Assembly: GCA_021234155.1 (NCBI GenBank)
Contig: JAJEKV010000041.1
Coordinates: 11,914,689 to 11,978,688 of the forward strand
Reading direction: 5' to 3'
Length of the DNA: 64,000 nucleotides
DNA from: Isoetes taiwanensis
Taxonomy: Eukaryota; Streptophyta; Lycopodiopsida; Isoetales; Isoetaceae
Part shown: piece by piece, positions 1-64,000 of the stretch
Layout of the letters: the number at the start of each line of letters is the position of its first letter
Numbering within the stretch: the first letter of the stretch is position 1
Translations under genes and position numbers: made by a program
The notes under the pieces: generated by a model
The model's input: the letters and a program-made list of their open reading frames with translations, nothing else
What the model was told of the DNA's origin: nothing
Database searches by the model: none

Positions 1-483
1 TTCGAAGGCTGGAATAAGGTTTATGCTATTCAATCGACCAAATACACGATCCCGGTTCACTCCTCTCGATCCGGCGTCCATGTCTCGCTTCCGCTCAAAA
101 TGCGGTCGGAGGACGATCGACAAGCCAGGGTGCGGACGGACAGATCGTGGGAGTTGGAATTGACTCCTCAAAGCGTTGTAATCGAGCTTCGGAAGATCCG
201 TGGGGCTTAAAAAAAAAAAAAAAAAAGGGGAATGTTAGGGGTTTGGTGCCTTATGTAGGCTATCGTTAGGTTTAGGGTTTCATGACCCTTGGTCTACCTT
301 TAATGGGTTAAAGGTCTAAAAGACATTGCTAAAGTGTGCGCACCATTCATTGCAAGTTGCCCCTAGGGCTTACCTTGCTTGGTACACGCCGGCGCATTAA
401 CGCCGAGGGGCGGCGGTAATGCCAGTGATTTGGCAAGACGATATCGCCCTGGGACCGATATCTTTTTGGGCCGGAACGCCACA
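1..483 (-). repeat. 3' LTR of element 1 (partial, cut by window edge)
   Basis: On the minus strand the LTR begins TGTGGCGTTCCGGCC at 483. It matches the start of the 5' LTR (TGTGACGTTCCGGCC at 5740) and continues through the shared CCCTAGGGGCAACTTGC block. A purine-rich stretch (GGAAGACATGGAGCGG) lies just before it, as expected for a polypurine tract. Beyond about position 240 similarity to the 5' LTR becomes weak, although the motif around ATAAGGCA and AACCCTAAC is still recognisable. A run of A residues at 210-226 is also seen. Confidence 0.75.
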
Positions 484-1586
484 CCGCTCCATGTCTTCCG
501 CATATTCATCGGCGTCGATCTCTCGTGAGTTCTCCATAGTCCCCGACCGTTGATGTGATTCGCCAGTCGATCATCGCCTCTTTCTAAAACACTGTGGGAG
601 CTGGTGTCGAAGAACTTGGCATCAAAATGTTCATGGTCTTGCCACGGATCCCCATCCGTTCTGGATGGCGTAGAATTCTTCTCGAACGGTGCAGATCGAG
701 CTTCCATCATTTGCTTGGGATCTTTGCCATGCGCTTTAGATATCTGAAAGTCGACTCCGGTGTAGGTGTCGGCTTCTCTTACATGGATTGGGAAGTCAGA
801 AGCCTCCCGGTCGATGAAGTCATCTATGTCTGGTTGTTGCCGCAGAAGGTACAGCAACTCATCGAGTCGGTACTCCCTGGCTCTGCATTCGGGGAGGTTC
901 TGGATATCACTCAGGAGCAGGTACTCCTGGCCATTGATGATGATGGGGGCTAGGTTTGTGATACCTAGCCCAAGCGCGGGAGCGATCCTGAGGGTCTGCC
1001 GGTCCTGTTCGAAAATCGGTATCTCCTGTTCTGCTAGTTGCCGCTCTTGGTCGGGGTCGAGCTCGACGTAGTCTTCGTCATCTGAGTCGAGCGCTTCGCC
1101 TTCGGCCCTTCCTTCTTGCTCCACTTGATACTGCAAGAGGAGCTGACCCTCTGTTGAAGAGGCTAAGGGGTCTACATCCATGGCAGGGATAGAGGATTCC
1201 CCGATTGGGTTCTGGGCACGGTGGGAAAAAAAGATGGCTAGGGCAGCGGTGTAGGAGAAATACTTGGTCCTATTTGTTGTCATGACCATGTAGTCTGGCA
1301 ACCTAGCAACTTTGTTGGTCAGATATTTGGCAATGTTGGGGACATCACCCAAGGCTGCTTGGAGGGATTGCCTGGGAACGAAATATCCTGTACAAAGTGG
1401 AAGCTGTACTAAGGATGGTCCTACTCTAGCTTGGAACTCAGTCATGACTTCCATATAGGCCGGGGTTGCTTGCAAAGTGGCTTGGACATCTATCTCCTTT
1501 TGGAAAATCTGGAAAATGGAATTGACATCAGCCTCAGCTACATGGCCACTGGCGCTGTACCATCGTTTGAAGTCTGCAGTTGCCAT
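363..1586 (-). CDS. Gag-like protein of element 1
   Basis: An uninterrupted 407-codon frame, the longest in the window. It is homologous to the degraded gag at 28036 onward in the full-length element: the shared blocks include LGDVPNIAKYLTNK, LGITNLAPIII and READTYT. An acidic patch (DSDDEDYVELD) sits near residues 167-177. Residues from about 368 to the end are read from the 3' LTR, which starts at 483, so the true C-terminus has been replaced. Near residue 297 the frame departs from the partner copy, which suggests a frameshift. No zinc knuckle is present. Its own TATAAATA lies about 50 bp upstream. Function inferred from position and family: structural protein packaging element RNA. Confidence 0.75.
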   Translation of the reverse strand: MATADFKRWYSASGHVAEADVNSIFQIFQKEIDVQATLQATPAYMEVMTEFQARVGPSLVQLPLCTGYFVPRQSLQAALGDVPNIAKYLTNKVARLPDYMVMTTNRTKYFSYTAALAIFFSHRAQNPIGESSIPAMDVDPLASSTEGQLLLQYQVEQEGRAEGEALDSDDEDYVELDPDQERQLAEQEIPIFEQDRQTLRIAPALGLGITNLAPIIINGQEYLLLSDIQNLPECRAREYRLDELLYLLRQQPDIDDFIDREASDFPIHVREADTYTGVDFQISKAHGKDPKQMMEARSAPFEKNSTPSRTDGDPWQDHEHFDAKFFDTSSHSVLERGDDRLANHINGRGLWRTHERSTPMNMRKTWSGVAFRPKKISVPGRYRLAKSLALPPPLGVNAPACTKQGKP

Positions 1587-1635
1587 TGGTCTTGAGTGAA
1601 CTGGACTAACAAACAGCTGTTGAAGCGCCTGGGTC

Positions 1636-1643
1636 TATTTATA
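1636..1643 (-). promoter_or_regulatory. TATA box upstream of gag (element 1)
   Basis: TATAAATA on the minus strand, about 50 bp before the gag ATG and downstream of two hairpins. The same hairpin-hairpin-TATAAATA order precedes the histone-like frame in this element and both frames in the full-length element. Promoter function is inferred. Confidence 0.55.
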
Positions 1644-1838
1644 GGCAAGGGGAAAAACCATAATTTTTGGGTAACTTGGAAAAACCTTGGGGTTGGGCAA
1701 ATCTCACCTATTTTGAGGTCAAATTGAGGATTGGAAAGCTAATTTGAGGGTTTGAACATGAATAAGACTATCTAATGAACATATTGCAACAACTTGAGGT
1801 CAATTGGAGGTGGCATGAAAGAGAAAATGTTGGAAGTA

Positions 1839-1901
1839 CTCACGGTGTGCACTGGGAGGCCGACCTAAAATTTAGGTTGAGGTCCTGGCGCATACCGTGA
1901 G
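1839..1901 (-). promoter_or_regulatory. Long hairpin, gag-proximal, element 1
   Basis: A 63-bp imperfect palindrome. The outer arms are CTCACGGTGTGCAC and its near complement ending CATACCGTGAG; the inner arms form CCTAAAATTTAGG. One of four related hairpins in this element. Role unknown. Confidence 0.7.
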
Positions 1902-2040
1902 CAATTTGGCCCAATTTGGTCAAGACTTATCTAAACAAGATGAACTAAGGGTCAAAATATACTGATCTCACCGAGATATGCAAGATTGACCCCTTACTTG
2001 GTCGATTTGGAGATGTTTGGGACCACTTTTGATGTGAAAG

Positions 2041-2103
2041 ACTCGCGGTGTGCGCTGGGAAGCCGACCTAAAATTTAGGTTGAGGTCCTGGCGCATACCG
2101 TGA
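2041..2103 (-). promoter_or_regulatory. Long hairpin, gag-distal, element 1
   Basis: Same 63-bp palindrome family as the one at 1839-1901, with arms around CGGTGTGCGC and GCGCATACCG and the same inner CCTAAAATTTAGG core. It lies just downstream of the histone-like stop codon in minus-strand orientation, so it could also act in 3' end formation of that transcript. Confidence 0.7.
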
Positions 2104-2250
2104 AACATTTCTCACTAATCGATCATAAGATGTCCAATTTGACTAGAACAAAAGGCAATTATTGCTAACTCAACTTAATTAACAACATTCATGCACTTAT
2201 AATTTACTCAAAACAACTTTTTATTAACAAAATTTATTATTTACAGGGTT

Positions 2251-3481
2251 TTATCTTTCCCCTTTAATGTAACTGGCCAGGTGCATGTCCTTCTTCATCA
2301 GAGTTACCCTCTTGGCGTGAATAGTGCATGCCGTTGAATCCTCAAAATCTTTGTACCAGCTTACCTTTCACCGCTTCTTACAAGGCTAGCGGGGACCTGC
2401 TTTATTACTCTCATCTTAGAATTCAATTCTGCCCGACTTCCTTCCGAGCCCTGGCGAGCGGTGCCGCGGGGATTAGAAGGCCATAGCTTCTCTGAAAGTG
2501 TCGGATCTCCCGCATTGCTCGTGACAGTTTGGTTCCGGCTTTCTTTGCCATTGGCTTCTTCGGGGGAATCGGCTTCTCTGAAGGTGGCTTGAGAGTCTGC
2601 TTCTTTGATGGCCGTCCTCCTTCGACATAGGTCACCTTGTTGGTCTGGTAGTAGGAGTTGTAGGCCTCCCACTTCTTCATATACTCCTGGTGTGCCTTCA
2701 ACTTCTTACGGTAGACCACGGGATGGTCTACCCGCGTGAAGACTCTCGGCGCAGGCCGGGGTGGCTTCTTCGGGTCCTTGTCTTTCTCCCATGTCGGGGT
2801 AGGTAGGGGTACCTACACACCCCTTAGATCTCCTCTGCCTGCTCCTGGTCTGTCCGATCCTCCTCTGTTGGCTTGGAGGAGCTCCCACCTTCTTGATGAG
2901 GATTGTAATCCTCATCGTCAGAGTCGTCGGAGGTTGGGGGGTGGTCGGGCGGCCGCTCCTCGATGACGATCTTTGTCATCGGGGTCTTCTTCGGCTCCAC
3001 CTTGTCTTTTCTTCTTTGCTTCTGCCGCCTTGGCCTCCTTTTATTCTCTTTTCCTCTTCTTTCGGCCTTTTTTTCTTCTCATGACGTCGGGCCTCGCCTT
3101 GTGCATTGAATCGGACCTCGAGGCATTTGTTCTTCCCCGGTTGGCTCGGGAGTGGGCTCCCTCTGCTCCTCCTATGCCTTGCCCGCCTGCTCCCGTTATG
3201 CCCTTTCCTTCTCCATTTGCTCGAATACCCTTTGGATTTGGTCGTCCTCTGCTCCAATATCGCTTCCCTTGTCCACTGGTCGTCGATGCGTGGCGCTTTT
3301 CTTGTGATCCTTGCTCGGCTCCCTCCTCTGCTTTGCTCCGGAAGTGCTCTCCTCGCCGATGAAGGTTGGCCTCCCCCCTGAAGTTGCTCCGAAAGGCGAG
3401 CTGGCGCATCGCCCTCTTTTCTTGGGCGCTGGGTGTTTCATCTCGTCGAGGAATCCGAGCAGTCTGTTTGGTTCGCGCCAT
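2251..3481 (-). pseudogene. CENH3/H3-like histone with long inserted linker (element 1)
   Basis: The frame starts at 3481 with MARTKQTAR, identical to the first nine codons of histone H3, then diverges. After about 320 codons containing a basic Lys/Arg region, an acidic SDDSDDEDYN patch and a YMKKWEAYN motif, a histone fold runs from 2521 to 2251. It includes MREIRHFQ, LLIPAAP, a helix resembling ALQEA (with a stop at the Gln), [21 protein letters not shown] and IKGER then stop. The fold is the length expected from the H3 alpha-N helix to its C-terminus. EIRHFQ, LLIPAAP and RVTLMKKD fit plant CENH3 better than canonical H3 (EIRRYQ, LLIRKLPF, RVTIMPKD), while IKGER fits canonical H3. Several frame changes and stops break it. 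Homology to H3 is clear; CENH3 ancestry is my inference. Confidence 0.85.
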
Positions 3482-3582
3482 GTCTTACTTCGCATCAATC
3501 GGAGGTCGGGCGCCCAAAAATCGCCTCGAAGTGCGGAGCTAACGTCTAGACAGGAAGTCTACAAATGAGAGGGGTTTGGGTC

Positions 3583-3590
3583 TATTTATA
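3583..3590 (-). promoter_or_regulatory. TATA box upstream of the histone-like ORF (element 1)
   Basis: TATAAATA on the minus strand, about 100 bp before the ATG at 3481, in the context CTATAAATAGACCC, which also precedes gag in both elements. Part of the duplicated hairpin-TATA module. Confidence 0.55.
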
Positions 3591-3695
3591 GTTTGGGCAA
3601 ATTTTAGGTCAAATTCTAAGTTTATCATTTCCATGTGTCAAAGCACCTATTAGCCTAAAACATGTGCTTTCTTTAGAGTTTTCTAATTAAATTTA

Positions 3696-3758
3696 CTCAT
3701 GATGTGTGCTGGGGGCCTGATCTAATATTTAGATGAAGGCTCTGGCGCATATCGTGAG
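3696..3758 (-). promoter_or_regulatory. Long hairpin, histone-ORF-proximal, element 1
   Basis: 63-bp palindrome of the same family, with arms CTCATGATGTGTGC and GCGCATATCGTGAG around an inner TCTAATATTTAGA core. It is slightly more diverged than its partner at 3908. Confidence 0.65.
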
Positions 3759-3907
3759 CATTTTTGCATTTTAGACTAAATTATATGATTTCTAGGCATA
3801 TTTCTAGGGGTCTGAGATACAAATCTAACTAATTCTTATCTTAAAACTCGATCTAGCGTATTATCTTGTTAAAATTCATCAAGTTTCAAGGTGATTATGG
3901 CCAGTTA

Positions 3908-3970
3908 CTCATGGTGTGCGCCAGGGGCTCAACCTAACATTTAGGTTGGTGCTCAGGCGCATACCGTGAG
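3908..3970 (-). promoter_or_regulatory. Long hairpin, histone-ORF-distal, element 1
   Basis: 63-bp palindrome with arms CTCATGGTGTGCGCC and GGCGCATACCGTGAG and an inner AACCTAACATTTAGGTT core. It lies between the primer-binding site and the histone-like frame. Confidence 0.7.
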
Positions 3971-4163
3971 CATTTTCTGCATTTAGTGAAATTTCAGTTC
4001 AACTTTTTAGTTTTCTTGGTTTTCAATTCTTCTAACTGTTGCTAGCTTAGCATAAGCTACAAAAAATGAGAAAAAAAATTTCCCACTTTTTCGAGGTTTG
4101 AGAATTCTACTTAGTACTACTGGGAGCATGGCCAGTGCTTTGCTCTTGGTCTCCAAGAACATT

Positions 4164-4175
4164 GCTTTGATACCA
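4164..4175 (-). other. Primer-binding site (initiator Met tRNA type)
   Basis: Minus strand TGGTATCAAAGC, one base after the LTR end, matches the common plant retrotransposon primer site TGGTATCAGAGC at 11 of 12 positions. It fixes the orientation of element 1 and the LTR boundary. Confidence 0.85.
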
Positions 4176-4176
4176 C

Positions 4177-5740
4177 TGTGATGTCCCCTACTCGTATACG
4201 GTGCACTCACCGTATACAAACAGGAGTTCATCCCCCATACCAGCTCCATGCTGATACAAAGCCCTCCACGTGTCACTGCAACCTTGATGAGTTCCAGTGG
4301 GAAGAATGAAGGGGTCATTTTACCCTGTCTCCCTTCAGGGCCTACCTAGCTGCGGAAGCGTAAACATACATGTCAGTATACAACATCAACATCACATGAC
4401 CATCACGAGGGATGGCTCACCACATATCTGCATAGACCAGGATCAGTACATCACATACGGAGATCCTACCCAAGGCTCAGACTCAAAGGGGATGACTGGA
4501 CGCTTGGGGCCTCCGTAAGTCATTGCAGGCGTAATTCATGGCAATGGATTTGGCTGGCATAAGAACATAGCTTAAGGTAGTCCACTCCATCCGCCCCCCT
4601 CCCTGCACACTTTGCGAGTAGTAGGTTGAAAAGTGTTAAGGACGACCAGAGCCGGGTGCATAGGCTATTCCTGGGTTGCATCTCCCAACCCCGATAGAGG
4701 GGGGTAGGGATCACTCCCACCAGAGGCTAGCATGTTGGTTCAAGGTGACTAGAGGGCCACCGCCTGCATCTCTACTTGAACTCCATGGAAGGTGTATCGC
4801 CCACCACCTCAAGAGTGTCGAACCCATGCAAAGCCCAAGACGCTAAAGGGGTAGCATTAGGTCTAGTGCAATCGTAGTCCCCGATAGGCTTTACTACCGT
4901 GAGGGACGTGGTCATGAATCGGGACATGAACCTCCTTGTAAGCCAGTCTGGCCCCTTCACCCACAACCAGGTGTGGTTCTTGTACACAGGCCGAATTTAA
5001 TAGTGCATTAAAGAGGGCTAGCTAGGAGCATCATACTACTAGGCTTTTAAGGTCTCTACCCCCCTTCCCAATACAATGAGTCCACAGAGATCATCATCAC
5101 ATACATATCATAGAAGAACTAAAGAATAAGATTTAATCTAAATCACAGAGTTAGGTTCTTTAGTTATGGCTTGATATCTAGAGGTCTAAATAGCTGCTAT
5201 GGGCAAATCAATAGGCTAAACCTACTTACTCTATGTCTGGGAGGTGGTTTAGACTATTGAATTGGCAAAATACCTAATCTCTGGCTTGCTCCTCCTGCTC
5301 GGAACGCATCCATGCTGTAGAACTGCTTGAAGATGAAGCTAGAAAGGGAAGCTGATGAGCTAGCTGATCAGACAGACTTCAAAAGTCGAGATTGGCTCTT
5401 GGAGCAAGCAAAACGGAGTTCTAGAAGGTTGTGGACGAAAATGGAAAGTTAGGGTTCCTATGCCTTATATAGACTATAAGTTAGGGATGGGCTTCCATTA
5501 TCCCTTGAGCATGTGGGATAAATGGGTATGGCCCACTTGCCTTTATTAATTAAGTGACTAAGGTGTACACATGGATAAATGTGTACACATGAATAAATGT
5601 GCACACACTTGCAAGTTGCCCCCTAGGGTGCTACTTGCTTGGCTACACGCTTCCGTGCACGCCAACGGATGGCGGTAATGCGGCGTGGACGGCAAAGACG
5701 AAGATACGCCCGGGACCGTGATAATGGCCGGAACGTCACA
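4177..5740 (-). repeat. 5' LTR of element 1
   Basis: 1564 bp bounded by TGTGACGTTCC (5740) and GGGGACATCACA (4177), a TG...CA inverted end pair. It is homologous along its length to the LTRs at 23857 and 35372. The downstream part includes the block around GGAGACCCAAGCC/GCCTTGGGTAGGATC and the repeated GTATACGGTGAGTGCACCG just before the end. Confidence 0.85.
5463..5471 (-). promoter_or_regulatory. Possible LTR promoter TATA box
   Basis: Minus strand TATATAAGG about 270 bp inside the 5' LTR, followed by GCATAGGAACCCTAAC. It is the clearest TATA-like element in the LTR. In the 3' LTR the matching place reads ACATAAGGCA, so it is weakened there. Confidence 0.4.
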
Positions 5741-5741
5741 A

Positions 5742-6345
5742 GTGCCATCTTAACTTGACTCAGGCCTTCACCTCCGAGAGAAATTGGGCGGGCACCTAAT
5801 TTGAGCCCCGGTGAGGCACCATGACCTCCTAGAGAAATTGGGAGGGCGGCCATTTTATGCAGCCTAGTGACAACATCCGATGCACTCAAGCTTGCCTTCC
5901 CAGGGCAAACTGGGCGGGCGCCCAATTTGGCTCGACAGGAAGGGCCATCTTAACTTGACCCAGGCCTTGATCTCAGAGAAATTGGACGGGCACTCAAATT
6001 GAGCTCTGTGGAGGCGCCATGACCTCCTAGAGAAATTGGGCGGGCGCCCATTTTGTGCAGCTTGGTGACACCATCCGATGCACTCAAGCTTGCCTTCCCA
6101 GGCCAAACTGGGCGGGCGCCCAATTTGGCTCGGCGGGAAGGGCCATCTTAACTTGATCCAGGCCTTGACCTCCCGGGGAAATTGGGTGGGTGCCCAATTT
6201 GAGCTCCCGGGAGGCGCCATGACCTCCTAGAAAAATTGGGCAGGCGCCCATTTTGTGCAGTCTGGTGACACCATCCGATGCACTCAAGCTTGCCTCCCCA
6301 GAGCAAACTAGGCGGGCGCCCAATTTGGGCCCCGGGGAGGTGCCA
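5742..6345. repeat. Three ~199-bp tandem repeats next to the LTR
   Basis: Units begin near GCCATCTTAACTTGA at about 5742, 5941 and 6140, with a fourth partial start near 6340. Each unit contains GGGCGGGCGCCCAATTT and AGAAATTGGGCGGGC motifs that can pair as AAATTGGGCG palindromes. The first unit starts within two bases of the element 1 LTR end, so the array is either the insertion target or was amplified after insertion. Apparent frames here are by-products of the repeat. Confidence 0.75.
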
Positions 6346-7151
6346 TTTAACTTGACCTAGAGCATAACCTCCTGGAGAAATTGGACAAGATCTTTGTGGA
6401 ATCTTAGGGAATCGAGAGGGAATCCAAGGGGATCTAGAGAAAAATGGATCTTAAAAAATAAGGGAACTTCAAGAACAAGGGGTCTGAAGACAAGGGCCGA
6501 AGAACAACGGATCTAAAGAACAGGGCTCTGCTGGCGAAGATCATTGAAGTGCAGATTTAGCAGCTAAGGAACAGAATCGACAGCGATGCAGAAATTGAGT
6601 GCAAGAATCGAAAATAAGGATGGAATTTGTGTGTGTATATTGTGCTAGAAGGTCACATATATTGCAGGGTTCGGGGACACATCCTTCTCATCCACATGGT
6701 TCACCCCATGTGTATGTGCTCGGGTGTGCGTGTCACATTTCGAGTTTGAAAACATGCACGCCACTTCGATATGAAATTACAAACACGTTATTTCAACTTG
6801 GTCCAACTTCACACTGACCCCAATTTTTGGTCCACAGTTGTTTTTTTAGTTGTACGGAAGTGTTGTTTTATGCCAAAAACAACACCAAAATGGCCCCAAA
6901 AGTCCACGTGGCCCGTTTATCCGGATTTGCACAAAGAGACAGTGGTTTTTTGGCAAAAACATCCCACTGTGGTTTTTCCGACAGCTTTTTGTTTTTTGTA
7001 AACGTGTCCTTTTTTTTCACTATTGCTTTTTATCGTTTTTTTTTTACACGTGGTTTTTTTTGTCATCATTTGTTTTTAAGAAGTCATGCATTGTTTTTGA
7101 AAACTACACAGCGTAGATTTCACGATTACTACACATGAAGAAATAAAAAGA

Positions 7152-7320
7152 CAGATCTTTTTCTTTTTTCTATCGCTTTTTTTTTCCTCTACTTGTAGGT
7201 TTTAAAAGTTGTCATTGTTTTCTTAGGGAAAAAGCAGATCTTTTTCTCTTTTCTATGCGTTTTGTTTTTCCTCTACTTGTAGTTTTTTTAAAAGTTGTCA
7301 TTGTTTTTCTTAGGGAAAGC
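7152..7320. repeat. Tandem duplication, ~84 bp x 2
   Basis: The block AGATCTTTTTC...CCTCTACTTGTAG...AAAAGTTGTCATTG occurs twice in a row with few differences, the second copy starting near 7237. Confidence 0.65.
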
Positions 7321-7517
7321 ACGTAGTGTTTAAAGAAATCCACATGTAGCATGAAAAAATAATTGCTATTTCGAACATTGTTTTCCTCAATTTATATGTA
7401 GCTATTAAAAAGTAGACACGTTATTTCTTAAATTAGTTATTTCCAAGTGTTGTTTTTGCAAGAAAATCAACATAAAATATCTATGGACTTTTTTTAAGTT
7501 TACAAAAACAACACGTT

Positions 7518-7630
7518 TGGTTTACACGTCGACATCCTTTTTAGCCAATCAAATCTTGACACGTGGCACTCCTTTACACGTGGACATCCTTTTAACTAAT
7601 CAAATCTTGTGTGTGGCACCGTTTAACAAA
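7518..7630. repeat. Tandem duplication, ~55 bp x 2
   Basis: TTTACACGTSGACATCCTTTT followed by an AATCAAATCTTG block occurs at about 7521 and again near 7574. Confidence 0.6.
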
Positions 7631-8471
7631 AGACACATTTTTCCTAGTTTTTGGGTAGGTGTTTTTCTAAGAAAGGACGTGTTTTTCCAATGAAATACAT
7701 GTTGAAAAAGTGTATTGTTATTTTTAGATATTATTTTAATCTAATTATTAAGGTTGTGCATAGCTCTTAAATAATGGTTGTTTTTTGCGCTGGTGGTTTG
7801 CATTTATTTAAAGCATTTGGTTAAAACAACTTATTGTTGCCATTCTTTTTTTAGAAACAAGATTTTACATTCTTGTTTTACAGCCTTTAATGCTCGGAGA
7901 GAAAATTATACTGGACATCAATGGTACAAAGAAAACAATGATATTTAGAATATATTGCTACAACATAGCCAAGAACAAAGGCTAAAAGGAGGAAAATCAT
8001 ACCATCCCTTTTGATCAAAAGATCTCACATCTTTTGCAAAACCTGTACTTGCAAATAAACAAGGCTTGCAACATCTGTACTATTCTTCAAAAACAGAAGG
8101 CCGAGACTGTACTACTATCTTTACAAAAAGAAGGCCGAGATGTGAGCCTTGCAGCTTTGCTGCTGCAGTTGCAAGCATTGTCCAATGATCTCTCTCCTCT
8201 TGCTAGTACAAGGCTGCAAACACAGATAAACCTGTAAATAGTTATTCAGGGAAGCAAAAGCAAAATATGGAATAAATAAAAAAATAGTGGAAAGATATTT
8301 TGTTCATCATTCGTCATTGTACCAGAAGAGGTTTTCGTTGTACCATAAGAAGTTTTGAAAGATCAAATGCAGCCCGTTGCACAACCAAAAGCTTTTGATC
8401 TCTGCAATATCAAGGTTTTGCAGGACTGTGTGGTAGCAGAGGATATCTGCTATGACAAGAAGAGGCTTGAG

Positions 8472-8556
8472 GATTATCAGAGCGGCATGAGTAGATGTGT
8501 AGCAGAGTAGCATGAGTGCTTGAGTAGATATGTAGCAGAGTAGCATGAGTGCTGAA
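8472..8556. repeat. Short tandem duplication, ~38 bp x 2
   Basis: Two adjacent copies of a unit containing GTAGCAGAGTAGCATGAGTG, each preceded by GAGTAGAT. Confidence 0.65.
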
Positions 8557-8699
8557 AAGGTTGTTGGAGATGATCTTGTATCTGGCATGTTGGAGATGAT
8601 CATTGTATCTGGCATACGAAAATGAATCTCATCTTAGACATCATTGATAAGTTATTAACATGTAATAAAAAATGCATAAATTCTCACCTGTCAAATTAC

Positions 8700-9230
8700 C
8701 TATTCTCATAACAAATATGAAAGAAAAGAAGCTAGGCAGATCCAACTCAGGCAGATCCAACTGATATAGGGAACTGAAGAGAATGGTGCGACCTGCGATT
8801 TGAAGAAAATGCTGCTAAGAAGATTGGATCGGAAGAGAGCAGGAGGTGCAATCAAGGGCCACTTTGGAGAGAATCGCCCAAAGAAAAGGAGAGCATCTGA
8901 GATGGGCCGCAAGAAGGCCATCTGTGATGATGCCGATGTCTTGCAAGGAAAGAAACGACGCTCGGATACTTGGCCTTCCTTCCAATATTTGTATGCCATA
9001 TCGTATACATCAGCCCGACGTTTTTCCTCCTTGATATCCAGTATGCCATCGAAGGAAACGCGCAAGGAAGGAAACGCGGCCAAGAGCATGGCGGAGGAGC
9101 ATGGTCGGGAGGCATGGCGGAGGAGCAAGGCGGAGCCACGCCCGATCGAAAAGCCAAGAAAAAAAAGGAGGGAGATAAAAGCGGCAAAAATTGGAGGGCA
9201 CGGATCAAATCTGGCTAGTTAATCTCAGCC
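8700..9230. other. Unrecognised GC-richer island with overlapping frames
   Basis: Frames of 118-140 codons overlap on both strands (for example 8800-9222 plus and 8706-9128 minus). The plus-strand product is Lys/Arg-rich and low-complexity. I recognise no family and see no splice or start context that favours either strand. It could be a short exon or an old transposon fragment. Confidence 0.25.
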
Positions 9231-9388
9231 GTTAATATGGGCCAATAGGATCCAATGACTTGGATAATAATCTTAGCCACTCATCTCGCGGTTGGATGTG
9301 ATACAAATTTATAATGCCTATTTTTTTTAAACTTCACAAATTACAACGTTGAGGCTTTCTAGGTTTAAATCATATGGGCTAGATAACG

Positions 9389-9517
9389 TCCTGTGCAGAG
9401 GCATTATGGCTGAAAAAAATGGGTTGGAGTATATGTAGCTAGGAAAGTCCGGAGACGACCTCAGACTTTCCTAGCCACATGGCCACTAGGCCATTTTTTC
9501 TGGGCCATTGCACAGGA
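9389..9517. repeat. Fold-back MITE-like inverted repeat
   Basis: Outer arms TCCTGTGCA and TGCACAGGA, then GAAAAAAATGG against CCATTTTTTC, then an inner pair GCTAGGAAAGTC against GACTTTCCTAGC. Together they form a ~129-bp imperfect hairpin. No clear target duplication was found. Confidence 0.6.
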
Positions 9518-9839
9518 TATTATAAGCCTTAACGTCCGGGTCGAGTCATTTAGGCTAGAAGAAAAAAGAAAAGAATAATTCTACAGTACATAAATACAAA
9601 ATATACAGTAAAGATGAAGCTAGAAAGCAATTTTTGTGATCAAAGTACCAGATAAAAAACAGAGTCGTGATTTTTAAGAAGGATTGACTCTCCTTATATT
9701 GTAAGCCATAAAAAATAAGTCGTTTTTTTAAGTATTGGGAAACCAAAATGAAAGCACCAGCTATCAAAGCTGTTAAAACTCCTGTTTTTCAGGTTTGATT
9801 GATCTCATACGTTATTTGTTATGGTTCAAATGTTGTACC

Positions 9840-10625
9840 ACAAGGATCCATCATGCCACTTGATTGGCTCCAACATGCCACCTAGGCTCCAATATGCCAA
9901 GGTGGCTCAAACATGCCACGTGGGATTCACCATGCCACCTAGGCTCCAACATGCCATGTGGGCTCCAACATGCCAAGGTGTCTCAAACATCCCACCTAGG
10001 CTCTGAAATGCCAAGGTGGCTCCAGCATGCCGAGGTGGCTAAAACATGCCATGTGGGATCCAACATGCTACCTACGCTCTAACATGCCAAGGTGGCTCAA
10101 ACATGCCAAGATGGCCCTAAGGGCCAGATTCCACATGTGAGAGAAGTTTGTGTAAAACCACAATTTTTCCTTTCGGGTGATTCCACAAACAAAAGTCGCA
10201 GCTTATCAAATTTGTTGTGTGTCATAGATCTATGGGGATGCTGAGGACGTGGTGGAAATCCCGCAGCTGCTAGTTAAGCATTTTGAAAAGGTCGGGGCTT
10301 AAACATGCCACCCAGGCTTTGAAATGCCAAGGTGGACCAAACATGCCATGTGGGCTCCAACATGCCACCTAGGCTCCAACATGCCAAGGTGGCTCAAATA
10401 TGCTAGGTGGTTGAAACATGCCACGTGGGCTCCAATATGCCACCTCGGTTCAAACATGCCAAGGTGGCTCAAACATGCCACGCGGGCTCCAACACGCCAA
10501 GGTGGCTCAAACATGCCACCTAGGCTCCAACATGCCACCTAGGCTCCAACATGTCAAGGTGGCTCAGGCATGCCACCTAGGCACCAATATGCCACCTAGG
10601 CCATCTAGGCACTCCAAATGGTGAC
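9840..10625 (+). repeat. 19-bp satellite, left arm
   Basis: Alternating 19-bp units of the type AACATGCCACCTAGGCTCC and AACATGCCAAGGTGGCTCA. A unique insert occupies about 10115-10300. Because three units equal 57 bp, every frame through the array stays open for a while and gives a 19-residue repeated peptide, which is not evidence of a gene. Confidence 0.85.
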
Positions 10626-10639
10626 ATGGCATGCCAAGT

Positions 10640-13225
10640 AAGCAAGGCCAAGTTTTGACTAGGCTAAAAATGAAAAGATGTCCATATTTGGTCTTTTCAT
10701 TGGGTGATGTTGGCAAATGTTGGGTGACATGGCTAGATGGTGATGATGTGGATATGATGACTAGGACTTTATGCAAGAACTATGATAACCTTTGGAATTT
10801 TTGTGGAGCCCGAGGTTTGGCAAAGGGATAAAATAGAGGATCTTGAAGGACAAAGCGACACCCTTCCCCAAATCAACCGGGCGGGGACTGCACTTCCTCA
10901 CGGAGGGGAGGCCACACCCCATGAGACAGACCTCGAGAAGGTTGTCGATCGTTTCCCTGCCGGTGTCCCTGGGGCGCAAATACCAATAACCCCCTCCCAA
11001 AGCTGGTTTCCCTATCCAACCATTGAATCTTGGTTCAAGTGCACCTTGGCAGCGGGTTCAAAAAATCAAAGAATCCATCCGATGGAACTTATCAAGCCAG
11101 GTAAAGCGTCTTGCGGTCGGCAAGTGTAGAAACCATGTGTTTTGTTGTTGAGGCCGATTACAAAGGCTCAGGAATGGAGATCGACTTAAGCCATATCGTC
11201 GAAATAGAAATACCCTAGGGATTAAAGTTACCGCGGTCATTTTTTAGCAATGAAAGAAACATGAACCCTCTACGCTGGCAGTATTCTACAGCCACCTCTT
11301 TGCCAATTGATTCTGACGTGTTGGACATGAGCTATTTTGGCTTCTTGGGAAGGGTGGTCTCTTGCCCGCAAAAGCAGTCTCGAAGTGTGTATCATCGTTT
11401 TGAGTCCATTGGCGTCAATTCCAATTAGAATTAGGAGAGTTGCCGTCCATTGGCCAGGGTAGCCTTTAGGAAGGACCTTTGGGGCTTGAATAGGAAGGTT
11501 TGGAGTCCATCTTCGGCTCAACACCCCTCCCTCTATATGATGACATTACGCAAGATCCTGACCGAATCGACTAGGATATGGCCTCCAAAGCGTAAACCAC
11601 ATGTATTGTTGCTAGGTTATTGAAGGGTTCGCGTTATGGAGGTCCAAGTTTTAATCGGTTGCATTTGGGACATGGTCAGGCGCGATTAAGCGTAAACAAT
11701 AAGGCCCGGCGGCAGAATGGGGTTTGGGTTTATCCTAACAAAGTGTGGCAATTGGAAGTCAAAATCCTTTGCGATAGCAAAATTGTTTGGGATCATTCGG
11801 GATGGCCAATGATCCAAACTCTATTATTCCGGTTGCTATGGCTCCAAATGCATGTCTAGAAAAGGTGCACCTAGTTATCCAGGAAAACGACCATGTTTTG
11901 GCCTCCGAAATGTAAACCCTACAATAACCTAGCAACACACAGCGTTTATGTTTCGGAGGCCAAAACGTGGTCGTTTTCTTGAAAAACTAGGTGCACCTTT
12001 TTCTAAACATGCATTAGGAGCCATGGCAACTAAAATAACAAAGTTTGGATCTATTGGCCATCCCGAATGATCCCAAACAATTTTGCTACTGCAAAAGGTG
12101 CTCTTGACTTCTAATTGCCACACTGGGAGGAAGATAAATCCAAATCCCATTCCCTCAGTTCCTATTGCTTGGCGTTTTCAACTGCAGCTTCTGGACCATG
12201 TCCCAAATGCAACCGACTAAAACTCGGCCTCCATAACGTAAACCCTTCAATAACCTAGCAACACACAGGGTTTACATTTTGGAGGCCATATCCTAGTCAG
12301 ATTCGATCAGGATCTTGCAGAATATCATCATATAGAGGGAGGGTGTTGATGCCAGAAGATGGACCCTTAAAACCTTTCGGAAGCAGTTTGCCCCAAAGGT
12401 CCTCTCGTGAAGGCCCCTGGCCACGGACGGGCAACTCTCCCACTCCGAAATTGTTAATTGACTCTGCCAATGGACTCAAAACGATGACATTACCCTAGGG
12501 ACCAACTTTCGTGGGCAGTAGACCACCCCTTCTCCAAGAAGCGCCAAAATAGCTCATGTCCAACACGTTCGTAGTCAATTGGCCAAAGAGGTGGCTGCAG
12601 AATATTGCCATGTAGAGGGTTCGTGTTTCTTTCATTGCTAAAAATGACCGTGTAACTTAATCCCTAGGACAATTTCGCCATTCCGGACGACATGCGAAGT
12701 CGAATCTCCATTCCGGAGCCTTTGTACTGCCCGAACAACAAAACACTTGGGTTTCTACACGGTCGACCGTAAGACGCTTCGTGGTTTGAATGGATCTTGG
12801 ATTTTTTTGAGCCTGCTCGAAGTGATGGATTCAACGGTCGGATTGGAAAATTGAGCTCCCGGAGGGGGGAGGAATTGGCATTTGCCCTCCCAGAGGAGCA
12901 CTGATAGGAAAGGCTGCCTCGACAACCTTTCTGAGGTCCATCTCCTGGGGTCTGGCCTCTCCCCTCTGGTGAGAAAGCTGCGCAAAGTCCTGGCCTAGTT
13001 CGATTTGGGGAAGGGTGTCAGCGCTTTAAGTTCTCCAAGATCCCTCTATTCTATCCCTTGCCAAACTTCTATACAAAAATTTCAAAGGTTATCACCTAGT
13101 CATCATACCCATGTCATCATCATCTAGCCATGTCACCTAAAATTTGCCAACATCACTCAATGAAAAGACCAAAGATAGACATCTTTTCATTTTTGGCCTA
13201 GTCAAATGTTGACCTTGCTTACTTG
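10640..13225. other. Inner arms and loop of the fold-back, no recognised gene
   Basis: Two inverted ~1.3-kb sections meeting near 11925. Frames such as 11620-11859 (plus) and 11929-12150 (minus) mirror each other because of the inversion. I see no family match. Confidence 0.5.
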
Positions 13226-13227
13226 GC

Positions 13228-14857
13228 ATGCCATATCACCACTTGGGTGCCTAGGTGGCATGCGTGAGCCACCTTGGCATGTTGGAGCCTAGATCGCATG
13301 TTGGAGCCACCTTGGCATGTTTGAGCCTAGGTGGCATGTTGGAGCCCACGTGGCATTATGGAGTCCACGTGGCATGTTTGAGCCACCTTGGCATGTTGGA
13401 GCCTAGGTGGCATGTTTGAGCCTACCTTGGCATGTTTGAGCCACCTGGCATGTTTGAGCCTAGGTGGCATGTTGGAGCCTAGGTGGCATGTTTGAGCCAC
13501 CTTGGCATGTTTGAGCCTAGGTGGCACGTTGGAGCCACCTTGGCATGTTGGAGCCTAGGTGGCATGTTGGAGCCCACGTGGCATATTTGAGCCACCTTGG
13601 CAAGTTGGAGCATAGGTGGCATCTGGAGGAGCGCGTGGCATGTTTGAGCACGTTGGAGCCTAGGTGGCATGTTTGAGCCACCTTGGCATGTTGGAGCCCA
13701 CATGGCATGTTGGAGCCTATGTGACATGTTAGAGCCCATGTGGCATGTTTGAGCCACCTTGGCATGTTGGAGCCTAGGTGGCATGTTGGAGCCCACGTGG
13801 CATGTTTGAGCCACCTTGGCATGTTAGAGCCACTGTGGCATGTTAGAGCCACTGTGGCATGTTGGAGCCTAGGTGGCATGTTTGAGCCAACTTGGCATAT
13901 TTAAGCCTAGGTGGCATGTTATGAGCCACCTTGGCATGTTGGAGCCTAGGTGGCATGGTGGAGCCCACGTGGCATGTTTGAGCCACCTTGGCATGTTGGA
14001 ACCTAGGTGGCATGTTGGAGCCTAGGTGAAATGTTTGAGCCCACCTTGGCATGTTTGAGCCCACCTTGGCATGTTTGAGCCACCTGACATGTTTGAGCCT
14101 AGGTGGCATGTTGGAGCCACCTTCGCATGTTGGAGCCTAAGTGAGCTTGCATGGCATGTTTGAGCCTAGGTGGCATGTTTAGGAATGTTGGAGCCTAGGT
14201 GGCATGTTTGAGCCCACGCGGCATATTTGAGCCACCTTGGCAAGTTGGAGCATAGGTGGCATGTTGGAGCCCGCGTGGCATGTTTGAGCAAGTTGGAGCC
14301 TAGGTGGCATGTTTGAGCTATTTTGTCATGTTGGAGCCTAGGTGGCATGTTGGAGCCACCTTGGCATGTTTGAGCCTAGGTGGCATGTTAGAGCCACCTT
14401 GACATGTTGGAGACCACATGGCATGTTGGAGCCTAGGTGGCATGTTGGAGCCCACGTGGCATGTTTGAGCCACATTGGCATGTTTGAGCCTAGGTGGCAT
14501 GTTGGAGCCACCTTGGCATGTTGGAGCCTAACTGAGCCTGCATGGCATGTTTGAGCCTAGGTGGCATGTTTGAGCCACCTAGGAATGTTGGAGCCTAGGT
14601 GGCATGTTTGAGCCCACGTGGCATATTTGAGCCACCTTGGCAAGTTGGAGCAAAGGTGGCATGTTGGAGCCCGTGTGGCATGTTTGAGCACGTTGGAGCC
14701 TAGGTGGCATGTTTGAGCCATTTTGTCATGTTGGCACCTAGGTGGCATGTTTGAGCCACCTTGGCATGTTTGAGCCTAGGTGGCATGTTGGAGCCACCTT
14801 CGCATGTGGGAGCCACCTTGGTATGTTTGAGTCTAGGTGGCATGTTTGAGCCACCTT
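13228..14857 (-). repeat. 19-bp satellite, right arm
   Basis: About 80 units of TGGCATGTTGGAGCCTAGG and TGGCATGTTTGAGCCACCT, the reverse complement of the left-arm satellite. Higher-order segments repeat, for example the block with GCATATTTGAGCC near 13580, 14222 and 14625. It ends abruptly at the CACTA terminus. Confidence 0.9.
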
Positions 14858-15400
14858 CACTACAAGGGATAGTCGTCCTTCAATGACGTCGCGACGCCGA
14901 AGAACGACGGGTTGTTTAACATCGACGGTGATCGGTTATTCAACGCATCATAACGCTGCTTCGACGCCGCTCAACGACGCTTTATCGATCGACTCGAATG
15001 GTCGGATTGGCTCATGGCATGGTACTGCCGCTAAGCCGGTACACGCACAAGGCGGTCAAAACACGCCACCGACGCCGCTCAACGACGCCTCACGAGAGCC
15101 GACGCCGCTACCACGCCCCGCGTGGAAATGGGTCGTCGCCAAACCGGGTTCGCGAATAAGACGGGTAAGCGTTGAACGAACGCATTAATAAAGCCGACGC
15201 TTTCAGCGCGTTGGCCTCCCGCGGTACGGTGCCGGTGCAAATGCCCGGCCAGGTGTCAAGACGCCACCAAAAATGTCGCTGGAACGACGCCGCATAACGC
15301 CGACAGAAACACGTCACCGCTTGGCATGTTGCCGCAGTTAGCCGGCTCGGCCTCGCCGCGTCATTGACGTTACCACGCCGTTAAAACGACGCCACGAGGA
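14858..15400. repeat. CACTA left end: terminal and subterminal repeats
   Basis: CACTACAAG terminus followed by many GC-rich direct and inverted motifs related to CGACGCCGCTCAACGACG. Such subterminal motifs are the known binding sites of the TnpA protein in En/Spm. Motifs resume at 15990-16180 as GACGTCGTTAAACGACG. Confidence 0.7.
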
Positions 15401-15424
15401 AATTATTTTTTTTTGCCAAATAAA

Positions 15425-15460
15425 AACCCTAACCCTAACCCTAACCCTAACCCTAACCCT
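15425..15460. repeat. Interstitial telomere-like CCCTAA repeat
   Basis: Six head-to-tail CCCTAA-type units inside the CACTA element. The six-base unit differs from the seven-base CCCTAAA of most plants. Confidence 0.8.
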
Positions 15461-16378
15461 ACATCCACGTTATAAGTGGATCCATCATAGTCGCTGTTAT
15501 TCTTATCTTTTGAGTGTTCTTCCCTATCTTGCTATAATGGTCCCAAGTTAGCTTGAAGACCACCTTCGCCGCGATATGTTCCTTCTAGCAAGAATCCTCC
15601 TCCTCCAAGGGAAGACAACTCAAAGAACCCCCGCTTCTCGGTGAGAACCCTCCCTTCACCATCGTGGCAAAGATGAGTGAAAAGGAGCTTCGATTGCACT
15701 AACATCCGGGCGTTCCATGCGGGGAACGACTGGTAGAATGGCTCACCGAGCCAAACAAAGAGAAAACGACATTAATGGTGCGGATAATGATGCAAATGGT
15801 TGCATCAAACTGTCACGCCCCGGGATGGACATAAGTAATATATAAGCTTTTTATGAATGGAAACAATAAGTTTTTTTTATCTATTTGTGTTGTCGTTGTA
15901 TAAGCTTATTTTATGAATGGGAACAATCGCTTTTTATTTATTTGTGTTATTTGTATTGTATGTTGTTTTCAAGTATGTTAAACAATCACGCTTGGTCGTT
16001 TAACCACGTTATGATCATTTGACGTCGTTAAACGACGTTATGATCATCTGACGTGGCATATGAGGGGGCATCAGACGCCCCAAGCTGACGTGGCATGCCT
16101 GGGTGTCAGGACACGTCAGCGTCGGCGCCGATTAAACGACGTCCACCTGGGGCGCCGATAAACGACGCAATATGGCGGAACCCGACCGCTCGGGTTATTT
16201 ACCATTCCTTTGTTATTTTGACTTCGTTTGTTTCGATTTTTTTGCTCGTGGGTCTTCATAAGGTAAGATCTCGCTAATTTGTTAATCTTTGTGGTTTTAG
16301 AGTTAAACACCTCCAAATGCTAATAGATTAGAAGATTGAATCTTGAAAGTATGTTAAAAAACTTGAGGGATGCATGAT

Positions 16379-16565
16379 CAAGGTACTGGTCGGCTCCATC
16401 CCGAATGGAGAAGACTAGATGTATCGGGTTTATGCACCTTAGAACAGAAGTTTCAATCTTCATAGATTACAAAAGATTTGAAAGGTTGCGTGAATAAGGT
16501 ACTGGTCGACTCCATTTCAAATGGAGAGGACTAGATGTATCGGGTTCAGGCACCCTTCAATCAAA
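16379..16565. repeat. Direct repeat, ~115-bp spacing
   Basis: AAGGTACTGGTCGRCTCCAT ... GACTAGATGTATCGGGTT occurs near 16379 and again near 16496, each followed by a CACC/CACCC box and preceded by ATGATC/GTGAAT-type sequence. Confidence 0.65.
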
Positions 16566-16712
16566 TGCTTTCTAAATATCATAAACGTTGTATGAATCTG
16601 AATCTTAAGAATAAACATTTGATAAAATCTAAAAAAAAACATGGATATTTATATTTATTATATTATTACATGGTTTTTTATTAATATTTTTATTGTTTAC
16701 TAGAAAAACAAC

Positions 16713-17115
16713 ATGGACGAACGCCGTAAGGAATTTGAACGAAAGTGAGACAAAAGCTTTGAGAAAGTTACATGGCGACTTTGCATAAAGAATGTTACCC
16801 CAACAATTGCCACAAATAGTCCAATTAGACCCAGTGGACCGAGTCTTCCTAGAGGCTTTGGTGGTGTGCATGAAATGAATGCCGCCGATGTATGTACCAT
16901 AAACATGTTTCGAATGATTAGTTAACTTTATATCTTGATGTTACTTTTTTTTTTGCAGTTGTACTTGATGAGCGGGTTATATTGCAATTGTTCGATGTGC
17001 AAAGGACAAATAAAACGGATGAGAAAGACTGCCCCCGACCATGTTGACAAATATGGTGAATGCCCGACAAATCCAAAGGTTTAAGGTTTTCTGACGCATT
17101 ACGTGGGGTATTCCA
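16713..17115 (+). pseudogene. CACTA gene exons with Cys-rich motif (possible transposase-associated domain)
   Basis: A frame beginning MDERRKEFERK at 16713, with one stop, continues to about 16920. After a TTTTTTTTGCAG acceptor at about 16958 it resumes as a segment with CNCSMCKGQ, RMRKTAPDHVDKYG and ECPTNPK. The CxCxxC pattern followed by DHVDKYG resembles the Transpos_assoc domain that starts many CACTA transposases, but the match is weak and I hold it loosely. A donor-like GTATAA follows near 17120. Confidence 0.4.
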
Positions 17116-17584
17116 ACGAGGTATAATATACAGAATCTCATGAACTCGAATCAACTACTCTCATGTACTTGAATCGACGCCTTAACTTAGTTTGCTTGTA
17201 TTTTGTTAGGAAGAAATTGAGAATGAAGTGAGCTCAAGCAAGATATAGATTTTGGGGTTATGTTGTCATTGGAAGTAGATGATGTTGATACTATGAATGC
17301 GCTCATAGAAAACCCTACAAAAAGAAAGCCATCAACTTCCTCAAAGAGTATCCCATTACGTGATAGAACTCGGCCGTGCAATGGCCGTTGCCAAGATTGG
17401 AGGGAATGACAATGTTCATCAAAATTGAATGTACTAGATCATGTAGAAGAAAATAATCTTCCACCTTCACTAGTCCATTTGGTCCAGCCCTTACGAGATA
17501 AAGATCGTAAGAAATTCAATGCATGGCCTAGAGGCAAGCCAATTATTTATGGGGAGCAATTTACATATTGGGGTAGGCAAAGAC

Positions 17585-18015
17585 ATGATTAAAAATAGTC
17601 GGGTCCCCGGGCTGGCCTGGGATTATATATTATGATCTAATACAAAAGTCAAAGATGGTACGATCGCTCCTTTAATGCCATATGTAGGTCCCCGAATATA
17701 ACCCATTAATTTGGCATAAATTGAGTAAGCATCAAGCATGCTCATCTATGGCCTAAATTCAAATGCACTAACAATATCCAAGCCAGTGACTACGCAAGCT
17801 TCACATATATTGATGGTCGCCCCGCTGTGCATGGAAACCTTGTCGCTTTTATTAATAGCTCTATCGAGAATCAACGGCTACCAATTGTGAATTTGTCGAG
17901 GCAAACAAAGACCAAGAAGATTTTTTAGGTTTAAAATTGACGGAGATATATCATGGTTTATGCTATAAAAACTTTGTGTATTGGTGATGAATTGTTCATT
18001 GAATATGAATACGGT
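17585..18015 (+). pseudogene. SET-domain methyltransferase-like segment
   Basis: Read across frames, the segment shows the SET landmarks in order: KVKDGT and PYVGPRI near 17650-17700, then YIDGRPAVHGNLVAFINSS at 17811-17862 (the GNxxRFINHS-type motif), NCEFVEANKD near 17883, and VYAIKTLCIGDELFIEYEYG to 18014 (the GEELxxDYG-type motif). SET domains transfer methyl groups to lysine, commonly on histone H3. The catalytic Asn-His pair reads NSS here, so even an intact form might be inactive. Several frameshifts and stops break it. It lies upstream of the transposase domains in the same orientation, so it is either a captured host gene or an accessory gene of the transposon. Confidence 0.6.
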
Positions 18016-18099
18016 AGACCAATACCGAGGTCCTTGATGATGTACTCAAATTACTCATATAATTTTCGCCGAATGCACCTTCTTCTTCTTCTTCTTCTT

Positions 18100-19000
18100 C
18101 TTCAATTCTTCTTCTTCTTCTTTTCTTTTCAATTCTTCAATTCTTCTTCTCTTTGAATGAGATTGCACATATTGAAGATAAATGTGTATTATATCTTCAA
18201 TATATGCTTTGATTATGACATAAAATTTTACATTTCGTTCGCTATTAAATGCTTAAAATTTAACAAACACGGGCCTCAATGCATGTATCAATCAATGATA
18301 TATTTCGCTTAATCCGACGCGGGTGGTGGTAGGCAAGTGGATATGAGTCCACATCCAAGCGCATCGAATTGGCGACATCAAAAGTCATTATGGATAGCAG
18401 AATTAGAATACATTGAGCAAAGATGGTACAAACATGGGCACAACGATAATGAAGAGTACAATGATGAAGATGAACAGGAATACGATGATGAAGATGACTA
18501 ACAATGCCCCCCGTGGATGACTTCATGGAAGTTGAGGAACCCATAGCCGACATGTTAGATGCATTTGTCCCAATCTTCGACAACGACCTAGATGACGATA
18601 TATAAATACTCCTAACGATGGTCATGAAGATCACGTTTTATTGAGGAGGCGATAAAGCATTATATCCAGTGCAAGCATATCCGTAGATTGACGACATCTT
18701 TATTGATATTAAACCTTCAAGCCAAATTCAAAATGGAGCAATGCCGTTGTTACGGCTTTGTTAGAGTAAGTACAATTGCAATCACTTGACTTATTGAATT
18801 TGTAGTTGAATGTATAACGTAAAGGTCCTGCTTTTATACAGGTTATTGCAAGAGAAAATACTCCCACAAGGGAACACTATGCCCAAAAGTCGCAATGAAA
18901 TAAAAAAATATATTGGCAGCCACCGGTTTAGGCTACCATAAGATTCACGCTTTGTCCAAATGATTGCATGGTATATTATCCGAATGACATCTACAAGAAC
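18100..19000 (+). other. Transposase upstream region, little recognised
   Basis: Contains a (CTT)n run at 18080-18125, an acidic coding-like stretch rich in GAT/GAA codons (18440-18500), and short exon-like pieces. It probably belongs to the CACTA transposase gene, but no domain is readable. Confidence 0.35.
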
Positions 19001-19009
19001 ACGTAAACA

Positions 19010-20300
19010 TGCCTAAATGTGGTGCCTCTAGGTACAACGCGTATGCCAAGGGAAAGACCGCCCCGATGAAGGTGGTTCGCTACTTTCCATTGATCCTCGC
19101 GATAAGGCTATTGTTTGATGTGAATCTCTAGCTTCGCCATGGGTTGGTGTGCCGCTACGCGCCGAAAGTGACAATGTAATCCGCGTGGTTAGTGACTGCA
19201 AGCAATGGAAGCATATTGATGAAACATGGCCGAATTTGGAAGAGAGCCACGAAATCTCGGGATTAGGTTGGCAACGATGGTGTTAATCCTTATGGACGCC
19301 AATCGCCGCTGCGGTCAACTTGGCCAAGAGTGTTGATCAACTATAATTTACCACCGCGGGTTACTCATGAAGACTAGCCATTTAATGGTAGTACTATTAG
19401 TTCCAGACCAAGAAGCCGGAAAGTCTAGATCCAGATCCCAAAATAGTTATTGATGAGCTTTTGACATTGTGGAGTGAAGGTATTGAAGTTTTACGATGTC
19501 TCAAGAGAACTTCAGTCGAACTAATATTTACCTTGAGAGCAATCTTAATGTGGACAACGAGCGATTGGCCGGGTTTGTATGAACTCTCGACTCCAAGTGT
19601 CCGGATATGCGATGTCACTTGTGTGGGTTTGAACAGCTTGAACTCTCACGTCAATCCGCATTGCACAAAAATGTCTATGCAAACTTCAAGAGATATCTCG
19701 CCAATGGAAAATCGACTGATACGAGGTCCAAGAGAAAAACATTGCAATCAAGAGCCTCCCAAAAGGTTGACAATGAGAGATTGGGGTAACATGTGGGATG
19801 CCGGAAGGAAATAAGGTTAAGGGAATGAAGTGGAAAGCATCCTTCTTCCTTCTACCCTATTAGACGGAATTGAAGATCCATCATCTTTTGATCCCATGCA
19901 CATCTTTAAAAACGTTTCGCCAGCCTATTTGGAGGCATGTCACCGGACGTAGGGACACGACATGCAAAAGACGCAGAAGATCTACAAGAAGCCGGATCAA
20001 AATCTAAAGCATGGTTAAATGTCAAGAAGGAATAAGGCCACAAGTGGATTGGATCGTATGAGAAAATCTATGAAACCCGCTCGAGAAGCTTTATCAAGGC
20101 AATAAAGACTCCAGATATATGCATTCGCTATGTAATTGTTTCTCTAACGGAGGGGGAGTTAACTGGTTGAAATCTCATGATTGGCATAAGATGTTGCAGT
20201 TTGTTATGCCTATTGTTCTGAGGGGTCGTCTCGCCGACGGTCCACTACGTGCAATATGTCTCCTATCAGAGTTTTCCAGGTTTGTACGGATTTAGAAAAC
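19010..20300 (+). pseudogene. CACTA transposase, Transposase_21-like domain
   Basis: Across frames I read KCGASRYNAYAKGK, KVVRYFPL, SGLGLATDGVNPYG-type sequence near 19255-19300, STWPRVLINYNLPP, then EGIEVLRCLKRTSVELIF, TLRAILMWTTSDWPGLYELS, PDMRCHLCGFEQL and, near 20170-20270, WLKSHDWHKMLQFVMPIVLRG. This is the order found in the TnpD-type transposase core of CACTA elements (cysteine pair, LGLATDGxNPFG, WPVxLxxYNLPP, LRAxLLWTxxDxP, KSHDxH). The frame breaks many times, so no functional protein is expected. Confidence 0.8.
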
Positions 20301-20340
20301 ACTCGATGCTGAACTCTCACTTAACTTTTTTCTTTCTTAA

Positions 20341-20697
20341 ATGATATTTAGATGGATTACAAGGAAGGAGATACCGACAAATGAAATTTGGACATGCTTA
20401 ACTAAGGTCGTTGAGGCATGTTGTATGCTAGAGAAAGAATTCCCAACAAGTTTTCTGGACATACAAACTCACTTACTAGTGCATTTAGTGGACGAAGTAG
20501 AGCTTGCAGGCACAACAAATCCTAGATGGATGTTTTTTATAGAACGCTTTCTGAAGGTCCTCAAGAACTTCAGACGCAAGGAAGGCAAGGCCGAGGGTTG
20601 CATGGCCGAGGGTTGGTTAGCACGAGAGTCATTATTCTATGTCACCGAAGTTCTTGGCCGATCTACACCCCAATGCTCCACGATTATGGACCGATGA
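20341..20697 (+). pseudogene. CACTA transposase, DUF4218-like domain
   Basis: A 118-codon open segment with CMLEKEFPTSFLDIQTHLLV, HLVDEVELAGTTNPRWMFF and IERFLKVLKNFRRKEGKAEG, closely following the DUF4218 pattern (LExxFPPSFFDxxxHLxxHLxxExxxxGPVxxRWMYPxERxxxxLKxxVxNKAxxEGSIAEGY). It follows directly on the Transposase_21-like segment, and the frame starts where an intron-like TTTCTTTCTTAA tract ends. Confidence 0.85.
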
Positions 20698-20699
20698 AG

Positions 20700-21240
20700 A
20701 CACTCCAACTATAATTGGAGAAGTTCCCGAAGGAAAGACCACGTAAGAAATTGTTCACACTAGAAGAACAGGTAAAAGTCAATAAGTTTTCATCTACAAC
20801 TCCACTCCCATGGAGAAATGGATAAAAAATACGAGGAAGAAAAATAAAGAGAGATGAGGAGAGAAGACGCTTATCGACAAAAGATTCAAGCAAACAACCA
20901 CTTCCGTGATCATCTAGGGGTCCCGCCAAGTGAGATAAACAATAAATGGCTGCTCGAACAACTAGAGATGGCAAGGCAACGTATTAACATGTTTCTAGCG
21001 AAGAATTTGCATATGCTAAAGGCGTGTCACTATTTGTAAGTGCAACTTAATAGCATATAATTCACGAAGTTTCGTTCGCTATTTTGAACATTTGTTCCTT
21101 TACTTTGTAGTATAATTCATATGCATCAATATGGTCTTCTCGGTGCTCACTTTCGACGACAAAGTGTGGATCATGGCAAACGACTTATGACCGCGGGTAT
21201 ATCAAGCAAAGTTTAGTACGCTTTGTGACCGGTAGTGCGG
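20700..21240 (+). pseudogene. CACTA transposase linker region
   Basis: Includes the 61-codon segment 20854-21039 with FRDHLGVPPSEINNKWL and a small exon containing HEYGLLGAHFRRQSVDHGK-like sequence near 21120. Consistent with the sequence between DUF4218 and DUF4216 in CACTA proteins. Confidence 0.4.
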
Positions 21241-21254
21241 TAACCCAAACCCAA

Positions 21255-21650
21255 TCGAGGCAATGTTGGAATGGATTGGTACTATAAAGTCTATCATGGA
21301 GGTTGATGTTGGTAGTGCATTCAAAACAATGTTGTTTGATGCCGAATGGTTTGATCTTTGTGTGTATGGTGCTCATGCCACGACACGCAAAGATCCTGAG
21401 TGGCCTGTATTCACTAGATTCAACTCGCCGGTATCGCGGGTCAAGACACACCGTGAGGGTTGAGCAATGTGAACAAGTATGTTTACTTGGATGCAATAAA
21501 ATTTATATATGTCATTAACAAAGGAACTAATGTAATAGAGTTTTGTAGGTCACCTTCGCTCCGCATCCTTTGCAAGATCAGTGGTGGTTCAGAGTTCCAT
21601 GTAAGGCTCGCCTCCCCCCAAGATATTTGAAGGTGAAGAAGAGATGAAGG
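21255..21650 (+). pseudogene. CACTA transposase, DUF4216-like domain
   Basis: Residues YYGTIKSIMEVD-type sequence, then FKTMLFDAEWFDLCVYGAHA and KDPEWPVFTRFNSP near 21263-21430, then after a short gap APHPLQDQWWFRVPCKARLP near 21550-21620. This matches DUF4216 (a short domain with a VLFxCxWxD core followed by an xxQVFYVEDPL-type segment) at the end of many CACTA transposases. Confidence 0.65.
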
Positions 21651-21879
21651 TCAAATAGGGAGGTTTGGGGCTAGACTATTGTCATGATAGAAGACTACCA
21701 TCGATTGAACCTTCATTACTTTATTATGATTATATTTTCTTCCCACATATGAATAAGAAAATACTTTGGCATGCGAATTTGTGTATACTACAAACCATAT
21801 TAGGCAACATTAGTATTGCAACTCGGGTTATCATAGACATTTATGCCAAGTTAATTGGCAGCCTAGTATAGACCTATGG

Positions 21880-22720
21880 CTTGCAAGCGACACATCGTGG
21901 CAGTCCTACATACGCTTGAGTACACGCTTTATGTTTAATTAATCATAAAATGTGAAGATTCCTTCAAAATGCAAGATTCATATACAAAATCATATATGTA
22001 TTCCTTTCAAAATACAAAATTCATATAAAACCCATACACAATTCAAATACACAAAACAAAGTGGATGCCGGCACATCTAGCGTATATATCAGCATCCAAG
22101 TGTGATCCACTCGCAGTGCTCTCAAGGTGCTCGACGGTGATTTCCTCCACCCCCGCCGTAACAAGCCTCCCGGCATGGAATCCAAGCCCTCCCAGGGCGG
22201 GTGTCCTGTTTCCCCAAGGAATTCATGTAATGAAAGCACTTCCCGTGATGCCTGGTTGGTCTGGTGCAACTTTTGAAAGTAGGGCTTCAAAGAATGTTTC
22301 CCTTCCCAAAGGACCCTATGCTCCAGCATACGGGCCAAGCACAACGAGCTCACCATGCATTTCTTCGTGCATTCGAGCTCAGATTGAGGGAAGGTCCCGC
22401 CTCCCCAAAGAATGCGAAGCAGGCCTTTCTTTGCCCCCCTATCACGCAGCTTTGTCATGGCTTGCTTGAACTCGCCTTTCTTGGGTTAGGTTCGCCTCTA
22501 GCCACTGGGGACCGGAGGTGCCCAGTGTGCTCCAAAGACGCCTGACGGGCCCGTGTGGCATCAAGCTGGGCATGCATCGAGAAGCGCCATGGCGATGCAG
22601 GTGAGGAGCTCGATAAGGAGGAGGAGGAGGAAGCCGGAGAGCGGAGGAGCAGAGGACGGAGGATGGAGGGCGCGGAGAAGCCGGAGGACTAATAGGGCAA
22701 TATATATGCGAAAACAAAAC
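21880..22720 (-). other. Unrecognised frame inside the CACTA element
   Basis: A 145-codon minus-strand frame (22021-22458) with upstream extension in another frame to about 22600. It contains CTKKCMVSSLCLARMLEHRV and LHEFLGETGHPPWEGLD. Its base composition is GC-richer than its surroundings. I do not recognise the family. The region 22590-22690 is a GGA-rich low-complexity stretch. Confidence 0.3.
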
Positions 22721-22729
22721 AAATTTCAG

Positions 22730-22810
22730 ACGACGCCGCAGAAATACCGTGGAACGTTGTTATAGACGCTGCTTAATCCACGCCCGACGCCGTTAAACGA
22801 CGCCTCTCGC
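22730..22810. repeat. CACTA right-side subterminal repeats
   Basis: GACGCCG, CCACGCCCGACGCC and GTTAAACGACGCC motifs match the left-end subterminal family, marking proximity to the right end. Confidence 0.55.
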
Positions 22811-23856
22811 TCCTTTTAAAAGTCATCGGCCGGCTTTCATTTTTCCCATTTCTTTATAATTTGAGTATTGCGCTTACTCGCTTTGAATCCATCCTCTGAT
22901 CCTAGTTTTTCATTGCGCTTATTGTGAGAGTTTTTCTTTATTGCTTTTGGGATACATGGCCATGGAAGGTATGTTTCACGCTTGAACCGTATTCGTGGAG
23001 GAGATGAGGATTCAAGGGCAGAGAGATATGGAACCCGTCTTCACAAGTAAGGCTACACTCGTAGTTTATACACTTTATTGTATTTTCTATTTTCTAATCT
23101 ATAGCTTGGTGTAGGAGCCGCCGAGGGCATGAGAAGGAAGGGAATCCTCCGTGAACCCTCCTCCACTCAAGATGAGGACTATGAAACAACGATCCATGTT
23201 AAAGAAGTATGTGATTGGTGAGAAGGCATCGACTAAATTGCTAGGGAACCGTTGAGTCGCCTAGCATGATGAGGGTGCTTCTTGAAAAGATGGTCGTGGT
23301 TTGGAAGCACCACAGAAAAACAAAGATTAACATGATACTAAGGCCGACATGGCTGACGCTGCACATACTTGACATGGAGCTATGGTTCAAAGGGGATGGA
23401 CAAGTGGAGGACTTCACGATGGAAACCATAAGCCAAGCTCATGAGGAGTATGCTGAATTGTTCAAGTGATCTTTTGTTCAATAAACCTATGTTTTGTACA
23501 TTGTTATATTTTTCTTGGGTACAATCTAGCATTGATACATGCATGAACATGATCCGGGATTCTTGAAGATATTTTGCATTCTTCCGTTGGATCCCGCCTT
23601 CTTCGCCTCGATTTGCCATTTCGAGCCTCGAGGTTTTTCGCGACATTTCGACTTGGATCGGTAGAACCAAATTTTCAGATTATTTGTGGTTTGACTTCTC
23701 CTATAGCTCTTACAAATGGGACACTTCCATGTTCTAAATCTTTCAAATGCACATTCTTAGAAGTTTAGATGGACAAATCGGCTTGGATTTTTCTCCAACC
23801 CGACCGATAGAAGCAGCCACTAAATTTATGTTTCTTTGTGGCTTGAAGTCAATCAT
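22811..23856 (+). other. Possible second CACTA gene or flanking DNA
   Basis: Contains ATGGCCATGGAAG then GTATGT near 22955, a coding-like stretch from 23110, and a 67-codon frame 23266-23469 with MRVLLEKMVVVWKHHRKTK. This could be a small TnpA-like gene, but no motif supports it. It ends at the LTR start. Confidence 0.25.
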
Positions 23857-25392
23857 TGTGGACGCTCCAAAGACAAGATACGCCTCCCAAGACGTACATT
23901 GTACCGCCACGCCACGCGCAGAGACGCCACCTCATTGACGGTAATGCCAACCGATAGTTGTGTAAGTAGCCCTAGGGGGCAACTTGCTAGAGTGTTCATA
24001 TATTATTAATGTGCACATGTGCACATTAATGAGGGCACACCTTTCCATGTTGGCATATTTTGCCACCTAGCCATTTAAGGCAGGCCCTTTCCAATTATCC
24101 CACATGCCAAATTGGATAATTGGAAACCCTAGCCTAAACCCCATGTCTATTTAGGGTAGGAAAACCCCTAGCTTGCTAGTTTTTCGCCCTTAGGGTTTTA
24201 GAGAGCTTTTGGCTGCCCCAGAGCCAAAACCGCCTCCCACCGCAAGTTTAATTGCACCATCGGCTCCCCACCGCCGCCAAAGCCAGGATGGTTGAACTGT
24301 GTCGAGGAGCCACTCAAGGATCAGAGTTTGGTCAATTTAATAGCTTAAACCGCCTTCTAATCATAGAATCAAGAGGTTTAGACTATTAAATTGCCCATAG
24401 CAGCTATCTAGATCTTAGATCTTGGACACTAACCAAAGAACCTAACTCTATGATTAGATCTAGTTCTTTAGTTCTTCCGTGATGTATTGGGTTGATGTAT
24501 CTCTGCGGAACTTCTTGTATTGGGAAGGGGGTAGAGGCCCTAAAGCTTGTAGTTGATGCTCCTAGAGTAGCCTCTAGCACACCTGAGATTCGCCTGGTAC
24601 AAGAGCCACACCGTTGTGGGTGAAGGGGCCGACTGGCTAAGAAGGAGGTCCATGTCCCCGACTCTTGAACGATCCCCCGTGTGTAAAGCCTACCGGGGAT
24701 CATTGTGACTAGGTCTAATGGCTTACCACCGAAAGTGCGGGTAAGGCATGGGCTCGACACCCGTGAAGTGGTGTACACTTTCCGCTGGGTTCAGTCGAAC
24801 ACGGCAAAGTGGCCCTCTAGTCACCTTGAGTTAGCATGTAGATCTCTGAGGGAGTGATCCCACCTGCCCCATCGAACCGGGAGGATGAGACCCAGAATAG
24901 CCCCTTGGCTATGCATCCGGCTGGCTACTGGGCCGTCCCGACACTTTTTCATCCTACTCGCAAAGTGTGCAATGGAGGGGCGGATGGAGTGGACAACCCT
25001 ATGCCATGTTCTTATGCCAGCCAACCCATTGCCATGAATTCGCCTCAGAACGAACTGGAGACCCAAGCCGCCGGGCCATCCTTTGAGTCTGAGCCTTGGG
25101 TAGGATCCCCTATGTGATGTGCTGATCTTTGTCTATGCAGATAAGAGGAGGACCATCCTTCGAGATGGTCACAGGATATTGATGTATGTGCTACTGACAT
25201 GTATGTTTACGCTTCCGCAGCTAGGTAGGCCCTGAGGGAGACGGGGTAGAATGACACCTTCACTCTTCCCACCGAGACCTCAAGCACAGGTGCAAAGGAT
25301 ATGTGGAGGGCCCTCAGACGATGGAGCTGGTGTGGGGAAGAACTCCGCTTGTATACGGTGAGTGCACCGATAATGCAGTAGGGGACGCCACG
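23857..25392 (+). repeat. 5' LTR of element 2
   Basis: Starts TGTGGACGCTCCAAAGAC and ends near GGGGACGCCACG; the family ends are TGTGGCGT and ACGCCACA. About 1536 bp. It is similar over most of its length to 35372-36780 and, more distantly, to the inverted LTR at 4177-5740. Confidence 0.85.
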
Positions 25393-25395
25393 TGC

Positions 25396-25407
25396 TGGGT
25401 ATCGAGC
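25396..25407 (+). other. Primer-binding site, mutated
   Basis: TGGGTATCGAGC lies just after the LTR end, where element 1 has TGGTATCAAAGC. It is a decayed initiator-Met tRNA primer site. Confidence 0.65.
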
Positions 25408-25596
25408 AATGTTCTTGGAGACCAAGAGCAAAGCACTGACCATGTTCCCAGTAGTACTAACTTGATAGGGTCCTCAAGCCTCGAAAAGTGGGAAAATTTT
25501 TTCTCACCTTTGTAGTTATGCTAAGCTAGTAACAATTAAGTGAATTGGAACTTAACAAGATTAAAAAGAATGAGCCAAAATTTTCTAAGTGAGGTG

Positions 25597-25663
25597 GTCT
25601 CACAGCTCGCGCCTGGTCGCAAAACTAACTTTTTGTTTTGAAGCGAGGCGCAAGCTATGAGAC
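25597..25663 (+). promoter_or_regulatory. Long hairpin 1, histone-ORF module, element 2
   Basis: Arms GTCTCACAGCTCGCGCCTGG and GAGGCGCAAGCTATGAGAC around CAAAACTAAC/GTTTTG. About 67 bp. Same architecture as the element 1 hairpins but different sequence, with arms co-varied to keep pairing. Confidence 0.7.
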
Positions 25664-25782
25664 ATCGAGTCAAGAACACCAAAACATGATGAATTTGAGA
25701 TAAATAATGTGGTAAGGCTAATTCTAAGGTAGGAATTAGTTAGAATAGCATGTTTTAATTACCTAAAAACCCTAGAAATATG

Positions 25783-25850
25783 AGGATTCATACCGCTACC
25801 GGGTCGCAAAACTAAACATTAGTATTGGAACGAGGCGCAAGCCAGGAGAC
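25783..25850 (+). promoter_or_regulatory. Long hairpin 2, histone-ORF module, element 2
   Basis: Decayed copy of the same hairpin: TACCGGGTCGCAAAACTAA on one side and GAACGAGGCGCAAGCCAGG on the other. The right arm is better kept than the left. Confidence 0.5.
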
Positions 25851-25953
25851 CAATAGGTAGAAAAGTCTCCGAAATAAGTATAAGTTTTAGATAAGTTGGT
25901 GCCTTAGCATGTTAAACGGAGCAACTTGAGTTTTGACCTAAAATTCCCCAAGC

Positions 25954-25961
25954 TATAAATA
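25954..25961 (+). promoter_or_regulatory. TATA box upstream of the histone-like ORF (element 2)
   Basis: TATAAATA, about 105 bp before the ATG at 26063. The leader contains AAACCGCCTCCCC, which also occurs in the leader before gag at about 27950. Confidence 0.6.
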
Positions 25962-26062
25962 GATGTAGAACCCCCTCATTTTTTCGCCCAAGCCCTAGAA
26001 ACCGCCTCCCCAACTTAGGCGACATCTTTCTACGCTTTTATCCGATTGACGATCCAGAAAAC

Positions 26063-27313
26063 ATGGCCCGAACCAAACAGATCAAGAAGGAAGCGCCGCC
26101 AGCCAGCGAAACCACCAGCCACCAGACAGAGATCATTCGGAAGATGCTTCGCGGAGAGGCTCGCAAGAGGGGGTCGCTCGCCTTCTGGACGAAGAGCAAG
26201 ACACCTCCGATTTGATCGATGTCTTCAACCGCCAGTGGAGGAGGACGAGGCCACATCACCAAACTCCATGGATCTAATTTAGACGAGGGAGGTGTATGAA
26301 GAAATAGAGCGGGAGATTCGCAGCAGAACAAGCGCACTATTCAGACGCACTCCACGGAGATCCTGGAACAGGATGAGCAAGTGATGTGTCCGAGCCCGGA
26401 GGTAGCGGACCTTAGAAGATTCATCGTGAAGTACGAAAATGGCAGAAGAGAAGGGAAGACAAAAAGAGGAAAAGGAAGGAAGAGGAACAAAGCGCAGCCA
26501 GAAGAAAAGAAGAAAGTTTAAAGGGAAGTTCGTGGTCGGGCGAAGGAGAACAAAGGACCGCCCGCCAAGGAAGAGGCCGAACCCCAACATTATTATCAAG
26601 GAGCTGCAACCCCGACGAACCCCAAACCCTTCCGACGACTCTTCCGATGAAGACTTCAACCATAACGCCGCAGGTGGAAGCTCTTCCAAGCACCAGCGAC
26701 GAGCGTGAAGTACCCGAGCAATGGCTAAGACTGAAAGCAACCCCACCAAGACCAAGTGCGTAAGCCCCCGAATACCCTCGCATGGGATAGAAAGAAGCAA
26801 CCACGACCGCCCCGGAAGCCTACGCCACCGGCTGTGGTGAAGATTTATGAGAGGAAGATGAGAGAGCACGAGGCCTACATGAAGAAATGGGAGGCCTATA
26901 ACAAATATTATGAAGAAAAACAGAGTTAAGTTCATCGAGGGAGGGCGACCAACGGCAAAGAAACCTTAAGGCCGCCACCACCAAAGCCCGTTGGTTCCCA
27001 AGCCGCCACCCGTGAAGAAAGCGGATAGGAAGGAGGTGGAGAGAAGAGCGTTAAGGGAGATTAGACACTTCCAAACAGCTTCGGTCTCCCCCCCGTGCCC
27101 CTTCGCCGGTTGGTGCGAAGTTATGCGTGCCTATAGAACAGACTTTAGAGTCACCTGACCCAGGCGGCCGCTGGCAATGCAAGAGGCGGCCGAGGCAAAA
27201 GATAGTGCAACATTTTGAAGATTCAACAGCCCGCACTATCCACTTAAAAGCTGGTAACCTTAATGCGACAAGACATGAGTCTTGCGACCCGCATTAAGGG
27301 AGAACGCCCTTAG
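26063..27313 (+). pseudogene. CENH3/H3-like histone with long inserted linker (element 2)
   Basis: Starts MARTKQIKKEAPP at 26063. Across frames it then shows a Lys/Arg-rich region (about 26440-26570), an acidic SDDSSDEDFN patch followed by GGSSSK (about 26625-26690), a HEAYMKKWEAYNKYY motif (26870-26910), and a histone fold from 27045: ALREIRHFQ, YRTDFR, MQEAAEA, HFEDS, IHLK, then MRQDMSLATRIKGERP and a stop at 27311. Canonical H3 ends MPKDIQLARRIRGERA, so homology through the C-terminus is direct. Total length (1251 bp) agrees with the element 1 copy (1231 bp), which shows the long linker belongs to the gene. Stops and frameshifts break it. It is separated from gag by a second promoter-like module. 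Confidence 0.87.
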
Positions 27314-27450
27314 AAACTTTTGTTGTAAATAATTAAAAATTTTGTAATATAGAGCAATTTTGTGTACCTTGATGACATAAACTTGAGTAATTAGAGCAAA
27401 TTAATAAGTTTTAGCTTTTATTTCAGTGAAATAGGACATTTGGGAGCCGA

Positions 27451-27520
27451 GAGACATGATGTTCATGCAAGGCCGTCAGGAAACAAAAGTTAGATTGAAG
27501 CGAGGCGCAAGTCGTGAGAC
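27451..27520 (+). promoter_or_regulatory. Long hairpin 3, gag module, element 2
   Basis: GAGACATGATGTTCATGC left side, partly decayed, paired with GAGGCGCAAGTCGTGAGAC on the right. It lies after the histone-like stop codon. Confidence 0.55.
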
Positions 27521-27652
27521 CTCGCCCAAACTTGACCAAAACAGCTCCAAATTGACCAAATAAGGGGTCGATTCTGCCTAATTTGATGAGCCCATCACCC
27601 TTACACCATTAGTTTACCCAAATTGGACACCTTTAATCGAAATGAGACTGAT

Positions 27653-27719
27653 GTCTCACAGCTCGCGCCTGGTCGCAAAACAAAAAGTTAGTTTTGAAGC
27701 GAGGCGCAAGCTGTGAGAC
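27653..27719 (+). promoter_or_regulatory. Long hairpin 4, gag module, element 2
   Basis: Arms GTCTCACAGCTCGCGCCTGG and GAGGCGCAAGCTGTGAGAC; nearly identical to hairpin 1 at 25597, although the two are 2 kb apart. This supports duplication or gene conversion of the module. Confidence 0.75.
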
Positions 27720-27912
27720 CTCCTACCAATTCTTCACCAGGACTTGTCAAAGTCACCTTCAACCTACTGCATAGCATCTTTTAGGTAATCTAGCCTTGTT
27801 CAAACATCTCATATAGTCCTCAAACTCCTATTTTGACCCCAGATAAGTTAGAATTACCCAATCCTAGGAAATTTTTCAAGTCATCCAAAAAAATTAGGGT
27901 TTCCCCCTTTTC

Positions 27913-27920
27913 TATAAATA
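27913..27920 (+). promoter_or_regulatory. TATA box upstream of gag (element 2)
   Basis: TATAAATA in the context TCTATAAATAGACCC, about 115 bp before the gag ATG at 28036, and followed by CAAACCGCCTCCCC as in the histone module. Confidence 0.6.
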
Positions 27921-28035
27921 GACCCGTCACTTCTCACATAGCACCCTACAAACCGCCTCCCCGCCCTTCTAGCCGATTTCCCAACTCCCCGAGGCGCCTT
28001 TGCAACCGCTTGTTACCCTCTTCCGCAATTAATCA

Positions 28036-30980
28036 ATGGCAACTTCGATTTCCGGAGATGGTACAAGCGCCATGCCATGTCGAGGTCGACGCTTCAACCA
28101 AATCTTCCATTTTTTCAGAAGGAGGTAGACGCCCAAGCAACCTTGCACGACTCCCAAATTTTATAGTAGAGTCTTGATCGAAGTTCCAAGCTAGGGTAGA
28201 ACCGCCGCTTAGTGCAACTCCCCTTGTGTAGGATATTTTGTTCCTAGACAGCCCCTAGGTAAAAGATTAGACGATGTCCCTAACATCGCCAAATACCTCA
28301 CAAACAAAGCGCGAATCAAGACACCGGAGCCAATGGTCCTAACTGCCAACAGACCAAGTACTTTCTTTCAACACGCCTCGGCAATCTTTCTCACCCACCG
28401 CGTCGAGAACATCGGGGGAAACTCTATTCCCCATGGACGGGATCCATTAGTCAGAAAGCAGAGAACAACAACGGCCCTCACACAAAGATGAACAGGAGCA
28501 TGAAGGAAGGAAGAAGACTCTGGATGAACAGGAACTGGAGGAGGAGGAAGACGATGTTGAACCGACCCGACAGAGGAGCAATGGGACAAGCAGAAGGGAG
28601 TGGCAAGACTTCAAAGAAGCCGCGCAGACTCTCGTGAAGTCGCCACCCCCAAGTTAGGCATCACAAGCCTAGCTCCCATTATAATCGGTGAGAGGAGTTT
28701 CTACTCCTGTTTACTATCAAAACCTCCCTGGAGTGCGTGGGGAAAGGAGTACCGACCAAGAGTTGCTGCACCAACCCCAAGAATCCGGGACTTGGACGAC
28801 TTCATCGTCCGAGGAGAGTCCGACTTTTCCCTCCAAGTAAGGGAAGCCGACACTTACACGGAGAGTTTACCTCCCACATCCAAGCCTACAAAGAACATCG
28901 CAGATCATGGAGGCGCATAAGGTCGAGAACAAGCTACCGACGAGGAAGAGTTCCTTGCTCTCCAGAACAGATGGGGATCCATTATGCGACTCAAACATCC
29001 TAACTAAAGCTCATCCGCACCTCCCCGATAGGACAGTAATTCTTCCTCTGAGGGCTTCAGCAAATGAGACTGACTGTGGAGCTCACCACCTGCGGGAGGT
29101 TGATGATTTTGGAAGCAGATACCCCGAGCTGGGATACCGAGTAGCCGAGGACCCATCTCGCAACGACAGGTCATTACGCTTATTACCGCCATTGTCGATG
29201 GATGGAAGAATAGCAAGTATCCACCGCAAGTTCACCCCCGTGAGGCTTTGGTGAAGGAGTATCGCTGCTGATTGCACTCTCAGATTCGCCGGGCATGCAC
29301 GGGCTACCCCTTTAACACCGAAAGTATGCAATCCTGGTGAAAAGAGCGGTAGCACTCGACGCCTTCGACTTCGGCCATACCTTACAAAGGGCGGCAGTAA
29401 GACTGCCGCGATGCTAGCTTTATACCCCCAACCGCAGAATAGAAGATTTAGCAAGAGCATTACTGTGGTGGATCTCCAGCCAATGTTCTTAGGAACTTGG
29501 GCCATTCAAAGGGAAAGCCCTCAAGTGAAAAAGTTCTTGGAGGATAATCCATCTTACCTAAGATCAACGTAAGTGATTAGCAGAGAGTTGCAAGTTCTTG
29601 TATTAGTGTAATATAAAATATAAATATAACATTCTCTTGCACTATAAATGTTTTGTTGATATATTTTGTGTCCCCTCAACCATGCCAACAAACATAAATA
29701 ATGCAAGAAAGCAAGGAAAACTAACCATGTAGATATGAACCACTTGTGTATGCAGCTAGAGGCCCGAAAGCCAGGAGAACGCATAACGGGAACTTGTTGG
29801 GGAACAGAGTCCGCCCAGGCCACGCCCGGCAAGGAACCCGCTTGAAGAGTTTGGACAAATGACTCCCGTAAGAAGAAATATCGCGAAATGAGGACAGACC
29901 TCTAACAGATAAAGGCCTTGCTAGCCGCACAAGGAGAGTGTCTTGGTAACGCTTAACCGCCGCGAAGCATCAGCTCTGAGAACAAGTAGAGACAAGAAGA
30001 GGAGTAAAGAGGAAGGTCCCCCAGTACCCGGACTCGGCTCCCGACCGAGCTCAGAATCCGACCGGGAGGAAGAAGAAGAGCGTAACCAAGTCCGAAAGGC
30101 ATTTAAAGGCGAGGAACCACCCGGAGGGACTTACAAAGGGACACAAGAACCCTCCACTACCGTAAGAAAGTAGACTCGATTGGGAAATGTTTGGAAGGCC
30201 AGAAGCTCGAAAGCAATTCTCAAAGCGAGAACAGGTCGCATGGAAGCAAGAGGCTTGGCTTGACGAGATGAATAAACACGGCAATGCCTATGGTATGAAG
30301 GATAAGGATAAAGGCGGTGGCAAACAAATAACCAAGGGAGCAAAGACGCATTTGGTGGAAGGGCTATGCCAAGGCTCATGGCTTAAGGTGGATGCTTTGG
30401 TGTTCAAGAAGTTTGCTAAAGCCTTCTGCCGCCCATTAATGCCCAAGAGAGCACAAGTCCAAGATGATGCAAAGAAGCTCTACAAAGTTAAAAGAAAGGC
30501 AACAAGTCAAGCATTTAAATACACCTGAGGAATTTATGAGGCTAAGGTCGATGTGCCAAAGTTAGGTGAGAAGCATGCAAGGAAAGCTACATTGAAGGTC
30601 CGAATGAGGAGATCCGAAGCTTGTAAGGGCAATAAACCCTAGAACAAGATCTAAGAGCGAGTCCAAGGCAATAAGTTTGCAAAGGAACAGACCTCGGAAT
30701 AAGGGCAGAGGCAGCAAAGATACTAAGATAAAGGCAAAGGCGAAAAAGTGCCAGTTTCAGCCCGAGAACAAACCCCAGACTGAGCCTAGAGCCCCATATA
30801 GTGGCAATCAAGGGAAGCAAGCAGGAGAAGAAGGTGTGTCCTTCAAAGACAAACAGAAGGGTCAAACTACTCCAAAGCAAAGGCGATCCTTTCCGCAGCC
30901 ATGCCCAAGGAGAAGAGACAAGAGTGCATAGAAAAGCGCCTTTGTTTTCGTGTTTCCAGCGGGCCATAGAACAAAGAACC
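28036..30980 (+). pseudogene. Gag of element 2
   Basis: Starts MATS with the next codons out of frame relative to element 1 gag; FRRWY and QKEVDAQATL match. Later blocks shared with element 1 are DVPNIAKYLTNK (28283 on), LGITSLAPIII (28655 on), DLDDFI and READTYTE (to 28870). Further on, VFKKFAKAFCRPLMPKRAQV (about 30390-30460) followed by an EEFMRLRSMCQ-like segment resembles the Retrotrans_gag core. A Lys/Arg/Gln-rich C-terminal region follows (30660-30930), typical of nucleocapsid. Many stops and frameshifts. Packages element RNA in the intact family. Confidence 0.75.
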
Positions 30981-31100
30981 TTCCATATGTCATGAGTGCA
31001 AAAGGCCAGCAGAGTTGGGAGATTGGGACACTTTGACCGACGACGACGGGCAGGAGGCCCACTACATCTGTGGTGAGTGTCATATCTTTGCCGCAATAGA
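30975..31100 (+). pseudogene. CxxC...CxxC zinc-binding-like motif at the gag-pol junction
   Basis: ICHECKRPAELGDWD followed about 20 residues later by YICGECH. Two CxxC pairs could bind zinc. It differs from the usual CCHC knuckle. It may be what remains of a nucleocapsid finger or an added motif. Confidence 0.4.
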
Positions 31101-31139
31101 TACAGAGCAAGCGAGAGAGCCAAGATAAAGTAATTTCCA

Positions 31140-31460
31140 TTAAGGGGAAAGGCCAAGGCCAAGTCATTTATAGTCCCGATAGATTCGGGAAGTAGCCATA
31201 ACTTTAGATCTCCCCATAATGGTTCAAATGTTGAAGTTGAAACCATTAAAGTCAAAACCAAGGCCCGCTGTCTTAGCAAGTGGAGCAGTAAGGCGTGACG
31301 GCGTGTAAAAGAATCAACTTTGACATCGACTTGCCGGGGATTAAGATCCGCATGGGGGCAGAAGTAATGGGCATTGGCAAATACGACTTGATAATAGGTA
31401 TGAGTACCTTGGACCAGCCAGGGCCATTATTGATTGTGGAAAGCGGAAGGTGACCTTCCC
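31140..31460 (+). pseudogene. Retroviral-type aspartic protease
   Basis: FIVPIDSGSSHNF with the catalytic Asp-Ser-Gly at 31182-31190, followed near 31380-31440 by a YDLIIGMSTLDQPGPLLI segment corresponding to the YDxILGMDWLxxH part of Ty3/gypsy proteases. It would cut the polyprotein. A frameshift separates the two parts. Confidence 0.8.
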
Positions 31461-31839
31461 AACACCGACGGCAAGATCATTCAGATAATGTGTAAAGAAG
31501 TTGTTCCCATCATGCGTTGTATGTCTTCTAAACGATCTGCCTCAAGTGCATCAAGAGTGAGCAAGCAGCATACATCTTCAAGCTTGAGATTAGTGAGCCG
31601 GAATTGGAAGGAAGCAAAGAAGACAAGATGCTCAAAAAGTTGCCGAGGCAAATAGCTAAGATTGATCACGGAGTTCCACCGATCTCTTTCCGTGATGAGA
31701 TCAAGCAGCTCCCTCCTATAGGGGAGTCGAGTCGTAGATAGCACCTAACCGGGAACAAAGCCAACAAGCAAAGGCTCCATATAGAATGACAACGCAGAGT
31801 TGTCGGAACCGAAGAAGTAGCTGTGTGGAGCCGCCGACC

Positions 31840-32420
31840 TAGGTTTCATTAGACCCAGTGTCTCGCCGCTTGTTTCCCATTCTTTTGTCAAGAAGAAAGA
31901 TGGATCTTTGAGGATGTGCATAGACTATAGGCGCTGAATAAGCACACCATTAAGAACAAGTATGCGCTTCCAAGATCGCACGCATTTGATGGATCAGCTT
32001 CAAGGAGCAAAGATCTTCTCCAAAATCGAATTTTAAGGTCGTTATCATCAGATAATGGATAAAGGAGGAGGATATCCACAAGACCGCCGACGGGACGACA
32101 TGGGCATTATGAGTTCACGCGATGCCTTTCGGCTTATCAAAACGCCCCGCAACGCTCATGAGGCTCATGAACGATATCTTGAGGGAGTTCCCGGACACCT
32201 TTGTGATTGTTTTCTTTTGATGACATTTTGGTGTATAGCAGATCCCTGAAGAGCACGCGGCAACACTTGAGAAGGGTGCTAGAGAAGTTGAAGAGGCACC
32301 AGTTATCTGCCAAGTTGTCGGGCGCCACTGCAACGTAAAAGGTGGAGTATCTGGTCATGTGATCTCGCAGAAGGCATCTCAACGCACCCCGCCAAGATTG
32401 AGGCAAGGATCCAAGGCCTA
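31840..32420 (+). pseudogene. Reverse transcriptase
   Basis: [18 protein letters not shown] (31885 on), LMDQLQGAKIFSKIE (31990 on), YHQI and a segment that reads as TRMPFGLxNAPATL across frames, then DDILVYSRSLK with the Asp pair at 32219-32224, then LRRVLEKLKRHQL. This is the Ty3/gypsy reverse transcriptase order. At least four frame changes. Confidence 0.85.
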
Positions 32421-33020
32421 CAAAAAAAAATGTGCACCAGGGAGAAGTTTTCTCGGTCTGAAGTGGTACTACGTGAAGTTCGTGAAGAACTTTGTTAAGA
32501 TAGCAGCCCCGCTTAACGTAATCTAACGAGGGCGTAGAAGGTGAAAGATTGGGTAGAGCATTGGCACAAGAAAGCCCAAAAGGGATTTGAATTGTTGAAG
32601 GAAGCTTTAACAACAGCCCCAGCCTTAACCCCTCGCCGACCCGAGAAAGATAAGCTTGTAGCAAATCAGCGCAGTAAGATAGCCACTGGCAAAGCGCTTA
32701 TGCAAGAAGAGCTGTGGTAGCATATGATTCGCAAAGATGAACGACGCCAGACGCTACCCAACGACGCATCAGGAATTGCTTGGGATGTCGGGGCATTAAG
32801 AATATGGAGGCACTATCTCTTGGGAAGGAAGTTCCAATTGATAACGGACCCATCGGGAGCCTCCAATATGTATTCACGCGAACCACACCTCAATGGAGGC
32901 AGCGAGATGGATGGAGTTCCTCGAAGAATATGACTTTGATATAGTCTAAGCCGGGGAAGCTCAATGTGGTAGCAGATGCTTCAAGGCATCCCCGACAACT
33001 AGAGTGCATTGCAGCGAATT
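32420..33020 (+). pseudogene. RT connection and RNase H region
   Basis: GFELLKEALTTAPALTPRRP (32580 on), RIWRHYLLGRKFQLITDPSG (32800 on; the WRHYLLGxxFxLxTDHxxL part of gypsy RNase H), and VVADASRHPR (32968 on; the ADALSR end). Frames broken. It would remove RNA from the RNA-DNA hybrid. Confidence 0.75.
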
Positions 33021-33199
33021 TCGACTCTCCAATGACTTTAATTGTAAGAGGATTGAAGAGTCCTTGCCAACGGATGTGGATTGTGGTGCATGGGTAAGCC
33101 TCTCTAGGAGGCTAGAACAGATAAAGAGCGGAGGCCTTCAAGCATTATAAGAAGGAAGGCAACTTTGCTATACCATAAGAACAAGTTGTGCGTGCACCG

Positions 33200-34090
33200 A
33201 ATCATCGGGTGTAAGGAAGTTGATCCTCCATGACGCTGCTATTAACCCCCAATAGCGCTGGCGGGATTCATGAAAAACATATTTCAAAAGTCGCGAGTAG
33301 TTATTATTGGCCAGGAATGAAGAAGCAAATAGCTCGCTACATCAAGGAATGGGCTTATGCCGCCAGAGGGCGTGAGCAACCGAATTCAGGGGCATTCAGA
33401 GCCATTAGCGATTGCCAAACGCTAAGTGGGAGGTCACTCGATGGATTTTATCCAGGACTCCCAAGAACGTGAGAACAGGATGCCTTAATGGTAGTGGTCG
33501 ACAGTTGTCGAAGATGGCATTTTGTGCCTTGCGGCACCTGCCGCTGACCATGGATCTGGAAAGCTCTTCACCAAAGAGATCTTCGGCATGCCAAGGGAGT
33601 TTTCATTCCCGACGGAGATCCGAAGTTCATGAGTGCCTTTTTGGCAAGACCTCTTTAAGTAACGATTGCACTGCTATCCATGAGCCGCAAGTATCATCCT
33701 CGCATCGGATGGCCGCAATTTGAAGCGACCAAGCAGGATCTTGTGAAGACATGGCAAACAAACTAGGTCCGAATAAGCAAAGTATGTGGGAAGAATTCTA
33801 TTCACTTGGTGGAGTTTTGCATACAATAGCACCAAAGCGGGAATCGGCCCCAAATGTCGCCATTTGCGATCAATTATGGCTATCGATTGCCGCTCCGTAT
33901 TAATTTGGCACAACCCGTGTCAAAAGTAGAAGTTTCGGGATGTTGGCCCGATGACATGCAGCTCGTAGAAGAAGTTCGAGGTTATCCGCTAGCAGCAAGA
34001 AGTCGTCGAAGAGCATCACGCCAAACAAGCATCGAACAGTCAGAGTTCAAAGTTGGAGATGATGTATGGCTCAAGATAAAGGTGAAGTAG
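33200..34090 (+). pseudogene. Integrase
   Basis: Read across frames: AGGIHEKHISK then YYWPGMKKQIARYIKEW (33255-33350; the HHCC region, where the two cysteines are lost), MDFIQDSQ near 33440, MVVVDS, WHFVPC, SGKLFTKEIFGMPREF, SDGDPKF-like and SAYHPRSDGRN-like segments, then PFAINYGYRLPLRI (33858 on) and EFKVGDDVWLKIK (34050 on, the GPY/F-side segment). It would insert cDNA into the genome. Confidence 0.8.
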
Positions 34091-34319
34091 GCAAAGCCGA
34101 GATTGGCAATTAAAGAAGCTTGCTCCAAGGTGGAGGCTGGACCCTTCGTAATAATCAAGAGTAGGTAATCAATCCTACAAAGTTGAATTTGCCAAACACA
34201 CCTAAAGATTCATAAGGTCTTCCACGAGTTTGTTGAAGAAGCATACCCAAATCCTTCGGTCTTGGACACTCCAACGCTATTGGAAATGCCGGAGGAAACA
34301 AAATGGGAAATAGTTCGCA

Positions 34320-34490
34320 ACTGATTCTTGATAAAGCTTTCAAGAAAACGAGGAGATGAAAATTCCCTCCAATACTTGGTCAAATGGAAACACTTGCCGC
34401 TGGAAGACGCCACGTGGGTACTTAAGAAAGATTTAGTGCAAAGCAGTACTCCACAATTTATGGAGCAATGGGGCCGGAAGGTCATCTCCC
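34320..34490 (+). pseudogene. Integrase C-terminal chromodomain
   Basis: GDENSLQYLVKWKHLPLEDATWV, split here as LQYLVKWKHLP and EDATWV, followed by FMEQWG. The YLVKWxxxPxxxATWE core is the chromodomain hallmark of chromoviruses. Chromodomains commonly bind methylated H3 tails and steer integration to heterochromatin. The preceding part (34230-34320) contains EEAYPNPSVLDTPTLLEMPE-like linker sequence. Confidence 0.85.
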
Positions 34491-34519
34491 AAGAAATCGC
34501 TCAGGCATGTCGATTTGCG

Positions 34520-35360
34520 AGGTTAATTCTTGTATAGATTAATCCCACGATGCAACCTATGCTTGGTATGGGTCGCATGCGTTGTTGTCGATGATGAGAC
34601 CACTACGGTGATCTCTAGGGCGTGGTGTAATGTCAATGTAGGCATGACCGACCGTTCCTCAGGCGAGTGGAAGGTAGATTAGAAAGTCTATCTGGCCCCA
34701 CCGGAAGGAGACTACCGAGGAGAAAAGAGGTCATTAAGGAATGCATTGATAGGGAAAGCACCTTTAGCCCCATATATGCTTTGATAGGGAGGGAATCCAT
34801 CCTTTCACGCCCCCACGCCAGGTAGAAGGATATCCTCCACGTTGAGCAACTAGAGGTGTAGGTATGAGTGGCATATAGGCATATGGCTGCCTCCACGGCC
34901 ATTATGGAAGATTCATCCTCTTCCTACTGGAGATTAGCCATGCACTCATGTAGATAGGTGGGTGGTCACCATATAACCAAAAATTTTAATTAATAATTAA
35001 TGGGTACTAACGTAATGCGTAATTCTGCAGCCGAGAAAGGCCAGGGAGGGCAAGGAGGTCGAACTCAAGACTTGCAACACAAATTTTGTTGGAATGTGTT
35101 GCAAGGAATCAAGGGTACCTCGAGCGTTAATTTTAAATTTTGATAAACTTAATAGTAATGTTAAGGGAATGTTGGAGTAATGGGTTAGTAATATTGTGAA
35201 TTGACAAGCTATTTTATAATATAATAATGTGATAAAAGTATTACCTTAAGGTAACGTAATAAGCATGTAAGTGTTATAGTAGTATATTATACATCGTCGA
35301 CAGTGTGTTAGGTAAACCCCAAGGTGGGGAGAACCGATGTCACACAGCATCATTTCAAAG
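34520..35360 (+). other. 3' untranslated region of element 2
   Basis: No frame of note. The last part is AT-rich. It lies between the chromodomain and the polypurine tract. Confidence 0.5.
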
Positions 35361-35371
35361 TGTGGGGAGAA
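35360..35371 (+). other. Polypurine tract
   Basis: GTGTGGGGAGAA immediately before the 3' LTR start, where plus-strand synthesis would begin. Confidence 0.7.
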
Positions 35372-36780
35372 TGTGGCGTTCCAAAGACAATTATCGCTCC
35401 AAAGGCGTACATTATACTGCCACGTAATGCCACCCCATTGACGATATGCATGGATAGCAGGGTAAGTAGCCCTGGGGGCAACTTGCTAGAGTGTTCATAT
35501 ATTATTAATGTGCACATGTGCAATACTAATGAGGGCACACCTTCCATGTTGGCATATTTTGGCCACCTAGCCATTTAAAAGCAAAGTAACTTTCCAATTA
35601 TCCCACATGCCAAATTGATAATTGGAAACCCTAGCCTAAACCCTATGTCTATTTAGGGTAGGAAACCCTAGCTTGCTAGTTTTTCTCGGCCCCTAGGGTT
35701 TTTAGAGTTTCAGTTTGGCTGCCCCAGAGCCAAAACCGCCCCGCGTGACGCCTGCTTAATTGCACCATCGCCTCTCAATTCGCCACCAAATAGATGGTTG
35801 AACTCAGTCGAGGAGCCACTCAAGGATCAGTATTTGGTCAATTTAATAGCTTAAACCGCCTTTCTAATCATAGAATCAGAGGTTTAGACTATTAAATTGC
35901 CCATAAGCCATTCAGATCTTAGATCTCGGACACTAACCAAAGAACCTAACTCTATGATTAGATCTAGTTCTTTAGTTCTTCCTGTGATGTACTGGGTTGA
36001 TGCAGTCTCGCGGAACTTTGTATTGGGAAGGGGGTGGGAGCCCCAAAAGCTTGTAGTTGCCCTAGAGTAGCCTCTAGCACACCGCAGACCGGCCTGCGTA
36101 CAAGAGCCACACCGTTGTAGGTGAAGGGCCGACCGGGCTAAGAAGGAGGTCCATGTCCCGACTTTGAACGATCCTCGTGTGTAAAGCCTAACCTGGACTG
36201 CCAGGACTAGGTCTAAATGGCTTACCACCGAAAGGTAAGGCATGGGCTCGACACCTGGAAGTGGTACACACCTCCGCTGGGTTCACCGAACACGGGCAAA
36301 GGGCCCCAGCACCTTGAGCAAAGGGCTGTAGATCTCGTGGAGGGAGTGATCCCTACCTGCCTCCCCATCGGAACCGGGAGGATGAGAGAGACTCAGGAAT
36401 AGCCCCTCTGGGCCATGCATCCGGCGGGCTACACAGTCCCGACACTTTTCAGCCCACTGCAAAGTGTGCATGTGAGGGGCGGATGGAGTGGATAACCTTT
36501 ATGCTATGTTCTTATGCCACCCAACTCCATTGCCAAGTGAATTTCGTCTGCAACGACTGGAGACCCAAGCCGCTACCATCCCTTTGAGTCTCGAGCCTTG
36601 GGTAGGATCCCTATGTGATGTGTCGTATCTTTGTCTGGCAGAGCAGAGGAGGACCATCCTTCGAGATGGTCATGATATTGATGTATAAGCAAATGACATG
36701 AAGTGCTTACGCTCAGCCAGGTAGGCCTCGAGGGAGATTAGGTAAATGACACCTTCACTCTTCCCACCGAGACTCAAGCA
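35372..36780 (+). repeat. 3' LTR of element 2, truncated
   Basis: Starts TGTGGCGTTCCAAAGAC and matches the 5' LTR up to CTCAAGCA at 36780 (25286 in the 5' LTR). About 106 bp expected at the end are missing. Many small indels separate the two LTRs, so insertion is not recent. Confidence 0.85.
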
Positions 36781-38478
36781 TGTGCTCTTATTCATGCGTC
36801 CTGGGACTGTTTTATACAGATTGTTCCGTGGGCACAAGCTGGGCTGCAGCTACATACTATGGTGAGCCAGCAGTAAAGCGGGCTTCAATATATTGAGTAT
36901 AAAATTATACCTGAAGAAGAGGGAAGCTCTTTGAGTTCAAGTATGACAAACATGACCCTGTTTTGATCAACCCGGAAAGTAATCCGAAAGGTTGGTGGGT
37001 GGGTAAGGGAATTTATTTGGAAGGCCAGGATGTTAAGCTCTCTTCCACGCTTGGAAAAGGTTCTTCTTGATGCAAAGCCAAGGCAGTTCACTTCTTCAAA
37101 CAAGAGAGAATGAAGAACAGAGACGTGCAGGTTCTAACAAAGGATGATACAAAACCAAAAGACTTTTCTCAGTCCAGGAAAGATTGAAAACACCAGGCAT
37201 GAGAACCTGATAAGTAAGTAGTACTTCTAATTCTTTCAAGTCCTTAACAGGACTTGCCAATGTAATAAAAACAGGGCATACTATGTTTTTTTTATCTTGG
37301 TGGTGCCTCCCTACCTGCATATAGGTTTTGTATGTGCACCATGGGAGTACATGTTACTTTCTCCCCATTTTGTTGTATCTCTATTGGCAAATAAATAAAA
37401 CAAGTTGAGTTGCAGATTGTCAAATCAGTGTCTGGTAAATGACAAATCAGATAATCCTAAATGATTATAGTATTAGGCAGATGGTAGAACTTACGCCATT
37501 ATGATATTCTATCAGTGACCAGCTGGTGCATGGTAGAAGCCTAAGGACTAGCTGAAATCTGGGGTGACCGTCTAATAATATAGAGAAGAAAGAAGCCTGG
37601 GGAATTGATGAATGCTTTTACCATTGGCAGTTCATGCAATCAGAGGCAGCAGTCAAAATGGTACATGCCCAACGTATAGAGCCAAATCAAAAATCAAGAG
37701 GTTTTAGTTTTTTTTTTTATCTTCAAAGCATGGGCCGGCAGATCTAACAATTTCGAGCTAAAAATTATATACTCAAGCCAGAATTCTTAAAATAAACATT
37801 GCTTGATGCGTTCGCATAGAATCTTTTAGAGGTTGGTTCACAACAGAAAAGCAATAGAAAATAGATTGCTTAGCTACGCCTAGCACTGCGTAGTCTTTGC
37901 CATGAGTGAAGAAGTCAGATATCTGCATATGCCATCCTTAAAAAGAATCACATGGCACATGAAGTGTCAGGTCCCCAATTATTCTTTACATGATAATTTA
38001 TTGCAAGTGGTAAACTTTTTTTTTATTTGTCCTTCAACAGGTTCGAGAAAGCTGGCCAAATGCTGCTCTCTTTGATTGGGCATATGAATTGGAAGTCAAT
38101 ACCTGCATCAAAAATAGATCTCACAACCTACAATCCTATACTCCCATGTTCCTTGGCAGCTACAGCAATTCAGTTTCATGGTTGGAAAGCATTTTGAGCT
38201 AGTACAAAGGCTGGTGCTAATGCTTGATTACAAGAAGGGAGTTAATCCATGAGCTCCACGAAATTCCAAAGGCAAAATTTCTCTTTTTTATTTGGTTGTA
38301 AAACAAACCCTGGGCAGTTCTATCAATACAGAAAAGAAATGGAGGTGCCTGAGCAAGGGGAAAATAATATTAAAATCATTTAATGGGTCTAAATTACTGG
38401 ATTGACCCAAGTCAAATACAAGTATAGTCTATGTCATGGAGATCATTGACAAGTGTTGTATTTTTTTTTTATCTGTCC
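36781..38478. other. Intergenic, no recognised gene
   Basis: AT-rich DNA with short frames only. It lies 3' of the ET-like gene. A CAACAG acceptor-like site near 38040 is followed by a coding-looking stretch, but I cannot assign it. Confidence 0.4.
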
Positions 38479-38512
38479 TCATGGTTCCATAATTTTTGTT
38501 TTGATCTTCATG

Positions 38513-38600
38513 CCTTTGTGTATAGGGCAGCGCTTGCGACCCTTTGCTGGAGAGGTAGTGCATTTGTAGCCATCATTAGATATCACCCCCACACACAAGT
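38513..38600 (-). other. HRT-type zinc finger 2
   Basis: CVGVISNDGYKCTTSPAKGR followed by KRCPIHKGMK. Second copy of the same finger close to the C-terminus; ET proteins usually carry two or three. Confidence 0.8.
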
Positions 38601-38780
38601 CAAGTCCATCCACTTGATTCTGCTCCTGTTATTGTTATATCAGGAGATGATGGCGAACCACTTGAAGCCTCAGGACTCATTGGAATAAGACTAGTTTTCT
38701 TGCTTCTTCAAGCAGAACTTCAGAAACAATTTTCTTTTTTGTTAGACACTTCCCTTTTCCTAGTCTTCTGCCTCATGCCT

Positions 38781-38855
38781 CTATGACTTGTGCATCTTTT
38801 CCTGCCCTTCACAGGCACTGCTTTACAATCTGCCATCTTCTAACTCCAACCCGCA
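38781..38855 (-). other. HRT-type zinc finger 1
   Basis: CxxxxxDGxxCxxxPVKGRKRCxxH pattern, intact in one frame. Confidence 0.8.
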
Positions 38856-40359
38856 TACTTTTTTGCTTGGCACTTCCTGTCTGCTCTTTGCTTGAAGATT
38901 CTGTTTCATGCTTGATGATAAAAAAAAACTGATCACCCCTTTTATTGTAAAGCTGATGCTTTTTACTATGCCCCTTTTCTTCCAAAGGCTTTTGCAACTC
39001 CACAACCACGATTCCAGGTCTCCGTTTGCCACAGAAAATCCAAGCGCTACTCGTGATAGATTTCAAACCTCCTACACATAATGTTGAGTTGTGTTTCTTC
39101 AGCTCTAGTTTTGTAGTGAGTATGTCTAAGGAACGAAGCGCCATTTCCTCCTTTTCCAGGCATAGTCGAATGTGTTTAATAGCTGGGCTTCTACCTTCTC
39201 TGCAGCTGTCTTGCTGTCAGCCTATAAATCACACTAACATGTAAGTATCAATGGTTCATCTTGGCAACATAAGCAAAACTGCAAAATTGCAATCCCTTAA
39301 GCTAAATAACACATGACAACGAACTGCTTATCAGGCTTTTTGAGCAAGGGATGGTATAGAAATATGAAAATAAATTTGAGGAATTTAGAAGGGGCCGAGT
39401 TTCATACAAGCTATTTTGAGTTTTCAATCTAAAAGATTTTAAGCAAGTTAAGAGCATCTGATAGTATAATACTTGAAGGAAGAAAGTTTGTATAGCCACT
39501 CCAAGCAATCAAGAGGAGGAAAATTGAAGCGAATGAACTTGCTTGGATATGTGATTTGCTTCTAGATAAGTTCATAATACAGAAAAGAAGAACTTGCTGT
39601 TGCCCATCTAAAAGCAATTGAGTATCCCCCTTGCAAAAAACTTCAGAAAACAATCGAGGACCTTGCCTCAAAGCGGTTCCTCCTCTTTCCAATATTATTC
39701 CCTGATCTGCAAAGACTTCCGGAAAACTTACCAGTTTTCACAGGCATCGTCTCTGTCAGAAAGTAACCACCTTCCAAGTGAGATCCAGCTTGCCCATAGC
39801 TCTGTAGTCTCTGTCTAATCTTGTCTACTTGCTTTGGATATACCACAATGATATCTTTTGCTCGTCAATCTTCTAGATTTCTTTTTGCGAGCCAATGCAG
39901 CGGGTTTCACAATTCAAGCTCATATACTCCGGGCCCAAAATAAGTTGAGGGCAGATTATGAACCCTGTATTTTTGTAGCGCCCTCTTTGCCATGGGCATG
40001 ATCTTGCCAATCAGAATGCCCAATAAGGATCTGCACAAGTATATCATTTAATGAAGCAGCAAAAAAAACACGCCTAGCAGGAATTGAAAGGAAAAAAGTA
40101 GAACCCATAAGGATTTTTGGAAAAGAAAACAGAAACCATTTACAAGGAAGCATACCTTCCATTTTGTGAAGAATTTGTCATGTTTGACATGGGTAAAATC
40201 TTCTCGTTTGAGCCAGTTTAGGTCATCTCTTTCTGCTTGGGCTCTGTGGAAACAGAGTAATGGGCGCCATGGGGCATCTAGCCGGAGATGGGCTGATTTG
40301 GTGCCCTGTTTTTCGCCTCCCTTTTTTTCGTGCTCCTGCTTTGGAAGAAAAGTCGACAT

Positions 40360-41640
40360 CACCGTTGCTCAGTACCTAAAATTCAAATTGAAGCGAGATC
40401 ATTTTGTTGTCCAGACAAGTCCAGTCCACTCATCCCTTTACACCACAGACTGGGACGTCTTGTTCAAGCATGCATATTTATGTACATTAAATAAACATTT
40501 GTGTGGATTTATTTAACACATACATGTGAAAACAGCAGGTGCTATTTGTGCCTTTAATGCCATTCCTCTTCTTCTTAAATGCCTCTTCCTTTTTACCCCA
40601 AAACAGCAATGAAGGTATCACAATTTTATCTGTTAACAATTAGAAGTCCAATTGTTTTTTTTATTGAAAGATGTTTCTATGTCATTATAAGTTTGGAAGT
40701 TCAATTGTTGAAGTGGGACAAAAAAAAAGGCGTTTTTTTTTTGGAAGGGCCATGTTGGAAATGTCCTCCCTCTTACCAGTGTTGAAACAAATGCGTCTTC
40801 ACGAGGATTTATTTAAAAAGGGGCTCAGTGGTAAGTGGTTGATACTCAATTGAGGCAGACAAATTATGGGCAAATCTATGCCACCTAGCGATTCCTAAGT
40901 GGCAGCTGCACAGGCGAGCCGCCTGCAAATTCCACCTTAGAACGCCATGTGGTTGAGATTATTTGACATGGCCGCCTTCATCTTAAAATTACCACCACCC
41001 CTAGGGATGCGCTTAAGTTATAAGGGTATATCTTCTGGTGCAGAGGGTCAGAGGTTTTATGGTAAACGTCCCTCCTATGAGGCCTCGCATTGTCAAAATT
41101 TTGCGCCCATCCACACTTGTACAAAGCATTTTGGTTAGTAAAAAATATACCACTTCTCATATAAATACTTATTTCAAATTGTACTAGGCAATATAATTTG
41201 GAAACCCATCTCTCTTTCTCTCTCTACGGATGTTGGGGCGCTTTAGGGTTTTTACGAGGTGAAGGTTTAATGAGGCCATAACTCCCTTCGAGTCTCAAAT
41301 TTGCCATGTACTTGGGCTCGTTTGAAGAAGCTGGTTACGAAATGGTATATACTATGACCAAGTTTGGATCTGTTTTAGGTATCTGTAATTGCTATTTTCT
41401 AGTTGGGTATATATTTTTTGGCCCGGTTGTTGTCAACACCATGGCTGCCCCAAAACATCCCAAAGAAAATATCTGAGGCATAAAGAATCAGGACTACGAT
41501 GGGGAATCATCACGGGCAGAAGTCGGCATACGGGGTAGAATCATGGGGAAATTTAGCTCCTTGGCTATATGGAATGAACTAACAACATTGAACAAAGTGG
41601 CATCAGGAGGAAGGCGATGGCAATGTCGAAATTGAGGCGG
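40360..41640. other. Upstream region of the ET-like gene
   Basis: No gene recognised. Contains T-runs and a short CT-rich stretch near 41215. It presumably includes the promoter and 5' leader of the ET-like gene; no distinct promoter element was identified. Confidence 0.4.
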
Positions 41641-41689
41641 TCGCGATTATCTTAAATGCAAATTTCCGATAATTCTGAGAAGAAATGGA

Positions 41690-42130
41690 TCATGTCAAGC
41701 GGGAACTCAAGGAATTGCAAAGAAGGTGAAGGAGAAATTTCAAATTTAAAAAGAATGTTTTGAGGGTATGTAGAGACATAAAAATGGAAACAACGAGCTT
41801 TAAACATCCGCATTGTGGGATTATTGGAAAAAAAAAGAGAATGAGAACACAAAGAGGTAGTGTCAAAATTCTTTGTGAGAAGAAATGAAGATAACTAGAG
41901 CAAATTTTTGTGGATGCTTTCAGGAAAAGAAGGATGTGGGACCGCCATGATACAGTGAAGTTTTGCAGCGGGAAGAATGTTTCCAAGTGCTAAAACAAAG
42001 ATACACACTGAAGGGAAAAATTGTATGGGTGAATGATGATCTTACCAAAAGGCCAAATGCTTGAGAAGAAGCAAGAAATTGCTAAGTTTAAAGAGGCAAA
42101 GGCAAAACAATTAGAAAGTGAAGATTTGTG
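41690..42130 (+). pseudogene. LINE A1 ORF1 (L1 ORF1p-like)
   Basis: ALNIRIVGLLEKKKENENTK (about 41798-41860) is the RNP1-like core of the L1 ORF1p RRM domain. REECFQVLKQRYTLKGKIVW (about 41960-42020) fits the C-terminal domain. Binds LINE RNA in the intact family. Confidence 0.65.
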
Positions 42131-42199
42131 ATTGAATAGGTAGATGTGGGAGGCCTTAGAATAGTGGTTTTGGAATATGAAGCGGACTCACCATTGATA

Positions 42200-43200
42200 A
42201 GGTAACTAGTATGAAGACAATTCTAGATAATGTTGATGTCATACATTTTGTGGAAACAAAAGAGCATGATTTGTATGCTTTTGCACGACATTGAAGGCTT
42301 TGATATGATTTATTAGGTTTATAATAAAAGATTTAAAGATGGAGATATGGGAAATGGAGGAGTAGCATCTTATATCGGTAAAAATTTTATAGATTTCACT
42401 ACTACAAAGAGGCCATTTGCGGCGTCATTTCGCGATGTCTTATCGGCGTGATTAGGACGTCGGGCGTCGCATGCACATGTTTTAATCACGTTTCCCTTGC
42501 GTCATAAGCGGCGTCGCCCGTGGATTCGTCGCGGCGCCATGTCGGTACCACATAATGGATACCTTTGCGGCGTCGTGGCCGAAGCGTTTCACTAGCGGCG
42601 TGGGACGTCGCGTAATCGTGTCGTTTGAATTTTTCTTGGCGGCGTTATTAGAGCCGGCGGAGAATTTTGCGGCGTGGGCGTTTCAAATCATCGCAAACCC
42701 GTCGCTCCAGCGGCCCATTCTCTAGTAGTGATATAAGGTGTTAGAAAAGACAAAAATAATCAGTATATTTGGCTTGAATTGAAAGGTTATCATGCTTTGT
42801 ACTATATGGCTATTTGTTATGTTGCTTTTAGACATAAGAAAATATACCACGAGAGATAGAAGCTTCTAGTGATGACTTGTTCTTTGCAATGGTGCAAGAT
42901 ATCATGCATTACCGGGGCATTGTGATCCTAGTAGGAGATTTCAGCGCGGAAGGATTGAGTGTGCATAAGCCATTTTTTACATAGGAAATAAAAAGATCCA
43001 TTGTAGTTAGAATCTATGAGTGATGAGGAGCTTAAATTATATATACGAAAAGGGATTCTAAGGATCGATAGTGATTCGTCGGCAGGGCAATTTCTCGACT
43101 TGTGTAGCGGCACAAACCTCATGATGTAATGGATTAAGTAGGTCCCATACACTTTAAAGAATACATGTTGAGCTAGAAGCCGCAGTGGACTATCTAGCAA
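42200..43200 (+). pseudogene. LINE A1 endonuclease domain
   Basis: Segments NVDVIHFVETKEHD, GFDMIY and GGVASYIGKNF precede the CACTA insert; GYHALYYMAICYVAF and VILVGDFSAE-like follow it (to about 42950). This is the AP-endonuclease-like pattern (…ET…, GGVxxxI, GDFNA) of LINE ORF2. Confidence 0.65.
42397..42730. mobile_element. Small non-autonomous CACTA element
   Basis: 334 bp with termini CACTACTACAAAGA and TCTCTAGTAGTG (inverted), packed with GGCGTC/GCGGCG motifs and no coding capacity. It splits a continuous LINE endonuclease reading. A matching 3-bp target duplication is not obvious (ttt and ata flank it). Confidence 0.75.
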
Positions 43201-45550
43201 TGGCGGAGGAAACTACTGGCGGGGATATTAGGTTTTGTAGTCGATTGATGAAAAGCTTGAATCGAATCCTGACCGATTGTCTTTTAGTCTATGGATCCCG
43301 TTGTCGAGGGGGTTGTTTCCCCATTGCATGGAAGCCTTATGTGTTAAGGCCATTATTACATACCAACTATCAAGCCTATGTTGAATTGAAAGTATCTTAC
43401 TTTCGTTGGGATGGGGACTTGACCACTATAAGTAAGCAATTGCAAATGGTGTTGGAAGAGGCAACACAAAGAGACTTTCACATCTCACAGTCGGGGAAGG
43501 GGTTACAATGCAAATCTTGGTTTGACAAAAATCTTGCCGAGGCAAAATTTAGATGGAAGAAAAGTGGTTTGAGTGATTTAAGCATCAATATAAAAGGCGC
43601 ATTATGCGGTTTAAAAGCGACATTTCATTAAAAATCAGCAATAACTCTTATGCCTGCGAGACTTAGAAGAGCCGAATCTCTTTTGGAATGCTCTAAGAAA
43701 GAATAGACAAGTTGATATCCCTCTTTCAACACTTTATATTTGAAGACATATTATTAATCTGTCATAATGTAGACATTCCCAGGAAGGGAGTATAAAGGTC
43801 GAGAACTAGTCATTACGAAGGAGGAGGTGGCAGAGAGCGGCTTATTTGGCTAATGGTAAAGCACATGATGTTTTTGGATTAGGCGTAGAGCATCTAAAAT
43901 GGGTAAGTACTTGTATCCATCCTTTAGTTGCAAAATGTTTACAATGGCTATGAGATAGGGGTTTCCACAGAACAGGGTGGTTCCCATATATAAAGGCAGG
44001 GCGAGGCATGATGCAAACAATTATCGAACCATTATGGTAAGTAGTCTATTTTTTAAGCTTTTTACTACTACCTTAGAAAAAGATAAGTATTTACTTGTGA
44101 GCACAATCAAAAAGCTTGCCCGTCCTGGCGGGTTTTAGAGCAAGAAGGGCTACTTTAGACCATCTATGAGTGTTAAAAACCATATTTGACATACTAAAAA
44201 ACCAGTTTATATGGCATTTGTAGACTTTAAGAAAGCATTTGATAAGGTGCCGCGTGACCAATTGTGGGAAAGGTTGGATAAGTTGAAGGTGCCCAAGGAG
44301 GTTAGACATGCAGCCCGAGTTCTGTATGAAAAGGTGCTTGTGCAATTATCTTTACCATTTTCATTGGATGTCGGGGCGATGTCGAAAGCAATCTTGGGGT
44401 GAAAGCAGGGGATGTCGCTATCCCCACATTGTTTGGACTTTTTATTGATGGTTTAGAGGATTGGTTGTAAGAATTGCCCAAGGGAATGGAAATACATGGA
44501 TATGTGATCCGGTTTGCTAACATCTGCTTGAGATGATGTAGTCATTTTTGTGCGTTCCATATGCAAAAACACTTGGAAGGGTTGGCTGATTTTTGTGAGC
44601 AAACAGGTATACAGGTGAACCTCAAAAAAATGAGCATTATGACTATAGGAGCGCTTAAACAAGAACTCATCTTCAGATATAAGGGGAGTGTAGTAAGCAT
44701 GTGTGATTCATACAAATATTTGGGCCTTGCATTTAGCAGGACTCATAGATGGAATGCATGCATCACACAACGAATTGATGGTGGACAAAGGGCGTTATAT
44801 GCATTGCAGAGCATGTGTAGGAGAACACACCTTTGGTCATGGAATCTTAAGGTGAGACTCTTTCAGTCGCTTGTGCAGAGCGTAGTCTTATATGCATGTG
44901 AAATTTGGGAACCAAGTTTGCCATAATGCGTATGGGATGATATTGAGCAGGTCTTAAAAATTTTTTTGAGACTGGAATTAGGAGTTAAAGCCCAATCACC
45001 TTACTCTATGATGTTAGCAGAATGTGGTCTCATGCCTTTGGAAGGGAAAGCGATCCTTAGATGCATTACATATTTTAAGAAGTTTTTACTCATGGATGAC
45101 ACTAGAATTACCTTGAGGGCTTTGTTAGCGACAAGGAGAATGGTTTGTTTCAAGATGTCAAGAAGTGGTTCAATAAATGGGATATCTGATTGGGATGAAG
45201 TGGTCTTAGTAAAATCGATTTAAGACAATGGATATCCGGGGAAGGTAGATAAGAAGATGCGATTAGCATTACCCAAGACCAAAATGATTTTGTATAAGCA
45301 GAATATTAACCCCACGTTGGAAATGGCAGAGCACCTGAGGGGAAATATTTCTATCAAAAAAAGATATGCTATTTGCAGGATTTGGCTTAGTTCACAGCAT
45401 TTAGGTGTGGAAGTGGTTAGATAGGGACATAATATTCCTAGAGATCGAGGATCTTTGTAAAATATCGGGGGAAGATAAAGTAGAGGATGAGGACCATGTA
45501 TTGCTTGATGTACAACATAAAATGTATTCTTGATAAATTTGGAATACACT
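43185..45550 (+). pseudogene. LINE A1 reverse transcriptase and C-terminal region
   Basis: The 148-codon open segment 43185-43631 is the endonuclease-RT linker. AFVDFKKAFDKVPRDQLWER (44213 on) is the RT palm motif with its Asp; the later YADD reads as a stop plus DDVVIF near 44530. GLADFCEQTGIQVNLKK and SYKYLGLAFSRTHRW (44580-44760) and the SLVQSVVLYACEIWEPS segment (to 44926) follow. Typical LINE ORF2, broken. Confidence 0.85.
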
Positions 45551-45829
45551 ACGAAGATCTACCAACCTTTTTCACCCTAAATGGGGATATATTAGGGAAG
45601 TATTTGATTGAGCTTTTATAGTATAGAGAAGTTTGTATGCATAATCATAATGTTGATGATAATGACAGTTTTCGTGAGAGAGATGAGCTAAATGAGGACT
45701 CAGAAACTCATCTATTATTATGATGACATTTAAAATTGTCGTCTAATAGGCCTTGAGGCCTTCCATAGGCAATAATACTCTCCTCTCCTCTCCCTCTCCC
45801 TCTCTCTCTTTGGAGGGAAAAGAGAGCTC

Positions 45830-46225
45830 AATGATTGGCTAGATGGAATGTGCGGGGAGCCGCGAGGTGCATACATGTGCAAATAGAGAGGCGGTCGCCA
45901 TATTCTAGGATATGATCAATTTGGTCGGGCACGGCCGCCCACTACTTGTGACATTGAGCAAGGCTTAAAATGCATCTTTGGGATCATACCTTCAGGAGGT
46001 TATGGACATGCGAGATCAGCTATGTCCTCGAGCACACACTTGACATGTATATATACTTTTATCTCATGATGATGTATACTTATGCGGTTTAATGACATTC
46101 TTATTCTTGTACGGTTTTCCCTCGAAAACCCTTGAGCGGGCCCAAGCGGTAATAAAAATGCTGCGCTCCTCCCCGGGTCTCATAGGCGATTGGTCTTAGT
46201 GGACGATTTTTTCTTTCTTCTTTCT
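45830..46225 (+). mobile_element. 3' end fragment of a second LINE family (B1)
   Basis: Contains CGGTTTTCCCTCGAAAACCC and ATAGGCGATTGGTCTTAGTGG, which match the 3' ends at 62830-62945 and, inverted, 51560-51680. Ends with a TTTCTTTCTTC tail. Only the 3' non-coding part is present. Confidence 0.6.
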
Positions 46226-46259
46226 CTTAGGCGTAATAAATGATTACCCTTGATATCAA

Positions 46260-49920
<3,661 letters not shown>

Positions 49921-50718
49921 AAATACAAAACCAACCACTTTTCCTTAACAAAATTTTCTCCGGGATCCTTTGATTTTTTGGATCCTCCACTTCACGGCGT
50001 CCCTGTGGACATACTGCTTGTTGAAGCTTGAACGAATAGAGACTAACCTTGAATCTTAAATTTTGTTTCTATTTAGATTTTGATATTCGTTTGTTTTTTA
50101 TTCTTAGAATTTATTCAGAGCAAGTTTTTCTCCATCTTTCGACATATTTTTGCACTGCCATATCTCCAGAGTTTCAGATATAGGGCATGACTAATGCAGA
50201 ATAGTTGGAAAGCAGTAGAAGCTCGTTGATAAATCCTCCATGTAGAAGCTCTGTTGTTGAAGAAGCCTACAATTTTCCTGTTTACAGAAATCGTGCATGA
50301 TGGTACATGCGAAAACCCGACTTATAAAGACCCTGTTTGCAGTAGAAGCTCGTTGAAAACCTATTTCTTAAATCCAGAAATTGCAGACGAGGTGGGATCG
50401 CTTCTTCAGAAATAGTTGGCTTTAAGATTGAACCTAAAAATTGATGGATGCCGCTTCTTCAGACATTCAGATTCGGGTCTAAAGAATTCTTTATAAACCT
50501 TGCAGAGCTATTGAGCTTGGGGCACTCCAAATTTATGGAAGAAGACCCCTAAATTTATTTTTGAGAATTCTGAGAAATTTGAGACACAGAAACTGTCTTT
50601 GCTTCTTACAATTATATCTTATGAGCAATTATATGTTCGCTTTCCTTTTCAACATGATGAAGATATTTGGCGGCTCCCACCGTGAGAAGATTCAGACCCA
50701 ACTTCAGGTCAGATTCAA
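49921..50718 (+). other. Possible host gene 5' part (first coding exon)
   Basis: A frame ending FNMMKIFGGSHREKIQTQLQ stops being coding at CTTCAG|GTCAGA near 50707, a good splice-donor context. The leader resembles a 5' UTR. Sequence at 57495 appears to continue this flank. I cannot name the gene. Confidence 0.3.
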
Positions 50719-50732
50719 TGCTTTCTTAGATT
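50719..50732. repeat. Left copy of a 14-bp direct repeat (target-site duplication)
   Basis: TGCTTTCTTAGATT, followed by a T-run; an identical copy is at 57481-57494. Confidence 0.65.
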
Positions 50733-51965
50733 TTTTTTTTTTTTTTTTTTTGGAAGGTAAGGTTGTTGCTTTTTATTGATATAAAAGTTACATACAAGCA
50801 GCGTATTGTCTAGTACTATAGACTTCCCTTTACATCTTCTCCGAATGGATACTACAGGAGTGGAAGCCAATTTCCTAGACATAAAAGGCCCTCATAGCCA
50901 AATGGAAGAATTATAACATAACAAGTACAATGGAAAATAGGTACAAAACTGCCCCAAATACAAGCAGCTCTTCTCCCATGCATCCACTACACTTTCCTTC
51001 AAAAAACCTGGCCCTATGATTAGAAATATAAGCACATGCATTGTGTGCAGTGCAACCTCGAAAGCCGGTGGAGATAAAGCGCACGATAAAATACTTGGCC
51101 AAATGTTAACACTCGATGAAGCCCACCCCGAAATCAGCAGCTGCATTGTTGCAGAACGCAACGACAAAACTGCCTCTGAATATTAACATCTGTACCTAGC
51201 CCTTATGCATCTAACCCAACTGGATCTTGTCAAAACCATAGGGCCAAGAATGGGATGGTCCAAGAGTCCTCCCCCTCTCGTACCCCATGGCTTTATCAGA
51301 ACAACTACTAAAATCACCTACAAACAAACAAAGCATCCCTTGGCTGGGACAAAGGAGCGCCATACAACCGTGCCCAAAGAACAACTTTGAATAAGAGAAG
51401 CCTCCACTCATGTCCAAGAGAAAAGACCAGGCAATTATTGCAATCTCCTATAGATCACAGATTGGTACTGCCCAATGGCCATATTCCAGGCCATAAAGCA
51501 CTCCCCAAATATTGTTCATCAGAATAGCCATCAAGAATAGAATAGAATAGAATAGAATATGATTTTATCGTCCACGGAGACCAACTGGCCTATGGGACCC
51601 AAGTACAAAGAGAGAGCAAAGAAAGGACACTATCGAGATTAAAAACCCGCCCGAAGGGTTTTGGGGAAAAACCTTAGTAGCAATAAGGATGCCGACATAA
51701 CGCATGTTATATACATAATCACAAGTACAAATTGAGGTTAATGTCGGACGGGGGCATAACCGAAGTCCGGCGATCCATTACCTCCCGGGAGGTACGATCC
51801 CAACAAGCCCTGGCCAGGCCGTGCTCAGTAGCTCATCAGTGGCCTCGATGGGGTACAACTAACAGAGCATCACCAGCCCGATATGCTCGTGCAGCCGACA
51901 GGCCCGGAGGGCGTGACTTTCATCCTCAATGGCGCACGTTGACAGCACCGAAGCGGACTTTGTCC

Positions 51966-52740
51966 TCACGCGGCCCCGAATCCATCTCCCCGCCTCAATG
52001 CGGAGGTGGGTGTGCACCCGCAAATGGAAGCAATCACCCCAGCTTTTTCATGGGGTGGATGGGTGCGCGAAGTAGTGGTGTGGGCCCCTCGTGAGCATGG
52101 GATTAACTTGGCTTTGTCGATAATTTGCCACCTTGACATGTGACGGGGCCTCTGCATCCCAAAGCTTGGCCATGAAGCAAGCATCAAAATTTGCTTCAAG
52201 GCGTTCGTTCCTTGGTGTATTGGTCCACATCGTGTGCACGCACATTCCATGTGAGCACTAGGCTTGCTTGTCTTTCCGGCGGGCTTTGAGTCGCCAAGGG
52301 CCCATCGCCATCTTGCCAAAGCAAGGTTGGGCAGCCGGGCTTCATCCATAGCCACCACCTTACGGAAGTAAATAATGTGACGTTCCAGCGCAGCCCTCTG
52401 TAATGGAAGGAAGCCTGTCTCCTGGAGCAAGATCTGATATGGGACCGTGGATTTCACTCCCGGTTAGAGCCAAGAAGGCCTTCTGTACACGCTCTAGATG
52501 GTTCAAGTGGTGAGGGATATCAGCGCCCCACACTACCCCATAGAGGAGGACCGGTTCAACCAAGGCCCCGAACAAGTGTGCACGGTGACCCCATGCATAC
52601 AGCTTCTGCCTTGTGACTGTTTTTGCATTGCATCTGAGGCTTTCCAGCTGCGGTGACTTCTAAATAACCCGATGGATGCATCCCGGTGTGTGGTAGTAGA
52701 AAACTCAATGCCCAAATACTTATAAAGGCCCACCTCCACT
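51966..52740 (-). pseudogene. LINE B2 ORF2 C-terminal region
   Basis: YKYLGIEFSTTTHRDASIG (52720 on), LFGALVEPVLLYGVVWGADI (52575 on), ERVQKAFLALT, then MKSTVPYQILLQETGFLPLQ (52457 on), matching the post-RT thumb and linker of LINE ORF2. Frame changes occur between segments. Confidence 0.75.
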
Positions 52741-53720
52741 ACCTACTTACGGTAAGTGAATGAGGGAAGGCGTGGGTGCGGATGATGGGACCAGCGAAGA
52801 CCTTGTCTTGGCCAAGTTAACTCTCATGCCCGGTGAATTGGCGAAAGTGTCCAAAGCATCCAGGTGGCGTTGCATGTCCTCTGGGGTATATGCGGCCGGG
52901 TCAACATCATCGGCATATATGAGTTGCGGAGATTATGTGGTGCATCAATCTGGCGCCTTCCCCCACCTTTCGATAGCCATTCTTCTAGCTGGTCAATGTA
53001 CAAGCCGAAGAGTCGAGGGATAGAGGGCAGCCACCCCCAATGCTACTAACAACGGGCTCCCCGACAAAGTGAGACGCATCCGGGCAAGCCTCGTATAGTC
53101 CGTATATAGCATTCTACAAGTCGTGGGGTCCCCAAATGTTAATCTGTCCCCACAACTTATCCTCAAACACCGTGTCAAAAGCCTTTAAAATCCACAAAAC
53201 AACAACGGTTCAGGCGTTGATTCCGCTATCCTCTATGGGTCAATAGTAGAATGCCTGGGGCGGAAGCCCGTCACGAGAGAGCCCGCACTTCTCCATCCTT
53301 CGCCCAAAGTGTCGGGCCGGGCTCAAGAATCCTAGCAAGCAACTTGGCAAAGACAGGCCCGACTATAATGGTAATGAGATGGTTGGTTGGGCCGTGGGGG
53401 TCCCCCGCTTTGTATATGGGCACAACTCTCATGGTAGTCCAAAGTCTGTGGGGAAGCCTTCTTGCAATGCCCCTGCTGAAGAGTGTGTGAGAACCGGCAC
53501 CATTGGGGGCAAGCCCCACTTGAGAAGCCTCTGCATACCATCCAAATCTGCCGCCTTCCCGTAGCGAGCGTTGCGGGCCCATTATGACATTCCCGCCAAG
53601 AATGACCAGGTCTGGGCTGTCTGGGAATGCTGTTGCCCGACTTCCCATTGGGTCCTATAGGCTGCTTTGCAAGTATCTCACCCATTGTTAGGGGTAATAT
53701 TTCACGTGGGAACATGCGGG
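52741..53720 (-). pseudogene. LINE B2 reverse transcriptase core
   Basis: RVVPIYKAGDPHGPTNHLIT (53445 on) and AKLLARILEP are the RT finger region. IYADDVDPAAY carries the catalytic YADD at 52906-52917, followed by HLDALDTFANSPGMRVNLAK. Several frameshifts lie between. Confidence 0.8.
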
Positions 53721-54289
53721 CTTACTCAAGACCTTTCTCCGAGGAGGCCCTAGGGTGGCGGTCTAGTAGACCAAACATCTATTGGTGCTCACTTAAAGGT
53801 ACACAGCTTTCTTGGTCTTGAGGAAGGGCGGTATTGGCGGGCGGCTGCGTCTTGAATGGTGAAGTCCGGCACTTGGCCGAGAGCCATCGTTTCAAACTCA
53901 GGCATTAGAATCATCAAACCCGGTGATTCGCGGGGAAGGTGGTTGCAGCCCCCGTGGATGGCCGAGGAATGGCCTCTCCCAAAGCATCTGTCCCCTACCC
54001 TCGAAGAAGGAGCCGGTTGGTGGTAATCTATTTGTTGAAGTGTGGGGAGCTGCAAGACTCCGGCGGCTCATGCTCAAGTATCCTCGCATAGACAGGCGCG
54101 CATGATCATAGTCGAGACGAACCATGGTACATGGGGTGTTGGGGCAATAGAGGTGCTTTCGGTTGGCACTGCCAATCTATCCGCAAACGAGGGGTTGATG
54201 GTGAGAGTCTACTTCCTGCCGTCCAGGCCACTGTCCGGCTAATCGGCGGTGATCAAGTGTAGGCATTGCTTTCGTCCCCCTAGCCCCCG

Positions 54290-55010
54290 GTTCTCCTGTC
54301 TACCCGATTGAAGCGGGTGGAGGGGCGGCCAGCGTGCTAGCCCATTGCAAATGACCAGGTCAAAGATCTTTGCCGAAACATAAAGCGGTGCCGCCCATCA
54401 CCGTCCACACGAGCGTCATCGGCGCCCTTGGCCAAAACCATCTCTGCGGGGTCCATTTGCAACACATCCTCGGATTAGAGGTGCGAATTTTGGGATGCCG
54501 CTGCGCCCTGTCGCGGCGCATTGAAATCTCCAAGCAACATGACCTTGCCCAATTATGCATGCTGGGCCAGATGTCATCATATAGATGCGACATAGGGCTC
54601 TGCTGTCCACATCCAAGTGCGTGTGGTAAAAGTTGCTCTCAAGATGTGGGGAAGTAGCAAGCCGCCACAAAGAGAGGGCTGCCATCGCTGTTCGCACTTT
54701 CGTACCCACGGTATGTATTTGTGCACAATGCGCCTTACCTGAGGAGGCCAAATTGGGCCAAAAGTACCACGGTAGTAACACGCAATTCCTTCGTGTCCTC
54801 ATTTCAGGTGCACTCATTGAAGACGGATGTAAGCGGTATCTGGCAAATCGTAGCCCGTGACGAGCATGTTCCCATGTTTCCATGAGGAAGATAAGGTCCA
54901 TGTCCATGGCGGCGAGGGTTGAGTATCCCCCCTACGCCATGGGAAGCCCGCGGCAATTCGGGGATACCACGCCAGGCCGCGATCCCTATTTAGTGGCGGC
55001 ATCGCCGCCG
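54290..55010 (-). pseudogene. LINE B2 endonuclease domain
   Basis: MDMDLIFLMETWEHARHGL (54907 on) fits the endonuclease start (xIxxLxETW). HLDVDSRALCRIYMM and a segment that reads LLGDFNAPRQ across frames (about 54540) follow. Confidence 0.65.
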
Positions 55011-55499
55011 AGTCGGGTGGTAGTGGTGGTCCCGGGGAGTGGAAGATGTGGATGCATGTGCGTGGGGGCCCCCTCGAGGGACTTCGAGGGCTACCTGCAT
55101 CCTGTTTGGTACTTTGAATTCAGCCTTCCGGACCTGCCCGTTGCCCCCCATATGTCTACTTGGCGGTCCACGACTTTAGCCAGCTCATGCCTTGGTCTCT
55201 TGCTCTTTGGGGGTCAAGTCAGTCCAGCGTCTGAGCCGTCCCCTTCAACTTCCGGCCCTGACGCAGGATGGCCACCCGCTCTGGCACGCTCTCAACTGTG
55301 AAGATGACCACCCGGGGCGATCAGGGCGCTGAATTCCCATGGCGACTCACCTTCTGATAGTCCGCAGTGCTGGGAACATCATCCAGTCCAAGATCTGTGT
55401 GTCTGCAGTCGAGGAAGTGAGATGTTCTCGAGGCTCCTCAGGTGGGGCCTACGCACTACCACATTGTGGCTCCTGGCGTCATCTCGGAAGGAGTTAAAC

Positions 55500-56540
55500 C
55501 CGGGGGAGGCGCACTAGGGTGTTAGTTGAGGTGGGTGAGGCATAGGGCGTGGCGGTATTTGGGGTGGTGGCGGCGGCGTGATCTCGATGTGTCGCATCCA
55601 GTGTTCCGATTGACGCCACAGAGGTTGGTGGGTTCGCCAGGGGTTGGTGTGTTCTTTCTTGTGGTTTACGTTCTCCTGAGTCCGGGCTTTCGGCTCTTGC
55701 GGGGCGTTGTCATGTCTTGCCATCTCCCGGCGTGCAATGGCGGGAGTTGCTCATGTGCCTCGGCATGGAGGCCCTTGCCTTGGCGGAACGCTGTGGCCAG
55801 CTCTGTAGCTCCCGATCTCGTGCTAAATCCTTACTCAGAAGAGCCCTGATTACTTGCTGGCTAGCTTCCAAAGCAGCCTGACTCCTTAATCTCACAATGG
55901 CGGCCTCCTCAACCTCGGCGGGCGGCACCTGTGCTCCTCGTGTCGTGGCCTTAGCCTCCTCAACCTCGGCACGGATCCGAGGCCTTGAGGTTTCTGACAG
56001 TGTCTCTGCTCTACCGGTTCATCCTCGTCCGGCTTCCATAGCTGCCAACCTGCCTGTCTACCGCCCCTCATATCACGCAAGCTCACGTGTGCTAGCATCT
56101 TTCTAATTGTAGCAAGCGGATGCTATCATGCACTTTGTCGTCGCCTTTGATCCTCCAATTACGCGATTCGTAGTTTTTACGGCACGGATGCTGCGCAACA
56201 TCCGAGATGTTATGTTCTCCACCTCTGTCGGAGGCTTGCAAAGGCGTGCCTTTGTTGGCCTCAACCCTCGCTGGATGCGGCTCCAAGGTTCGACCCCGGA
56301 TTGCACGTATGGGCTGCTGTCGGGTCGGCCCAGGCCTTGGCTTGGGCCTCCCTCTTCATGGAAGACGTCTCTCCCTCTGCCTCGGCCTTTCCTTGGTGGC
56401 CCCTTCATGGTCTTCCCGGAGGGGCTCGGGCTGCGTGGGGTCAGCCGTGGTTGGTGTGTTTGGGCCTTCCGGGATGGGTTCTTTGTGGTCCGAGGTAGCT
56501 CACCAACCAAGTGTGGGTCCACACCGCGGGGCTGGCGTGT
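55500..56540 (-). pseudogene. LINE B2 ORF1-like region
   Basis: Pro/Arg/Ser-rich frames (56522-56103 and others) upstream of the endonuclease. No zinc knuckle or RRM readable. Assigned by position only. Confidence 0.4.
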
Positions 56541-56837
56541 AACCCATGGCTTGGGGTATGACTTGGGCCATGGCAGTCAAACAGGGTTTAGGTAGGCTAT
56601 GGCGGGGGCTTATCAGGTCTGAGGGGGCTAGGCAATTTGTGGCGGTGGCACAGCTAACAAGCAAGGCCAAGAGGCGATTGGTTGGGCTATGGCAATGTTA
56701 GGTAGATGTTGGAGCCTAGCTCAACATTAATTTGTATGCTCGGCCTTAAATTAGGGTTGGGAGCAAAGGGGGGCTGAAAAGGGGCAAAAGGAAAGTGGCT
56801 AATAGACTCTGGATATCTAGTGTGTACCGGCTGCCAC

Positions 56838-57160
56838 AAAACCCTAGCACACAGCCGGAAAAGTGCAGATTTGAGCACTGAAACAAAGACAAGTATCGCG
56901 GGTATCATACAGCGTTGGAAAGCTCTACGAACCAGCTTTCCAACAAGCCAAAGCACATGAAAATCGACATTGGATATGAGAGATCTGGTCCGTCCGAAGT
57001 GTCTACGGTTTTGCCCACGAAACCCCTAGCACACAGCCGGAAAAGTGCCAATTTAAACACAAAACAAAGCCAAGCATGCAGGTACCATATACCGTTGGAA
57101 AGATCTCTGAACCAGCTTTCGAACAAGCCCAAGCACATGAAAATCTGACACCGGATGATG
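56838..57160. repeat. Tandem duplication, ~185-bp period
   Basis: AAACCCTAGCACACAGCCGG ... GTTGGAAAG ... ACCAGCTTTC ... AAGCACATGAAAATC occurs at 56838 and again at 57022 (the second copy with an extra C). Confidence 0.75.
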
Positions 57161-57480
57161 GATAAGACAGCAACCTTCTTCTTGCATATACAAATACTAT
57201 AGGCTTTCAAAGGCCATTATTGATGTCGGTTGATGTTCCCATGCAATCGCCCATCTTATTTGAGAAGCTAGAACCTTCCACGATCCATATCGCGAAGGCG
57301 AGGGAAAAAAAAGGGGTTGCGAGTGCATCCCAAACCGCGCCATCAAGCACTTCCAAAGAAATAAGCTTGTCCGATGTACGCAAGGATTAAAATAAGGGCC
57401 AAAGCCCACGCCTAATGTGACTTCCCTTAAAGCGGCCCATCGCTGGCCGTTATCGCCCCCTCCCCAAAAGATCATTTTCC

Positions 57481-57494
57481 TGCTTTCTTAGATT
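57481..57494. repeat. Right copy of the 14-bp direct repeat
   Basis: TGCTTTCTTAGATT, identical to 50719-50732, then CAATGCTTTTTCAG, an acceptor-like end. Confidence 0.65.
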
Positions 57495-59480
57495 CAATGC
57501 TTTTTCAGTTGCTTTTCGCACCTCAAAGAACAATCGAAGGTTGAAGCAGGGATGCGTGACAGACCGGACTTTTTGGGAGCTTTTTCCTTAACAGCTAATA
57601 CACAATAAAATGACCCTATTTGTGGTTAAGGGCAATTCGTCTCTCAGGGGAAGAGTAAAAAAATTATCTCTCCCCTATCTCTCGTCATCTCCCATCTCTC
57701 ATTTCATCTCTCATCATACATGTGGCCAGATGGTGGTGTCTGAGCAACACCTTAAATTTTGAGACAAAGGACATCCAAGAATCCATTGTCATATTATATA
57801 ATGGCGAAGAGTGGCTTGTTGTATAAGATGTTGGGCCTCAAACTGTTGAATGGTCCAGAATTGGCTCCTTTATTAAGATGAGTTTTTTGCTTTCTTGCGC
57901 CGAGATATCTAACTTCATGCTCATACAAAGGATCAACGACATTCTACTCAGGTTCAACCTTTAGTTCCTGATCCTTTGCCTGTTTAGTAATAGTAGCAGA
58001 TTTCATCTTATGCCACAAGTGCTCCTATTGTGACCCATGCTCCTTCTTCCATTGTTTGCTCTTGATTGTGTAAAAGCTTCTGAGAGCATCCATGGTTTTG
58101 ATGAGACCATGTTCAATGGCAAATAATATTGATATTCGAAGGAGTCGTGGTAATAAACCATGGAGGACTGTCAGTTAGAAGCATACTTTTGATACAAAGA
58201 TGATGGCTCGAGTATCGTCTCCCCCTCTAATATTTATGCTATAATAACATGATGTCTATTGATGATGAATTAACTGTGAGAGAACATGTCGATTATGATG
58301 AGTCTATTAAATGCCCCAAATAGCACAACACATACGAGCTTTAAGTATTCATGGTTGGCTCTGTTTTATTAAGTGGACCATTGTTTTACTAGGCTTTTAG
58401 CATTATATTCTCTTGATGTATCCCGCTCTTTCTCACGCTTGGGGAGGGAGGGATGGAAGAAAGGGATGGGCATGACCCTGGCCATCTCGTCAAACATTAG
58501 TTCTGGTCAATCCTTTCACCATCTTATCAATCTAAAGTTTGACATAGATCAATCTTTGATAGTTGTAATCTATCATCGCTTTATCCTTTGAAATCATAGA
58601 GTTTAAAAGACTATTGTAAAAAAGTCCGCCTTGTATCAATGATAATCGTTGACTTGAATCTAAATTCTAGCCTCAAGGTAAGACCTTATATCTTTATCGA
58701 GTCTCAGAGAAACCTATATGCTGTGATGCAGATCAAGTATTCATTTTTTTCTAATCAGTCTTCTTCATGTTCAAAATTACGGCATAATGACTAGAAGGCT
58801 TAAATTTCCACACCTACCTTTTGCAAAGATCTTCTTCATCCAGATTTTGTATTTATGGGGCAGGAGATGCAATTGGTTTGGATTTTGTATTCAAGAGAGA
58901 ATAACAAGAGAAGGGAGAGCAAAGATTCAAAGATCTTCTCCGGCCTTCACTAAAAGATAGGTATCGAGAAGCAGGCTTGGTAGTAGAGGATGGAACTACT
59001 TGCAGAAAGCTAGATCATTCTTTTCGTTCTATCATCTCTTTGGTTTTTATTCTGATCTTAGGCCTAGTGGAAAGAATAGATGTTTTGCGCCTCGGCTACA
59101 TATGTCCAACATCCTAAAGCAAAAACATAACATATTGCAAAAAATTACCTGCCGCCATCTCAACTCTCTACTCCATAGTGCCGCTCTGCAAAACTCGGAT
59201 TATAGTTACGTGTTATAATTTGAAGGGAATAATGACATAAACTTAAGCCTCTTGGTCATTACTTTCATATTAAGCAAGCTTTCTTAAAGGAGTTGCAACA
59301 ATTCACGGCTTCCCTCGCCTATCCATGTGGTTGTCCACATCATTTAAAAATGATATGCTTCTTTGTAAGATCTTCATATTTCAGATCTAACAACCAAAAA
59401 TTAGAAACTCCACGGAAAATAAGCTCCAAACTTTCATTTGTTCTTTTCGTCTAAAAAATCGCAAAGTCAGCGAATGCCTA
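57495..59480. other. Anonymous region
   Basis: No recognised gene or element. AT-rich with short frames. It may be intronic or flanking sequence of the gene suggested at 49921-50718. Confidence 0.35.
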
Positions 59481-60700
59481 TAATGCAACCCCCACACGGA
59501 AAATAAGCATTTTTGATGTCATGAGTTAGTTCTCGGGGAATGCGCGCCGACCACGGTAATCCGCGTCACCCGATTAGTAGGTTGCGACTTGAGGAGCGTT
59601 AAGTGGATGAGAGAAGACTACCGAAATTCCTAGACCAAATCGATGTGTTGGCCGACCGGCCAAGAATGTATTGAATTGTGGGCTTCATGACCCGCGGACC
59701 AGCTCAATCAATGCCTCTGCAATAAAAAATCTATAGGCGAGAGGCAACTATGTGCGGATAGGCAACTATCAAGGTCCTGCATACAAGAGAGCTGCCTCAA
59801 TAAAAGAGGGAAGTACAAGAACTTGTGCTCACAATGTACGTCTCTAAAATGCAGGTTATTGCTGACGTTGTTTCGAAGATGGATCTATGCTTCAATAGTC
59901 TAAATCATCCCCAAGAGTATGCATCTCTACATTCCTATCTACATAATGCGACCGGGGTTACGAAAAAAACTTGGATGTCAAATCTTGAACTAGATGTGTA
60001 TAATACTAAGCTGCCCTCACATTTTTTTCCAAATTGGGCGACTGTCCAATGTGTCTAGCTATGGTCTTTTGTAAATTTAGCTAGACAAGCACAGCAAATT
60101 GGGCGACTGCCCAATTTGATGCATTTCCCCTTCATGGGAAACATCTGCTTAGACCCTAATAATTTTGTGAAATTGGGTCACCGCCCAATTTGATGCATTT
60201 CCCCTTCATGGGAAACATCTGCTTAGACCCTAATAATTTTTTGAAGTTGGGCGACTATCCAATTTGGTCGTCATGTCGTCTTCATGACAGAACTATTTTG
60301 ATATTTCAGATTGCTGGTTCTATCATCCATGGAGAGAAAAGAGCCCGGGTGCTTCATGGACGGGTGTCCTGCTACCACCCAACTTGATGCGAAGACCTGC
60401 ACCTACATCACAAGAAAGCTTATGTTGGAGGGGTGCGAGGTCTTGAACTTCTTTTCGGGCGGAGCTTTTAGCAGGGCTGCACTATGTGAAGGCTACAAAG
60501 CTTTTTCTTTTGAAATAGAGTAGAAGTTCCACACTAAGCTGCTACAATTCTTTGAGCAGCTTGAGATCATGCTCAAGAAAAGAGAATGCTCTCGAAAAGT
60601 CCCGCCCACAAAATCAAACCCGGGGACCTCGAAGAGCACTCCAGAATCTGCCAATAATAACCTCACCCCCTACTCTATCGAGGGAGGTAAATAACTTGCA
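59480..60700 (+). pseudogene. Degraded gene with methyltransferase-like motif
   Basis: Coding-like blocks at 59825-60056 (MDLCFNSLNHPQEYASLHSY) and 60311-60523. The latter ends LEGCEVLNFFSGGAFSRAAL then CEGYKAFSFEIE, a stop, and KFHTKLLQFFEQLE. Hydrophobic-FSGG...AAL...G...FEIE resembles the AdoMet-binding region of N6-adenine/N4-cytosine-type DNA methyltransferases (DxFxGSGTTxxAAxxxGRxxxGxE). This is a motif reading only. The two blocks are separated by palindromic repeat DNA. Confidence 0.35.
60040..60275. repeat. AAATTGGGCG palindrome cluster
   Basis: AAATTGGGCGACTGCCCAATTT-type palindromes at about 60097 and 60170, and a partial near 60245, with two ~80-bp direct repeats starting GATGCATTTCCCCTTCATGG. 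The same palindrome type appears in the 5742-6345 array and near 61192 and 61366. Confidence 0.7.
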
Positions 60701-60731
60701 ATTTACCTTTGCTTCGGTAGAGTAAACCTCC

Positions 60732-61126
60732 TTGGAGAAGTTCAAGTGCATGCCAGGGATGGGTGGGCTAGGTCAAGATCTAGAGACTCTTGAGAGAAGA
60801 ATGGAGAGGATCAACACCCTTGCTGCAAGGGTATGGTTTCAACACAGGATGTGGTTGATGTTAGTGTTACGCAGCAAGTGGTGCCTCAAATCCTGGAAAA
60901 AGACGTCTCAGATGGCCAAGGAGGGAGTATCGTGGATCAAGACAAAGAAGAAAGTGCAGGCAAAGGTGATGAAGCTGATGACAAAGTCGACAAAGAGGAT
61001 GAGGAGGAGGAGGAAACCCAAGATGAACAAAAGGATGACAAGCATGAAGAAGAGGAAGAAAAAAGAGAACAAAAGGAAAATGCCTCCTTGAGTTTGCAGC
61101 ACATATGGTGCCCAAAAAAACGATAA
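60732..61126 (+). CDS. Acidic Glu/Lys-rich frame, unrecognised
   Basis: Two overlapping frames (119 and 97 codons). The 97-codon one (60833-61126) is rich in Asp/Glu/Lys and ends HIWCPKKR. It could be a linker of the degraded gene upstream or a low-complexity artefact. No family recognised. Confidence 0.25.
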
Positions 61127-61189
61127 TGATGAAACCCAATTGAAGGAGGGGCAGCCCAACACGTAAGATTTCATTTCATCGGGATTCTC

Positions 61190-61215
61190 AAATTGGAGGG
61201 CGCCCAATTTGAGAT
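61190..61215. repeat. AAATTGGAGGGCGCCCAATTT palindrome
   Basis: Single imperfect palindrome related to the clusters at 5742-6345 and 60040-60275. A half copy (CCGCCCAATTTGACTTGACC) follows at 61366. Confidence 0.6.
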
Positions 61216-61509
61216 TGTGACAACTTTTCTATATTGTCTTATACTATCAAATTGCATAATCTGTTTTAAAATTCCTGGCTATTCGTGCTCAATTCATTTT
61301 ACATTAATTCAATTCATTATCTTATTTGCTCTACAACTTACTAATGATCCTAACGAATTGTGCAGCCGCCCAATTTGACTTGACCAAGATCCACATTCAT
61401 TTTCATATACACTTCTTGCAAAACCAGCCACTTATATGCCCAAACGACATGCTGTAGCCACTTCATAGACATTTGGGCACAAAATGGACTAATCCAAAGT
61501 CCACAAATA

Positions 61510-62957
61510 ATGAAATAGTGCTTGATCTCTCTTTGGCTTGTATATTGATCAATTAGAAGAATGGCTTGATAATCATGGCGGCGGAGGTCCACATTTGGCA
61601 CACTATATCATTAGGCAACTTATGTATGCTGATGATGTTTCACTTCTGGCACATACCGCTGCTAGTATGCAGCAACATTTACATGCTCTGCACAGTTTTT
61701 GTGAGAACACAGGTCTGCGTGTTAATCTCCAAAAGACCAAGCTTTTGGTAGTTCAATCTTCTCGTCACAATGTTCCCCCTATGTACTATGATAGCCGCAA
61801 AGTTGAAGTTGTAGATAGCTACAAGTATCTTGGTGTAGAATTCTGTAAGAACACACTTTGGGAACAGTGTATTACCAAGCGGGTGGCTGCTGGATGGAGA
61901 GCACTCTATGTAATGCAAAACAATTGTTTTTAGCCTTGAAATTCATGATTGGCCAATGGAAAGCCCACTTGTTTTGAGGGCTTTGGTAGAGCTTGTTTTC
62001 TTGTATGGTTACGAAGTGTGGGGGCACGCCATTAGTGCTAGTGCTTGGGAGAGCTTGGGCCGGGTGCAAAAGTCCTTTCTCACTTACGACCTCGGGTTAA
62101 AACAACAACGGTGCCTTATGCTATTCTTTTACAAGAGATGATTTTTGGCCTCTTCAACATTACGCCATGAAGCACCATCTCCACTATATCGTAAAGGTGC
62201 ACCACATGGATGATGTTAGGTATCTGTTCTTGCACTTGCCATGGCTGAATCTCCTCGGCGTTTGAAGCGATGTTGGAAAGAGCATTGCACTACATGGTTT
62301 GCGGTTGGGGTGTACAACGAGCACCTTTTGATGCTTGCCGGTTCGATCTGAGCTTTTGCAACAATATCTCAATGGTCGTTTTTCTCAAAAGATGTGGGGC
62401 CTTGATTACTTTGGCCCAAGTGAAAGCTGGTCATTATCATGCACACATAAATCCCACCTTGGCACGGGGCCCCAAGCTTATTTGCTTGCTTCATTGTCGA
62501 GGAACAAGCTTGTAGCTATTGCATCAATTCGCCGCGGGGTCCCACAGGTATGGATTGAGGCAGGTAGATGGGAGCGGCCGCACTATGTACTGTTGCCGAT
62601 TCGGAGTTATTGAAGATGAAAGCCATACTCTTACGAGTTGCCACCTTTTGAGATAGTCCGGAATCATTTTCTGACCTTAGCATTCCATTCCACGCTTCCA
62701 CAACTTCTCAGAGCACCATCTGTGCATGACTTGGCATTATACATACTTGAGGTTCTAGATAAGCGTGCGCAATTCTGAGCCCTCGGTGAGTCATTATCTC
62801 CGCTTGTCTAGTATCATCATTCATCTTTGCAAAGGTTTTTCCCTTGAAAACCTTCGGGCGAGGTTTTTAATCCTAGTAGTAATGATTGTACTTAGCCCAT
62901 TGTATGGGTCCCATGACCTATTGGTCTCAGTGGGCGTTAAAAAACTATTCTATTCTA
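61510..62957 (+). mobile_element. LINE family B, copy B3 (5' truncated)
   Basis: Begins inside the reverse transcriptase. The 131-codon open segment 61538-61933 has LMYADDVSLLAHT (YADD at 61625-61636), FCENTGLRVNLQK and SYKYLGVEFCKNTLW. LVLRALVELVFLYGYEVWG (61962 on) follows. The C-terminal region to 62640 is frame-shifted. The 3' end has CCTTGAAAACC and TTGGTCTCAGTGGGCG, then a short (TATTC)n tail. Confidence 0.85.
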
Positions 62958-64000
62958 TTCATGTTGTGTAGGAACATGATGCTTTCTACTAAAGGAATAA
63001 AATTGAACGTTGTGAGAAAATTATAAATAAAGGAATAAGAAATTGAACATTATAGCAATTTGGGAACATTATAAATACACTAATGTAAAGGCATATGAAA
63101 GAAAAGCATGGGGTATAGTTTTAGTACATGGTTTGTACGTAAAAAATCTCTAGGTATGTGCAAGGAATAAAGTAAGTGCCGCAATGGTTGGCCAAGGGAT
63201 TGCTGCATTTTGTCTACATTGGTTTATCTAATGTGAAGGAAAGACTTTGTCTCTAACTATAACACGTGGATTGATCTATGCATTTCTTTGTTCAAATTCC
63301 ATTACTAAATGGTTTATGTTGCTTTTAAATTTGGCTATGGTTTTAGTAGAAATCAATAGTAAACTACATCATTGGGGTCCTATTCCAACACATCTGTAGC
63401 AACATCGGCACAAGTTTTTTCCTATCTACTAATATATACCAGGACTGTATAATTTTTTAGTTGATTGCTCTGCCCACCACTTAGGGTTTCCGTTGACTAG
63501 CCCAAAAGGTGCTCTGCCCGCGTTCTTGAGTCCCCAAATTCAATTCTAGGCACCCTTTCCGCAGAGAGACCCCTCAAACTTTGGGAGTCATGGCCCTGAA
63601 AGATGGGCCGGCTGGAAACAAGGCGAGGGCGCCCGCCCTAAGCGGTCCCGATCGGCCATCATGGGCCGGGAGAGTCATCCTCCATGAAGAAGGAGGCTCG
63701 GGCTAAGGCTAAGGCCCCTCGGCAGGCCAGCCCGGCCGAAGGGATTAATTGCTTTCGGACCACATAGGAACTCCACGCTTTCGGCGGAGAATTGGAGCCG
63801 TCCAAAGCGGGAATGGAGGCTAGCGTTCTTTCGTGAGGCTAACGATTGGTTCTTTGGCCGGCATGGCGGTGGAGATGGAGTCCCTCGGCATCCCATGTGC
63901 TCAAAAGGCAAATGGAATGAGAAGAACCGTATCACAAAAGCTTGGAGACCCGACGCCGCATGTGGAAGATGGCCTTGGCCTTGCACACCGGCGGCAAAGA
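62958..64000. other. Unassigned right end
   Basis: AT-rich to about 63470, then GC-rich. A plus-strand frame begins MALKDGPAGNKARAPALS at about 63590 and has frame breaks; a 103-codon minus frame (63675-63986) overlaps it. Possibly the gag start of another LTR element that continues past the window; unproven. Confidence 0.25.

Follow-up and report, generated by a model that had tools for sequence, protein, structure and literature searches.

A chromodomain-bearing Ty3/gypsy retrotransposon lineage in Isoetes taiwanensis encodes a histone H3 variant as its own conserved gene

Plant Ty3/gypsy chromoviruses include the CRM, Tekay, Galadriel and Reina clades. The Isoetes elements described here resemble them in their TG..CA LTR ends, 5-bp target duplication and tRNA-Met-type primer site, and in a gag-PR-RT-RNase H-INT order with a chromodomain near the integrase C-terminus. 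They differ in adding one or two ORFs before gag, the first of which encodes histone H3, and in LTR matches of ~1.3-1.7 kb. An extra ORF between the 5′ LTR and gag is also a feature of Ogre and its relatives; to our knowledge, none of the Ogre-type accessory ORFs is a histone.

Histone genes have been described in other mobile or selfish genomes. Dothideomycete hAT DNA transposons are reported to have captured histone H3, with tens of potentially active H3 copies in Pyrenophora tritici-repentis and captured copies inactivated by RIP in P. fijiensis (PMC6710886). Such capture or amplification of H3 by fungal transposons is the closest precedent among the papers listed by our literature searches. 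In both cases H3 copies multiply with a mobile element, but the fungal elements are DNA transposons, whereas those of Isoetes are retroelements in which H3 is under purifying selection and carries added domains. Giant viruses and Medusavirus are likewise reported to be selfish genomes that encode core histones (PMC9145170, PMC11500106); these, however, are large DNA viruses with several histones, whereas the Isoetes element has a single H3 and would borrow H4, H2A and H2B from its host. Across the titles and abstract openings listed by searches of open-access literature, a set that lies apart from subscription papers and preprints, we found no retroelement with a histone gene, and the word ‘histone’ is absent from the main text of both the I. 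taiwanensis (PMC8566536) and the I. sinensis (PMC10541799) genome papers.

Two decayed H3-encoding elements in one window

The window, a 64,000-nucleotide stretch of the I. taiwanensis assembly, contains element A at about 23859-36780 on the plus strand, a long-decayed LTR retrotransposon in which reverse transcriptase, integrase and a chromodomain are recognizable. The original prediction had read a complete H3-type fold in a frame within this region, at 26063-27313. The H3 motifs are present in the DNA there, scattered across three forward frames, and the element A frame starts with MARTKQ, the canonical H3 N-terminal tip, which the original prediction had not noted, followed by a charged linker and the H3 fold. 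In a frameshift-aware alignment with plant H3, positions 26901-27400 scored 162, compared with 30-38 for 10 shuffles, and 54 of 118 aligned residues were identical across 8 frameshifts. The original observation is confirmed. An intact H3 from elsewhere in the genome (L029) also detected this degraded ORF by tblastn (E 5.5e-12 and 9.9e-12).

The surrounding features, all on the plus strand, are those of a retroelement. The 5′ LTR (23859-25392) and the 3′ LTR (35374-36780) share 83.7% identity in an alignment of 1478 columns; the ends of both are approximate, those of the 5′ LTR being taken from the LTR alignment and comparison with relatives. We looked for a target duplication around this LTR pair and did not find one. 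A degenerate primer-binding site at 25397-25408, recognized by eye, was placed by its position relative to TGGTATCAGAGC (L011, L017 and L024) and TGGTATCAAAGC (L047), which adjoin the LTRs of relatives, where the site is of tRNA-Met type. TATAAATA lies at 25954-25961, 109 bases 5′ of the H3 start codon, and this spacing recurs in all three class I copies with upstream sequence (element A, element B and the intact L029). A second internal TATAAATA, at 27913-27920, precedes ORF2 by 123 bases, the corresponding distance being 120 bases in L048 and 57 in element B. Repeat modules (GTCTCACAGCTCGCGCC...GGCGCAAGCTGTGAGAC) lie 5′ of both of these internal TATA boxes, at 25597-25666, 25784-25853, 27495-27543 and 27653-27722; they are apparently self-folding and perhaps regulatory.

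H3 had been placed between the LTR and gag. The region directly downstream, however, is a degraded second accessory ORF (ORF2, 28036 to about 29572), found by tblastn with the ORF2 of L048 (E 2e-33 over 28096-28977, with a further piece at 29165-29239). The stretch 28036-29572 is not gag; gag similarity begins only at about 30214. The remaining regions are broken: gag and protease at 30214-31791, with an approximate start (tblastn E 2.8e-19 with the L011 gag-PR-RT, from query residue 149); reverse transcriptase at 31749-32353 (tblastn E 6e-32; one piece matches RVT_1 in Pfam at E 0.0013, under the curated cut-off); RNase H at 32446-32894 (tblastn with L011, E 3.8e-27 over 32520-32894); and integrase at 33224-34090, with approximate ends (Integrase_H2C2, E 1.2e-5; tblastn of the region, E 1.7e-60 over 32714-34507). 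A chromodomain follows at 34343-34471 (PF00385, E 1.1e-8).

A second, diverged member with the same H3 gene occupies the minus strand of window positions 1-5300 (element B). Its H3 ORF (2251-3481) is broken but better kept, starting MARTKQTAR and matching L029 by tblastn at E 2.4e-97. TATAAATA occurs at 3583-3590, upstream of H3, and again at 1636-1643, upstream of ORF2. ORF2 (485-1586) is 86% identical to that of L048 over 317 columns, with a further tblastn piece; the similarity stops at 485, and the element continues toward the window start. The LTR and leader (3824-5294) are homologous to those of element A at 71-75%, and one ORF2 stretch is 66% identical between the two elements. The frameshift-aware score of element B against H3 was 186 (29-45 for 10 shuffles); two CENH3s scored 172 and 209, the shuffle range being that for H3. 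The profile search for PF00125 was mixed: two short typed pieces of element A gave no histone in Pfam, and two pieces of element B matched at E 1.4e-7 and 6.3e-4, the latter below the Pfam curated cut-off. A protein search with the element B read-through returned 29 matches at E up to 1, all with a histone domain and covering at most 29% of the query, and no relative of its tail and linker was among them. Over 79 codons of the fold, elements A and B differ at 0.54 of third and 0.35 of second positions, a contrast that would be weak evidence of constraint, as the segments were picked by similarity and are partly out of frame. The shuffles and the second copy together rule out a chance or over-read frame.

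Elsewhere in the window, tandem-repeat arrays at 9843-10601 and 13246-14857 are inverted copies that end an inverted-repeat stretch (10296-13593), and two near-identical simple-repeat blocks lie at 48781-48924 and 49558-49672. An open frame at 20341-20697 (+) may resemble the plant CACTA-associated DUF4218. An Rfam scan of the window returned nothing.

Intact relatives and two classes of element H3

The assembly containing the window comprises 1,658,258,908 bases (1.66 Gb) in 1110 contigs. A PF00125 search of it started from 8705 first-look candidates, a loose number that is not a copy count, and the best 150 were scored. Among these best 150 matches, 15 were canonical H3 genes (profile matched from position 2, E ≤1.9e-45) and 135 were non-canonical, starting at profile position 4 or later. 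We read 20 of the 135 in 10-kb slices, picked for long histone frames, and infer from them that the 135 belong to one class, which we call class II; because the 20 loci were chosen as H3-bearing, they bear on the H3-positive side of family membership. A separate genome search with the tail and linker of element B gave at least 171 matches; 132 of its 9929 candidates were scored. We fetched 14 of these class I loci, mainly ones whose listed frames had no internal stop.

The two classes encode different H3 proteins. Class I, to which both window copies belong, combines the canonical ARTKQT tip, a long, K/E-rich linker, which sets the tail tip ~290 aa apart from the fold, and a CENH3-leaning fold; 12 of 14 loci are open through the fold, 10 of them also with an ATG. 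In class II, a ~230-aa N-terminal domain (beginning MPRFKLT.., MExxKQV.. or MANTK..) and a linker precede a near-canonical fold, and the ORF is open from its ATG over 411-459 aa in all 20 loci. PF00125 matched each of the four class II ORFs submitted (E 1.9e-43 for L011, 4.5e-42 for L016, 2.6e-41 for L026 and 2.1e-40 for L019). Profiles of the two classes align to each other at E 2.8e-24, in the fold only. A protein search with one class II ORF gave 4458 matches, and the 120 listed cover at most 43% of the query, in the H3 part only; relatives of the N-terminal domain may rank lower. The AlphaFold model of the class II fold region, built on a shallow alignment of 20 sequences, is of low confidence, and Foldseek searches of PDB and viral libraries gave nothing at E ≤0.001.

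The gene order of element A recurs around these intact genes. Similarity to ORF2 lies 3′ of H3 on the same strand at 19 of 20 class II loci (all but L011, where we found no ORF2), and similarity to gag-PR-RT follows downstream, on the same strand and within the slice, at 18 of 20 (all but L012 and L023). ORF2 is common to both classes, as the ORF2 of L048 finds L026. It is open over at least 400 aa in 8 of 20 class II loci, and the 8 aligned class II open frames encode 433-483 aa. ORF2 lies at 3506-4837 in L017, 3379-4773 in L024 and 7970-9337 in L048. The class II ORF2 proteins had no significant match in Pfam or PDB, and the ORF2 structure model has a pLDDT of 38.6. The gag-PR-RT-RNase H-INT order appears both in L011 (by Pfam) and in element A (by tblastn): in L011 the H3 ORF is followed by Ty3_capsid, RVP_2 and RVT_1, then by RNase H, H2C2, rve and a chromodomain (E 6.1e-8), with a single in-frame stop separating RT from RNase H. 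The class I member L029 has an open H3 ORF and an open ORF2 but a broken gag-pol, as the remaining forward frames of its downstream piece are all 272 aa or shorter.

Of the 5 elements checked for paired LTRs, 4 have them, with identities of 93.4% (L011), 96.5% (L017), 90.7% (L024) and 91.3% (L029, class I), and not in L010, whose far end was fetched. Target duplications of 5 bp flank L011 (CAATC) and L017 (GTGGC); those of L024 and L029 could not be made out. In L011, L017 and L024, the tRNA-Met-type primer site lies directly 3′ of the 5′ LTR. An internal TATA before H3 is consistent in class I and inconsistent in class II, where 7 of 20 loci have any within 300 bases 5′ of H3, at scattered positions, and 13 of 20 have one within 320 bases past the H3 stop, against a chance expectation of about 0.12 per 300 bases. 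Scanning L003 for tRNAs returned nothing.

A chromodomain-bearing Ty3/gypsy LTR lineage therefore encodes an H3 variant as its own conserved gene, before ORF2 and gag-pol, and elements A and B in the window are decayed class I members of it. The original prediction of a retrotransposon-encoded H3 is borne out by both window copies and by the intact relatives found across the assembly. A single host-gene insertion is ruled out, as the two diverged copies and the intact relatives have the gene at the same place.

Selection on element H3 and its relation to CENH3

We estimated dN/dS by the NG86 method as the median over usable pairs (median dS 0.6-1.2). L026, L030 and L042 were left out, as were pairs whose dS was saturated or very low; because copies were picked for open frames, the values are lowered somewhat. 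The class I fold gave 0.062 (39 of 66 pairs, range 0.02-0.62, with one pair at 0.62) and its N-part 0.191 (63 of 66 pairs). For class II, the values were 0.039 (66 of 66 pairs) for the fold and 0.123 (52 of 66) for the N-part of the MPRFK type, and 0.018 and 0.143 for those of the MExxK type (21 of 21 pairs each). For comparison, the value was 0.129 for ORF2 (13 of 28 pairs) and that for gag-PR-RT was 0.068 (3 of 3 pairs, from 3 sequences). As constraint on the fold is about that on gag-PR-RT at this divergence, element H3 looks like a selected gene and not cargo. Intact relatives appear to keep H3 about as faithfully as their replication enzymes and, judged from their sequences, to be elements that make their own chromatin protein. 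That this is an element H3 under selection we regard as nearly certain.

These values bear on two other accounts of the gene. A host H3 might have been amplified passively as cargo, as in the fungal hAT elements that provide a precedent (PMC6710886). We give this almost no credence, and reject passive cargo because independent copies show dN/dS far below 1; moreover, two diverged classes share the same gene order and carry added conserved domains. Alternatively, the plant may use some copies as H3 variants, with selection reflecting host use, a reading that the many open frames could be taken to favor (at least 400 aa in 36 of the 150 scored PF00125 matches). We consider host use very unlikely, since the constraint extends across dispersed copies and is accompanied by likewise constrained ORF2 and gag-pol, as expected of an element gene.

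The fold had also been said to bear CENH3-type signatures. This is correct in part for class I, which like plant CENH3 (HTR12) has EIRHFQ, LLIP and VTLM(K/T)KD. To place both classes, we built a tree from 89 columns with 12 class I and 20 class II rows, with P0073 dropped and host CENH3 not included. Each class is monophyletic (100/100 for class I and 100/98 for class II). Class I groups with 9 CENH3-labelled rows (92/93), and with the 8 angiosperm-type ones at 86/67, whereas class II falls with canonical H3. Some of the CENH3 labels come from sequence alone, and two rows so labelled (P0079 and P0080) fall on the H3 side, which limits the resolution of the tree. Pairwise scores differ between the two window copies: the element A fold scored 156 with canonical H3 and 145 with the best CENH3, and the element B fold 179 and 190. 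A search with the latter scored 53 candidates, all with E below 1e-6, of which 27 were named centromeric, CENH3 or CENP-A; the candidates were pre-picked by shared words, which favors CENH3-named matches. By eye, the longer loop 1 with tryptophan of plant CENH3s is absent from class I (EFDSSMRVTGEMLLALQ compared with FSHDVNRWTAEALVALQ); its loop 1 is as short as in canonical H3. Because this loop length and tryptophan are missing, we do not file class I as CENH3. It differs from plant CENH3 further in its ~290-aa linker and in that most copies end IKGER or IKGEP/IKGDP.

The CENH3-side position of class I, together with the chromodomain, would suit a role in targeting, in which element H3 marks chosen chromatin (centromeric for class I) and the chromodomain or the N-terminal extension tethers integration there. 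Class I matches are also clustered, with 24 pairs within 1 Mb (~10 expected) and 9 within 0.1 Mb (1 expected). However, the 130 class I places are spread over 72 contigs, and the 135 non-canonical matches, spread over 70 contigs, form 18 pairs within 1 Mb (~11 expected) and 1 within 0.1 Mb (1 expected); these counts cover the best-scoring matches listed and refer to contig positions. The spread over 70-72 contigs argues against a centromere-restricted distribution, including one of CRM type. Integration targeting is the main rival to the explanation that we prefer, and we hold it to be unlikely, though less so than the other alternatives. Three class I H3 matches lie in 40 kb at C952:16024272-16063181 (G000), as part of the class I clustering.

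Nucleosome contacts, tail sites and a possible anti-silencing role

All 20 class II copies keep R49, R52, K56, R69, R72, K79, R83, H113, K115, R116, T118, K122, D123, R128 and R129, positions that we take to be nucleosome contacts. All 20 differ at E105, and 12 of them at K64. Class I departs at nucleosome positions too, with K79, R128 and R129 not kept and R63 replaced by P in 12 of 12. As the 15 contact positions are kept throughout class II, we think that element H3 probably enters nucleosomes. The same conservation speaks against a role limited to packaging, in which the charged linker and histone fold would condense element RNA or DNA apart from host nucleosomes: the long, K/E-rich linkers of class I and the weak zinc-knuckle matches of the gags scanned would fit such a role, but simple binding would hardly require these 15 positions, and a gag with a capsid domain is present. 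We regard packaging as improbable.

The tails differ from those of canonical H3 at the sites of repressive marks. ARKS is missing from the K9 and K27 sites of every class II tail; L026 and L038 carry the motif at another point of the linker. Of 13 readable class I tails, 10 retain the K4-bearing ARTKQT tip and 6 retain K9, which the other 7 have lost, and none has S10; both window tails (ARTKQIKKE in element A and ARTKQTARI in element B) are without K9. The plant CENH3s compared also mostly lack K9, and the loss in class I is not universal, so it need not be adaptive. Nevertheless, the absence (class II) or partial loss (class I) of the K9 and K27 contexts favors nucleosomes resistant to repressive marking.

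We propose that element H3 would enter the nucleus, pair with host H4 and join nucleosomes through its kept fold, with the N-terminal extension presumably serving as an adaptor. Most likely, it would be loaded on the element's new DNA or on active element chromatin, giving nucleosomes that host silencing cannot mark, and this H3-variant chromatin may be read by the element's own chromodomain or pair with it. An anti-silencing role as such we put forward tentatively. The best explanation overall, a selected element H3 that forms silencing-resistant nucleosomes, seems to us about evenly balanced between right and wrong on these comparisons. More broadly, it is conceivable, at somewhat less than even likelihood, that this is a lineage with a self-made nucleosome, in which an H3 variant, in CENH3-leaning and near-canonical forms, with new effector regions and largely without repressive methylation sites, is deposited to control the chromatin of the element's own DNA or of its integration sites.

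Host chromatin controls transposons, and an element with its own H3 would be a transposon acting on the opposite side of that contest. The elements would also offer a natural experiment for finding the H3 residues on which silencing machinery depends, with many nucleosome contacts kept and the K9 and K27 contexts gone or decaying. They may have a bearing on the evolution of CENH3, and gene annotation of I. taiwanensis could take their frames for host histones. If the proposal is true, the Isoetes elements would represent a self-made epigenetic identity of a transposon.
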